Below, piece by piece: positions 1 through 40,870 of a stretch of DNA of 40,870 nucleotides. Numbering within the stretch: position 1 is the first letter of the stretch; every line of letters begins with the position of its first letter. The stretch comes from Candidatus Polarisedimenticolia bacterium (GTDB taxonomy: Bacteria > Acidobacteriota > Polarisedimenticolia > Gp22-AA2): NCBI GenBank assembly GCA_036001465.1, contig DASYUH010000014.1:1-40870 (forward strand), read 5' to 3'. The position numbers and the translations under genes are program-made. Below the pieces are notes generated by a model, which was given only the letters and a program-made list of their open reading frames with translations, did no database searches and was not told where the DNA came from.

Positions 1-40
1 CCTCCGCGCGGGCGGTAAGCATCGCCAATCGGGAACGGCC

Positions 41-137
41 GCCGAACTACCGGTTGCAGGCGGCGGTGGGCGGGTTGGGAGGTGCTGGGCCGGCGCGTTG
101 GGCGTTCGCCCCCCGCGCCTGAACCGGGGCGTTGGGC
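41..137 (+). other. attC site 1
   Basis: The left box gccgaac (41-47) pairs imperfectly with the right box gttgggc (131-137). The inner arms (cggttgcaggcg and cgcctgaaccg) are inverted copies. It belongs to the sub-family that recurs in decayed form at 8166 and 8749. It closes a cassette whose gene lies left of the window. Confidence 0.85.
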
Positions 138-186
138 GGACAGAATGAGGAGAGACATTGCGTAGGGGCCAGCTTCTCGTGAACCA

Positions 187-597
187 ATGAGACGCGAATA
201 CGATTTCAGCCGGGCAGTACCTCTCCATCCGCAGCAAAGCCATCGCCGCCGTGTGCCCCGGCAGCGGGTCGGTCGAAAGCAACCGGGCAAGCCGGCGTTC
301 CAAGAACCTGAGCCTAAACTCACGAAGGAATGGCTCCGTGAGCTCAAGCGTCGGGTTGCGGATCTCAAGGACCCTGTCCGATACTTGCTCGTAAGTGACC
401 TCGGCCGGCGACCAACGTTCTTCTACGACGTGGCGGACGGGGTTTATGCTTGGAATTGCCCGAAGGCGGCAACGCTTTTCAAGAGTCGTGCAGCCGCGAT
501 TGCCGTGCAGAAGGTGCTCGGTCGTTCAGTCAAGGTGCTCACGTGCACGACCAAGCGATATGGCGGGAAGCGGGTATTCGCTCGATTCCTTCGGTGA
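187..597 (+). CDS. cassette-encoded basic protein of unknown function
   Basis: This gene encodes 136 residues and is the only one between attC 1 and attC 2. The start MRREYDFS resembles the opening of many small antitoxins (MRxEYDFSKA), but the rest does not. A long Arg/Lys/Pro-rich stretch (about 18-45) is followed by a compact alpha/beta-looking part (about 60-136) with YLLVSDLG, FFYDVADGVYAW and a Lys/Arg-rich C-terminus. No signal peptide or membrane segment is seen. The ATG lies 49 bases after the attC right box with no strong ribosome site. It could bind nucleic acid because of its charge, but that is only inference. I do not recognise the family. Confidence 0.65.
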   Translation: MRREYDFSRAVPLHPQQSHRRRVPRQRVGRKQPGKPAFQEPEPKLTKEWLRELKRRVADLKDPVRYLLVSDLGRRPTFFYDVADGVYAWNCPKAATLFKSRAAAIAVQKVLGRSVKVLTCTTKRYGGKRVFARFLR

Positions 598-632
598 CTG
601 GCAGTTGGTACCCTCAGCCAACCCGGGGTGCC

Positions 633-732
633 GCCCAACCACCGCATGCAGGCGACGGCGTGCGCCGTCGCAATGGGCGACAACGGCACGCGCCGCGCTG
701 GCGCCCGCCGCGCCTGATGCGGAGCGTTGTAC
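633..732 (+). other. attC site 2
   Basis: The left box gcccaac (633-639) and right box gttgtac (726-732) flank inner arms ccgcatgcaggcg and cgcctgatgcgg. The right box departs from GTTRRRY at one base (T at the second R). Confidence 0.82.
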
Positions 733-744
733 GCACAACGAATC

Positions 745-1260
745 ATGAACCTGGCTTCTAGGCTCAGGCGGCGGATCCGAATCTTGCTGATCCTATTTGT
801 GGCAGGTTTGGTAATGAGTGGCCTGACGGCATTCCCGCTCAACACCGAGCTCCGCATCCTCTGCTCGTTTCTCGACATAGACCCAGCGGCATCGCCAGAG
901 GACTACCTTGGAGGCAGGTGTTGGATCGCCACGGTTGCAGCGGCCCTCCGCGAGACGGGCACCAAATATCCGTTTCTCGCGTATGCGACCGATTGGCTCG
1001 CCTTTGCGCACTTGGTCATCGCAGTTGTTTTCATAGGGCCACTCCGCGATCCGGTCCGGAACGTCTGGGTCGTCAACTTCGGCATCATCGCGTGCGTTGC
1101 AGTCATACCACTGGCTCTCATCGCTGGCGCTATCCGGCAGATCCCATTCTACTGGCGGCTTATCGATTGCAGTTTCGGAGTTCTTGGGGTCGTTCCGCTG
1201 TTGCTGGCCCGCAGATACATTCGGGGCCTAGAGGCCATCGAAGGTGCGAGTGGCGTATAA
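745..1260 (+). CDS. orphan four-helix membrane protein
   Basis: This gene encodes 171 residues from the ATG 13 bases after attC 2, the first ATG that leaves the attC untouched. Hydrophobic helices lie at about 10-30, 80-100, 110-130 and 142-158. The stretch with AYATDWLAFAHLVIA, GPLRDPVRNVWV and LIDCSFG is typical of a widespread but uncharacterised bacterial membrane family that I have the impression of knowing only as hypothetical. The stop codon TAA lies inside the left box of attC 3 (gtaTAAc), so gene and recombination site share bases. Function unknown. Confidence 0.8.
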   Translation: MNLASRLRRRIRILLILFVAGLVMSGLTAFPLNTELRILCSFLDIDPAASPEDYLGGRCWIATVAAALRETGTKYPFLAYATDWLAFAHLVIAVVFIGPLRDPVRNVWVVNFGIIACVAVIPLALIAGAIRQIPFYWRLIDCSFGVLGVVPLLLARRYIRGLEAIEGASGV

Positions 1261-1356
1261 CTACCGCATGCAGCCGACCGCGGGCGCACCTTCAAGTCGG
1301 CATGGGCGGGCAAGTCAACGTTTCGCGCCCGCGGCAGCTGATGCGGGGCGTTAGAC
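1255..1356 (+). other. attC site 3
   Basis: The left box gtataac (1255-1261) and right box gttagac (1350-1356) flank inner arms ccgcatgcagccg and cggcagctgatgcgg. The left box overlaps the stop codon of the preceding gene. Confidence 0.85.
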
Positions 1357-1378
1357 GCCGCTTACCCAAGGAGGTTCG

Positions 1379-1831
1379 ATGAGGCATGTGGCAATCGGAG
1401 TTCTCCTCCCAGCGTTCCTGACAGCGGCATGCCATTCCGCCACCACGCCAGATCCAGCCGCTGACCGTCAGGCCATCGCTGCTGCGACCGCGCAGTTCGA
1501 GGCCGCCGAGAACGCCGGAAGTGTGGACCAGTTTCGAAGTTACTTCGCTGACGACCTAGTCATGATGGGACCCAACAAGCCACCAGTGACCGGTGGGGAC
1601 AGTGTGGCCGCCCTGATGCGGGTGTTCCACGATGCGTTCGCGGTGCAGGTTGAGTACAACAGTCAGGAGATTGTGGTGTCCGGCGATTGGGCCTTTGATC
1701 GGGGCACGGAGCATTACACGCTGACTCCGAAGGCTGGTGGCGCTCCAATCCAGAAGAGTGGCAACTACCTCTACCTGTATCAGCGTCAAAAGGATGGTTC
1801 CTGGAAACAGAGCCGAGTCATCTGGAATTAG
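1379..1831 (+). CDS. DUF4440/SnoaL-like (NTF2-fold) lipoprotein
   Basis: This gene encodes 150 residues. A strong ribosome site (aaggagg) lies 6 bases before the ATG. The N-terminus is a short signal sequence ending FLTAAC, with Cys18 as the probable lipidation site. The remainder has the cone-shaped NTF2-like layout: a helix with DRQAIAAATAQFEAAENAGSV (about 29-49), the FADDLVMMGPN turn, and C-terminal strands ending in WKQSRVIWN. DUF4440 members are ketosteroid-isomerase-like, and most have no proven reaction. A role at the cell envelope is inferred from the lipobox only. It stands alone between attC 3 and attC 4. Confidence 0.85.
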   Translation: MRHVAIGVLLPAFLTAACHSATTPDPAADRQAIAAATAQFEAAENAGSVDQFRSYFADDLVMMGPNKPPVTGGDSVAALMRVFHDAFAVQVEYNSQEIVVSGDWAFDRGTEHYTLTPKAGGAPIQKSGNYLYLYQRQKDGSWKQSRVIWN

Positions 1832-1856
1832 CAGCGATCCGTTGCGATAAGGCGGC

Positions 1857-1952
1857 GTCTAACAAGCGTTTGCAGGCGACGGTGGGTGGCAGGCTCTCAG
1901 CAGAGGGAGATCGTCCGCCTTCGCCCACCGCGCCTGAAACGCGGCGTTAGCT
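1857..1952 (+). other. attC site 4
   Basis: The left box gtctaac (1857-1863) and right box gttagct (1946-1952) flank inner arms gtttgcaggcgacggtgggtgg and ccaccgcgcctgaaac, which are inverted copies. Confidence 0.88.
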
Positions 1953-2032
1953 GGACAGGCGGCATTTTTTTGATGGCCTGTGGGACCTGTGTGACGTAGA
2001 ATTCTTGCAACAACCGATAGTCCGAGGCACCT

Positions 2033-2239
2033 ATGGTTCTCACGGTCGAGTTGGAACAGGAAGACGACGGGCGTTGGCTCGCGGAAGTCCTTGAGTTGCC
2101 GGGGGTTATGGCGTATGGCCCATCGGCGCAGGAGGCAGTCGCGAAAGCCAAAGCCCTGGCCCTTCGTGTGGTGGCCGACCGCCTCGAACACGGGGAAGCG
2201 GGTCCGGAGCTTCGGGACATCTCCTTCAAGGCCGCATGA
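2033..2239 (+). CDS. hicB: HicB-family antitoxin
   Basis: This gene encodes 68 residues with the HicB partial RNase H-like fold: a first strand MVLTVELEQEDDGRWLAEV, the conserved ELPGV turn at about 21-25, then GPSAQEAVAKAKALALRVVADRL, the helix common to HicB/UPF0150 proteins. The long C-terminal DNA-binding domain of larger HicB proteins is absent. It neutralises HicA and probably represses the pair. It precedes and overlaps hicA by four bases (ATGA), so the order is antitoxin first, the reverse of classical hicAB. A TAGAAT box at 1997-2002 could be part of a cassette-borne promoter, but no good -35 box is seen. Confidence 0.9.
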   Translation: MVLTVELEQEDDGRWLAEVLELPGVMAYGPSAQEAVAKAKALALRVVADRLEHGEAGPELRDISFKAA

Positions 2240-2448
2240 GCGAGTGGCCCAGCACCAGGGCACGCAGGGTGCTGGCGGCTCTACTCAAGATTGGCTGGCA
2301 GCTCAAGAGACAGACCGGATCCCACCGCACATTGTCCCGAGAAGGTTGGCCAGATGTGGTCTTCGCCTTCCACGATCGCGAAGAAATCGGGCCCCGCATG
2401 CTCGCGAGAATTTCCAAGCGCACCGGCCTTCGTCCCGAAGATCTCTAG
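2236..2448 (+). CDS. hicA: HicA-family mRNA interferase toxin
   Basis: This gene encodes 70 residues with the double-stranded-RNA-binding-like HicA fold. The segment GWQLKRQTGSHRTLSREGWPDVV contains the conserved G-S-H in which His31 is the usual catalytic residue. The end, REEIGPRMLARISKRTGL, is the standard HicA C-terminal helix. HicA cleaves translated mRNA in the cytoplasm when HicB is lost. Its start codon overlaps the hicB stop (ATGA), so translation is coupled. Together the pair forms one intact cassette that would stabilise the array. Confidence 0.92.
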   Translation: MSEWPSTRARRVLAALLKIGWQLKRQTGSHRTLSREGWPDVVFAFHDREEIGPRMLARISKRTGLRPEDL

Positions 2449-2460
2449 AGTTACGAAGCC

Positions 2461-2553
2461 TGCTAACTACCGGCTGAAGCTGGCGGCGCGCGGGAGGTCC
2501 GTGGCGGATGGGAGGCTGCGTACGCGCGCCGCAGCTTAGCCGGGGCGTTGGGC
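2461..2553 (+). other. attC site 5 (type-2 sub-family)
   Basis: The left box tgctaac (2461-2467) and right box gttgggc (2547-2553) flank inner arms ccggctgaagctggcg and cgccgcagcttagccgg. It is nearly identical to sites 8 and 9 through the central loop, which suggests cassettes gathered by the same integron. Confidence 0.9.
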
Positions 2554-2574
2554 GGAACTGATGGCGGTGGTAGC

Positions 2575-2979
2575 TTGAGTTGGCTGAACGTCGTGGTGCT
2601 GTTGATTCTGGGCGGCGCGTGGGTGGTGAGCTCACTCATTAAGGCGCGCGCCTCTTTGCTCCTCACACGCGAGCAGAGTAATCAAGTTAGCACAGTGTGG
2701 GGGTTGCGCCGCGCGGCCCGTATGTTGCTGGTCGCCTATGCGTGCGTGCTACTGGTTGTCCTCGGCTTATTGGGCGTGCCTTTCCGACCGGTCAATTTCT
2801 ATGTTCAGGTTGTTGTCGTGGCCGGTGTGGTGGCGTGGTCTCACGTCACCTATTTTCGAAGGCTCCGCGCACTCAACCTGCCAGCAGCCTATTTGGATGC
2901 GCTGCGACGTGCACGAATGGTCGTGTATGGTAGTTCCTTGATCTTCTTGGCGATTCTTGTTTACGAAGACGTGCGCTGA
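2575..2979 (+). CDS. small membrane protein, unknown family
   Basis: The gene encodes about 134 residues if the TTG at 2575 is used; no in-frame ATG exists before the first hydrophobic helix. An ATG at 2561 is out of frame and stops after five codons. Helices are visible at about 3-22, 43-65, 70-88 and 112-130. A charged loop (SLIKARASLLLTREQ) and the motif YFRRLRALNLPAAYLDALRRAR lie between helices. Cassette context gives no partner. The upstream frame stays open into attC 5, so an even earlier non-ATG start is possible. Function unknown. Confidence 0.65.
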   Translation: MSWLNVVVLLILGGAWVVSSLIKARASLLLTREQSNQVSTVWGLRRAARMLLVAYACVLLVVLGLLGVPFRPVNFYVQVVVVAGVVAWSHVTYFRRLRALNLPAAYLDALRRARMVVYGSSLIFLAILVYEDVR

Positions 2980-3006
2980 GGCGGCCGATACGGCTGAGAC
3001 ATGTCC

Positions 3007-3100
3007 GCCCAACTACCCGCTGCAGCCGCCGGCGGGCGGCAGGTGCAAGGTTGATTCACCTGGGACATGCGCCCGCCGCGGCTGAGCGGGAGCGTTGGGC
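3007..3100 (+). other. attC site 6 (type-3 sub-family)
   Basis: The left box gcccaac (3007-3013) and right box gttgggc (3094-3100) are perfectly complementary. Inner arms are cccgctgcagccg and ccgcggctgagcggg. Confidence 0.92.
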
Positions 3101-3149
3101 GGACCGACATCGTATGTGTGTTGTGAGGCCGTGCTTCCGGAGCTAGGCG

Positions 3150-3731
3150 ATGCGACTCAGATGGGTCATCCCGGTGGCTTTCATGACAAGTTGTGTCGGT
3201 TTTATCCCGCCGGCTACGCGACTCGCTGATCCGATGACGCGCAGTCCGGTCGACCACGAGAACTTGCGCGGCCCCTTCCCGGTAGTGGTCGTCAATGATG
3301 AACAGGCGTGGGTTGCGATGCCTGAGAATCCTCATGACGTTCCTCCCCCACCCGCCGGTGCGTCCTATCTAGTGCCGCTCGAGCGGACGCGCAGCATCGA
3401 GCGATACCTTCGAGACCACGACACGGTGCATCGCAAGAGCAGCTGGGTGCTCAATGTCCAAGCACTAGGTGTCGATCGCCAGAGAATCGAACTCTACTTG
3501 CTGGGTGATGGGTATTGGGGTGGGATCTACGAGGCGACCGCAACAACGGTCACCCCACTCTTTCGAAAAGTCACGGGGCCGGGGTTCGCCTTCATTTTCG
3601 GCTCGCTCGCCCTCTTGATGAATTCTGTAGCCTGGGCCATCGTGGCCAGTTCGTTCTGGTGGTTCAAGCGTAGGCGACAGGCCGCCCAACAACCCGCTGC
3701 AGCCTACGGCGGGCCGCACGTGCGACATTAA
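3150..3731 (+). CDS. lipoprotein-like protein with C-terminal membrane helix
   Basis: This gene encodes 193 residues. A short N-terminal signal ends FMTSC (Cys15, lipobox-like). A soluble part (about 16-145) contains a proline-rich linker (HDVPPPPAGASYLVPLERT), and a single strong transmembrane helix lies at about 150-170. The last 20 or so residues (after FKRRRQA) are encoded by the left half of attC 7: the reading frame runs through the left core box and stops inside the site at 3731. The C-terminus is therefore made from recombination-site DNA and would change if the cassette were moved. I do not recognise the family. Confidence 0.7.
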   Translation: MRLRWVIPVAFMTSCVGFIPPATRLADPMTRSPVDHENLRGPFPVVVVNDEQAWVAMPENPHDVPPPPAGASYLVPLERTRSIERYLRDHDTVHRKSSWVLNVQALGVDRQRIELYLLGDGYWGGIYEATATTVTPLFRKVTGPGFAFIFGSLALLMNSVAWAIVASSFWWFKRRRQAAQQPAAAYGGPHVRH

Positions 3732-3777
3732 ATGCAACTATGCGATCGCCCGCCGCGGCTGAGCGCGGGCGTTAGGC
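3684..3777 (+). other. attC site 7 (type-3 sub-family)
   Basis: The left box gcccaac (3684-3690) and right box gttaggc (3771-3777) flank inner arms cccgctgcagcc and ccgccgcggctgagcgcggg. The preceding gene ends inside this site. Confidence 0.9.
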
Positions 3778-3814
3778 TTCGGAGGGCCCCATGATTTTCG
3801 GGCGCCAAGTGGGC

Positions 3815-3820
3815 TAAAAT
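3815..3820 (+). promoter_or_regulatory. probable -10 box of the Phd/Doc cassette
   Basis: TAAAAT lies 18 bases before the GTG start of the antitoxin and 37 bases after the attC right box, as expected for a toxin-antitoxin cassette with its own promoter. The -35 region (about TGATTT) is poor. Confidence 0.35.
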
Positions 3821-3838
3821 GTCGGCAACGAGGCAAAC

Positions 3839-4033
3839 GTGAAGCTGACCGTCGAGGTGACCGGAGACCAGGAAAAGCAGCTGTCCGATGTGGCCCGTCG
3901 GCTCAATGTGCCGGCTGACCAGTTGGCGGCAGCGCTCGTGAGAGACTTGCTCTCTCAGCGCGAAGCTGACTTCAGCGAAGCGGCTTCGCGAGTTCTCGAG
4001 AAGAACCGAGCGCTCTATCAGCGCCTCCGCTAG
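3839..4033 (+). CDS. Phd-like antitoxin of a Doc module
   Basis: This gene encodes 64 residues, starting at GTG after a GAGG ribosome site at 3830-3833. It begins with a strand (MKLTVEVTG) followed by helices ([27 protein letters not shown]) and a flexible C-terminal helix ([19 protein letters not shown]). That layout matches the small antitoxins that precede doc genes: N-terminal dimerisation and DNA binding, C-terminal toxin capture. It is too short to assign to a named Phd sub-family. Its stop overlaps the doc start by one base. The product is expected to block the Doc kinase site and autoregulate. Confidence 0.8.
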
Positions 4034-4428
4034 TGCGGTACCTCAGCCTGACCGAGGTGCTCGACCTCCATCGTCTTGTGGTCGCGCAAACGGGCGGGGC
4101 CGAGCCGGTTTTGGACCTTCGAGGCCTCGAGTCGGCAATCGCTCAGCCGCGAGCCACATTTGAGGGCCGTGACCTTCATCCGTCGCTTGCGGACAAGGCG
4201 GCGGCGCTGTGCTATTCGCTCATCCTCAACCATCCGTTTCTTGACGGCAATAAGCGAGTCGGCCATGCGGCCATGGAAACCTTCCTGATGTTGAACGGCT
4301 ACGAGGTGCTCAGCTCCGTGGAAGAGTCGGAACGTCTGATTCTTGATGTGGCCTCAGGGCAGGTTAGCCGGGAAGACCTGGCAGAGTGGCTGAAGAAGCA
4401 TCTCGCCGAAGTTTCAGGGCGGCGGTAG
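4033..4428 (+). CDS. doc: Doc (Fic-fold) death-on-curing toxin
   Basis: This gene encodes 131 residues, starting at GTG. It has the Doc arrangement: [16 protein letters not shown], then [19 protein letters not shown], and the Fic-type core [14 protein letters not shown] (His67, Asp71, Asn73, Lys74, Arg75). Doc proteins use the K-R version of this motif to phosphorylate elongation factor Tu and halt translation. Length and motif order are normal, so the toxin should be active. It is coupled to the upstream antitoxin by a one-base overlap, and the pair forms one cassette closed by attC 8. Confidence 0.93.
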
Positions 4429-4435
4429 GTCCGAA

Positions 4436-4527
4436 GCCTAACAACCGGCGGAAGCTGGCGGCGCGCGGGAGGCCCGTGGCGGATGGGAGGCTGCGCACGC
4501 GCGCCGCAGCTTAGCCGGGCGTTAGCC
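4436..4527 (+). other. attC site 8 (type-2 sub-family)
   Basis: The left box gcctaac (4436-4442) and right box gttagcc (4521-4527) flank inner arms ccggcggaagctggcg and cgccgcagcttagccgg. The central part differs from site 5 by only a few bases. Confidence 0.93.
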
Positions 4528-4531
4528 GGAA

Positions 4532-4861
4532 TCATTTGCTCTTGTGACCAATGACCTGGGCCAACTCCCTCTGAGTGGTGCCCATGGCAAGAAGGGAGCG
4601 AATGAGAAGGTCGATCGAGACTGAAGGGTCTCCAGCCTCCATCTTGGCGATCCGCGACTGGCTCGATTTGAGCAGACGAGCCAATTGCGCTTGGGTGAGC
4701 CTGCGTCGGGCGCGGCGCTCACGAAGCCCGCGACTCAGAATGAGCTTCAGCTCGACGAGCGCCGCCTCGGCTTTGGACAGCCCGATCAGGTCACGGACTG
4801 TCCCGACCTTCCACCCCGATCGTTCCAATCGGGCTCGCTTGTCCTTCCTCATGGGGCTCAC
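4532..4861 (-). CDS. higA: HigA-type XRE antitoxin
   Basis: This gene encodes 109 residues. Residues about 45-100 form a helix-turn-helix domain: RERRARRRLTQAQLARLL, then SSQSRIAKMEAG (recognition helix), then SIDLLIRSLLAMG. The N-terminal half (about 1-40) is a charged extension with LSKAEAALVELKLIL, found in antitoxins of the Gp49/HigB class. It lies 6 bases downstream of the toxin gene and is co-transcribed with it. Reading leftward, it ends only 4 bases from attC 8, so this two-gene cassette is inserted against the direction of the rest of the array. It should bind the palindrome at 5219-5234 and repress the pair. Confidence 0.88.
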   Translation of the reverse strand: MSPMRKDKRARLERSGWKVGTVRDLIGLSKAEAALVELKLILSRGLRERRARRRLTQAQLARLLKSSQSRIAKMEAGDPSVSIDLLIRSLLAMGTTQRELAQVIGHKSK

Positions 4862-4867
4862 TCCTTC

Positions 4868-5203
4868 CTACTTGGCGTCATCGTACATTTTGAGCCGGCG
4901 TCTGCAGTCCGCAATCGTCCGGCCGGGGGTCGTGCGTGTAGTCTTTGCGAAGATGTCCGCAATGACCACGGCATCCGCATCGACTCGATACACGATTCGC
5001 CAGTCGCTTCGAGCATCCTTGACCCGCAGCTCGTGGCACCTGGGTGCAATCGTAGGCATCGGTCTTGAGTGGGGCATGCCCACCTTCCAGCCCAGCTGCA
5101 CGAGCCGCAAGAGATGGCCCGCCTCCACTCGGGCCTCGGCCGTGAAGGGCGGCGTCTTGATCTCGCCACGCAACCAGACCAGGGGTTTCCCGGGTGGGTC
5201 CAT
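4868..5203 (-). CDS. higB: HigB/Gp49-type (RelE superfamily) toxin
   Basis: The gene encodes 111 residues from the ATG at 5203; a GTG four codons earlier is the other option. The pattern PLVWLRGEIKTPPF, then EAGHLLRLVQLG, then the strand set ELRVKDARSDWRIVYRVDADAVVIADIFAKTT is that of phage-derived Gp49-like HigB proteins (RelE fold), ribosome-dependent mRNA interferases. The R-x-x-Y core (WRIVYRV) is present. The promoter upstream would start transcription only a few bases before 5203, so the message is probably leaderless, which favours the ATG. It is placed before the antitoxin, as usual for higBA. Confidence 0.88.
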   Translation of the reverse strand: MDPPGKPLVWLRGEIKTPPFTAEARVEAGHLLRLVQLGWKVGMPHSRPMPTIAPRCHELRVKDARSDWRIVYRVDADAVVIADIFAKTTRTTPGRTIADCRRRLKMYDDAK

Positions 5204-5213
5204 CGCCGCAGAC

Positions 5214-5242
5214 ACTATATGTCAGGTCTGACATGAAGTCAA
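5214..5242 (-). promoter_or_regulatory. higBA promoter with operator palindrome in the spacer
   Basis: Read on the minus strand: TTGACT (5242-5237), a spacer of exactly 17 bases, TATAGT (5219-5214). The spacer contains ATGTCAG-GT-CTGACAT (5219-5234 on the plus strand), a perfect 7-base inverted repeat that overlaps the last -10 base. A repressor bound there would block RNA polymerase, fitting HigA autoregulation. The predicted start of transcription (about 5207) is nearly at the toxin start codon. Confidence 0.8.
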
Positions 5243-5264
5243 GTAGAGTCATAGTCACGAATCC

Positions 5265-5358
5265 GGCCAACAACCGGCTGAAGCTGGCGGCGCGCGAGAG
5301 GCCCCCGGCGGATTGAGAGGCGGCGCACGCGCGCCGCAGCTTAGCAGCGGCGTTGGGT
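5265..5358 (+). other. attC site 9 (type-2 sub-family)
   Basis: The left box ggccaac (5265-5271) and right box gttgggt (5352-5358) flank inner arms ccggctgaagctggcg and cgccgcagcttagcagcgg. It closes the reversed toxin-antitoxin cassette. Confidence 0.92.
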
Positions 5359-5371
5359 TGCAGATCACGCA

Positions 5372-5785
5372 ATGAGGTACATCGTGGCACTACTGGTCGG
5401 AGCGTTTCTGGCATTCGCGGTGGGGTTGTTCGCCACGGGTGTCGGCCTGGATCGTGATCGAGCCTTCTATCCGACCGTGACAATTGTTATCGCCTCCTAC
5501 TACGCTCTCTTCGCAGTCATGGGCGCATCCACGCATGCACGCATTCTTGAGTCGCTGGTTGGCGCACTCTTCCTTGTAGTTGCAATTGCAGGCTTCAGGT
5601 CATCGCTGTGGATTGTTGTGGTTGCGCTCGCGGCACATGGCATTTTCGATCTTGGCCATGGCAGAGTCATATCCAATCCGGGAGTGCCAGGTTGGTGGCC
5701 AGAGTTCTGTCTCACGTACGACGTAACGGCAGCCGGGTACCTGGCGTGGTTGCTCAAGAGCGGGCGCACCCGGGCTGCAACCTGA
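5372..5785 (+). CDS. orphan membrane protein, four helices
   Basis: This gene encodes 137 residues, with the ATG 14 bases after attC 9. Helices are at about 3-23 (VALLVGAFLAFAVGLFATG), 33-50, 58-90 (two close helices) and 112-128. A conserved-looking loop, AHGIFDLGHG, followed by GVPGWWPEFCLTYDVTAAGYLAW, recalls a membrane family common in environmental bacteria without known function. The stop codon TGA (5783-5785) lies inside the left box of attC 10. No partner gene is in the cassette. Confidence 0.8.
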   Translation: MRYIVALLVGAFLAFAVGLFATGVGLDRDRAFYPTVTIVIASYYALFAVMGASTHARILESLVGALFLVVAIAGFRSSLWIVVVALAAHGIFDLGHGRVISNPGVPGWWPEFCLTYDVTAAGYLAWLLKSGRTRAAT

Positions 5786-5882
5786 CTGCGGCTCGCAGCC
5801 GACCGACGACACGCTTCTCTTGCGAGCATGGTGCTCGCAGTCGCCGGTGCGCGCCGCCGGTGGCTGAAGCCGAGCGTCAGGC
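5780..5882 (+). other. attC site 10 with GAC/GTC core boxes
   Basis: The left box acctgac (5780-5786) and right box gtcaggc (5876-5882) pair with each other, but both carry G-C in place of the A-T pair of the invariant AAC/GTT triplet. Inner arms gcggctcgcagccgacc and ggtggctgaagccgagc are inverted copies. Confidence 0.75.
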
Positions 5883-5912
5883 GACTTGAGTGAAGCGTAG
5901 GAGAATCAGACC

Positions 5913-6476
5913 GTGAACCATTTGGGTTACTTGAGCCTGGGTGTGCTCGGAGCCGTGTTGCTTGTACGCCCATCGGCCCTGCTTGCCTCCAGAGAGCAGG
6001 GGCGCGACCTCGAGCGACCTCGACCGGTGGTTCTCACATCGGGTCGGCCTGAAATCCCAAATCTCGTAATCGATCTGCCTCCCGGGCATAGGCTGGATGT
6101 CGAGCGATCCAAGGAGGCAACCGTCTATCACCTCACGCTGGAAACGTTGAGCTGCATTGCATCCGATGGAGCCCACGTGCATGTGTATGTCGGACCATCG
6201 CCCAAGCTCCTGGCGCCCAGCTTCGAAGGCTCCGTGAATCACCGGGAATATCCGATCGGCTCGGAACGAGTCCTTTGGTCGGTATGGGTTTCGGAGGAGG
6301 ATGGAATACCGACCATGAACTACGAGGCGATCGTCGATGGACTCTTCGCGACCGGGTCACCCTCCTCGCCGGAGCATGTGCGTGGTCTAAAGGTGCATTT
6401 GTTGCTGACAGCGGGCTCGGAGGGCACGACCCGTCAGGTCCTTAGGGTGGCCTCGACTCTGCGAGCCATGCAGTGA
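5913..6476 (+). CDS. secreted protein of unknown function
   Basis: The gene encodes 187 residues from a GTG preceded by TAGGAG (5898-5903). An N-terminal signal sequence (about 1-25, LGVLGAVLLVRPSALLAS) is followed by a soluble domain of mixed strands: IPNLVIDLPPGHRLDVERS, TVYHLTLETLSC, AHVHVYVGPSP, VLWSVWVSEE. The C-terminal part HVRGLKVHLLLTAG and RQVLRVASTLRAM suggests a beta-sandwich-like domain ending in a helix that reports on a residual error or score; similar layouts occur in lipid- or stress-related secreted proteins. I cannot assign a family. It lies directly after attC 10. Confidence 0.7.
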   Translation: MNHLGYLSLGVLGAVLLVRPSALLASREQGRDLERPRPVVLTSGRPEIPNLVIDLPPGHRLDVERSKEATVYHLTLETLSCIASDGAHVHVYVGPSPKLLAPSFEGSVNHREYPIGSERVLWSVWVSEEDGIPTMNYEAIVDGLFATGSPSSPEHVRGLKVHLLLTAGSEGTTRQVLRVASTLRAMQ

Positions 6477-6518
6477 GCCCGTAATGTACAGACATCGGGG
6501 GAGGAGGGAGACAGCAGG

Positions 6519-6690
6519 ACGCCCAAAATCAAAGTGAACGATATCACCATGAACTACGATCAGCAGGGAACCGGAGAGCCGCTGATCCTGACCCTGCCCG
6601 CCCGCTCCCATCCATGAAAAGGTGGAGGAGTTCAACCGTAAGACTTTGGAGTTTCTGCAGCGGCATTCCGGGCAGGAGAACAGGGGAGCC
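6519..6690 (+). pseudogene. alpha/beta-hydrolase remnant, interior deleted
   Basis: Only the two ends of a hydrolase survive. From 6519 the frame reads KIKVNDITMNYDQQGTGEPLILTLPA, with ACG where a start ATG is expected, and it is the typical N-terminal strand pair of the fold. After RSHP it meets TGA. In another frame, beginning about 6604, APIHEKVEEFNRKTLEFLQRH is the standard C-terminal helix of the same family. The catalytic Ser, Asp and His regions are all missing. The remnant ends at the start of the next gene, so the reading frame of that gene opens 5' within it. Confidence 0.75.
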
Positions 6691-6693
6691 GAC

Positions 6694-7394
6694 ATGAGAA
6701 TCGGAGTCATCGGCGCCGGAAGCATGGGAGGGATACTTGCACGCCACCTCGCCAAGCTCGGCCATCACCTCACGATTGCGAACTCGAGAGGACCTGAGAG
6801 TCTGACCGCGTTGGCGGCCGAGATCGGCGCGACCCCCGCTTCCGTTGTCGACGCCGCCAAAGCCGGAGAAATCCTCATCCTTGCCATCCCAACGAAGGCC
6901 GTCGCCGATCTTCCGCGGGGGCTGTTTGCCAACGTGCCGAGCAGCGTCGTCGTAATCGATATCGGCAACTATCATCCCGAGCTTCGCGATGGCCACATCG
7001 CTGCGATCGACCGGGGCACGCTCGACAGCCAGTGGGTCGCCCAGCAGATCGGGCATCCCGTGATCAAGGCGCTCAACAACATTTTCGCCAAGAGCCTTCT
7101 TGAAAAGGGCGTACCTCGGGGAACGAGGGGGCGGATTGCTCTCTCGGTCGCGGGCGATTCGTCGGACGCCAAGGCAGCAGTGCTTCGCCTCGTCGACGAT
7201 CTTGGCTTCGACCCTGTCGACGGCGGGGCTCTGGACGACTCCTGGCGGCAGCAGCCCGGAACGCCAGCTTACTGCCGCGATCTTGAAGCCGCCGCTCTCC
7301 GGCGCGCGCTCGCCGAAGCTGACCGGAGCCGCATCGCCGAATACCGCGCCGAACAGGAGGCCCGTATCAGAAAGTCATTGTTTAGGAGGAGAAC

Positions 7395-7398
<4 letters not shown>
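6694..7398 (+). CDS. NADP-dependent F420-type oxidoreductase (NAD(P)-binding)
   Basis: The gene encodes 234 residues from the ATG at 6694; the upstream open frame belongs to the hydrolase remnant. [24 protein letters not shown] is the Rossmann strand-turn-helix with GxGxxG, and [10 protein letters not shown] supplies the Ser-Arg that favours NADP phosphate. [14 protein letters not shown] and [13 protein letters not shown] are the next strands. [13 protein letters not shown] and [28 protein letters not shown] match the reductase family that includes F420:NADP oxidoreductase and eukaryotic STEAP reductase domains. Whether F420 is used cannot be told. It overlaps the next gene by four bases (ATGA). 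Confidence 0.88.
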
Positions 7399-7814
<416 letters not shown>

Positions 7815-8024
7815 GGCAAGTCGCCAGTCCGTCCTCACAATGGCCCGGCAGGTGCAGTACGACGGATCGCCCGCCGGCCGGCCGCAGACGCGACAGGACT
7901 GAATGCACGCCATCTCCGCCCCCTGGCGCGAATTCGGCTGGACCCGCATCCGAGCAGCGCCCGCGGAGCTGGCTGGTCCAGATCGGGTCCGGACGCAAAG
8001 GCCGTGCCGAGGGATCGTGAGGCG
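7815..8024 (+). other. gene-free stretch before attC 11
   Basis: I see no supportable gene here. A 74-codon frame from 7903 has no family resemblance or ribosome site, and a minus-strand frame over 7269-8075 is a codon-bias shadow. With attC sites 11 and 12 it makes a 463-base gap between genes (7815-8277). It may be the decayed body of a former cassette. Confidence 0.5.
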
Positions 8025-8117
8025 GCCTGACAATCGGATGAAGATGTCGAGGTGCGCTCTCGCCCGTGCAATCATTGATCTCGTTGCGCCTCGCAGCTTA
8101 TCCTTGATGCGTCAGGC
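8025..8117 (+). other. attC site 11 with GAC/GTC core boxes
   Basis: The left box gcctgac (8025-8031) and right box gtcaggc (8111-8117) are perfectly complementary but have GAC/GTC instead of AAC/GTT. The left arm aatcggatgaagatgtcg and right arm cgcctcgcagcttatcc align with type-2 attC sites. A further R'-like gttaatc at 8143-8149 hints at more attC debris. Confidence 0.7.
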
Positions 8118-8165
8118 AGGAAGCTGACGACTGACATGTGGCGTTAATCCAATTGCCGAAGAGCT

Positions 8166-8254
8166 GCCGATTACAGGCGACGGTGGGCGGATCGGGAGGT
8201 GCTGGGCCGGCACGTTGGGCATTCGTCCACCGTTCCTGACCCCTGGCGCTGGCC
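8166..8254 (+). other. attC site 12 (degenerate)
   Basis: It aligns with attC 1 along its length (gcaggcgacggtgggcgg, gggaggtgctgggccggc, cgttgggc), but the core boxes have decayed to gccgatt (left) and gctggcc (right). It starts only 48 bases after attC 11. Confidence 0.7.
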
Positions 8255-8277
8255 GGAGAAAGTGAAAGGGGCCGCAC

Positions 8278-8754
8278 ATGATGGGTTTCCAGCTGCTCAT
8301 ACTTGCCGCTCTGGTCTCGTCCGCAGCGAGCGGTGGCGAACGTCTCCAGAAGGTGCGGGACGAGCGTCTCGAGTACGTCCTAGCCAATGTCCAGATTGTG
8401 AAAGAGACATCAGCTCGAGAGTCGAAAGCTCTACGCGTTCGCATCCTGAGCGTTCCGGAACACGGTGAATGCGACGAGACTTCTGAGAGCTGTCCGAAGG
8501 CCGAACTGTTCGTCGCTGTTTCTGGGTTCGACGAATACCCGGATCAGCGCGTTTATCAACTCCCCAGGAGACACCAATGGCGGTTCGTGCGGTGAGATCA
8601 TTTTCCTACCGAAGACGGCCCGAACGACTACGTTGAATGCACACTCGAGGCTGATGATCCGATAGTTCAACCGGCGGATAAATGGTGGCGGGCCGTGCGC
8701 TATCGTCTCAAGGTGAACTATCGTGACGGCAGGATTTTCGTGCAGGCCGGCTAG
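8278..8754 (+). pseudogene. secreted cassette protein broken by an in-frame stop
   Basis: The frame opens at ATG 8278 after AAGGGG and encodes a signal peptide (GFQLLILAALVSSAASG) and a soluble domain with a two-cysteine loop (GECDETSESCPKAELFV). It meets TGA at 8593-8595 after 105 residues. The same frame then stays open for 52 more codons to TAG at 8752-8754 with protein-like sequence: DHFPTEDGPNDYVECTLEAD, WWRAVRYRLKVNYRDGRIFV. A single TGG-to-TGA change would explain the break (FVRWDHFP restored). The final stop lies in the left box of attC 13. A double frameshift is a less simple explanation. Family not recognised. Confidence 0.72.
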
Positions 8755-8845
8755 CAGCCGGTTGCAGGCGACGGTGGGCGGGTTGGGAGTTGCCGGGCGG
8801 GCACGTCGGGCTTTCGCCCACTGCGTCTGAACCGGGGCGTGAGCC
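8749..8845 (+). other. attC site 13 (partly degenerate)
   Basis: The left box is ggctagc (8749-8755) and the right box gtgagcc (8839-8845), both off consensus. The inner arms agccggttgcaggcgacggtg and cactgcgtctgaaccgg place it in the sub-family of attC 1. Confidence 0.7.
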
Positions 8846-8863
8846 GGACAGACAGGGTTGTGA

Positions 8864-9187
8864 ATGACGACCGACACATTGCTTCGGCTTCAATTCTGGT
8901 ATGTCGCCGCCTGCAACGGTGACTGGGAGCATGAGCATGGTGTCCAGGTTGAGAGCCTCGATAACCCAGGATGGTTGGTCACGATCGATTTGGCCGGCAC
9001 AACTCTCGAGTCGGAAACGTTTCAGGAGGTCTCTGATTTGGCTCCCAAGGTCGACTGGGTGCGATGTTGGATAGAAGGTGGCAGGTTTCGAGGGGCTGGC
9101 GGGCCGCTGATGCTCGGCCGAATCATCGATATTTTTCTGGGTTGGGCTGAGCGCCATGACCGCCCACGGCAGCAGACCGACGAATGA
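8864..9187 (+). CDS. Imm53-type immunity protein
   Basis: This gene encodes 107 residues. The line LQFWYVAACNGDWEHEHGVQ followed by VESLDNPGWLVTIDLAGTTLE matches the Imm53 pattern (W-Y-x-x-x-C-x-G-x-W-E-H-x-x-G and a T/S-L-D-N-P-G-W strand). The second half (DWVRCWIEGGRFRGAGGP, LGRIIDIFLGWAE) also fits. Imm53 proteins are predicted cytoplasmic antidotes to polymorphic toxins delivered by contact-dependent or type VI/VII systems. No toxin gene is nearby, so this is an orphan immunity gene carried as a single-gene cassette, which could protect against neighbours' toxins. The assignment rests on motif recall. Confidence 0.78.
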   Translation: MTTDTLLRLQFWYVAACNGDWEHEHGVQVESLDNPGWLVTIDLAGTTLESETFQEVSDLAPKVDWVRCWIEGGRFRGAGGPLMLGRIIDIFLGWAERHDRPRQQTDE

Positions 9188-9245
9188 TTAACGCATGAAT
9201 CGGCATTCCGCGCCCGCCTGCCGCGGCTGAGCGGGAGCGTTGGGC
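9186..9245 (+). other. truncated attC site 14
   Basis: The right half cgcctgccgcggctgagcgg with box gttgggc (9239-9245) is intact type-3 attC. The left side keeps only the box gattaac (9186-9192) and about ten bases of arm, so the site is 60 rather than about 94 bases and lacks most of its left arm. Confidence 0.7.
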
Positions 9246-9371
9246 GGCACGGAGACGTCCGGTGTGAATCGTGGATAGAGCTGCCATCATGCGATGTTCC
9301 CGTCGGGTGGACGCTCAGAATCCTGCCGTCATCGGCGACTGCAAGGGTCGGTGAATCGCGGGCGCTGGTCG

Positions 9372-10325
9372 ATGGAGACCTTCACTGAGACACGCTGGAT
9401 CGAGGCGGCCGTCCCTATCCTCCAGCGCTCTGGACGCGCGCCGCCGAGGCACGATCTGATGCTCTCACTCTGGCGACGCCTGCCAATCCTCGTGCGCGCC
9501 TTGATCACCGGGCTCGCGGTCGCCTCTGCGGGGACGCTCCCGTGGGCGTTCTTCGTGACATGGAACCAGCGTGTTTTTTTGAGCGTGCCCTGGGCCGTCC
9601 TGCCGATGACGCTCTATCTGTGGCTGTATTGGAGGTACCTCAACGGCTCGGGTTGGCCACGAACGACCGCAGAGGCGCGCCGAACGAGCCTTCGCGCCAA
9701 CGGGCTTTCGGGCGACGTGTGGGGGATGTCGCTGTTGGCCGGGATGGTCGGCCTGGCCGCGCTCCTGCCGCTGCTCGGGATCATGAGCCGGCTGGTGAGA
9801 CTCCCGGCGGAATCACAAGCGATCAGCGCACCGCCACACATGCCGGTCCTCACAGTATTTCTCCTGCTCGTCATGGGGTCGGTCGTTGCCGGCGTGGTCG
9901 AAGAAGCGGGGTTTCGCGGCTACATGCAGGGGCCGATCGAGCGGCGACACGGGCCCGTCGTGGCGATCCTGTTGAACGGCGCACTGTTCGGAGTCGGCCA
10001 CTACACCCATCATCCGGCGTCGGTCGTGGCGATGCTGCCGTACTATCTCGCCGTCGCCGCCGTGTACGGCGGCCTCGCGTACGCCACGAATTCGATTCTT
10101 CCGGCAATGGTCCTGCACGCCGGCGGCGACGTGCTCTCGCTGACGCGCCTGTGGGCCACCGGACAGCCGGAGTGGCAAGTGTCCGCGAAGCCTCCAGCGC
10201 TGATCTGGGAGACGGGAGCGGACGCCGCATTCTGGGGCTACGTCGCCGCCTTCGTTCTGCTGGGCACCGGCGCGGTGTGGGCCTACGCCGCACTTGCCAG
10301 AGCCGCGCGGGCGGCTCGAGCATGA
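9372..10325 (+). CDS. CPBP-family intramembrane metalloprotease
   Basis: The gene encodes 317 residues from the ATG at 9372; ATG 9459 just before the first helix is an alternative. Several membrane helices are clear (ALITGLAVASAGTLPWAFFV, LLAGMVGLAALLPLLGIM, VLTVFLLLVMGSVVAG). The CPBP (CAAX protease/bacteriocin-processing) motifs are all present: EEAGFRGYMQ (Glu-Glu and Arg), then FGVGHYTHHP (His), then ATNSILPAMVLHAGGDVL (His). The glutamates and histidines act as the active-site residues in the membrane. Substrates vary (prenylated proteins, bacteriocin immunity, anti-sigma factors), and nothing nearby tells which. It follows truncated attC 14 and could itself have been a cassette gene. 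Confidence 0.9.
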   Translation: METFTETRWIEAAVPILQRSGRAPPRHDLMLSLWRRLPILVRALITGLAVASAGTLPWAFFVTWNQRVFLSVPWAVLPMTLYLWLYWRYLNGSGWPRTTAEARRTSLRANGLSGDVWGMSLLAGMVGLAALLPLLGIMSRLVRLPAESQAISAPPHMPVLTVFLLLVMGSVVAGVVEEAGFRGYMQGPIERRHGPVVAILLNGALFGVGHYTHHPASVVAMLPYYLAVAAVYGGLAYATNSILPAMVLHAGGDVLSLTRLWATGQPEWQVSAKPPALIWETGADAAFWGYVAAFVLLGTGAVWAYAALARAARAARA

Positions 10326-10400
10326 TGAGATCGTCCGCGAAGTGAGGCCGACAGCCTGGCTGTGGGTGTCCTGCCGATCCGCGACCCGTTGGAGGGCCGC

Positions 10401-10766
10401 ATGCTGAAGAAGGTGGCATTCACGATGTTTCCCGTGAAGGACACGCCGCGCGCGCGCGCTTTTTACGAAGGCAGGCTCGGCCTGCGCGTGGGCGGCCACT
10501 CGGACAACGGCGTGTGGACCGAATACGACCTGCCGGGCGGCGGGTGCCTGGCCCTGTTCAATCATCCCGATCCGAAGTCGGCTGCCCCTCCGGGCGGTGC
10601 GAGCATCGCGTTCGAGGTCGAAGACCTGGACGTGCTCGTCGCGCGCCTCAAGAGCGAAGGCGTGAAGTTCAAGGCCGACGACGTGCAATCGCCCGTGTGC
10701 CGCATGGCGATCGTGCAAGACACCGAAGGCAACACCATCATCTTGCACAAGCTCAGGACAACATGA
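10401..10766 (+). CDS. VOC-superfamily (glyoxalase-like) protein
   Basis: This gene encodes 121 residues. The ATG follows GGAGGG (10391-10396). One paired beta-alpha-beta-beta-beta unit is visible: KVAFTMFPVKDTPRARAFYEGRLGLRV, then the strand with WTEYDLPGGGCLALFN, then ASIAFEVEDLDVLVARLKSEGVKF and CRMAIVQDTEGNTIILHKL. The last stretch matches the DPxGNxxxL end of glyoxalase/dioxygenase-like proteins. Metal-binding positions cannot be fixed. The reaction is unknown; members isomerise, epimerise or sequester small molecules. It overlaps the following truncated epimerase by four bases. Confidence 0.88.
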   Translation: MLKKVAFTMFPVKDTPRARAFYEGRLGLRVGGHSDNGVWTEYDLPGGGCLALFNHPDPKSAAPPGGASIAFEVEDLDVLVARLKSEGVKFKADDVQSPVCRMAIVQDTEGNTIILHKLRTT

Positions 10767-11203
10767 AACCCACGGGTCGGATTGTGATCGCGGGAGGCAC
10801 AGGGTTCCTCGGCGGAAACCTGGCACGCCACCTTGCCGGCATGGGGTGTGAGGTCATCGTGATGTCCCGCCATCCATCGGTCGAGGATTCTCGTTGGCTT
10901 CATGCCCAATGGGATGCACGCACTCCTGAGGACTGGGTGCGCCACCTGGATGGAGCCGGCGCGCTGGTGAACTTGACCGGACGATCGGTCGACTGCGTGA
11001 AGACGCCCGATCACTGTGACGAGATTCTGCGCTCGCGGGTCGAGTCAACCGAAGTCCTGGGTGGTGCCCTTCGGAGTGTGAAGGTGCTTCCACGGGCATG
11101 GGTTCAGATGGCTGCCGCCCACCGCTATGGCTTGGCACCATCCGTTGCACGAGGTCGCGATGAGATCGGTGGAAGCGGCGATCGAGGTTCGCGCGAGCCC
11201 TGA
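10763..11203 (+). pseudogene. NAD-dependent epimerase (TIGR01777-like), 3' part lost
   Basis: Residues 1-120 are a good Rossmann dehydrogenase N-terminus: RIVIAGGTGFLGGNLARHLA (GxxGxxG), VIVMSRHP, ALVNLTGRSVDC and ILRSRVESTEVLGGAL as in SDR39U1/TIGR01777 proteins, then AWVQMAAAHRYG, the catalytic-region strand. In full-length relatives about 180 more residues follow. Here the sequence jumps to an unrelated tail and stops, and the next gene starts inside the tail. The catalytic half and substrate domain are missing, so I regard it as a deletion remnant. Confidence 0.75.
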
Positions 11204-11618
11204 GGCGGTTTTCGATCTCATTCACGATTACGCCCGACGGCTCGAGTGGGACCCTTTTCTGAAGGAGGCCTCTCTTCTCGAGGGAGCGAAGGCGGCCGGC
11301 CTCGGGGTCAAGACCCGCTGCACGGCCCGGAATGGGTTTGCCGGGCTTGCCATGGAGACCGTCTATTGCTCCTTTGATCGGCCGAAGGTCGCTGCGGTGA
11401 CCATGACCAGGGGACCTGCGGTCCTCGAGACCTTCGCCGCCAGCCTCCGTCAGGAGGACATCGGGTTCGGACTGACCCGCGTCACGTATCGGTTCAATTT
11501 CTCCATGAGACCTCGCTGGCTTCGGGCGATGACAGGCCCCATCGCGTCGGTTCTCTTCCGGCGGGAGGTGCGGCAGAGGCTCAGGGCGCTCAAGTCCTAC
11601 ATGGAGCGCTCACGATGA
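11160..11618 (+). CDS. SRPBCC (START-like) protein
   Basis: The gene encodes 152 residues from the ATG at 11160, inside the broken tail of the epimerase. RSVEAAIEVRASPEAVFDLIHDYARRLEWDPFLKEASLLEG is the first strand, helix and WDPFL signature of polyketide-cyclase-like SRPBCC proteins. The middle strands (VKTRCTARNGFAGLAMETVYCSF, VAAVTMTRGPAVLETFAASL) and the final long helix (LFRREVRQRLRALKSYME) complete the helix-grip fold, which holds a hydrophobic ligand. Ligand unknown. It is cytoplasmic, with no signal peptide. Confidence 0.85.
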   Translation: MRSVEAAIEVRASPEAVFDLIHDYARRLEWDPFLKEASLLEGAKAAGLGVKTRCTARNGFAGLAMETVYCSFDRPKVAAVTMTRGPAVLETFAASLRQEDIGFGLTRVTYRFNFSMRPRWLRAMTGPIASVLFRREVRQRLRALKSYMERSR

Positions 11619-11621
11619 AGG

Positions 11622-11722
11622 CGGTCGAACCGGGACGGCGCCCGCGGACAGGCGCCGTGACGATTCGCCCGCGGCGCCCGATGCCGGTTCGCGATCCGCA
11701 GCTCAGCCGGAGCGTGGGGCGG
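11622..11722 (+). other. attC relic A
   Basis: The bases 11698-11722 (gcagctcagccggagcgtgg...) match the right arm plus box of attC 5 at 22 of 25 positions by eye. A possible left box gtcgaac lies near 11626, but the left arm is unclear. Confidence 0.5.
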
Positions 11723-11742
11723 CATCCATCCCGGAGGAGTCG

Positions 11743-12573
11743 ATGAGCGACGTGTCACGCGACGCCGAGGAGATCGCGGCGTACTACGCCCGAGGGCTGG
11801 AGCGCGATCGGCTTGCCGGCGGGCCCGGCGCGCTCGAGTGCGCGCGCACCCAGGCGCTGCTCGAGCGGTACCTCCCGCCGTCGCCCTCCGTGGTCGCGGA
11901 CGTCGGCGGCGGCCCCGGGCGGTACGCCGTCTGGCTGGCCGAACGTGGGTACCACGTCCATCTCGTGGACCCCGTGCCGCTGCACGTCGACCAGGCGCGC
12001 ATCGCCGCCCGCGATCGGCCGGGAGCGGCACTCGCCAGTGCCGAGGTGGGAGACGCGCGCGCGCTCCCGCTGCCGGACGGGATCGCCGACGCCGTGCTCC
12101 TCCTGGGGCCGCTCTACCATCTTGCCGAGCGCGCCGAGCGGCTGCAGGCGCTCGCCGAAGCTCGGCGTGCGTGTCGGCAGGGCGGCGTCGTCGTCGCCGC
12201 GGCGATCTCGCGCTTCGCCTCGACGCTGGACGGACTCCGGGGCGGCTTCCTCGAGGATCCGACGTTCGCGGCCGTGGCCGCCGGGGACCGGCGGGACGGG
12301 CGGCACCGCAATCCGACGCGCGACCCGGCGTACTTCACGACGGCCTATTTCCATCTCCCGGAAGAGCTGGCGGCCGAGTGCGCCGCGGCCGGCCTGGTGC
12401 ACGAAGCGACCCTGGCCGTGGAGGGGCCTGGCTGGTTGCTGCCGGACCTGGACGCGCGGCTCGCCGACGGCCGGCGCCGGGCCGTGCTGCTCGCCGCGCT
12501 CGCCGCGCTCGAGGCCGAGCCGACGCTCGCCGGCGTGAGCGCGCACCTGATCGCCGTGGCACGGCGGGCGTGA
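11743..12573 (+). CDS. class I SAM-dependent methyltransferase
   Basis: This gene encodes 276 residues. A GGAGGAG ribosome site precedes the ATG. Motif I is VVADVGGGPGRYAVWLAERGY (about 46-66), the acidic end of strand 2 is HLVDPV, motif II/III region is SAEVGDARALPLPDGIADAVLLLGPLYHL, and the post-motif helix/strand is EARRACRQGGVVVAAAIS. The H-L-V-D and G-P-L-Y-H-L signatures resemble small-molecule N- or O-methyltransferases of the Methyltransf_11/25 type. C-terminal residues (about 190-276) form a substrate cap with no clear homology. Product unknown. Very GC-rich codon use. Confidence 0.9.
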   Translation: MSDVSRDAEEIAAYYARGLERDRLAGGPGALECARTQALLERYLPPSPSVVADVGGGPGRYAVWLAERGYHVHLVDPVPLHVDQARIAARDRPGAALASAEVGDARALPLPDGIADAVLLLGPLYHLAERAERLQALAEARRACRQGGVVVAAAISRFASTLDGLRGGFLEDPTFAAVAAGDRRDGRHRNPTRDPAYFTTAYFHLPEELAAECAAAGLVHEATLAVEGPGWLLPDLDARLADGRRRAVLLAALAALEAEPTLAGVSAHLIAVARRA

Positions 12574-12624
12574 GGGGGCCCGCGCGAGGGCGCCCGACCC
12601 GCGTTCCGCCTGACGTGTCGATGC

Positions 12625-12719
12625 ACCTGACAAAGCGGCCCGTCCGTCGTACGATGCGTGTCGTACCGAGGGGCACGCATGCGCGATCTGATCACCGCGG
12701 CTGAGCGGGAGTGTCGAGC
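12625..12719 (+). other. attC relic B with GAC/GTC core boxes
   Basis: The right arm accgcggctgagcgggag (12694-12711) matches type-3 attC sites almost exactly and is followed by gtcgagc (12713-12719). The left box acctgac (12625-12631) lies 95 bases away, the normal distance. Again GAC/GTC replaces AAC/GTT. Confidence 0.6.
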
Positions 12720-12775
12720 GCAACCACAGGTCAGGAACGCGGGACAGGCTGGCGCAATCAACCCCGGATGAGGCG

Positions 12776-13171
12776 ATGACAATGTCGGTCAATCCGTTCA
12801 ATCACATCGATCTTCGCGTATCGAACATGGCCGAGGCGACGCGGTTCTATGCAGCCCTCCTCCCCCTCCTGGGATTCAGGCGCGAGCGCCATGGAGGCCA
12901 GTGGAAGGTGTTTTCTGCCGAGGGCGAATTTCCCTCGGTGCCATATTTCGGGTTCACCGAGGAGCCCGACCATCGACCCAATGCAGCCCGGATCGCGTTC
13001 TGGGTCGGCAGCGCTCAAGAGGTGGACAGGCTGGCGGAGGTCGTCAGGACGGCAGGCGGGCGGAACGTGAGCGGACCGAAGGCGTGTCCGGAATACAGCT
13101 CGACCTACTACGCGGTCTTTTTTGAGGATCCGAGCGGCAACAGGCTCGAGATATGCTTCCGCAAGAACTGA
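12776..13171 (+). CDS. VOC-superfamily (bleomycin-resistance-like) protein
   Basis: This gene encodes 131 residues. NPFNHIDLRVSNMAEATRFYAALLPLLGF is the classic first VOC strand and helix, with His10 in the metal-ligand position. WKVFSAEGEFPSVPYFGF and ARIAFWVGSAQEVDRLAEVVRTAGGRNVSGP follow, and YYAVFFEDPSGNRLEICFRKN ends with Glu in the second ligand position. This is a complete single-domain glyoxalase/fosfomycin-resistance-like protein, expected to act as a dimer. Substrate not predictable. It sits between attC relics B and C, so it is probably an old cassette. Confidence 0.9.
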   Translation: MTMSVNPFNHIDLRVSNMAEATRFYAALLPLLGFRRERHGGQWKVFSAEGEFPSVPYFGFTEEPDHRPNAARIAFWVGSAQEVDRLAEVVRTAGGRNVSGPKACPEYSSTYYAVFFEDPSGNRLEICFRKN

Positions 13172-13228
13172 GGTGGCTGCGCGCGGGCGTCCGCGCTCGA
13201 CTGCCGCGGGTCAAGCGGGGCGCCAGCC
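13172..13228 (+). other. attC relic C (right part)
   Basis: The run tcaagcggggcgccagccgg resembles the right end tgaaccggggcgtgagccgg of attC 13, with gccagcc (13222-13228) in place of the box. The left half is not recognisable. Confidence 0.4.
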
Positions 13229-13247
13229 GGACAAGGACGACGTATTG

Positions 13248-13937
13248 ATGGTCTCCGGGTCAGAAGGACTCAAACGCCTGCGAGAGGGGAACCGTCGCTT
13301 TGTGTCGGGCGTTCGGAGCAGCGACACACTCGCGAGCCCGGTGCGCCGCGGCGAGCTGGCGGCAGGCCAGGAGCCGTTCGCCATCATTCTTGGATGCTCC
13401 GACTCGCGGGTGCCGGCCGAAATCGTGTTCGATCAAGGCCTTGGTGACCTGTTCGTCATCCGTGTCGCCGGAAACATCGTGGCCCCTTCCCAGGTCGGCA
13501 GCGTCGAGTTCGCCGCGGAACGGTTCGGTACACGACTCGTCGTGGTGCTGGGCCACTCCCAGTGTGGAGCTGTTCAGGCCACCCTGGAGGAGCTCGGGCG
13601 CCCGTCGGAGAGCCAGTCACGGAACCTCCGTTCGATCGTTGACCGTATCCGGCCGTCGGTGGAGGCGTTGCTGGCGACAGAGGTTGGGCCGCACCCGGGC
13701 GCTCTGTTACGGCAGGCCGTTCGGGCCAACATCCGCGTCTCGGCAAACCACCTCCGGCACGGATCGGATGTCCTGGAGCGGTTGATCCAGGCCGAGGGGC
13801 TCCTCGTCGTCGGAGCCGAGTATTCGCTGGAGACGGGAGTCGTGGAGATTTTCGACGGCGTACCGGGCGCCGGGAAACGCCGGCTGAAGAGGACGGCGCC
13901 CGGGAGGTCGGTGGCGGAGGCGCAGCGGCGCACATGA
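13248..13937 (+). CDS. beta-class carbonic anhydrase
   Basis: The gene encodes 229 residues from the ATG at 13248. It hydrates CO2 to bicarbonate in the cytoplasm. Zinc ligands and the dyad are intact: LGCSDSRVP gives Cys50, Asp52 and Arg54; VVVLGHSQCGAV gives His103 and Cys106. GLGDLFVIRVAGNIV and GSVEFAAERFG are standard beta-CA segments, and VVGAEYSLETGVVEIFD is the usual last strand. The final 17 or so residues (after GAGKRRLK) are encoded by DNA that aligns with the left arm of type-2 attC sites, so the C-terminus appears to have been extended into a decayed attC. It overlaps the next gene by four bases. Confidence 0.93.
   Translation: MVSGSEGLKRLREGNRRFVSGVRSSDTLASPVRRGELAAGQEPFAIILGCSDSRVPAEIVFDQGLGDLFVIRVAGNIVAPSQVGSVEFAAERFGTRLVVVLGHSQCGAVQATLEELGRPSESQSRNLRSIVDRIRPSVEALLATEVGPHPGALLRQAVRANIRVSANHLRHGSDVLERLIQAEGLLVVGAEYSLETGVVEIFDGVPGAGKRRLKRTAPGRSVAEAQRRT
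13877..13922 (+). other. attC relic D (left half, inside a coding region)
   Basis: The stretch beginning ccggctgaag and running through cgggaggtc and gtggcgga matches the left arm and centre of attC 5 at about five positions in six. The right half is missing. It now encodes the tail of the carbonic anhydrase. Confidence 0.55.
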
Positions 13938-14329
13938 GCATCGAGCATGCGATCCGGCGCGTCGTCGAAGAGCTGGTCGAAGCCTGGAATCGTGGTGACG
14001 GCCCTTCCTTCAGCCGACTGTTCGCCGAGAACGCTGACTATGTCACCGCGTCGGGGGTTCGTCTGGCGGGACGCGGTCGGATTCGCGATGCCCTGTTCAC
14101 GCGTCCACCCGCCTCCGCCGAGTCTGGCCGGGTGTCGCTCGTGACGGAATCCGTCAAGATGCTCGGTCCGGACGCTGCGGTCATTCTCTGCGCGTGGCAC
14201 ATGGACCCGGGACATGCGCCAGAGATCCGCGAGTCAAGCGTTCGCACCGGTTTCGTGACCCTCGTTATGCAGGGAGAAGCTGACGGGTGGCGTATCATCG
14301 CGCTGCAGAATACGGACACAACATCGTGA
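13934..14329 (+). CDS. SgcJ/EcaC-type NTF2-like protein
   Basis: This gene encodes 131 residues. The N-terminal helix AIRRVVEELVEAWNRGDGPSFSRLFAENADYVTASG and the following strand with GVRLAGRGRIRDAL are diagnostic of the SgcJ/EcaC/DUF4440 branch of the NTF2-like fold. VSLVTESVKMLGPDAAVILCAWHM, SVRTGFVTLVMQGEADGWRIIALQNTD completes the curved sheet. No signal peptide, so cytoplasmic, unlike the lipoprotein relative at 1379. It is coupled to the carbonic anhydrase by an ATGA overlap that was created across the attC relic. Reaction unknown. Confidence 0.88.
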   Translation: MSIEHAIRRVVEELVEAWNRGDGPSFSRLFAENADYVTASGVRLAGRGRIRDALFTRPPASAESGRVSLVTESVKMLGPDAAVILCAWHMDPGHAPEIRESSVRTGFVTLVMQGEADGWRIIALQNTDTTS

Positions 14330-14401
14330 TCGGATTCGGGGGGGAACCAATGCGGAACATGACGGTGGTGACCGGAGCTGTGCTTCGTTCGCTGGCGACG
14401 G

Positions 14402-14488
14402 GCTTATGAGCTGCAGGAGCCGTAGCAGCGACCGAGGCGCGACCGCCTCGCTGCGTTGACGCGCCGCGGCGGAGCGGGAACACCGGCG
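14402..14488 (+). other. attC relic E
   Basis: The right arm cgcgccgcggcggagcggga (14459-14478) matches type-3 sites, and the left has gcttatgagctgcaggagc in the proper place. Both core boxes are lost. A 19-codon frame from ATG 14350 (MRNMTVVTGAVLRS) runs into the relic and may be the stump of a deleted gene. Confidence 0.5.
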
Positions 14489-14496
14489 GGGCGTGC

Positions 14497-14946
14497 ATGC
14501 TGGATCGTCTCTTGACCGACCGACGGAAGCTGGTCGCCTGCGTCCTGACAGGCCTGGTCGGCGTCACGCTCCTTCTGTGGCTGATCCGAGGCCCGCGGCC
14601 GATTTGGACGAACATCCCGTTCCTGGCAGTCTCGTCGCTGCTGGTCCTGCTCGCCTACTTCGGGGTTTATGGCATTCTGTATTTCAATATACGAATCAAT
14701 CGCATCTCGGGCCGCGCCTTTCGAAAGGCATGTGGGCTCTTCTTTCTCGGAGCGGTGTCTTTCCTGGCGGGGTCGACCACCTTCACCCTGTTCCAGTTCT
14801 TCACGCACCGCCCCGTGCCCGCGGCAAACCTCGTGGCGCTCGGCGCGGCTCTGGGTGCCATGAAGGCGTGGAGCCTGCAAGCCATGGCGCCGGCTGCAGC
14901 GGCCGGCGGGAGCCCGAAGGACGCTCGTCCCGGAAGGTGGAGATGA
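14497..14946 (+). CDS. membrane protein, unknown family
   Basis: This gene encodes 149 residues. Helices: about 12-30 (LVACVLTGLVGVTLLLWLI), 40-64 (IPFLAVSSLLVLLAYFGVYGILYF), 80-103 (ACGLFFLGAVSFLAGSTTFTLF) and 112-126. The loops carry an Arg-rich patch, NRISGRAFRKA. The C-terminal tail is Ala/Gly/Arg-rich and possibly eroded. It begins a run of four tiny genes joined by ATGA overlaps (14497-15714). Function unknown. Confidence 0.68.
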   Translation: MLDRLLTDRRKLVACVLTGLVGVTLLLWLIRGPRPIWTNIPFLAVSSLLVLLAYFGVYGILYFNIRINRISGRAFRKACGLFFLGAVSFLAGSTTFTLFQFFTHRPVPAANLVALGAALGAMKAWSLQAMAPAAAAGGSPKDARPGRWR

Positions 14947-15185
14947 AGACCTACTTGAGAGTAGTGAATCCCATCGTGGCGCTCCTCGTCCTTGTGCTCT
15001 GCCTGGTCGCCGCGGCGTTCGACGACGGCCTGTTCAAGCCTGCCGGGTTGCTCCGTGGCAGCATTTCGACCTACTTCCTGGCCAATGGCCTGTTCTGCAG
15101 TTCGGCGCTGTTCATCCTGGGACGGGTTCTGCTGCACCTCATCGGCGAGCCGAAGGGCCCGCACGCCGACGGGACGGCGAGATGA
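14943..15185 (+). CDS. two-helix membrane peptide, unknown
   Basis: The gene encodes 80 residues from the ATG overlapping the previous stop; GGAAGGTGGAG just upstream is a plausible ribosome site. Helices at about 9-26 (PIVALLVLVLCLVAAAF) and 44-66 (YFLANGLFCSSALFILGRVLL). Its start, MKTYLRVVNP, resembles that of the gene at 15523 (MNTKTYLAGS). No family recognised. Confidence 0.65.
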   Translation: MKTYLRVVNPIVALLVLVLCLVAAAFDDGLFKPAGLLRGSISTYFLANGLFCSSALFILGRVLLHLIGEPKGPHADGTAR

Positions 15186-15526
15186 CCGGGCGGCTAGCGC
15201 ACAGGGTGGAGGCAGGGCACTCACGGTCGCGTCCGGCGGCCCGACTCAGGGTCGGATTGGGAATGCTGCTCACCGTGACGAGCGCGAGCCTCGGACAGGC
15301 GGCCGGGCGGACCCCGATGGTCACGACACCCCATTTCGCCTTCTACAACGACTTCGACACCAACCTGAACGACGCGCTGATCGCCGGAGGCGTCGCGCGG
15401 AAAGGCGGCAAGCCGGAGCTGTTCCATTCCGGGGCCGAGGTATCATGCTTTGGCGGGCTGCCTCAGTCGGCCCGTGCCGCGTGGGATGGGGCCGTCGACT
15501 ACTACGCGGAGGTCCTTCGCCAATGA
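15182..15526 (+). CDS. secreted protein, probably 3'-truncated
   Basis: The gene encodes 114 residues from the ATG overlapping the previous stop. An Arg-rich lead is followed by a hydrophobic stretch (VGLGMLLTVTSASLGQAAG) that could be a twin-arginine-free signal peptide. The mature part TPHFAFYNDFDTNLNDALIAGGVARKGGKPELFHSG and RAAWDGAVDYYAEVLRQ looks like the front of a longer domain and stops abruptly where the next gene begins (ATGA). The same kind of N-terminus opens proteins of about 300 residues in my recollection, so truncation is likely but unproven. Confidence 0.55.
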   Translation: MTGRLAHRVEAGHSRSRPAARLRVGLGMLLTVTSASLGQAAGRTPMVTTPHFAFYNDFDTNLNDALIAGGVARKGGKPELFHSGAEVSCFGGLPQSARAAWDGAVDYYAEVLRQ

Positions 15527-15714
15527 ACACGAAGACGTATCTCGCCGGCTCAGGCTTCATTTTCTTTCTCGTTGGGGTGCTTCATCTCCTCCGCCTGATC
15601 TATCGCTGGCCGGCCCAGATCGGCACCTGGACCGTGCCGAACTGGGTCTCCTGCTTGGGTCTTGTCGTGGCCTGGGGGCTGTGCGCATGGGCCTTCAGGC
15701 TCCATCGCAGGTGA
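15523..15714 (+). CDS. two-helix membrane peptide, unknown
   Basis: The gene encodes 63 residues from the ATG that overlaps the upstream stop. Two helices: GSGFIFFLVGVLHLLRLIY (about 9-27) and WVSCLGLVVAWGLCAWAF (about 42-59), with WPAQIGTWTVPNW between them. Small proteins with this layout are frequent in soil bacteria and are annotated only as hypothetical. Last of the four coupled mini-genes. Confidence 0.7.
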   Translation: MNTKTYLAGSGFIFFLVGVLHLLRLIYRWPAQIGTWTVPNWVSCLGLVVAWGLCAWAFRLHRR

Positions 15715-15748
15715 GGGCGGGGGTGCCTGCCTGGCCAGGCCGAATCCT

Positions 15749-16336
15749 ATGCGGACCGACGACTCATACGATGCGCGCGTGGCGCAGATCCTGGCCGAGC
15801 TGGGGATTCCGGCATCGTACGGGGCGGACAGGCACCTGCCTTCGTATCCCGAGGCCGAGGACCTCGTCTCGGTCGGTTTGGACATTCATGGACGAGACCG
15901 GCAGCTGACGCCGCACGCGGCCCGTCGATGGACCGAGCTCCGGGCCGCAGCGCATCAGGACGGCATCGCGTTGCTGCTGGTCTCCGCCTTTCGGAGCCTG
16001 GAGTATCAGCGGCAGATCTTCGAGAGGAAGCTCAAGGCCGGTGAGGCGCTCGAGCGTATTTTGCGGGTGAACACGCCACCGGGCTTCAGCGAGCACCACA
16101 CGGGCAGAGCCGTCGACCTGACGGCGCCGGGTTGCACGCCGCTTGCGGAGGAGTTTGAGACGACCGCTGCATTCGACTGGCTCGTGCGGCACGCGCATCG
16201 ATTCGCCTTCGCAATGACGTATCCGCGCGAGAATCGGTTTGGCATGGCCTACGAGCCGTGGCACTGGGCCGTCCAGGATCGGACGGCTGGCAGCGTGCCG
16301 CAACCGGGCCGGAGGGTCAGGCGGCGAATCAGGTGA
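15749..16336 (+). CDS. VanY-type D-alanyl-D-alanine carboxypeptidase (M15B)
   Basis: The gene encodes 195 residues from the ATG at 15749. LLLVSAFRSLEYQRQIFERKL is the conserved Ser-Ala-Phe-Arg-Ser segment. FSEHHTGRAVDL carries the zinc site (S-x-H-x-x-G-x-A-x-D: His and Asp ligands), and YEPWHW supplies Glu and the third His. M15B enzymes trim the terminal D-Ala of peptidoglycan peptides. No signal peptide is present at this start, which is unusual for an enzyme of the envelope; it may be cytoplasmic, release by another route, or need an earlier start. It stands alone between small membrane genes. Confidence 0.92.
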   Translation: MRTDDSYDARVAQILAELGIPASYGADRHLPSYPEAEDLVSVGLDIHGRDRQLTPHAARRWTELRAAAHQDGIALLLVSAFRSLEYQRQIFERKLKAGEALERILRVNTPPGFSEHHTGRAVDLTAPGCTPLAEEFETTAAFDWLVRHAHRFAFAMTYPRENRFGMAYEPWHWAVQDRTAGSVPQPGRRVRRRIR

Positions 16337-16391
16337 ACCGAGAGGGAGCAGAGCGTATGGCTGGACTGGAAAGACGGCACGCAGGGGCAGG

Positions 16392-16739
16392 ATGAAACGG
16401 CCGATCGGAGTCACGGCAATCGCCGTCCTTGTGCTCGGCTCATCGATTGCGACAGTGGCCCCTGTGCTGACGCACCGCCATGTCGCGAACGGTCGTGAGG
16501 TTCTCATCGCCGCCGGGTTTCTCACCGCGCTGGCGCTCCTCGCGGCGGAGGCGCTCTGGAATCTTCGTCGTCATGCGTTCATGATGTTCGTGCTGTGGGC
16601 CCTTTGTGCGATGCTGACGACGGTTCTGTCCCAACTGGTCCCGTGGACGCCCGGTCGCGGAATCCGGCTCATGGGCCCGATCGTCTACACGGGGTTTGCC
16701 TGCTTGATCGCGACGCTCTACCTCCGTCGGGCGCTGTAG
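16392..16739 (+). CDS. four-helix membrane protein, unknown
   Basis: The gene encodes 115 residues, MKRPIGVTAIAVLVLGSS at the start. Helices at about 7-25, 38-56, 64-83 and 93-111 fill almost the whole chain, with RRHAFMMFVLWALCA in the third. The opening MKRPxGVTAIAVL is common to a loose group of small bacterial membrane proteins of unknown role. GGGGCAGG precedes the ATG. No coupling to either neighbour. Confidence 0.72.
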   Translation: MKRPIGVTAIAVLVLGSSIATVAPVLTHRHVANGREVLIAAGFLTALALLAAEALWNLRRHAFMMFVLWALCAMLTTVLSQLVPWTPGRGIRLMGPIVYTGFACLIATLYLRRAL

Positions 16740-16830
16740 CGGGCGCGGGATGGAATCATCGGGGGCATGCGCCCCATGCGGGTGACGGGAGACACGGGCC
16801 GCTTCGTCGGGCCTTTCGCGAGGAGGTTGA

Positions 16831-17265
16831 ATGCGCACCGAGTCACCTGATCAACCGGACATGTCCCAGGCAGCGCGCGACAGGCGCGCCGCACCACGGT
16901 TCGGGGAGATCGCGTCGGACGCCATCGGATACTGGGAGCGGCGCCGGGTCCTCTACAATCTGGCGCTGGCCGGCGTCGTCGGGGCACATGGTCTGGTCGC
17001 ATGGCCGGCATCCCGATCGGCCCTGACCTGGGACACGTTTTTTCTCCTCATCTTTCTGGCCGTGCTGGCGAACGTGTGCTACTGCGCGGCGTATGCCGTC
17101 GACCTCTTCGTTCAGTACTCGGGGCTTCGAAGTGCCTGGGGGCGGTGGCGGTGGGTGGTGCTCACGATCGGCATCGTCTTCGGCGCCGTCATAGCCCACT
17201 TTTTCTCCATGGGCATATTCTCCGAACCAGGAGCCGGCCCGAGCGCGCCGATGTCGATGCGATGA
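16831..17265 (+). CDS. membrane protein, unknown
   Basis: This gene encodes 144 residues. CGAGGAGG lies 8 bases before the ATG. A charged cytoplasmic head (about 1-35) with DAIGYWERRRVLYN is followed by helices at about 40-58, 68-92 and 106-130. The segment YWERRRVLYNLAL...W and YCAAYAVDLFVQYS recalls an uncharacterised family often found as single genes. The stop codon overlaps an alternative start of the next gene. Confidence 0.7.
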   Translation: MRTESPDQPDMSQAARDRRAAPRFGEIASDAIGYWERRRVLYNLALAGVVGAHGLVAWPASRSALTWDTFFLLIFLAVLANVCYCAAYAVDLFVQYSGLRSAWGRWRWVVLTIGIVFGAVIAHFFSMGIFSEPGAGPSAPMSMR

Positions 17266-17300
17266 CGAGCCGCCGGGAGCGTGACGGGGGGCGGGTCGGG

Positions 17301-17912
17301 ATGAAGGTCGCCTTCGGAACGAAGGCTCACTCGGGCTGGGCGGCCCTCGTCGTCGTCGGCAAGCGCGACGGCGACGTCGTGCTCGTCGATCGGCGCCGCA
17401 TCGAGCTCGCCGAGGACGACTGGGCGAAGCAGCCGTATCACGCTGCCGAGGACTTGAGGCCTGATGCGGCGCGGGAGCTGGTGGAGCGCGGCGTCGAAGC
17501 GGCACATCGGATTGCCGTTCGAGAGATGCGGGCGGCGGTGGAGCGGGAGCGGGAGCGGGACAACGAGGTGACGGGCTGCGCGGTGCTTGTCGGCGCACCC
17601 ATGCCCGATTGGAGCACCAAAGAGATCCTCGCGGTGCACTTCCGCATGCACAAGGCCGAGGGGTTCCTGTTCCGGGACGCGCTGGTCCGCGCCACCCAGG
17701 CGTGCGGACTGAGACTGGTCGCGATTCCGGAGAAGCTGCTGTCGCAGCACGCCGCGAGGGTGCTCGGGACTCCAGCGAGCGGCCTCGTGAAAAAGACCGC
17801 GAAGCTCGGCAAATCGGCCGGTCCCCCCTGGGGGAAGGACCAGAAGGACGCTGCCCTTGCGGCCCTGATCGCGTTGCGTGCGGGGTCCAGGGGCGTGCAT
17901 GGACCCACGTGA
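17301..17912 (+). CDS. conserved protein with RNase H-like (RuvC-type) features
   Basis: The gene encodes 203 residues from ATG 17301, where homologous sequences would be expected to begin (MKVAFGTKAHSGWAALVV); ATG 17262, overlapping the previous stop, is the alternative. A first hairpin (about 2-34) is followed by a helix (about 52-86) rich in Glu/Arg, a strand CAVLVGAPMPDW, the motif AVHFRMHKAEGFLFRDAL (His118, Glu120), a strand LRLVAIPEKLL, and an end WGKDQKDAALAALIAL with Asp180 and Asp183. The D-x-x-D-A-x-x-A ending and the opening hairpin resemble RuvC/YqgF nuclease folds. That is my inference, and the first-strand Asp is replaced by Thr/Lys. No assigned function. Confidence 0.7.
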   Translation: MKVAFGTKAHSGWAALVVVGKRDGDVVLVDRRRIELAEDDWAKQPYHAAEDLRPDAARELVERGVEAAHRIAVREMRAAVERERERDNEVTGCAVLVGAPMPDWSTKEILAVHFRMHKAEGFLFRDALVRATQACGLRLVAIPEKLLSQHAARVLGTPASGLVKKTAKLGKSAGPPWGKDQKDAALAALIALRAGSRGVHGPT

Positions 17913-18016
17913 AGCATTTGAACGGCCACGCGCCGCCGGACGGCAGGTGGAGCGCCGCGCCGGGGGGTTGAGGGTCGGCTCGAACGCGAGCCGGCGGCGT
18001 AAATGGGAGGCAGGGG

Positions 18017-18172
18017 ATGCCCGGCCAGGCACAGGCAGGGACTGGATCGACGACCGGAGAGGCGCCGCTCGGCATGGTCTCGCTCGCGGCATTCGGCCTG
18101 GTTCTGTTCTGGGTTGGCGCGCGGCCACCTTCGGCTCTTCTGATGGAACGCGGCGGATGCATCCGAGCATGA
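18017..18172 (+). CDS. 51-residue membrane peptide
   Basis: The ATG at 18017 follows GGGAGGCAGGGG. The frame encodes PGQAQAGTGSTTGEAPLG, one hydrophobic helix GMVSLAAFGLVLFWVGA and a short tail, and ends with TGA inside the ATGA start of the next gene (18169). The ribosome site, one good helix and stop-start coupling support a real small gene, but no homology is evident. Left of it, 17913-18010 is GC-rich and contains nothing I can name. Confidence 0.45.
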   Translation: MPGQAQAGTGSTTGEAPLGMVSLAAFGLVLFWVGARPPSALLMERGGCIRA

Positions 18173-18915
18173 CGCTTCTCCTGTTGCTCTTCTCGTACGC
18201 GATCGTGCTTTCGGTCGCGCTGGCACGGGCAGGACACCATGCGCAGGCGGCGCCCGCGCCTGGAGCCCCCCGCCATCCAACATCGCGGGTCCTGATCGTG
18301 GGCGCGACCGGCGGAACGGGTCGTCAGATCGTCCAGCAGGCCCTGGAGCGCGGTCATTCCGTCACGGCTCTCGTCCGCGATCCGTCGAGGCTCCGGATCG
18401 AGCATCCCCAATTGAAGGTCGTCCGGGGGAACGTGCTCGACGAGGAGTCGGTCGAGGCCGCCGTGCGCGGCCAGGACGCGGTGCTGTCCGCCCTGGGCCA
18501 CAAGCGGTATTTCTATCCGACCCGCATTCTCTCGGAGGGGACACGGAACATCCTGCGCGCCATGGAGACGCACGGTGCGAGGCGCCTGGTCTGCGAGACC
18601 TCTCTCGGCATCGGAGACAGCGCCGGGCGCCTGGGTGCGTTCTACACGCTCTTCGTCATTCCGCTCATCCTGCCCTTCTACTTCTGGGACAAGACGCGGC
18701 AGGAACGAGAGATCGCGCAGAGTCGAGTGGAGTGGGTGATCGTGCGCCCCGGAGCGCTGACCAACGGCGCCAGGCGGGGCCGGTCCCGTCATGGTCGTGA
18801 TGTCGGAAGCTTTCTGCTGACGGTGCGCATTTCCCGCGCGGACGTCGCCGAGTTCATGCTGGACCAGCTGGCATCCGATGTCTATCTTCGTGCCGCACCG
18901 GGCGTGTGCTCATAG
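18169..18915 (+). CDS. NmrA/SDR-type NAD(P)-binding protein with N-terminal anchor
   Basis: The gene encodes 248 residues from ATG 18169, coupled to the small frame before it; ATG 18157 is the other option. An N-terminal helix (TLLLLLFSYAIVLSVALARA) is followed by a Rossmann domain: SRVLIVGATGGTGRQIVQQALERGHSVTALVRDPSRL (GxTGxxG and the NADP-type Arg), KVVRGNVLDEESVEAAV, and QDAVLSALGHK. The C-terminal part (VEWVIVRPGALTNG) matches NAD(P)H-binding atypical SDR proteins, which are redox sensors or flavin-reductase-like. The helix suggests membrane anchoring, unusual for the family. Confidence 0.87.
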   Translation: MTLLLLLFSYAIVLSVALARAGHHAQAAPAPGAPRHPTSRVLIVGATGGTGRQIVQQALERGHSVTALVRDPSRLRIEHPQLKVVRGNVLDEESVEAAVRGQDAVLSALGHKRYFYPTRILSEGTRNILRAMETHGARRLVCETSLGIGDSAGRLGAFYTLFVIPLILPFYFWDKTRQEREIAQSRVEWVIVRPGALTNGARRGRSRHGRDVGSFLLTVRISRADVAEFMLDQLASDVYLRAAPGVCS

Positions 18916-18926
18916 GGGGTGACCAC

Positions 18927-19310
18927 ATGGATCTTTCGGACGCAACAATCGGGCAGCTTCTCATCCCGGTCGACGATCTGGATCGTGGAATCGCGTTCTA
19001 TCGCGACACGCTGGGACTCCGGTTCCTGTTTTCCGCTCCGCCACAGATGAGCTTCTTCCAGGCCGGAAACGTCCGGTTGCTCGTCGGCGTCCCCGAGGCG
19101 GGCCAGCCCCGCCAGCGCGGATCGGCGGTCTACTTCCAGGTGAAGGACATCCATGGTGTCTACGGGACGCTGGTGGAGCGGGGCGTCCAGTTCGGAGCGA
19201 GCCCGCACGTCGTTCACCGAACGGCCGCCACGGAGCTGTGGTTGACCGAATTCCGGGACCCCGATGGGAACCACCTGGCCCTGATGAGCGAGACCCCGAA
19301 ACGAGCGTGA
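18927..19310 (+). CDS. VOC-superfamily protein
   Basis: The gene encodes 127 residues, with ATG after AGGGGG (18914-18919). ATIGQLLIPVDDLDRGIAFYRDTLGLRFLF is the first VOC module (Gln in place of the first His ligand). QMSFFQAGNVRLLVGVPE, GSAVYFQVKDIHGVYGTLVERGVQF and ELWLTEFRDPDGNHLALMSE give the second, with the DPDGN turn and Glu-free end. Without two clear metal ligands it may bind rather than transform its ligand. GTGA overlap with the next gene. Confidence 0.88.
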   Translation: MDLSDATIGQLLIPVDDLDRGIAFYRDTLGLRFLFSAPPQMSFFQAGNVRLLVGVPEAGQPRQRGSAVYFQVKDIHGVYGTLVERGVQFGASPHVVHRTAATELWLTEFRDPDGNHLALMSETPKRA

Positions 19311-20368
19311 GCGTCCCGACCTCCCCGGCCGGACCGATCCACCGCATCGCGTCGATCGATCTGATCCGCGGTGGGGTCATGATCCTGATGGCCATCGACC
19401 ACGTGCGGGTCTATTCCGGTCTCCGCCCGGGCGGTCCCACGCCCGGGATCTTCTTCACCCGCTTCGTCACCCACTTCTGCGCGCCGGCCTTCGTCTTCCT
19501 GGCCGGGACCAGCGCCTTCTTCCATGGCCGGAGGCATGCCGGCCTCCCGCGGTTCCTGCTGATTCGCGGCGCCTGGCTCGTCCTCCTGGAGCTCACGCTC
19601 CTGCGTGCGGCCTGGACGTTCAACCTCGATTTTGCGCACTACGAGATGGCGGGCGTCATCTGGGCCATCGGCTGGTGCATGATCCTGATGGCGGGGCTGG
19701 TGAAGCTGCCGATCGCGGCGATCGGGGCTCTCGGCGTCGCCGTGATCGCGGGGCACAACCTGATCGATCCGCACCTGGGGGAGCTGATCCCGGCACTCGG
19801 CGAGAGCCGCCTGGCCGGGCTGCGGAAGATCCTCTACCTGGAATTCTTCGCGGGGCCGATCCGGTTCGGGTCCGACGGCCCCACGCTCCTCGTGCTCTAC
19901 TCGATCGTCCCATGGATCGGGGTGATGGCCGCGGGGTTTGCGTTCGGAAGGATCCTGATGCTCGAGCCGGCGCGGCGGAACCGGATCGGCCTCGGCCTCG
20001 GGGCGATCGTCCTCTTCGTCCTCAGGGGGTTCAACCTCTACGGCGACCCGCGCCCGTGGGGGGCCGCGGCGGAGGGATCGGGCGGCTCGCCTCCCATGCC
20101 GGCATGGGCCGCGTTCTTCTACGTGCTCCACATCCCGCTGATTCACGCGCTCGCGCTCCTGGTGTCCAGGATCCGCCTGGGAGAGGTGAGCCCCTGGCTC
20201 TTCGCCAACCATCCGATGGGGAATCCCCCGCCGCCCGAGGGGTACACGTGGAGCCTGCCGCTCCTTTACCTTGTCTGGGCAGTGGCCATCGTGATGCTCT
20301 ATTACGCATGCCGCTGGTTTGCCGGCATCAAGGCCAGGAGGAAGGACTGGTGGCTGGGATACCTGTAA
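19307..20368 (+). CDS. heparan-acetyltransferase-like membrane protein (DUF1624/YeiB type)
   Basis: The gene encodes 353 residues from the GTG overlapping the VOC stop. RIASIDLIRGGVMILMAIDHVRVY is the signature of the DUF1624/NAGAT family (R-x-x-S-I-D-x-x-R-G and the catalytic-type His in the MAIDH motif). THFCAPAFVFLAGTSAFF and RFLLIRGAWLVLLELTLL continue it. About nine membrane helices can be counted. The NHPMGNPPPPEGYTWSLPLLYLVW segment near the end is characteristic. Relatives transfer acetyl groups across membranes to sugars or glycans; the acceptor here is unknown. Confidence 0.9.
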   Translation: MSVPTSPAGPIHRIASIDLIRGGVMILMAIDHVRVYSGLRPGGPTPGIFFTRFVTHFCAPAFVFLAGTSAFFHGRRHAGLPRFLLIRGAWLVLLELTLLRAAWTFNLDFAHYEMAGVIWAIGWCMILMAGLVKLPIAAIGALGVAVIAGHNLIDPHLGELIPALGESRLAGLRKILYLEFFAGPIRFGSDGPTLLVLYSIVPWIGVMAAGFAFGRILMLEPARRNRIGLGLGAIVLFVLRGFNLYGDPRPWGAAAEGSGGSPPMPAWAAFFYVLHIPLIHALALLVSRIRLGEVSPWLFANHPMGNPPPPEGYTWSLPLLYLVWAVAIVMLYYACRWFAGIKARRKDWWLGYL

Positions 20369-20382
20369 AACGAAGGAGACGC

Positions 20383-20577
20383 ATGGTGGCACATGGGATG
20401 AGGCTGCTCGGGGGGCTGCTGGTGATCTCCGCGATCGTGGGCTTCCTGACCGTGGCCGACGATCTGAGGCACAAGGGGGAGCTGTTCGGCATGGGCTCGA
20501 TCCTGGTCGGAGGGCTGGTCCTCGTGGCCCTTTCGTCCAGGAAGGCCCCGGGCGCCGGCCGGCGGGGGGCCCGTTGA
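20383..20577 (+). CDS. small two-helix membrane protein
   Basis: This gene encodes 64 residues. The ATG follows AAGGAG. Helices RLLGGLLVISAIVGFLTVA and FGMGSILVGGLVLVALSS are joined by a charged loop, DDLRHKGE. The stop TGA overlaps the TTG start of the next gene. Family not recognised. Confidence 0.7.
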   Translation: MVAHGMRLLGGLLVISAIVGFLTVADDLRHKGELFGMGSILVGGLVLVALSSRKAPGAGRRGAR

Positions 20578-20987
20578 CACGGGATGAAGAGCACCTGCGG
20601 CTGCTGTCGATTTTCCATTACGTGGTGGCCGGTCTCTCCTGCATGCTGGCGATCGTGCCCCTGATCTACATCGGCATGGGGGCCCTCATGCTCCGCGGCG
20701 GGAACGACGGCGCCGGTGAGAAAGCGGATGCAAGGGTCATCGGCTGGGCGATCATCGCCGCCGGCTCCCTCCTCGTGGCGGTCGTGCTGACGTTTGCCCT
20801 GGGCCTGGTGCTGGCAGGCCGGAGCCTGTCGAGTCGCCGGCACCACACGTTCTGTCTGGTCATGGCGGCCGTGGCGTGCATCTTCATGCCGTTCGGCACG
20901 GTCCTCGGGGTGCTCACGATCATCGTCCTGCAGAGGGAGCCGGTCCGGCGGCTGTTCGGCCTCGAGCCCTCGTTGCCGCGAGGATAG
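20574..20987 (+). CDS. membrane protein, unknown
   Basis: The gene encodes 137 residues from a TTG coupled to the previous stop (TTGA). A cytosolic start TRDEEHLRLLSIFHYVVAGLSC leads into helices at about 15-42, 56-82 and 93-117. The pattern DEEHLRLLSIFHYVVAG recurs in a widespread uncharacterised family, often beside similar small membrane genes. After the last helix, LQREPVRRLFG and a short tail. Function unknown. Confidence 0.78.
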   Translation: MTRDEEHLRLLSIFHYVVAGLSCMLAIVPLIYIGMGALMLRGGNDGAGEKADARVIGWAIIAAGSLLVAVVLTFALGLVLAGRSLSSRRHHTFCLVMAAVACIFMPFGTVLGVLTIIVLQREPVRRLFGLEPSLPRG

Positions 20988-20990
20988 GGA

Positions 20991-21716
20991 ATGACGATGG
21001 GGCCGCCGACCAACCTGTTGGGAGCCATGGGGCTTTTGGCGCTCCTGGCTGGCCCGCCCGCGGGCGGCACGGTCCCCCGGGCAGGCACGGCCAGCACCCC
21101 GGCCAGGGGCCCGGGCCGGATCCTGGCCGAGCCGCCGGCGAAGCCCGACTCGGGCGCGACGTACCTTTTCTATCTTCACGGCCGCATCGTGCAGGAGCAG
21201 GGTCGGGGGGCGGTGAGCCCGAAGTATGGGCCCTACGAGTACGATGCCATCCCGAAGGGGCTTGCCGAGGCGGGGCTCGTCGTCATCAGCGAGCCTCGTC
21301 CGCGGGGAACGGAGCCATCGGCCTACGCCGGCCGGGTCGCAGGGCAGGTCGAGCGGTTGCTCGAGGCGGGCGTCCCGGCCCGGCGGATCACGATCGTCGG
21401 TGCGTCCATGGGGGGCTTCATCGCCATGCTCGTGTCGAATCGGCTGGCGGCACGGGAGATCGGCTACGTGTTCATGGGCAGCTGTGACGAGGAGACGCTG
21501 GAGCTCGGCAGCGGTCTGCATGGCGAAGTGCTCTCCATCTTCGAAGCCAGCGACGAGCTCGAGCAGAGCTGCGCTCGGCTTTTCGCGCGCGCCAGCGACG
21601 TGGGCCGTCACGCGGAGGTTCGAATCGACACCGGGCTTCACCACGGCTTTCTCTACCGGCCGCTGTCCGAATGGATGGGGCCGGTCATTCGCTGGGCTCG
21701 CGCGCGTGACGCTTGA
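20991..21716 (+). CDS. secreted alpha/beta hydrolase
   Basis: This gene encodes 241 residues. The N-terminus (about 1-40) has a hydrophobic stretch, LLGAMGLLALLAGPPAGG, taken as a signal peptide. TYLFYLHGRIVQEQG is the oxyanion-hole strand, RITIVGASMGGFIAMLVS carries the nucleophile Ser (G-x-S-x-G), and DTGLHHGFLYRPL supplies the catalytic His. The acid should lie near FEASDELE. The lid is short. Family: dienelactone-hydrolase/esterase-like. Substrate unknown. Confidence 0.88.
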   Translation: MTMGPPTNLLGAMGLLALLAGPPAGGTVPRAGTASTPARGPGRILAEPPAKPDSGATYLFYLHGRIVQEQGRGAVSPKYGPYEYDAIPKGLAEAGLVVISEPRPRGTEPSAYAGRVAGQVERLLEAGVPARRITIVGASMGGFIAMLVSNRLAAREIGYVFMGSCDEETLELGSGLHGEVLSIFEASDELEQSCARLFARASDVGRHAEVRIDTGLHHGFLYRPLSEWMGPVIRWARARDA

Positions 21717-21728
21717 CGGGAGGGACCT

Positions 21729-22124
21729 ATGCCGTTCTCATTGCACATGGATCCTGGATCGGGTGTGGTCATCGGCACCTGCTCCGGCATACTGAATGCC
21801 ACCGATGCCCGGAAAGGGGCCGCGGCGTACTGGGCGAACCCGGACTGCACCGGACGTCCCGTTGTCTGGGACTTCCGGTCCGCGCGGCTCGATGTCCACC
21901 CCCCGGAGATCGAGGCGCTCGCCCGGTTCATCCTCGAGAGCCAGCCGCCGGCTCCGCCTCCCAGGGTCGCGTTCGTGACCGCCCGGGACGTGGATTTCGG
22001 TCTGTCGCGCATGTTCGAGGTGCACCGCGAACACCCGGCGACGCTGGTCAAGGTCTTCCGGGACTATGACGAAGCGGTGAGGTGGGCGATGGAGCACCGT
22101 CCGACCGCGAAGGAGGCGAGATGA
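21729..22124 (+). CDS. STAS-like (SpoIIAA-like) protein
   Basis: This gene encodes 131 residues. Start SLHMDPGSGVVIGTCSGILNATDARKGAAAYWA, then VVWDFRSARLDVHPPEIEALARFI, then PPRVAFVTARDVDFGLSRMFEVHRE and VKVFRDYDEAVRWAME fit the SpoIIAA-like/DUF fold, in which a short strand-helix core links to a C-terminal helix reading the state of a partner. No phospho-serine site of the classic anti-anti-sigma type is obvious, so a ligand-binding role is also possible. AGGGACC precedes the ATG. Confidence 0.75.
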   Translation: MPFSLHMDPGSGVVIGTCSGILNATDARKGAAAYWANPDCTGRPVVWDFRSARLDVHPPEIEALARFILESQPPAPPPRVAFVTARDVDFGLSRMFEVHREHPATLVKVFRDYDEAVRWAMEHRPTAKEAR

Positions 22125-22144
22125 GGCCGGCGGGCAGCCTGCGC

Positions 22145-22150
22145 TATACT
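22145..22150 (+). promoter_or_regulatory. possible -10 box TATACT
   Basis: TATACT lies 50 bases before the next gene. The -35 region has no good match. The same hexamer occurs at 25294, also just upstream of an operon start. Confidence 0.35.
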
Positions 22151-22199
22151 CCGGCCGCCTTTTGAGTTCGAGGCCGGACGCACCGGGGGGGCCCGGGCA

Positions 22200-22634
22200 C
22201 TGAGAATCAGGGAGCACTGGCTCGTCGCCGCTCTGATCGAGGCGGGGTGGGCGCCGCTCGGAGTCTTCGGCCTTCACGTCGTGGCATCGCGCGTGCTCTT
22301 CCTGTACGTGGCCTACCCGCCCACCGACGTGGCCATGCATTTCCTGGGGGGGATCGCCATCGCCTACTTCCTCTGGAGGGCGGCCGTCCTGGCGTCGCAG
22401 TCCGGCCCGCTCGGAACCATCGGTCTGACGGGTCTGGGCGTCATGGTCTTCGGCCTGACCTGCGCCGCGGCGGTGTTCTGGGAATTCGCCGAATACCTGT
22501 CGGACCGGTGGCTGGGAACGAGGGCGCAGCTCGGGCTGGAGGACACCCTGGGGGACATGCTCGTCGGCATCATGGGAGGTCTGGCGTTCCTGCTTCAGCG
22601 CTTCGCGGCACGACCTAACCAAGGAGGTCGATGA
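22200..22634 (+). CDS. YjdF/DUF2238-like membrane protein
   Basis: The gene encodes about 144 residues. No ATG or GTG precedes the first helix; CTG at 22200 fits in-frame, and GTG 22281 would cut off helix one. After REHWLVAALIEAGWAPLG come helices at about 30-46, 52-72, 80-95 and 120-138. AMHFLGGIAIAYFLW and WEFAEYLSDRWLG followed by GLEDTLGDMLVGIMGG match the acidic-residue pattern of YjdF/DUF2238 proteins. It is coupled to DoxX by a four-base overlap (ATGA). Confidence 0.75.
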   Translation: MRIREHWLVAALIEAGWAPLGVFGLHVVASRVLFLYVAYPPTDVAMHFLGGIAIAYFLWRAAVLASQSGPLGTIGLTGLGVMVFGLTCAAAVFWEFAEYLSDRWLGTRAQLGLEDTLGDMLVGIMGGLAFLLQRFAARPNQGGR

Positions 22635-23020
22635 TGGACCGGTGGCTGGGAAAGTACTCGGAATGGGCCTACGCGCTCCTGCGCCTGGTGGCCGGGTTTC
22701 TGTTGGCCTGCCACGGGGCGCAGAAGCTCTTCGGCGCGCTCGGAGGTCAGAGCCAGCTCTCCAACCCCTTGATGGCCACGGCCGGGTTCATCGAGTTCTT
22801 CGGGGGCGTCCTGGTGGCCCTGGGCCTGTTCGCCGGCCATGCCGCGTTCATTTCGAGCGGGCTGATGGCGGTCGCCTATTTCATGGCGCACGCGCCGAAC
22901 GGCTTCTGGCCCATCATCAACAAGGGGGAGCTCGCGGTCCTCTACTGTTTCGTCTTTCTGTACATCGCGTGCCGGGGATCGGGACGCTTCAGCGTGGATG
23001 CGATCGCGCGAAGGCGCTGA
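22631..23020 (+). CDS. DoxX-family membrane protein
   Basis: The gene encodes 129 residues from ATG 22631 (22634 equally possible), after AAGGAGG. EWAYALLRLVAGFLLACHGAQKLFGALGG is the DoxX opening, with the G-x-x-K-L-F motif. PLMATAGFIEFFGGVLVALGLFAG, AVAYFMAHAPNGFWPIINKGELAVLYCF complete the four-helix bundle. DoxX relatives take part in thiosulfate:quinone oxidation or redox stress at the membrane. Which one applies cannot be seen here. Confidence 0.92.
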   Translation: MMDRWLGKYSEWAYALLRLVAGFLLACHGAQKLFGALGGQSQLSNPLMATAGFIEFFGGVLVALGLFAGHAAFISSGLMAVAYFMAHAPNGFWPIINKGELAVLYCFVFLYIACRGSGRFSVDAIARRR

Positions 23021-23047
23021 GCCGGTCGGTCCGGAGGAGTTCGGAGC

Positions 23048-23476
23048 GTGGCGGACCTCCTGGTCAACATCGACGTCGATGATCTCGAGAAGGGCCTCCG
23101 CTTCTATGCCGACGGGCTGGGACTGAAGCCGGGGCGGCGCCTGGGTGCGGACGCGCGCGAGATGCTCGGCGCCTCGTCTCCGATCTACCTCCTCGCCAGT
23201 CCAGGGGGGACGCCTCCCTTCGCCGCGGCGACGGCGGGGCGGGACTACCGCCGCCACTGGACCCCGGTGCATCTCGATCTCGCGGTCGAGGACATCGAGG
23301 CGGCGGTCGCCCGGGCCGTCTCGGCGGGCGCGACGCTCGAAGGAACGATCGAGGAGCGGGCATGGGGACTCCTGGCCCGCCTGGCGGATCCCTTCGGAAA
23401 CGGCTTCTGCATCCTGCAGTTCAAGGGACGGGGCTACGATGCGCTGGCAGGAGAGCCCCCCTCTGGATCGCCCTGA
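23048..23476 (+). CDS. VOC-superfamily protein
   Basis: The gene encodes 142 residues from a GTG after GGAGG. ADLLVNIDVDDLEKGLRFYADGLGLKPGRRL is the first module (Asn in place of the first His). PVHLDLAVEDIEAAVARAVSAGATLEG begins the second, with His76 as a possible ligand. ARLADPFGNGFCILQFKG is the closing strand with the DPFGNG turn. This is the fourth VOC gene in the window. Substrate unknown. Confidence 0.9.
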   Translation: MADLLVNIDVDDLEKGLRFYADGLGLKPGRRLGADAREMLGASSPIYLLASPGGTPPFAAATAGRDYRRHWTPVHLDLAVEDIEAAVARAVSAGATLEGTIEERAWGLLARLADPFGNGFCILQFKGRGYDALAGEPPSGSP

Positions 23477-23713
23477 GGGGAGGCCGCCCGACGGCGGAGT
23501 GCGCCGTCTCGCCGTCGCATTCCAGCGGCGAGGTCACGCTATCGGTCGGCGGCGCCACGGATTCTCCGGCTCATGCTGGGTTGGGCGGTCGTCTGGGTGG
23601 TCCTCGAGATTCTCGTCGTCGCCAGCGGCAGCTCCCCTGGCCGGCCGATCGGCTGGCGGGATGCTGTGGCGATCCTGGAGGTGCGACACCCGTGGAAACC
23701 GGAGGGTGATCCG

Positions 23714-24226
23714 ATGGAGCGGACGGCCCGATCGATCCTGATCGTGACCGGCATTCTGCTGATCGCGAGCGGCCTGGCGCACGCCATCCTGGATCCGCCG
23801 GCCCTCCGCCTGGACGCGGCGGCGACGCAGGTCTCCGCCCCGCCGGCGGAGCGGGCGCAACTCCCGAGCGTCAGGCTGCCGGCGGCGCTGGCGCGCGTGC
23901 TCGCCGACTACGAAGCCGCGTGGAGGAGCAAGGACGCCGCGGCCCTGGCCGGGCTCTTCGCGGAGGACGGCTTCGTCCTCTCGAACGGGGCGCCTCCGGT
24001 CCGGGGCCGCCACGCGATCCGGACGCATTACGAGGGGCAGGGCGGACCCCTTTCGCTCCGCGCGGTGGCCTTCGCGACGGAGGGCTCGCTGGGGTACATC
24101 ATCGGGGGGTTCGCGAGGCGGGCGGGTGAGCCGGACATCGGGAAGTTCACGCTGACGCTGCGCCGGGGCGAGGACGGCCGCTGGCTGATCGTGTCCGACA
24201 TGGACAACGGCAACTCGCGGCCCTAG
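23714..24226 (+). CDS. NTF2-like (DUF4440) protein with signal anchor
   Basis: The gene encodes 170 residues from ATG 23714 (the frame is open further upstream, to 23573). A signal peptide or anchor, RSILIVTGILLIASGLAHAIL, is followed by a linker and the DUF4440 core: LARVLADYEAAWRSKDAAALAGLFAEDGFVLSNG, VRGRHAIRTHYEG, then strands with GSLGYIIGGFARR and KFTLTLRRGEDGRWLIVSDMDN. The WLIVSDMDN end is typical. The 237-base gap before it holds no other feature I can name. Confidence 0.88.
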   Translation: MERTARSILIVTGILLIASGLAHAILDPPALRLDAAATQVSAPPAERAQLPSVRLPAALARVLADYEAAWRSKDAAALAGLFAEDGFVLSNGAPPVRGRHAIRTHYEGQGGPLSLRAVAFATEGSLGYIIGGFARRAGEPDIGKFTLTLRRGEDGRWLIVSDMDNGNSRP

Positions 24227-24270
24227 CCCGGATGGTCGGGTCGTCCGGCGGGCCACGATGGAGGATGGAG

Positions 24271-24750
24271 ATGGACGCGCGGGCCGCCCTGGCATTCGTG
24301 AAGAAGCACGGCATCGTGCTGATGGCGGCGCGGGGCCCCGTGCCGAGCCTGGCCGAGACGATCGGGGGCGGTCCCTTCCGGGGCAGCTGGTGGTCCCACC
24401 CCAAGGCGCAGGACATGTACCGCATCTTCAACGCCGTATCCGACTCGAGGCAGATCCTGGTCTGCCGGCTTGTCGGCGGCAAGGTGACCTTCGTGCACCG
24501 GCGGGTGTGGCCGGCGCTGGCGCGCCTGTCCGGGACCCTTCCGAGGCGCGGGCTCGCCGCGATCCGGGAGGAGCACACGAAGCAGGGCCGGCACCGGGTG
24601 CGGGTCACTCCGTACCCGCGCTGGGTCCCGAACGAGGTGCTGGCACGCGCCAGGCGGATGAGCCATGACGACGCCGTGGCGCGGTGCGGCGCCGGGGTGA
24701 TCGTCGCGGCCGGGAGACGACCGGCCGCACGGCGGCGGGTGAAGGGGTGA
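24271..24750 (+). CDS. basic conserved protein of unknown function
   Basis: The gene encodes 159 residues from ATG 24271, six bases after GGAGG. The chain is basic and without membrane segments. RAALAFVKKHGIVLMAARGPVPSLAETIGG and FRGSWWSHPKAQDMYRIFNAVSDS and LVCRLVGGKVTFVHRRVWPALARLS suggest a compact domain, known to me only as a hypothetical family in soil bacteria. Its W-W-S-H-P and H-R-R-V-W patches might bind nucleic acid, but that is a guess. GTGA overlap with the next gene. Confidence 0.72.
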   Translation: MDARAALAFVKKHGIVLMAARGPVPSLAETIGGGPFRGSWWSHPKAQDMYRIFNAVSDSRQILVCRLVGGKVTFVHRRVWPALARLSGTLPRRGLAAIREEHTKQGRHRVRVTPYPRWVPNEVLARARRMSHDDAVARCGAGVIVAAGRRPAARRRVKG

Positions 24751-25250
24751 AGGGGGCCTCGCTCGCGTTCCTGCTCCTGGCGGCTCTGGTCTCCGCGCAG
24801 ATCGCCTACTACTACCCCCTCCTCCCGGACCCGATGGCGTCGCACTTCGGGCTGGACGGCGCTCCGAACGGCTGGTCGTCGCGCCTGACCTTCTTCGCGA
24901 TCTACCTGGCGTCCCTGCTCCTGACGGCGGGGGCCCTGTTCATCCTGGCAAGCGTTCTGAAGCGGATGCCGGAGCGCGCCATCAACCTCCCGAACCGGGA
25001 CTACTGGCTGTCGGCCGAGAGGCGGGACGAGGCGCTGGGCTATCTTCAGGGCATGGTTGGATGGTGCGCCGTCGGCGTCCTGCTGTTCATGCTCCTGGGG
25101 ACGCAGCTGGTGATCCGGGCGAACCTGACAGCGGGGGGCCGGCTGGAGAGCGGGAAGCTGGGATGGACCCTGGCGCTTCTCGCCCTCTGGGTCATCCTGA
25201 CTCCGGTCCGGGCCTATCGGCGCCTGTCGAGAGTGCCCGGGGGCGGGTAG
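24747..25250 (+). CDS. DUF1648 membrane protein
   Basis: The gene encodes 167 residues from the GTG overlapping the previous stop. The first helix LAFLLLAALVSAQIAYYYPLLPDPMASHFGLDGAPNGW is the DUF1648 signature (Y-x-x-L-P-x-x-x-x-x-H-F-x-x-x-G-x-x-x-x-W), as in SdpI-type immunity proteins and regulators of spore or growth control. Further helices at about 44-70, 106-123 and 134-151. The substrate or partner is unknown. Confidence 0.85.
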   Translation: MKGASLAFLLLAALVSAQIAYYYPLLPDPMASHFGLDGAPNGWSSRLTFFAIYLASLLLTAGALFILASVLKRMPERAINLPNRDYWLSAERRDEALGYLQGMVGWCAVGVLLFMLLGTQLVIRANLTAGGRLESGKLGWTLALLALWVILTPVRAYRRLSRVPGGG

Positions 25251-25293
25251 CCCGGACTGCTCATCACGCCGTCGCCGCGGCGGACCGCCGATT

Positions 25294-25329
25294 TATACTG
25301 GGACGTCCAGGGCGCCGGGGAAGGCGCCC
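25294..25329 (+). promoter_or_regulatory. -10 box TATACT and 5'-leader hairpin
   Basis: TATACT at 25294-25299, without a clear -35 box, is followed 10 bases later by the hairpin GGGCGCC-ggggaa-GGCGCCC (25310-25329). The hairpin would form at the very 5' end of the message, before the GGAGGG ribosome site at 25337-25342. It may protect the mRNA end. Confidence 0.4.
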
Positions 25330-25347
25330 CGGCCAGGGAGGGATGCC

Positions 25348-25620
25348 ATGCCCAAGTTTCTGATCGAACGGGAGATTCCGGGAGCGGGGAAGCTGTCGCC
25401 CCAGGAGCTGCGCGCCATCTCGCAGAAGTCCTGCGGCGTGCTCAAGGAGATGGGGCCGCAGATTCAGTGGGTCGAGAGCTACGTCACCGCCGACAAGGTC
25501 TACTGCGTGTACGTGGCGCCCAACGAGGAGATGGTCAGGAAGCACGCGCAGGCGGGGGGCTTCCCGGCGAACCGCGTGTCGCGCATCGGCGCGGTGATCG
25601 ACCCGACCACCGCCGAGTGA
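25348..25620 (+). CDS. DUF4242 protein (SCO4226-like)
   Basis: This gene encodes 90 residues. PKFLIEREIPGAGKLSPQELRAISQKSCGVLKEMGPQIQWVESYVTADKVYCVYVAPNEEMVRKHAQAGGFP is the full ferredoxin-like domain of DUF4242. A Streptomyces member binds nickel. Both the leading REIP and the VYCVYVAPNEEMVRKHAQAGGFP core are well conserved here. Good GGAGGG ribosome site. Cytoplasmic. Confidence 0.9.
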   Translation: MPKFLIEREIPGAGKLSPQELRAISQKSCGVLKEMGPQIQWVESYVTADKVYCVYVAPNEEMVRKHAQAGGFPANRVSRIGAVIDPTTAE

Positions 25621-25658
25621 CCGGCGCGCGCTCCCGACGCGAAAGGGAGGCGGGCGAT

Positions 25659-26087
25659 ATGGTCGTACGACCGATGACGGCCCGCGACGCGGACGCGGCG
25701 GCGCGTCTGTCCGATCAGCTGGGATACCCTGCGACGGCGGACGCGATGGAACGCCGGTTCCGCGCGCTCGCGGACGATCCCGACGCCGCCCTGCTGGCGG
25801 CCGAGGAGGCGGGCGGCCGGATGGTCGGCTGGATCCACGTCTGCGGTCGGCGCTTTTTGGTTTCGGACGCGTTCGCGGAGATCGTGGGCCTGGTCGTCGA
25901 GACCTCCGCGAGACGGCGGGGCGCCGGCAAGGGCCTCGTCCTCGCGGCAGAGGAATGGGCGCGGAGGCGCGGCTACTCCGTGATGCGCATCCGTTCGAAC
26001 GTGCGGAGGATGGAGGCCAGGCCGTTCTACGAGAAGCTGGGGTACGAGGTGGTCAAATCGCAGTGGGTGTTCCGGAGGTCGCTGTGA
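25659..26087 (+). CDS. GNAT-family N-acetyltransferase
   Basis: The gene encodes 142 residues from ATG 25659. VVRPMTARDADAAARLSDQLGYPATADAMERRFRAL is the N-terminal strand-helix. AEIVGLVVETSARRRGAGKGLVLAAEEWARRRGY contains the acetyl-CoA site (R-R-x-G-x-G-K/A motif A), and VRRMEARPFYEKLGYEVVKSQWVFRRSL the motif B end. The substrate is unknown. The GTG of the next gene overlaps its stop. Confidence 0.9.
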   Translation: MVVRPMTARDADAAARLSDQLGYPATADAMERRFRALADDPDAALLAAEEAGGRMVGWIHVCGRRFLVSDAFAEIVGLVVETSARRRGAGKGLVLAAEEWARRRGYSVMRIRSNVRRMEARPFYEKLGYEVVKSQWVFRRSL

Positions 26088-26479
26088 AGCCGAGGATCAG
26101 CGTTGCGACAGGAACGCCCTGGGAGCCGCTGGTGGGCTACGCCCGGGCGGTCCGCGTGGGGCGCCATGTGTACGTCTCGGGGACGACGGCCACCGATCGG
26201 GACGGACGCGTCGTCGGGACCGGAGACCCGCACGCCCAGGCCGTGCAGACCCTCCGGAACATCGAGACGGCGCTGCGGCGGGCCGGCGCCCGTCTCGAGG
26301 ACGTGGTGCGCACCCGCATCTATGTCACCCGCATCGACGACTGGCAGGCGATCGGCCGCGCGCACCGTGAGTGCTTCGGAGCGGTCAGGCCGGCCACCAG
26401 CATGGTCGAGGTGAGCCGGTTGATCTCCCCCGAGATGCTCGTCGAGATCGAGGCCGAGGCGATCGTCTCCACGGAATGA
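26084..26479 (+). CDS. RidA-family (YjgF) protein
   Basis: This gene encodes 131 residues. PWEPLVGYARAVRVGRHVYVSGTTATDRDGRVVG, then DPHAQAVQTLRNIETALRRAGARLEDVVRTRIYVTRIDDWQAIGRAHRECFGAVRPATSMVEVSRLI, is a full RidA domain, with Arg112-type position in VRTRIYV replaced in register by R-T-R. RidA proteins deaminate reactive imines or sense them as trimers. The S/T and the Arg for carboxylate binding are retained. It overlaps both neighbours (GTGA, ATGA), forming an operon with the GNAT gene and the next secreted enzyme. Confidence 0.9.
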   Translation: MKPRISVATGTPWEPLVGYARAVRVGRHVYVSGTTATDRDGRVVGTGDPHAQAVQTLRNIETALRRAGARLEDVVRTRIYVTRIDDWQAIGRAHRECFGAVRPATSMVEVSRLISPEMLVEIEAEAIVSTE

Positions 26480-27375
26480 GGCCGGCGCTGCGGGCCCTCT
26501 CGGCGGCGGTGGCCCTCGCGGTCGCGGCCGGCCTGGCAGTCCCCTTCGACCGGCCCGCGGCCGCCCCCGGCCTCCCTTCCGTCGATCCGACCGCGGCCTG
26601 GCGGTCGCTCGAGCCCGGCCTCGATCTCGGAGAGTTCCTCTCCCCCCGCCGCTCCGATCGCGGCGACTCGATCGTGCGTGTGCTGCGCGCCGATCCTCTG
26701 CGATTCGAGCTGCGCCTGCTCAACGCCTCGGCCCCGGGGCAGGGGAGGGCGCTGACGGCGCGCGAGTGGTCCCTCCGGGGCGGCCTGGCGGGGGCGATCA
26801 ACGCCAGCATGTATCAGGCCGACCACCGGACCAGCGTGTCCCTGATGCGGACCTCGATCCACACCAACAACGGGAGGCTCTCGAAGGACCGGGCGATCCT
26901 CGCCTTCGAGCCGAAAGACGACAAGGCCGCGCCCGTCCTGATCATCGATCGGGAGTGCGACGACTTCGAGGCGCTGCGCGGGCGCTACGGGACGCTGGTC
27001 CAGAGCATCCGGATGCTGTCGTGCAAAGGGGAGAACGTCTGGAGCCAGCAGCCGCGTCGCTGGAGCGCCGCGGCGATCGGCACCGACGATCGGGGTCGGG
27101 TGCTGTTCGTCCACGTGCGCTCGCCCTACAGCGTGCACGACCTGATCGGCATCCTGAAGGACCTGCCGCTGGGCCTGTCGCGGATGCAGTACGCCGAGGG
27201 GGGCCCGGAGGCGCAGCTGTACGTGCGGAGCGGCGGGGAGGAGCACGAGTGGATCGGCAGCTACGAGTCGGGGCTCTCCGAGGACGACGACAACCGGGTC
27301 GCCTGGCCGGTGCCGAACGTCGTCGGGATCGCCCGACGGGCGGGCGTTCCCGCCGGCGTCCCGGGGCCCCGCTGA
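26476..27375 (+). CDS. secreted phosphodiester glycosidase-like (NAGPA) protein
   Basis: The gene encodes 299 residues from the ATG that overlaps the RidA stop. Signal peptide: RALSAAVALAVAAGLAVP. The body contains AWRSLEPGLDLGEFLSP, then GDSIVRVLRADPLRFELRLLNAS, AGAINASMYQADHRTSVSLMRT, GTDDRGRVLFVHVRSPYSVHDLIGIL and LGLSRMQYAEGGPEAQLYV. That order (N-[AG]-S-M/F-F/Y then D/E-G-G-x-S/P-A) is that of the NAGPA/phosphodiester-glycosidase domain. In the usual family the end is D-G-G-x-S; here E-G-G-P-E-A is retained with changes, so activity is uncertain. Located in the periplasm or outside. Confidence 0.82.
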   Translation: MRPALRALSAAVALAVAAGLAVPFDRPAAAPGLPSVDPTAAWRSLEPGLDLGEFLSPRRSDRGDSIVRVLRADPLRFELRLLNASAPGQGRALTAREWSLRGGLAGAINASMYQADHRTSVSLMRTSIHTNNGRLSKDRAILAFEPKDDKAAPVLIIDRECDDFEALRGRYGTLVQSIRMLSCKGENVWSQQPRRWSAAAIGTDDRGRVLFVHVRSPYSVHDLIGILKDLPLGLSRMQYAEGGPEAQLYVRSGGEEHEWIGSYESGLSEDDDNRVAWPVPNVVGIARRAGVPAGVPGPR

Positions 27376-27447
27376 CCGTGTGCTAACATGACGGACGCGA
27401 CGCACGTGGCCGGCGGCCACGCGGCCGCGTCGCGCAGGAGACTCCCG

Positions 27448-28827
27448 ATGCCGGATGTGCTGAAGCTCGCGGTCGCCCTGACCGCCGTGATCCTCGGCGC
27501 GCGCCTGACCGCCTGGGGCGGCGAGGCGCCGAAGGGCGGCTCGAAGATCTTTCCCTATCCCACGCAGGTCACCGTCCTCGACAACGGGCTGAAGGTCGTG
27601 GCCGTTCCGTTCGACAGCCCGGGCCTGATCGCCTACTGGACGGTGGTGCGCGCCGGCTCGCGCAACGAGATCGAGCCCGGCAAGTCCGGGTTCGCGCATT
27701 TCTTCGAGCACCTGATGTTCCGCGGCACCGAGACGTGCCCGCCGGAGCGCTACAACGCGATCCTGAAGGAGCTCGGCGCGGACCACAATGCCTTCACGAC
27801 CGACGACTACACGGCCTATCACATCCTGGCGCCGGCGTCGGCGCTCGAAACGATCATGGTCCTCGAGTCCGACCGGTTCATGCACCTCAAGTATTCGGAG
27901 GAGATCTTCAAGAAAGAGGCGGGGGCGGTGCTCGGCGAATACAACAAGAGCGCCTCGGACCCGTTCCAGACGCTGAACGAGAAGCTGCGCGACACCGCCT
28001 TCGGGACCCACACCTACAAGCACTCGACGATCGGATTCCTGAGGGACGTCCAGGACATGCCGAACCAGTTCGCGTACAGCAGGCAGTTCTTCGACCGCTT
28101 CTACCGGCCGGAGAACTGCGCGCTCCTGGTGGTCGGCGACGTCGACCCGAAGAAGCTGGCGGGGATGGCGCGCCGGCACTACGGCGCCTGGAAGCGCGGC
28201 AGCTACCGCGCCCAGGTCCCATCCGAGCCGCCGCAGCCGGACGAGCTGCGGGTGGAGGTCGCGTGGCCCAACCCGACTCAGCCGTACCTCTACGTCGGCT
28301 ACCACGGCCCGGCGTTCTCGGACACGGGGACGGATCTGCCGGCTCTCGACCTGGTCTCCCAGCTGCTGTTCTCCGAGTCGTCCCCCCTCTACCAGAAGCT
28401 GGTGGTGGACGAGCAGGAGGTCGATGTGCTGTTCGGAGGGGCCCAGGACCACATCGATCCGTACATGTTCGAGATCGCCACCCGGGTGAAGAAGCCGGAG
28501 CGCGTGGCCTACGTCGAGGCGGCGATCACGGCCGCCCTCGAGGAGCTCCAGGCGAAACCGATCGCCGCCGATCGCCTCGAGAAGGTGAAGTCGCACATGA
28601 AATACGCCTTCGCCATGAGCCTGGACGCCGCCGGCTCGGTGGCGCGGAGCCTCGCCCACTACGTCGCGGTGGCGAACGACCCCCAGGCGGTGAACAGGGT
28701 GTACGCATCCTACGATCGTCTCACTCCCGAAGACGTGCGCGCCGCCGCCCGCAAGTACTTCGTGCGATCGGGTCGGACGGTCGTGACGCTCGCCCACAAG
28801 CCGGGCGTGGTCGGCGCGGGCCAGTGA
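27448..28827 (+). CDS. M16 zinc peptidase, catalytic subunit
   Basis: The gene encodes 459 residues from ATG 27448 (AGGAG at 27436); ATG 27388 lies too close to the likely -10 box TAACAT (27383). A signal peptide precedes two M16 half-domains. The inverted zinc motif is intact: FAHFFEHLMF with His84, Glu87, His88, and Glu164 exactly 76 residues later (VLGEYNKS). DFTTDDYTAYHIL-type and Y-R-P-E-N-C segments also fit. It cleaves unstructured peptides in a clam-shaped heterodimer with the product of the next gene, to which it is coupled (GTGA overlap). Periplasmic. Confidence 0.93.
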   Translation: MPDVLKLAVALTAVILGARLTAWGGEAPKGGSKIFPYPTQVTVLDNGLKVVAVPFDSPGLIAYWTVVRAGSRNEIEPGKSGFAHFFEHLMFRGTETCPPERYNAILKELGADHNAFTTDDYTAYHILAPASALETIMVLESDRFMHLKYSEEIFKKEAGAVLGEYNKSASDPFQTLNEKLRDTAFGTHTYKHSTIGFLRDVQDMPNQFAYSRQFFDRFYRPENCALLVVGDVDPKKLAGMARRHYGAWKRGSYRAQVPSEPPQPDELRVEVAWPNPTQPYLYVGYHGPAFSDTGTDLPALDLVSQLLFSESSPLYQKLVVDEQEVDVLFGGAQDHIDPYMFEIATRVKKPERVAYVEAAITAALEELQAKPIAADRLEKVKSHMKYAFAMSLDAAGSVARSLAHYVAVANDPQAVNRVYASYDRLTPEDVRAAARKYFVRSGRTVVTLAHKPGVVGAGQ

Positions 28828-30389
28828 GCCGCGCGCGCCGGCACTCCGTGGCTCTTTCCGCCCTGGCAGCCGCGATCGCCTGCGTCCTGGCGATCCAGCC
28901 GGCGGACTCCAAGGAGACGAAGCCGATGAAGCCCACCTCGAACCCGGCGAAGGACGGCGCCGTCAGGACGATCCTCCTGCCGGCCCCTGCCTCTCCCCTG
29001 ACGGCGTTCCGGATCCAGTTCGGCTGCGGGTCGATCGACGATCCGGCTGGGAAGGAGGGGCTGAACGCCCTCACCGCCCTGACCATCGGCGAGGGCGGTA
29101 CGCGTGAGATGACCTACCGCGAGCTGACCGATCGCCTCTACCCGATGGCCGCGACGATCACGCCCCGGTTCGATCGCGAGACGACCACGTTCGTGGGCGA
29201 AGCGCACCGCGATCACCTGAAGGACTACTACGGGCTCCTCACGGGCGTCCTGCTGCGACCGCGCTTCGACGAGGCGGACTTCCAGCGCAGTCGCGACTTT
29301 CTGCTGGCCGGGCTCACCACCGGCCTGCGCGGCAACGACGACGAGGGGCTCGGCAAGGCGGCGCTCGGGTACCTGATGTACGAAGGCCACCCGTACCGGC
29401 TGCCCGATAGCGGCACCGTTCAGGGGTTGAAGGCGATCACCCTGGAGGACGTGAAGGCTCATTACCTCAGGTGCTACACGCAGGGCAACGCCGTTCTGGG
29501 GGTGGCAGGCGGGTACCCGGAGTCCCTGATCGTCTCCATGAAGAAGGATTTCACGGCCCTCCCGCCGGGCGGGCCGCGTCGCGCCGCGCTGCCGAAGCCG
29601 CGGCCGATCCAGGGTGTGGAGGTGCTGCTCGTCGAGAAGCCCGCCTCCGCCACGGCGATTTCCCTCGGGTTCCCCATCGCCGTGACACGCTCCGACAGGG
29701 ACTTCTACGCCCTCCTGGTCGCCAATTCGTACCTGGGGGAGCACCGCACGTTCAACGGCCGCCTCATGAACAAAATGAGGGGGGAGCGCGGCCTCAATTA
29801 CGGGGACTACTCGTACATCGAACACTTCGTCCAGGACGGCGGCAGCACGCTGCCGCTACCCAACCTGTCGCGCCGGCAGCAGTTCTTCAGCATCTGGATC
29901 CGTCCCGTGGAGCATCCCAACGCCCTGTTCGCCCTGCGGCAGGCGGTGCGCGAGCTGCAGAGGCTCGTGGACTCGGGAATGAGCGCCGCCGACTTCGAGG
30001 CGACCCGCAAGTACGTCCTGAACGTCTCGCGCCTGTGGACCCAGAACTTCAGCCGCCGGCTGGGCTACCGGATGGACTCGGATTTCTACGGCTTCCCCAG
30101 CTTCATCGACCGCATCCAGGACGAGCTGCCGCGCCTCAAGGTCGAGGACGTCAACGCCGCCGTCAAGCGCCACCTGCAGGGAAGAAACCTGGCGGTCGCC
30201 ATCGTGACCCCGGACGCCGCCGCGGTGAAGGAGACCCTCCTGTCGGGCCGGCCGACGCCCATCACCTACCAGACCCCCACGACGAGCGAGACCCTGCTCG
30301 CCGAGGATAAGGAGATCGAGGCCTTCCCCCTGCCGATCAACCGCGAGCGCGTGGGCATCGTCAAGGCGCAGGACCTGTTCGAGCGGTAG
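28824..30389 (+). CDS. M16 peptidase-like non-catalytic subunit
   Basis: The gene encodes 521 residues from the GTG overlapping the catalytic subunit stop. It has a signal peptide (RRHSVALSALAAAIACVLAIQPA) and the same two half-domains. At the zinc position it has ALTIGEGGTREMTYREL instead of HxxEH, so it cannot bind zinc. It retains the C-half features that hold peptide (GERGLNYGDYSYIEHF with R and Y). Such pairs (as in Sphingomonas and Bacillus enzymes) need both subunits. No further partner gene. Confidence 0.9.
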   Translation: MSRARRHSVALSALAAAIACVLAIQPADSKETKPMKPTSNPAKDGAVRTILLPAPASPLTAFRIQFGCGSIDDPAGKEGLNALTALTIGEGGTREMTYRELTDRLYPMAATITPRFDRETTTFVGEAHRDHLKDYYGLLTGVLLRPRFDEADFQRSRDFLLAGLTTGLRGNDDEGLGKAALGYLMYEGHPYRLPDSGTVQGLKAITLEDVKAHYLRCYTQGNAVLGVAGGYPESLIVSMKKDFTALPPGGPRRAALPKPRPIQGVEVLLVEKPASATAISLGFPIAVTRSDRDFYALLVANSYLGEHRTFNGRLMNKMRGERGLNYGDYSYIEHFVQDGGSTLPLPNLSRRQQFFSIWIRPVEHPNALFALRQAVRELQRLVDSGMSAADFEATRKYVLNVSRLWTQNFSRRLGYRMDSDFYGFPSFIDRIQDELPRLKVEDVNAAVKRHLQGRNLAVAIVTPDAAAVKETLLSGRPTPITYQTPTTSETLLAEDKEIEAFPLPINRERVGIVKAQDLFER

Positions 30390-30406
30390 GAGTGCCGGGC
30401 CCCCCC

Positions 30407-31354
30407 ATGGAGCAGAAAGCGCCGGTCGCGTTCGTCTTTCACGAGGACTGCCTCGAGCACGACAACGGGCCCGGCCACCCCGAGCGGCCGGAGCGGATCC
30501 AGGCCATCCGCGATCACCTGGCGCGCCGTGGCCTGCTCGATCGGCTGCTCGTCCTCCGCCCCGACCCCGCCCCGATCGATCGCATCGCCCGGGTCCACGA
30601 ACCGGCGTACATCGAGGCGATCCGCCGGGCGTGCGAGCGGGCTCCGGTGCAGCTCGACCCCGACACGGCGGTCTCGTCCGGATCCTGGAGGGCCGCCCTG
30701 CTCTCGGCGGGAGGCGCCCTGGCGGCCTGCGACGCGGTCGCCACGGGGAGGGCCCGCTCCGCCTTCGTCTGCACCCGCCCCCCCGGCCATCATGCCGAGG
30801 CGGGCCGCGCGATGGGCTTCTGCCTGTTCAACAACATCGCCCTCGCGGCGCGGCATCTTCAAGACACGCACGGCCTCGGGCGCGTCTTGATCGTCGACTG
30901 GGACGTGCACCACGGCAACGGCACGCAGCACCTGTTCGAGTCGGACCCCACGGTCTTCTACTTCAGCACCCACCAGTTCCCCTTCTATCCCGGCACCGGC
31001 TCGGCGCGCGAATCCGGCAGCGGGCGCGGCGCCGGCTTCACCTTGAACTACCCTCTTCCGGCCGGATCGGGCGACGCCGAATACATCGAGGTGTTCCAGA
31101 CCGTCCTGCGCCCGGAGATCGACCGCGTCCAGCCCGAGGCGATCCTGATCTCGGCCGGTTTCGACGGCCACCGCGACGACCCGCTCGCCGGGATGGACCT
31201 GACGGAGAAGGGGTACGCGGCGATGACGTCGATCCTGCGGGAGGCCGCGGAGAGGCATTGCGGCGGGCGGATCGTCTCCCTCCTGGAAGGAGGCTATGAC
31301 CTGAAGGCGCTCCAGGCCTCGGTCGAGGCGCACCTTCAGGCGCTGGGAGCCTAG
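30407..31354 (+). CDS. histone-deacetylase-family (acetoin-utilisation-type) deacetylase
   Basis: The gene encodes 315 residues from ATG 30407; a GTG at 30392 overlaps the ribosome site and is less likely. Zinc ligands and general base are present: PPGHHAEAGRAMGFCLFNN (His128, His129), VLIVDWDVHHGNG (Asp166, His168), SAGFDGHRDDPLAG (Asp253), and LEGGYDL. Class II-like bacterial deacetylases act on acetylated amines, polyamines or lysines; target unknown. Its stop is one base from the stop of the convergent BolA gene. Confidence 0.93.
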   Translation: MEQKAPVAFVFHEDCLEHDNGPGHPERPERIQAIRDHLARRGLLDRLLVLRPDPAPIDRIARVHEPAYIEAIRRACERAPVQLDPDTAVSSGSWRAALLSAGGALAACDAVATGRARSAFVCTRPPGHHAEAGRAMGFCLFNNIALAARHLQDTHGLGRVLIVDWDVHHGNGTQHLFESDPTVFYFSTHQFPFYPGTGSARESGSGRGAGFTLNYPLPAGSGDAEYIEVFQTVLRPEIDRVQPEAILISAGFDGHRDDPLAGMDLTEKGYAAMTSILREAAERHCGGRIVSLLEGGYDLKALQASVEAHLQALGA

Positions 31355-31355
31355 G

Positions 31356-31622
31356 TCACTCGGAAGGGGCCCGGGTCTTCAACCCGAGCGCGTGGATCTC
31401 GCTGCCGATGAGGTCACGAAGCGCCTCGTTCACCAGGCGGTGACGGTCGAGCAGGGATTTTCCTTCGAACTCCGCCGACACGATCAGGATGTCGAAGTGG
31501 CCGCCTCCCGCGGCGGCCCCGGCGTGACCGGCGTGCTGTGCGCTGTCGTCGCGGATCTCGAGACGCGTCGGATGGAACCGGTCGAGGAGGATCGCCTGGA
31601 TCCGCGCGCGGACGCCGGTCAC
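31356..31622 (-). CDS. BolA-family protein
   Basis: The gene encodes 88 residues from the GTG overlapping the stop of the upstream gene. VTGVRARIQAILLDRFHPTRLEIRDDSAQHAGHAGAAAGGGHFDILIVSAEFEGKSLLDRHRLVNEALRDLIGSEIHALGLKT is a full BolA domain, with the conserved H-x-F-x-I/V and R-H-R-x-V-N motifs. BolA proteins act with monothiol glutaredoxins in iron-sulfur handling or as transcription factors; no glutaredoxin is nearby. Confidence 0.94.
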   Translation of the reverse strand: MTGVRARIQAILLDRFHPTRLEIRDDSAQHAGHAGAAAGGGHFDILIVSAEFEGKSLLDRHRLVNEALRDLIGSEIHALGLKTRAPSE

Positions 31623-32581
31623 CGGGCCGCCAGCGCGCGCCCGGCGCCCGCCTCGACGGCCCGGTCGTAGACGACCGAGGCGGCCGCCAGGTCCTCCAGC
31701 CCGATTCCCAGGGACTTGAAGAGGGTCACCTCCCGCTCGTCCCGGCGCCCGGGGTGCGCGCCGCCGAGCACGTCCTTCAGCTCCACGGCCCGCTCCAGCG
31801 CGGAGGTCCCGGCCGGGCCGGTCCCCGGCGCCAGGAGGTCGCCGGCCTCCAGGCGGGCCTGTTCCATCGAGTCGACGACGATGAGATCGGAGCGCCTCAC
31901 CGACTCGTCGTCCAGCTCGCGCCGCTCGGCGCGATTGCTGCCGACCGCGTTGACGTGCATCCCGGGTCGGAGCCAGGCTCCCCGGATGACCGGGGTGCCG
32001 GAGGAGGTCGCCGAGACGACGATTCCGGCGCCCTCGATCGCCTCCTCGACCGCGGAGCACGGGGTCACCGCCACGCCCGTGGCCGCCTCGGTCTCGCGGC
32101 AGAACTCGCGCAGGCGGTCCCGGTCGCGGCCGAAGGCGCGGATCGTCTGGAGCCGTCTCACCGTCGCGACGGCCAGCGCCTGGCTGCGCGCCTGCCAGCC
32201 GGTCCCGATGATCGCGAGCGAGGCCGCGTCGACGCGTGCCAGGCGCCGCGTCGCCACGCCCGTCGCGGCGCCGGTGCGGGTCTGCCCGAGGCGGTCCGCC
32301 TCGATGATCGCCAGCAGGGCCGAGGTCCGCCCGTCGAACAGCAGGACCACGAAGCGCGCGGCCGCTCGAGAGGTGGCATAGACCTTGGCCGCGAGCCGCT
32401 CCCAGGTGGCCGAGCCGGCGGACAGGGAATGCAGCATCGCGCCGGGGATCGCCGCCCGCGCGCGGGGCCGGCAGTCCGCCTGCCCCCGGGCCCACTGGCG
32501 GAACGCCTGCTCGACCGCCTCGATGCATGCCGGCATCGTCAGGAGACGGCCGACGTCGTCCTCGGTGAGATAGACCGCCAT
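31619..32581 (-). CDS. ornithine cyclodeaminase / mu-crystallin family oxidoreductase
   Basis: The gene encodes 320 residues, starting MAVYLTEDDVGRLLTMPACIEAVEQAFRQWA. FVVLLFDGRTSALLAIIEADRLGQTRTGAATGVATRRLAR holds the substrate Arg/Lys site and the Thr-rich helix. AIIGTGWQARSQALAVA is the NAD-binding G-x-G-x-x-A/S. GMHVNAVGSN and DSMEQARLEAGDLL, then KSLGIGLEDLAAASVVYD, are conserved. Family members are ornithine cyclodeaminase, pyrroline-2-carboxylate reductase or alanine dehydrogenase; the exact one is not seen. Coupled to BolA. Confidence 0.92.
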   Translation of the reverse strand: MAVYLTEDDVGRLLTMPACIEAVEQAFRQWARGQADCRPRARAAIPGAMLHSLSAGSATWERLAAKVYATSRAAARFVVLLFDGRTSALLAIIEADRLGQTRTGAATGVATRRLARVDAASLAIIGTGWQARSQALAVATVRRLQTIRAFGRDRDRLREFCRETEAATGVAVTPCSAVEEAIEGAGIVVSATSSGTPVIRGAWLRPGMHVNAVGSNRAERRELDDESVRRSDLIVVDSMEQARLEAGDLLAPGTGPAGTSALERAVELKDVLGGAHPGRRDEREVTLFKSLGIGLEDLAAASVVYDRAVEAGAGRALAAR

Positions 32582-32649
32582 GGACGGAGATGGTATCCCA
32601 GGGCGGGAATCGGAGGGAGGCGGACTTCCGGGAGCCGGCGCGGGCATGC

Positions 32650-32663
32650 GGCCGGTCCCGGCC
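32650..32663 (-). terminator. possible GC hairpin after the sigma-54 activator
   Basis: On the minus strand GGCCGG-ga-CCGGCC follows the stop of the regulator by 12 bases. No T run follows, so it is at best a weak terminator or a pause. Confidence 0.3.
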
Positions 32664-32675
32664 CCCTACTCGGGT

Positions 32676-34043
<1,368 letters not shown>

Positions 34044-34098
34044 GCCTCCGGCTCCTCCGCGCGGATCGTGCTGGAAATCATGCTCAATACAACGGGTT

Positions 34099-34126
34099 AA
34101 TATAAATTTCGATGATCGAGAGTCAA
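34099..34126 (-). promoter_or_regulatory. sigma-70-type promoter of the sigma-54 activator
   Basis: On the minus strand TTGACT (34126-34121), a 16-base spacer and TATATT (34104-34099); TATTAA two bases later gives an 18-base alternative. The spacer has CGATCATCG, an inverted repeat. The leader of about 50 bases ends with GGAGG at the start codon. Confidence 0.6.
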
Positions 34127-34276
34127 GGAAGTGGAGCGCATTTTTCGTGCTCGAGCAGCCGATCGTGGACGATTTCCCGGGCGGAGCTCGTCAGGAGGTT
34201 GACGTTGCCCTGAAGTCGGTGGGCCTACGCACGTCGGCGGGCGTTTCGGGAGGTCTCCGTCGCGGCGCGCGCCCGG
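34127..34276 (-). other. intergenic stretch, no named feature
   Basis: This lies between the peptidase-like gene and the activator promoter. A 33-codon minus-strand frame (AHRLQGNVNLLTSSAREIVH and onward) ends at the -35 box; it has no ribosome site and I cannot link it to a family. Confidence 0.4.
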
Positions 34277-34831
34277 TCAGCGGCGCTCGCGAAGGAACAG
34301 GCCAAGAATCCGCTCGATGCCGGCAAAAGCGGCCCGGGCGGCGCGGCCGAATCGGCCGATCGGGGCCCCCGGAGCGCGAGGCGGCGGCAGGATTGGACGA
34401 AGAAGGCGGGAGAGGCCGTAGGCGACGCGATAGAAGCGCGCGAGGAGGTCCGTCTCGACGGAGACCACGCGCTCCATCCCCTTCCTGCGCCCCGGCATCT
34501 CGACGGCCACGACCCTGGCGATCACCGCCGACTCGGGGACCCGCTCCCGCACCCGGTTGTAGTCGCCCCGGAAGACCAGGCGCGTCCCATCCCCGTCCAT
34601 TTCCTTCCAGACGAGCCGGTGAATCGTCAGGTAGCGCTCGCCGCGAAACACGGCGATTTCGCCGACCTTCAGATCGGCCCCCGTGGCGCGACGCACGTAG
34701 ACGCGCCAGCCCATCTGCAGGGTCGGGTGCATGCTCGTGCCGTTGACGCCGATGAGGGCAGTCTCCGAGCGGTTCAGGGATTCGGAGAGGAGCTCCGCCG
34801 TGAGCGGTTCGTCGCTCAGGTTCAGTCGCAT
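34277..34831 (-). CDS. S24/S26-type signal-peptidase-like protein
   Basis: This gene encodes 184 residues. ALIGVNGTSMHPTLQMGWRVYVRRA has the nucleophile Ser (G-x-S-M-x-P-T-L) and the turn of S24/S26 peptidases. VGEIAVFRGERYLTIHRLVWK puts His, not Lys, at the general-base position, as in archaeal/ER-type S26B. LVFRGDYN is the third box. No hydrophobic anchor is seen, and the C-terminus (about 125-184) is basic and amphipathic. The substrate could be a small secreted or ribosomally made peptide, but none is nearby. End of a four-gene operon. Confidence 0.82.
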   Translation of the reverse strand: MRLNLSDEPLTAELLSESLNRSETALIGVNGTSMHPTLQMGWRVYVRRATGADLKVGEIAVFRGERYLTIHRLVWKEMDGDGTRLVFRGDYNRVRERVPESAVIARVVAVEMPGRRKGMERVVSVETDLLARFYRVAYGLSRLLRPILPPPRAPGAPIGRFGRAARAAFAGIERILGLFLRERR

Positions 34832-34854
34832 CGGGGCGCCATTCTACTAGGAGC

Positions 34855-35847
34855 CTAAGCGCGCCGGCGCAGGAGCGACAGCAGGGCGCGGGCGAGCTTC
34901 CCCTCGTGGTGGCGCACCTTGGCGACGAGCGGATCCTCCTGCACCAGGTCGCGCAGCACCGGTGTCACACCAAGCCGGCGCACCGCCGCGGGCGACCAGA
35001 GAACCGGGTGGGCCCTCTCCCGGGCGTAACGCCGGCGCAGGGCGGGGCGAATCGGCCCGCCGCTGGCGAGATAGACATCGATCAGGCCCGGCCCGGCCAC
35101 GCGACGGATCGTCTCGAGGTGGTCCGCCGCCGCGAACCCGTCCGTTTCGCCCGGCTGGGTCATGATGTTGCCGACGAGGACCCGCAGGGCGCGCGAGCGG
35201 GCGATGGTCTGGGCGACGCCCCGGACCAGGAGGTTCGGCAGGAGGCTGGTGAACAGGCTTCCCGGGCCGAGGACGATGAGATCGGCCCCGCGCAGGGCGG
35301 CGAGAACGCCCGGGGCCGGACTCGGGGCCGGCGGCGACGTCGCGATCCGGACGATCGGCGAGCGGCTCGCCGAGATGCGCGATTCCCCGCTCACCATCCG
35401 CCCGTCGGCCAGGCGGGCCCGCAGGACCACGTTCTCGAGGGTGGCCGGGAGGATCCGTCCGCGGATCGCCAGGACCTCCCCGGAGGTCTCGATCGCCTTC
35501 AGGTAGGAGCGCCGGCAGTCGGCCAGCGCCGTCAGGATCAGGTTGCCGACGCTGTGGCCGGCCAGTCCGCCCCGGCCACGGTAGCGGTACTGGAACAGGG
35601 CCGACATCAAGGGCTCGTTCTCCGACAGGGCCACGAGGCAGTTGCGGATGTCCCCCACCGGGAGGACGTTGTAATCGCGCCGCAGGCGCCCGCTGCTGCC
35701 GCCGTCGTCGGTCACCGTGACGATGCCGGTGAGCGCCCCCCCGCAGGCCGCGATCTCCCGCTTCAGGGCGCGCAGGACCACGGGCAGCCCGGTGCCGCCG
35801 CCCAGGGCCACGACCCTGAGCCCGGCGGGGAACCGTCGCGTCCTCAC
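34855..35847 (-). CDS. yvcK: YvcK/CofD-like factor
   Basis: This gene encodes 330 residues. RVVALGGGTGLPVVLRALK, then GIVTVTDDGGSSGRLRRDY, PVGDIRNCLVALSE, GHSVGNLILTAL, ADLIVLGPGSLFTSLLPNLLV and NIMTQPGETDG are the full series of YvcK motifs. In Bacillus and Mycobacterium YvcK (CuvA) binds UDP-sugars and is needed for cell shape and growth on gluconeogenic carbon; an enzymatic reaction is not established. It overlaps the GWxTD gene by four bases (ATGA). Confidence 0.94.
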   Translation of the reverse strand: MRTRRFPAGLRVVALGGGTGLPVVLRALKREIAACGGALTGIVTVTDDGGSSGRLRRDYNVLPVGDIRNCLVALSENEPLMSALFQYRYRGRGGLAGHSVGNLILTALADCRRSYLKAIETSGEVLAIRGRILPATLENVVLRARLADGRMVSGESRISASRSPIVRIATSPPAPSPAPGVLAALRGADLIVLGPGSLFTSLLPNLLVRGVAQTIARSRALRVLVGNIMTQPGETDGFAAADHLETIRRVAGPGLIDVYLASGGPIRPALRRRYARERAHPVLWSPAAVRRLGVTPVLRDLVQEDPLVAKVRHHEGKLARALLSLLRRRA

Positions 35848-37397
35848 AGGACGCGGAATGAGACCTCCTCGATGGACTGCCGGTCGCCCACGTTGTCGGT
35901 CACCTGAACCTTCAGCCTGTAGGTGCCGCGCTGCCAGTCCTTGATCGGAACGGTGTACCCCTGGACCTGGCTTCTCTGCCGGGTCAGGCGGATCGGCTTG
36001 CCGAGGGGCGCGAAGACCAGCCCCCCCGGCCCGGTGTCGCGTGCCGAGAAGAACTGGTACTCGAGATCGAGATCGGGGCGACCGTCGATCGGATCGTTCT
36101 CCGGTCCGTAGATCTGGTAGTAGAACGCGAAGTCCTCCCCGTTGTGGAACACGTCATCGGGCCGCGGTATCACCTTGAGGCTGCCCAGGACGAAGGGGGT
36201 CGAGTAGCCGGCGGCGGGCCGGTCGACCCGCTCCAGGCGGCTGGCCAGCGTGATGCCGCTGAGCCGGAAGCGGTCGTCGTGGAAATCGGGCACCTCGACC
36301 TGTTCCTTGAAACTGAAGACCTCGCCGGTCGACCGATCGACGACGCCGTAGAAGGCGGTGTAGGGGCCGGCCCGGACGGTCTGCCCGCCCTGGAAGAGCC
36401 GGTAGCCTGCGGCATCGCTGGAAGCCGATTCCTCGCCGGCGCGGAGCTCGGACGGGCCGGCGAAATCGTACGTCGGCAGGTCGGGCCGTCCCCCCACGAG
36501 GCGGGCCACGACCTCGAAGCGATCGCCAGCCGCCGCGACCCCGGAATCGGCTGCGCCTGCCGCGGCGGCCGCGCCCGGCTCGCCCGCCGGCTTCTCCCGC
36601 CTGCCCTCCAGGAGCAGATCGGGCCTCACCCCCAGGGTGAGGACGGCGAAGGTGTTGCCATCCGTCGAACGGAAGAAGTCGCGGTGCGTGCGGAACGGAC
36701 TGGTGTCGAACAGGGCGCGGGCGCTGACGATGGTATCGAGGACCTTCGTCTGCTCCGGCAGGCTCTTCATCTGCATCGCCTGCATCTGAAACGCGATGGA
36801 AAAGGGGTTCTCGAACCCGCTCAGGACGAGGTTGTTCGACAGGCGGTACTCGCCAGTCTGGTCCTTCACGAAGCGGACGATCGGCATGGAGTCGATGCCG
36901 GCGGCACCGCGGTTGCGGTAAGTCCAGGTGATCGCGTCCGGGACGAATTCATCCCGGAACTGCTTCTGCTCGAAGTCGTCGGGCGGCCCGAGCAGGATGT
37001 AGATCTTGCCGCGATCGGTCTTCCAGCCCGGCTTCGTGGAGTCCGTGAAGATGCGGCTGGCCTCGGCCACCCGGGAATAGAACAGCGCCCGGTACTCGTT
37101 CTCGGGCGTGGACGCGATCGGATCGCGGCTGGCCCAGAAGGTCCGGATGAACTCGGAGCGCGCCTCGTCGGTCTTCAAGGCGCGGAAGGCGTCGTCCTCG
37201 TCCTTGCCGAGCAGGTAGCGGACCGGCCCTTCGCGCCAGCGCTCGTTCGGGGCGTCGTAGTCGACGGTCTTGCGGGCCGCCGGAGCCGCGGGGCGCCGTT
37301 CGTCCGCGCCCGTCCCGGCCTGGAGCGGCCCGGCGACATCGCCTGAGCCGGCGACCAGGAACGCCGCCGCGACGAGCGCGGCACACCATCCGCGCAT
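35844..37397 (-). CDS. GWxTD-domain secreted protein
   Basis: This gene encodes 517 residues. Signal peptide AALVAAAFLVAGSGDVAGPLQAG. Residues about 50-160 form the GWxTD domain: WREGPVRYLLGKDEDDAFRALKTDEARSEFIRTFWASRDP, then FYSRVAEASRIFTDSTKPGWKTDRGKIYILLGPPDDFE, which contains the GWxTD (here GWKTD). The rest is a string of beta-rich stretches. The domain is typical of Acidobacteriota and Bacteroidota; role unknown, perhaps in an envelope complex. Sits 28 bases downstream of the cyclophilin gene. Confidence 0.93.
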   Translation of the reverse strand: MRGWCAALVAAAFLVAGSGDVAGPLQAGTGADERRPAAPAARKTVDYDAPNERWREGPVRYLLGKDEDDAFRALKTDEARSEFIRTFWASRDPIASTPENEYRALFYSRVAEASRIFTDSTKPGWKTDRGKIYILLGPPDDFEQKQFRDEFVPDAITWTYRNRGAAGIDSMPIVRFVKDQTGEYRLSNNLVLSGFENPFSIAFQMQAMQMKSLPEQTKVLDTIVSARALFDTSPFRTHRDFFRSTDGNTFAVLTLGVRPDLLLEGRREKPAGEPGAAAAAGAADSGVAAAGDRFEVVARLVGGRPDLPTYDFAGPSELRAGEESASSDAAGYRLFQGGQTVRAGPYTAFYGVVDRSTGEVFSFKEQVEVPDFHDDRFRLSGITLASRLERVDRPAAGYSTPFVLGSLKVIPRPDDVFHNGEDFAFYYQIYGPENDPIDGRPDLDLEYQFFSARDTGPGGLVFAPLGKPIRLTRQRSQVQGYTVPIKDWQRGTYRLKVQVTDNVGDRQSIEEVSFRVL

Positions 37398-37425
37398 CGC
37401 TTCACCTCACACGTCCGTCCGGGCC

Positions 37426-38424
37426 CTAGGAGCTCTTCGCGGGCTTCTTTTCCCGGATCTCGATTTTCTTGATCGTCACGTCCTTGATGGGACGGCTGGC
37501 GGCGCGGGCCGGACCGCCGGTGGTCGGCAGGTTGCTGATCGCCTTGACGGTGTCCAGTCCCTCGACCACCCGGCCGAACACCGTCACCCGCCCATCGAGG
37601 TCGGGCTGGGCCGTGGCGGCGATCATGAAAATGCTGCCGGACTCGTCGGCGCCGGTCTGGGAATTGCGCACCTGCGCGACCACGCCGGGAAGGACCTTGA
37701 GGCCGTTGGGCTCCTGCGGCATGTTGTAGCCGGGAGAGCCCCGCTCGTCACCCGTGGGGGAGCCGCCGAAGATCATCTCCCCCTTCACGATTCGGTGGAA
37801 CAGGAGGCCCTGATAGAAATCCAGGTTCACGAGGTCGATGAAGTTCTTCGTATGGAACGGCGCCAGGTCCCGGTAGAACTCGATGACGACCTTGCCGAAC
37901 TCGGTGTCGATGACCGCCTGGTAGTCCCGCGCCGGGTCGTATTTCTTGATGATGCGCGTCGCCAGGCTCTGCTCGGGGATGTCCGGCGCCGACCAGGTGA
38001 TCCGGTAGGTGCCGACCGCGCTCGTCTTCGGAAAGTGCTGGCTCAGGTTGATGATCTTGCCGAAGAAGGCGTTCGGCTCGAGGACCTTCGGCTGCCCGTC
38101 CCTCGCGGCAGGAGGGACCTTGGCCTTCTCCAGCTTCGTCCCCTCGCTGTCGAACATCTGCAGGCCCGCCTCGATGTCGATGCCCGGGTTGACCCACTGG
38201 GCCTTCCCCTCATTCTTGAAGAGGATCGAGACCTGCACGGGATCCCCGGAATACTGAAAGCGGCCCGGAGTCTCCAGGTGGACGTAAAGCTTCGGTCCGT
38301 CCTGACCCCTTGCCGGCGAGGAGAAGCCCCAGAGAGATCCCGCGATCGCCAGGGCCAGGGGAGCCGAAACCCGGGCCCGCCTCGCGGCCGAACCCGTTCG
38401 CATCACGAGAGGACAGACAGTCAT
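37426..38424 (-). CDS. cyclophilin-type peptidyl-prolyl isomerase, exported
   Basis: The gene encodes 332 residues from ATG 38424, which has GGAAGAGG 7 bases before. A signal peptide (LALAIAGSLWGFSSPARG) is followed by a beta-sandwich-like domain (about 38-150: KLYVHLETPGRFQYSGDPVQVSILFKNEG) and then the cyclophilin domain: VVIEFYRDLAPFHTKNFIDLV, LLFHRIVKGEMIFGGSPTG, SGSIFMIAATAQPDLDGRVTVFGRVVEGLDTV. The Arg of F-H-R is present. It folds or restructures exported proteins at proline bonds. The N-terminal extension is uncommon. Confidence 0.92.
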   Translation of the reverse strand: MTVCPLVMRTGSAARRARVSAPLALAIAGSLWGFSSPARGQDGPKLYVHLETPGRFQYSGDPVQVSILFKNEGKAQWVNPGIDIEAGLQMFDSEGTKLEKAKVPPAARDGQPKVLEPNAFFGKIINLSQHFPKTSAVGTYRITWSAPDIPEQSLATRIIKKYDPARDYQAVIDTEFGKVVIEFYRDLAPFHTKNFIDLVNLDFYQGLLFHRIVKGEMIFGGSPTGDERGSPGYNMPQEPNGLKVLPGVVAQVRNSQTGADESGSIFMIAATAQPDLDGRVTVFGRVVEGLDTVKAISNLPTTGGPARAASRPIKDVTIKKIEIREKKPAKSS

Positions 38425-38541
38425 GTCGCGCACCTCTTCCTGCATCAACCTGTTCGATGACCGGGGGCTGCGTACCGGAGACCTGCCGGAGCGGCCCCAC
38501 AAAGCACGACGCGCGGCGACGGGGCCGCGCGGCCGTCAAAG

Positions 38542-38570
38542 ATGCTACGACAGGAACCAGGGACTGTCAA
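38542..38570 (-). promoter_or_regulatory. sigma-70-type promoter for the cyclophilin operon
   Basis: On the minus strand a perfect TTGACA (38570-38565), exactly 17 bases, then TAGCAT (38547-38542). Transcription would start near 38535, leaving a leader of about 110 bases. Confidence 0.75.
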
Positions 38571-38620
38571 ACTCCACGGGCCGCAAGCGATCCCCGGCCG
38601 GGAGCCGGCCTCATACCCGG

Positions 38621-38639
38621 CGAAGCCCCTGGCGCTTCG
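38621..38639 (-). terminator. possible hairpin after the zinc-ribbon gene
   Basis: CGAAGC-ccctggc-GCTTCG lies 16 bases past the stop of the zinc-ribbon gene. The stem is 6 bases and has no T run. Weak evidence. Confidence 0.3.
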
Positions 38640-38654
38640 GGGCCGCGGGTCGTG

Positions 38655-39113
38655 TCAGAGGGTCAGCTTCCTGAGGAAGCGCTTGCGCTCGAGCTGTGCC
38701 AGGTGGGCATAGTAGGGGCCGTTCTCGCGCAGCATCCTGTCCCAGGTGTCGATGAACAGCACCAGGCGGTCGATGCCGTCCTTGGGGATCCAGACGCCGT
38801 GGTCGTTGATGCATTTGTAGATGGCGACCCCCGAATTCGCCGAATAATTGACAGGGCGCATGATGCCGATGCAGTAAGGGCACTTGACGATGCGGCGCGT
38901 CTCATCGTCCCCCAGCCGGTAGGACGGCGCGGCGCGGCTGAAGGTCATCATCTCCTTGACGCGGTCGGTCGGGAGCGATTTGGGGCCGATCTCGATGATC
39001 CACTTGAGGCGCCCCTCCTCCAGCCAGGTGCCGCCGCAGTCGCCGCAGGAGTCCACGGGGATGGTGAGATACTTGATCGAGGCCATGGAGCCGCCGCAGC
39101 CCGAGCAGAACAC
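38655..39113 (-). CDS. zf-TFIIB-type double zinc-ribbon protein
   Basis: The gene encodes 152 residues from GTG 39113, which has GGAG 8 bases upstream. The ATG at 39140 coincides with a -10 box (TATATG) and lacks a ribosome site. The first ribbon: FCSGCGGSM, CGDCGGTWLEEGRL (C-x-x-C pairs). Second ribbon: CPYCIGIMRPVNY, YKCINDHGVWIPKDG, in which one Cys is replaced by His. The C-terminal helix runs LFIDTWDRMLRENGPYYAHLAQLERKRFLRKL. Members are small cytoplasmic proteins, function unsettled. Confidence 0.85.
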   Translation of the reverse strand: MFCSGCGGSMASIKYLTIPVDSCGDCGGTWLEEGRLKWIIEIGPKSLPTDRVKEMMTFSRAAPSYRLGDDETRRIVKCPYCIGIMRPVNYSANSGVAIYKCINDHGVWIPKDGIDRLVLFIDTWDRMLRENGPYYAHLAQLERKRFLRKLTL

Positions 39114-39137
39114 GGATGTGTCTCCAGAATCCGCCTT

Positions 39138-39166
39138 CATATACGACCAGACACCGCACCAGGCAA
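39138..39166 (-). promoter_or_regulatory. possible promoter of the zinc-ribbon gene
   Basis: On the minus strand TTGCCT (39166-39161), 17 bases, TATATG (39143-39138). The -10 box overlaps the upstream ATG, which argues for the downstream GTG start. Confidence 0.5.
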
Positions 39167-39206
39167 GGACTTTGAGGGAATGATCGATCCGCGGTGACGC
39201 GGCGTG

Positions 39207-39890
39207 TCAGGAGAGCCTCGAGGTGCGCGCGAACGCGCAGCCGATGATGCCCGCGGCCCCCGCCCGGAGAAGCGCGCGCGCGCACGCCTCCAGCGTCGCG
39301 CCGGTCGTGACCACGTCGTCCACCAGCAGGATCCTGCGATCGCGCACGCGAGAGGCGCGGGCGGCGTAGCAGCCGGCCAGGGATGCGAGGCGCTCCTGCC
39401 TCGACAGTCCGAGCTGGCGGCGGCCGGCGCGTCGCCTCGCGAGCGCCCGGGTGGAGAGGGGCAGGCCGGTCCCACGGGCGATGGCGCGCGCCAGGAGCCC
39501 GGCCTGGTTGTAGCCGCGGCGGCTATGCCGCCACCAGTGCAGGGGGACCGGCACGACGAGTTCGGGGCGCAGGAGGGCGAAGAGGGGGGCGAGACGCGCG
39601 GCTGTCTCCCGGCCCAGGGGCAGGGCCAATCCGTCCATGTCCTCGAATTTCAGGGCGCGCACCAGGCGCCCGGCCGGGCCCTCGTAGTCGGCGGCCCAGA
39701 GGAGAGCATCCAGGGGATGGCTCGCGGGGCGGAGCCCGGGGGCCCAGGGCAGGACGCGCCAGCAGGGGAGGCAGACGCCTCCCTCCTGGCGCCAGGGCAG
39801 GATCCGCGCGCACAGCAGGCAATCCGCGGGAAAGATCGACGCGAGGAGCGCCCCGCCGAGGCGCCCGAACGCGCGCAGCGAGCCTTGCAA
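39207..39890 (-). CDS. comF: ComF-family phosphoribosyltransferase-like protein
   Basis: This gene encodes 227 residues. An N-terminal zinc-finger (FPADCLLCARILPW, GGVCLPCWRVLPW) is followed by YEGPAGRLVRALKFEDM, VVPVPLHWWRHSRRGYNQAGLLARAIARG, GLSRQERLASLAGCYA, and RRILLVDDVVTTGATLEACARALLRAG, the PRPP-binding loop. ComF proteins help DNA uptake and processing in competent bacteria. The Asp-Asp pair and Thr-Thr-Gly-Ala-Thr are intact. Nine bases downstream of gpmI and likely co-transcribed. Confidence 0.94.
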   Translation of the reverse strand: MQGSLRAFGRLGGALLASIFPADCLLCARILPWRQEGGVCLPCWRVLPWAPGLRPASHPLDALLWAADYEGPAGRLVRALKFEDMDGLALPLGRETAARLAPLFALLRPELVVPVPLHWWRHSRRGYNQAGLLARAIARGTGLPLSTRALARRRAGRRQLGLSRQERLASLAGCYAARASRVRDRRILLVDDVVTTGATLEACARALLRAGAAGIIGCAFARTSRLS

Positions 39891-39899
39891 CCGGACCCG

Positions 39900-40870
39900 T
39901 CAGGGAGCCCGAGGCTCCAGAAGCAGGGACCGGCCCTCCATCTCTTCGGGCGCCTCGAGCCCCATGAGCGACAGCATCGTCGGCGCCACGTCCGACAGCA
40001 GCCCGCCCGCTCTCGATCGCTTCCCTTCCAGGCCGGCCGCCACGACGTGCGCCGGGACCGGATTCATCGTGTGGGCGGTCAGGGGGGATCCGGTCTTCGG
40101 ATCGACCATCTGCTCGGCGTTGCCGTGGTCGGCGGTCACCAGGGCGAGCCCCCCGAGACGCAGGATCTCCCTGACCACCGCCTCGACCGACTCATCGACC
40201 ACCCTGCACGCGGCGGCGGTCGGCTCGAGACGTCCCGTGTGGCCCACCATGTCGGCATTGGCGAAATTGAGGACGATCGCCTGGGCCGGCCTGGCCTGCA
40301 ACCTCTTGAGGACCTCCGCCGTCAGCTCGCGGGCGCTCATCTCCGGTTTCTGATCGTAGGTCGCGACTCCGCGCTGGGAGGGAACGAGGCAGCGCTCCTC
40401 GCCGGGGAAGGCGCGCTCTTCGCCGCCGTTGAAGAAATAGGTCACGTGGGCGTACTTCTCCGTCTCGGCGATGCGCAGCTGGGGCAGGCCGGCGTCGCTG
40501 ACCGCCTCGCCGAACGTCCCCTTGATGTGCTGCGGCGGGAAGGCCACCGGGAGCCGCCAGGTCCGGTCGTAGGTCGTGAAGCAGACGAACGTCCCCAGGG
40601 CCGGGCGCGACGGCCGGGGGAACGGCCGGAAGTCGTCCTCGGTGAAGGCGCGCGTGATCTGCCGGGCCCGGTCGGCGCGGAAGTTGAAGAAGACGATGGC
40701 GTCCCCGTCGCGGACGCGCGCCTCCCTATCGGCACCCCGGGGCGATGCTCCGGCCGGGAGGCCACCCGCGCCGGACTCGATGATCGATGGGACCAGGAAC
40801 TCGTCGGTGATGCCGGCGTCGTAGCCGGCCTGGACCGCCGCCTCGGCGGTCGGGTAGACCGGCCCCTCGC
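39900..40870 (-). CDS. gpmI: 2,3-bisphosphoglycerate-independent phosphoglycerate mutase (partial)
   Basis: The 5' part lies beyond the right edge; 323 residues are present. The frame reads EGPVYPTAEAAVQAGYDAG, then IVFFNFRADRARQI (phosphate-binding Arg pair), then PPQHIKGTFGEAVSDAG, AETEKYAHVTYFFNGGEE, VLNFANADMVGHTGRLE (metal-ligand D and H), ALVTADHGNAEQM (D-H-G-N), and SPLTAHTMNPVP. These are the GpmI phosphatase-domain motifs. It interconverts 2- and 3-phosphoglycerate with two manganese ions in the cytoplasm. A short insertion (about 35-52 of this fragment) occurs between the usual Y-D-x-G and F-N-F-R-A-D blocks. Confidence 0.95.
   Translation of the reverse strand, partial: EGPVYPTAEAAVQAGYDAGITDEFLVPSIIESGAGGLPAGASPRGADREARVRDGDAIVFFNFRADRARQITRAFTEDDFRPFPRPSRPALGTFVCFTTYDRTWRLPVAFPPQHIKGTFGEAVSDAGLPQLRIAETEKYAHVTYFFNGGEERAFPGEERCLVPSQRGVATYDQKPEMSARELTAEVLKRLQARPAQAIVLNFANADMVGHTGRLEPTAAACRVVDESVEAVVREILRLGGLALVTADHGNAEQMVDPKTGSPLTAHTMNPVPAHVVAAGLEGKRSRAGGLLSDVAPTMLSLMGLEAPEEMEGRSLLLEPRAP

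Follow-up and report, generated by a model that had tools for sequence, protein, structure and literature searches.

The window (the whole 40,870 nt stretch analysed, one contig of the 4.58 Mb, 114-contig genome of a Candidatus Polarisedimenticolia bacterium) contains a beta-carbonic anhydrase (CA) gene whose stop codon is embedded in the start of a gene for a DUF4440/SnoaL-like protein (Table 1). Both coding regions are complete by profile comparison: the CA protein matches Pro_CA at 132 bits over positions 1–156 of 156, and the DUF4440 protein covers positions 3–125 of the 128 in TIGR02246, with a natural N-terminus (residue 4 corresponds to profile position 3). The zinc and catalytic residues of CA (C50, D52, R54, H103, and C106) are invariant in an alignment of 36 sequences. 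Comparison with the orthologue in another genome of the same genus, G001 (dN 0.12, dS 0.54), points to a CA body that is conserved and under purifying selection, and hence to a gene in use. The last 20 codons of this gene are of a different character, and resemble the left half of a type-2 attC site.

Table 1. Features of the CA-DUF4440 locus, other attC remnants, and intact attC sites used for comparison (window coordinates).
Feature	Position	Strand	Evidence or remarks
Beta-carbonic anhydrase (CA) gene, former cassette	13248..13937	+	229 aa; ATG 13248, TGA 13935-13937
attC-encoded C-terminal tail, 20 codons, KRRLKRTAPGRSVAEAQRRT	13875..13934	+	No counterpart in 89 homologues
Left half of type-2 attC (left core position, left arm, centre)	13866..13933	+	Left core decayed, right arm missing
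DUF4440/SnoaL-like gene (TIGR02246), 131 aa, fused downstream gene	13934..14329	+	Profile match
ATGA overlap (DUF4440 start and CA stop)	13934..13937	+	Sequence
Relic right half of attC 5' of CA gene	13188..13229	+	Score 34 vs. shuffle maximum 33 (n = 100), marginal
Relic right half of attC 5' of glyoxalase-like gene	12695..12720	+	Score 37 vs. shuffle maximum 32
Possible attC relic 3' of DUF4440 gene	14455..14479	+	Borderline; score 35, equalled by 1/100 shuffles
Half or degraded attC relics	9199-9247, 11687-11722, 16740-16791
Intact type-2 attC (attC 5 of the earlier note)	2456..2558	+	CM 95.4 bits
Intact type-2 attC (attC 8 of the earlier note)	4431..4532	+	CM 81.5 bits
Intact type-2 attC (attC 9 of the earlier note)	5260..5360	+	CM 84 bits

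The setting is an integron. Positions 1–9250 hold an array of cassettes, with 11 strong attC sites that all lie on the + strand; two degraded yet complete attC-like sites, at 5775–5884 (CM 31.4 bits) and 8020–8122 (CM 37.7 bits), fall outside this strong set. From ~9.2 to 16.8 kb, half or degraded sites are all that is left, and the covariance model found no intact attC between 9250 and 26000; judging from these remnants, the array has decayed at this end. Most of what remains there is attC right halves, the CA tail being the only clear left half. Backbone sequence beyond the array is common to the window and contig C57 of G001, for example at 26096–32600. An integron integrase gene (TIGR02249, 455 bits, above the family cut-off) is found on another contig of the genome, C109, followed by three attC sites reaching the contig end. 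The 31 attC model matches in the genome are spread over several contigs, with the array scattered over C109, C8, C88, C6, C22, and C14 (the window, which starts inside it), ending in or near attC sites.

Within the decayed region, the CA gene is well supported as a genuine integron cassette by comparison with G001. DNA common to the two genomes extends over 13192–13873; it begins in the preceding attC, at the right arm, and ends at the CA stop codon and left core, exactly as a cassette would be bounded. The flanking genes in G001 are different, and other segments are common to both genomes with their order changed. The relic 5' of the CA gene is marginal in the window itself; its G001 counterpart scores 17.4 bits with the attC profile described below. 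In G006, a genome of the same family, the CA stop codon falls within a complete short attC (31.9 bits). Neither G001 nor G006 has the CA and DUF4440 pairing, a different gene being found downstream of CA in each.

Close relatives of the window CA (66–82% identity; loci L013–L092) are present in very distant phyla, a distribution that suggests wide horizontal transfer of this CA family. The covariance model detected attC sites in few of these loci; an attC-like stretch spotted by eye 3' of the CA gene in one of them (L024) was not reported by the model, and was set aside.

An earlier note on this DNA had proposed that the last 17 or so CA codons consist of attC left arm and centre, and that a recombination site had thereby been turned into coding sequence. 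The attC origin is borne out, with the length revised to 20 codons. The best attC match to 13866–13933 is to a site in G003, of the same genus (G003:C78:6034–6133), with 58 of 69 positions identical (84%; BLAST E 4.6e-15). The three sites in the window which the note had singled out for comparison also align: the site at 2456 with 87% identity over 39 nt (13880–13918), that at 4431 with 78% over 54 nt (13880–13933), and that at 5260 with 75% over 55 nt (from 13880), the tail DNA being closer to other attC sites of the genus than to any of these. With a profile built from 22 type-2 sites, it scores 21.8–22.3 bits after a composition correction which subtracts 15 bits. This is far above shuffles (maximum 8.7 bits for 5000 in-frame codon shuffles, 3.4 bits for 2000 dinucleotide shuffles) and background: the next-best match across 876 kb of other loci, at 17.4 bits, is the attC right half upstream of the G001 CA orthologue, and the best after that reaches 10.2 bits. 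A search of Rfam gave no match. As a recombination site the tail DNA appears dead. In intact type-2 sites the left and right arms pair as one long hairpin, whereas the CA relic folds into unrelated local helices; and of the paired arms and two cores of a functional attC, the right arm and right core are missing and the left core is decayed.

Among 90 CA proteins compared (the window's own, within-class relatives, and most of a set of 80 from named genomes of many phyla at 66–82% identity), the median number of residues beyond the conserved core is 10, and 91% have 15 or fewer. The window CA has 30, the second longest, and its tail sequence is missing from all 89 others, the outcome expected if the tail had arisen from a cassette site as the note proposed. 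The same-genus orthologue in G001 indicates how this may have come about. VPGAG is common to both proteins, and is followed in G001 by TAA where the left core would lie: GGC TAA CAA CGC in G001, against GGG AAA CGC in the window. The simplest account of these sequences would be an in-frame loss of three bases removing the TAA in the left core, plus substitutions. A stop codon at the attC left core is frequent among cassettes of this genus; the CA-DUF4440 junction is carried by one genome only.

At the other end of the tail, attC similarity stops at 13933, one base before the DUF4440 gene starts, so that the attC apex, ...GCGCAC, runs into ATG where the right arm (GCGCGCCGCAGCTTAG...) would be expected. 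The claim that the next gene starts in the same DNA is thus correct as regards the ATGA overlap with the CA frame, but the first base of the DUF4440 gene lies just past the attC-derived stretch and not within it. By eye, the start of that gene had seemed to conceal a right half; over 13934–14020 the score was 22, equalled by 38 of 100 shuffles, and this candidate was rejected. A GGAGG sequence is found at 13916–13920, 13 bases 5' of the ATG, a longer spacing than usual. As to the DUF4440 gene itself, a survey of 396 genomes of the phylum (E 1e-20) turned up no close homologue; the protein most like its product, in G001, shows 42% identity along the whole length. The gene sits between attC relics, that on its 3' side borderline, and this position weakly suggests that it too is a former cassette. 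Of the two cassette genes said to have been joined, then, CA is the securer.

Could the tail be something other than translated attC DNA, or the junction an artifact? Coding DNA and attC arms are both GC-rich, and the profile score is corrected for composition by 15 bits, but no shuffle of either kind comes near the observed score. The 84% identity over 69 nt to a single attC, the fact that the match runs out at the attC apex, precisely where the DUF4440 gene begins, and the lack of the tail in homologues likewise speak against coincidence, which we consider negligible as an explanation. A join made by the assembler between two cassettes at a repeated attC, with no such junction in the cell, deserves somewhat more thought: with ~30 attC sites in the genome and the array split over several contigs, these sites evidently disturb assembly. 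An assembler join would, however, require a longer repeat than is available. Between the CA relic and related sites of the genome, identity is 75–87%, and the longest exact word the relic has in common with the other DNA compared is 18 nt, with none over 12 nt across the junction. A chimera is accordingly very improbable.

We conclude that the CA and DUF4440 genes very probably form a fused gene cassette, produced when a stop codon and half an attC site were lost, in the distal, decaying part of a chromosomal integron. The CA cassette would first have ended, like many in the genus, at a stop codon in or beside the left core of its own attC. In the window lineage, in-frame loss of the TAA would have let CA read on into the attC. 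The right arm, right core, and any leader 5' of the DUF4440 gene would also have been lost, in whatever order, so as to join the attC apex to the DUF4440 ATG with the CA stop codon TGA embedded in it. No relative with CA, a complete attC, and DUF4440 in succession was found, so we infer the ancestral state. The remaining half-site should be unable to form a recombinogenic hairpin, in which case integrase could not part the two genes here, and the DUF4440 gene may be translated by termination and reinitiation after CA, aided by the overlap and perhaps by the GGAGG. The genes are thus probably locked together and their translation coupled, and the CA tail may be a tolerated by-product.

How the right arm was removed is less certain, with slippage at the hairpin and aberrant integrase recombination both conceivable. 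The second would be an illegitimate event between the attC interior and a secondary site 5' of the DUF4440 gene. Section 2.4.4 of a review (PMC8876359) lists both as ways in which cassettes fuse, and the genome does encode an integrase scoring above its family cut-off, but the break is where apex and right arm meet rather than at the right-core crossover point, which slippage fits somewhat better; recombination by integrase is a possible, though doubtful, origin. A separate matter is whether the tail or the stop-start overlap has been selected, for enzyme location, partner binding, or a fixed ratio to the DUF4440 protein. ATGA-type overlaps commonly couple translation, the tail is very basic, and the purifying selection on the CA body indicates a gene in use. 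An open frame in the tail, however, needs no selection, since in 10 of the 17 type-2 attC sites translated the same frame runs without a stop as far as the right arm. The tail is also predicted to be disordered (pLDDT below 50 at residues 208–229 of the modeled structure), and the tail is found in a single genome, which leaves no comparison by which to measure selection. Selection on it is unlikely, and the tail probably matters little to the function of the enzyme.

Read-through of an attC that is still intact is a plausible intermediate on the path to the CA-DUF4440 fusion, since other frames in the genus end inside intact sites. In G003, two open frames run through an intact attC and have the same end peptide, one of 178 aa (NNRLKLTARGRSAADARLRTRAAA) and one of 83 aa (NNRLKQTARGRSVAESQRRTRAAA); these may not be genes, as neither has a recognized family. 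Cassettes with recognized domains that end inside their own attC are represented by one DUF4442 and one DUF4440 protein. The read-through frames in intact attC sites are at 4271–4807 and 274–525 in L126 (G003:C78, reverse strand), 7086–7703 in L132 (G003:C54, reverse strand), and 686–1477 in L123 (G000:C88). Two of the four carry the DUF4442 and DUF4440 domains, and the other two share NNRLK.TARGRS..(A/E)..R.RTRAAA. A bolder idea is that in this genus attC sites also serve as coding DNA: one frame of the type-2 site, often open, would give unrelated cassette proteins the same basic C-terminal peptide (NNRLKLTARGRSVAD.RLRTRAAA), and CA would have fixed such a tail after its site had died, making it a lasting and useful part of the protein. 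We think this improbable.

Class 1 integrons offer established cases of gene cassettes fused through partial loss of an attC, for example blaGES-1/aacA4 (PMC4670013), with further cases in PMC8876359 (section 2.4.4). The CA-DUF4440 pair is a clear natural example of this known phenomenon, with translation of the attC remnant as an additional feature. As in the class 1 cases, the upstream attC is partly or mostly lost, both coding regions are kept, and the pair is fixed. Coupled translation has been proposed for those cassettes, and may apply here, where the ATGA overlap is present. Unlike them, CA-DUF4440 retains the attC left half, translated as the tail of the first protein because the CA stop codon was lost; neither gene is a resistance gene; and the pair is in a decaying chromosomal array, with no intact attC behind the second gene. 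In described mobile cases the fused cassette moves by means of the attC of its second member (PMC8876359). This is a property of those cases rather than of fusion itself; CA-DUF4440 lacks such a site, and looks immobile. Coding sequence running into attC DNA is likewise familiar from cassette genes that end inside the site. The ACID procedure allows a coding/attC overlap of at most 15 bp (PMC2674596), whereas that of CA is 60 nt or more, through arm and centre, and its site is dead. Beta-CA genes, too, have been reported from clusters of attC sites without integrase, in endosymbionts of vent tubeworms, and horizontal transfer was proposed (PMC10295459). The window resembles these in having a beta-CA gene among attC sites; they are other organisms, and the part of that account drawn on here describes no tail or fusion in them.

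If the proposed route is right, this locus offers a stepwise, non-clinical example of how cassettes may become a fixed operon: a stop codon in the attC core; loss of that stop, so that translation continues into the attC; disappearance of the site's right half; and finally a stop-start overlap. The intermediate state, an intact attC that is read through, can be seen in a sister genome, so the path is open to study. A practical consequence is that attC-encoded tails will escape annotation rules which cap how far a coding sequence may overlap an attC. Elsewhere in the array, several cassettes looked by eye like toxin-antitoxin (TA) modules: 2030–2450 (HicAB-like), 3840–4428 (Phd/Doc-like), and 4532–5215 (HigBA-like, on the reverse strand). 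The first of these is common to the window and G006.
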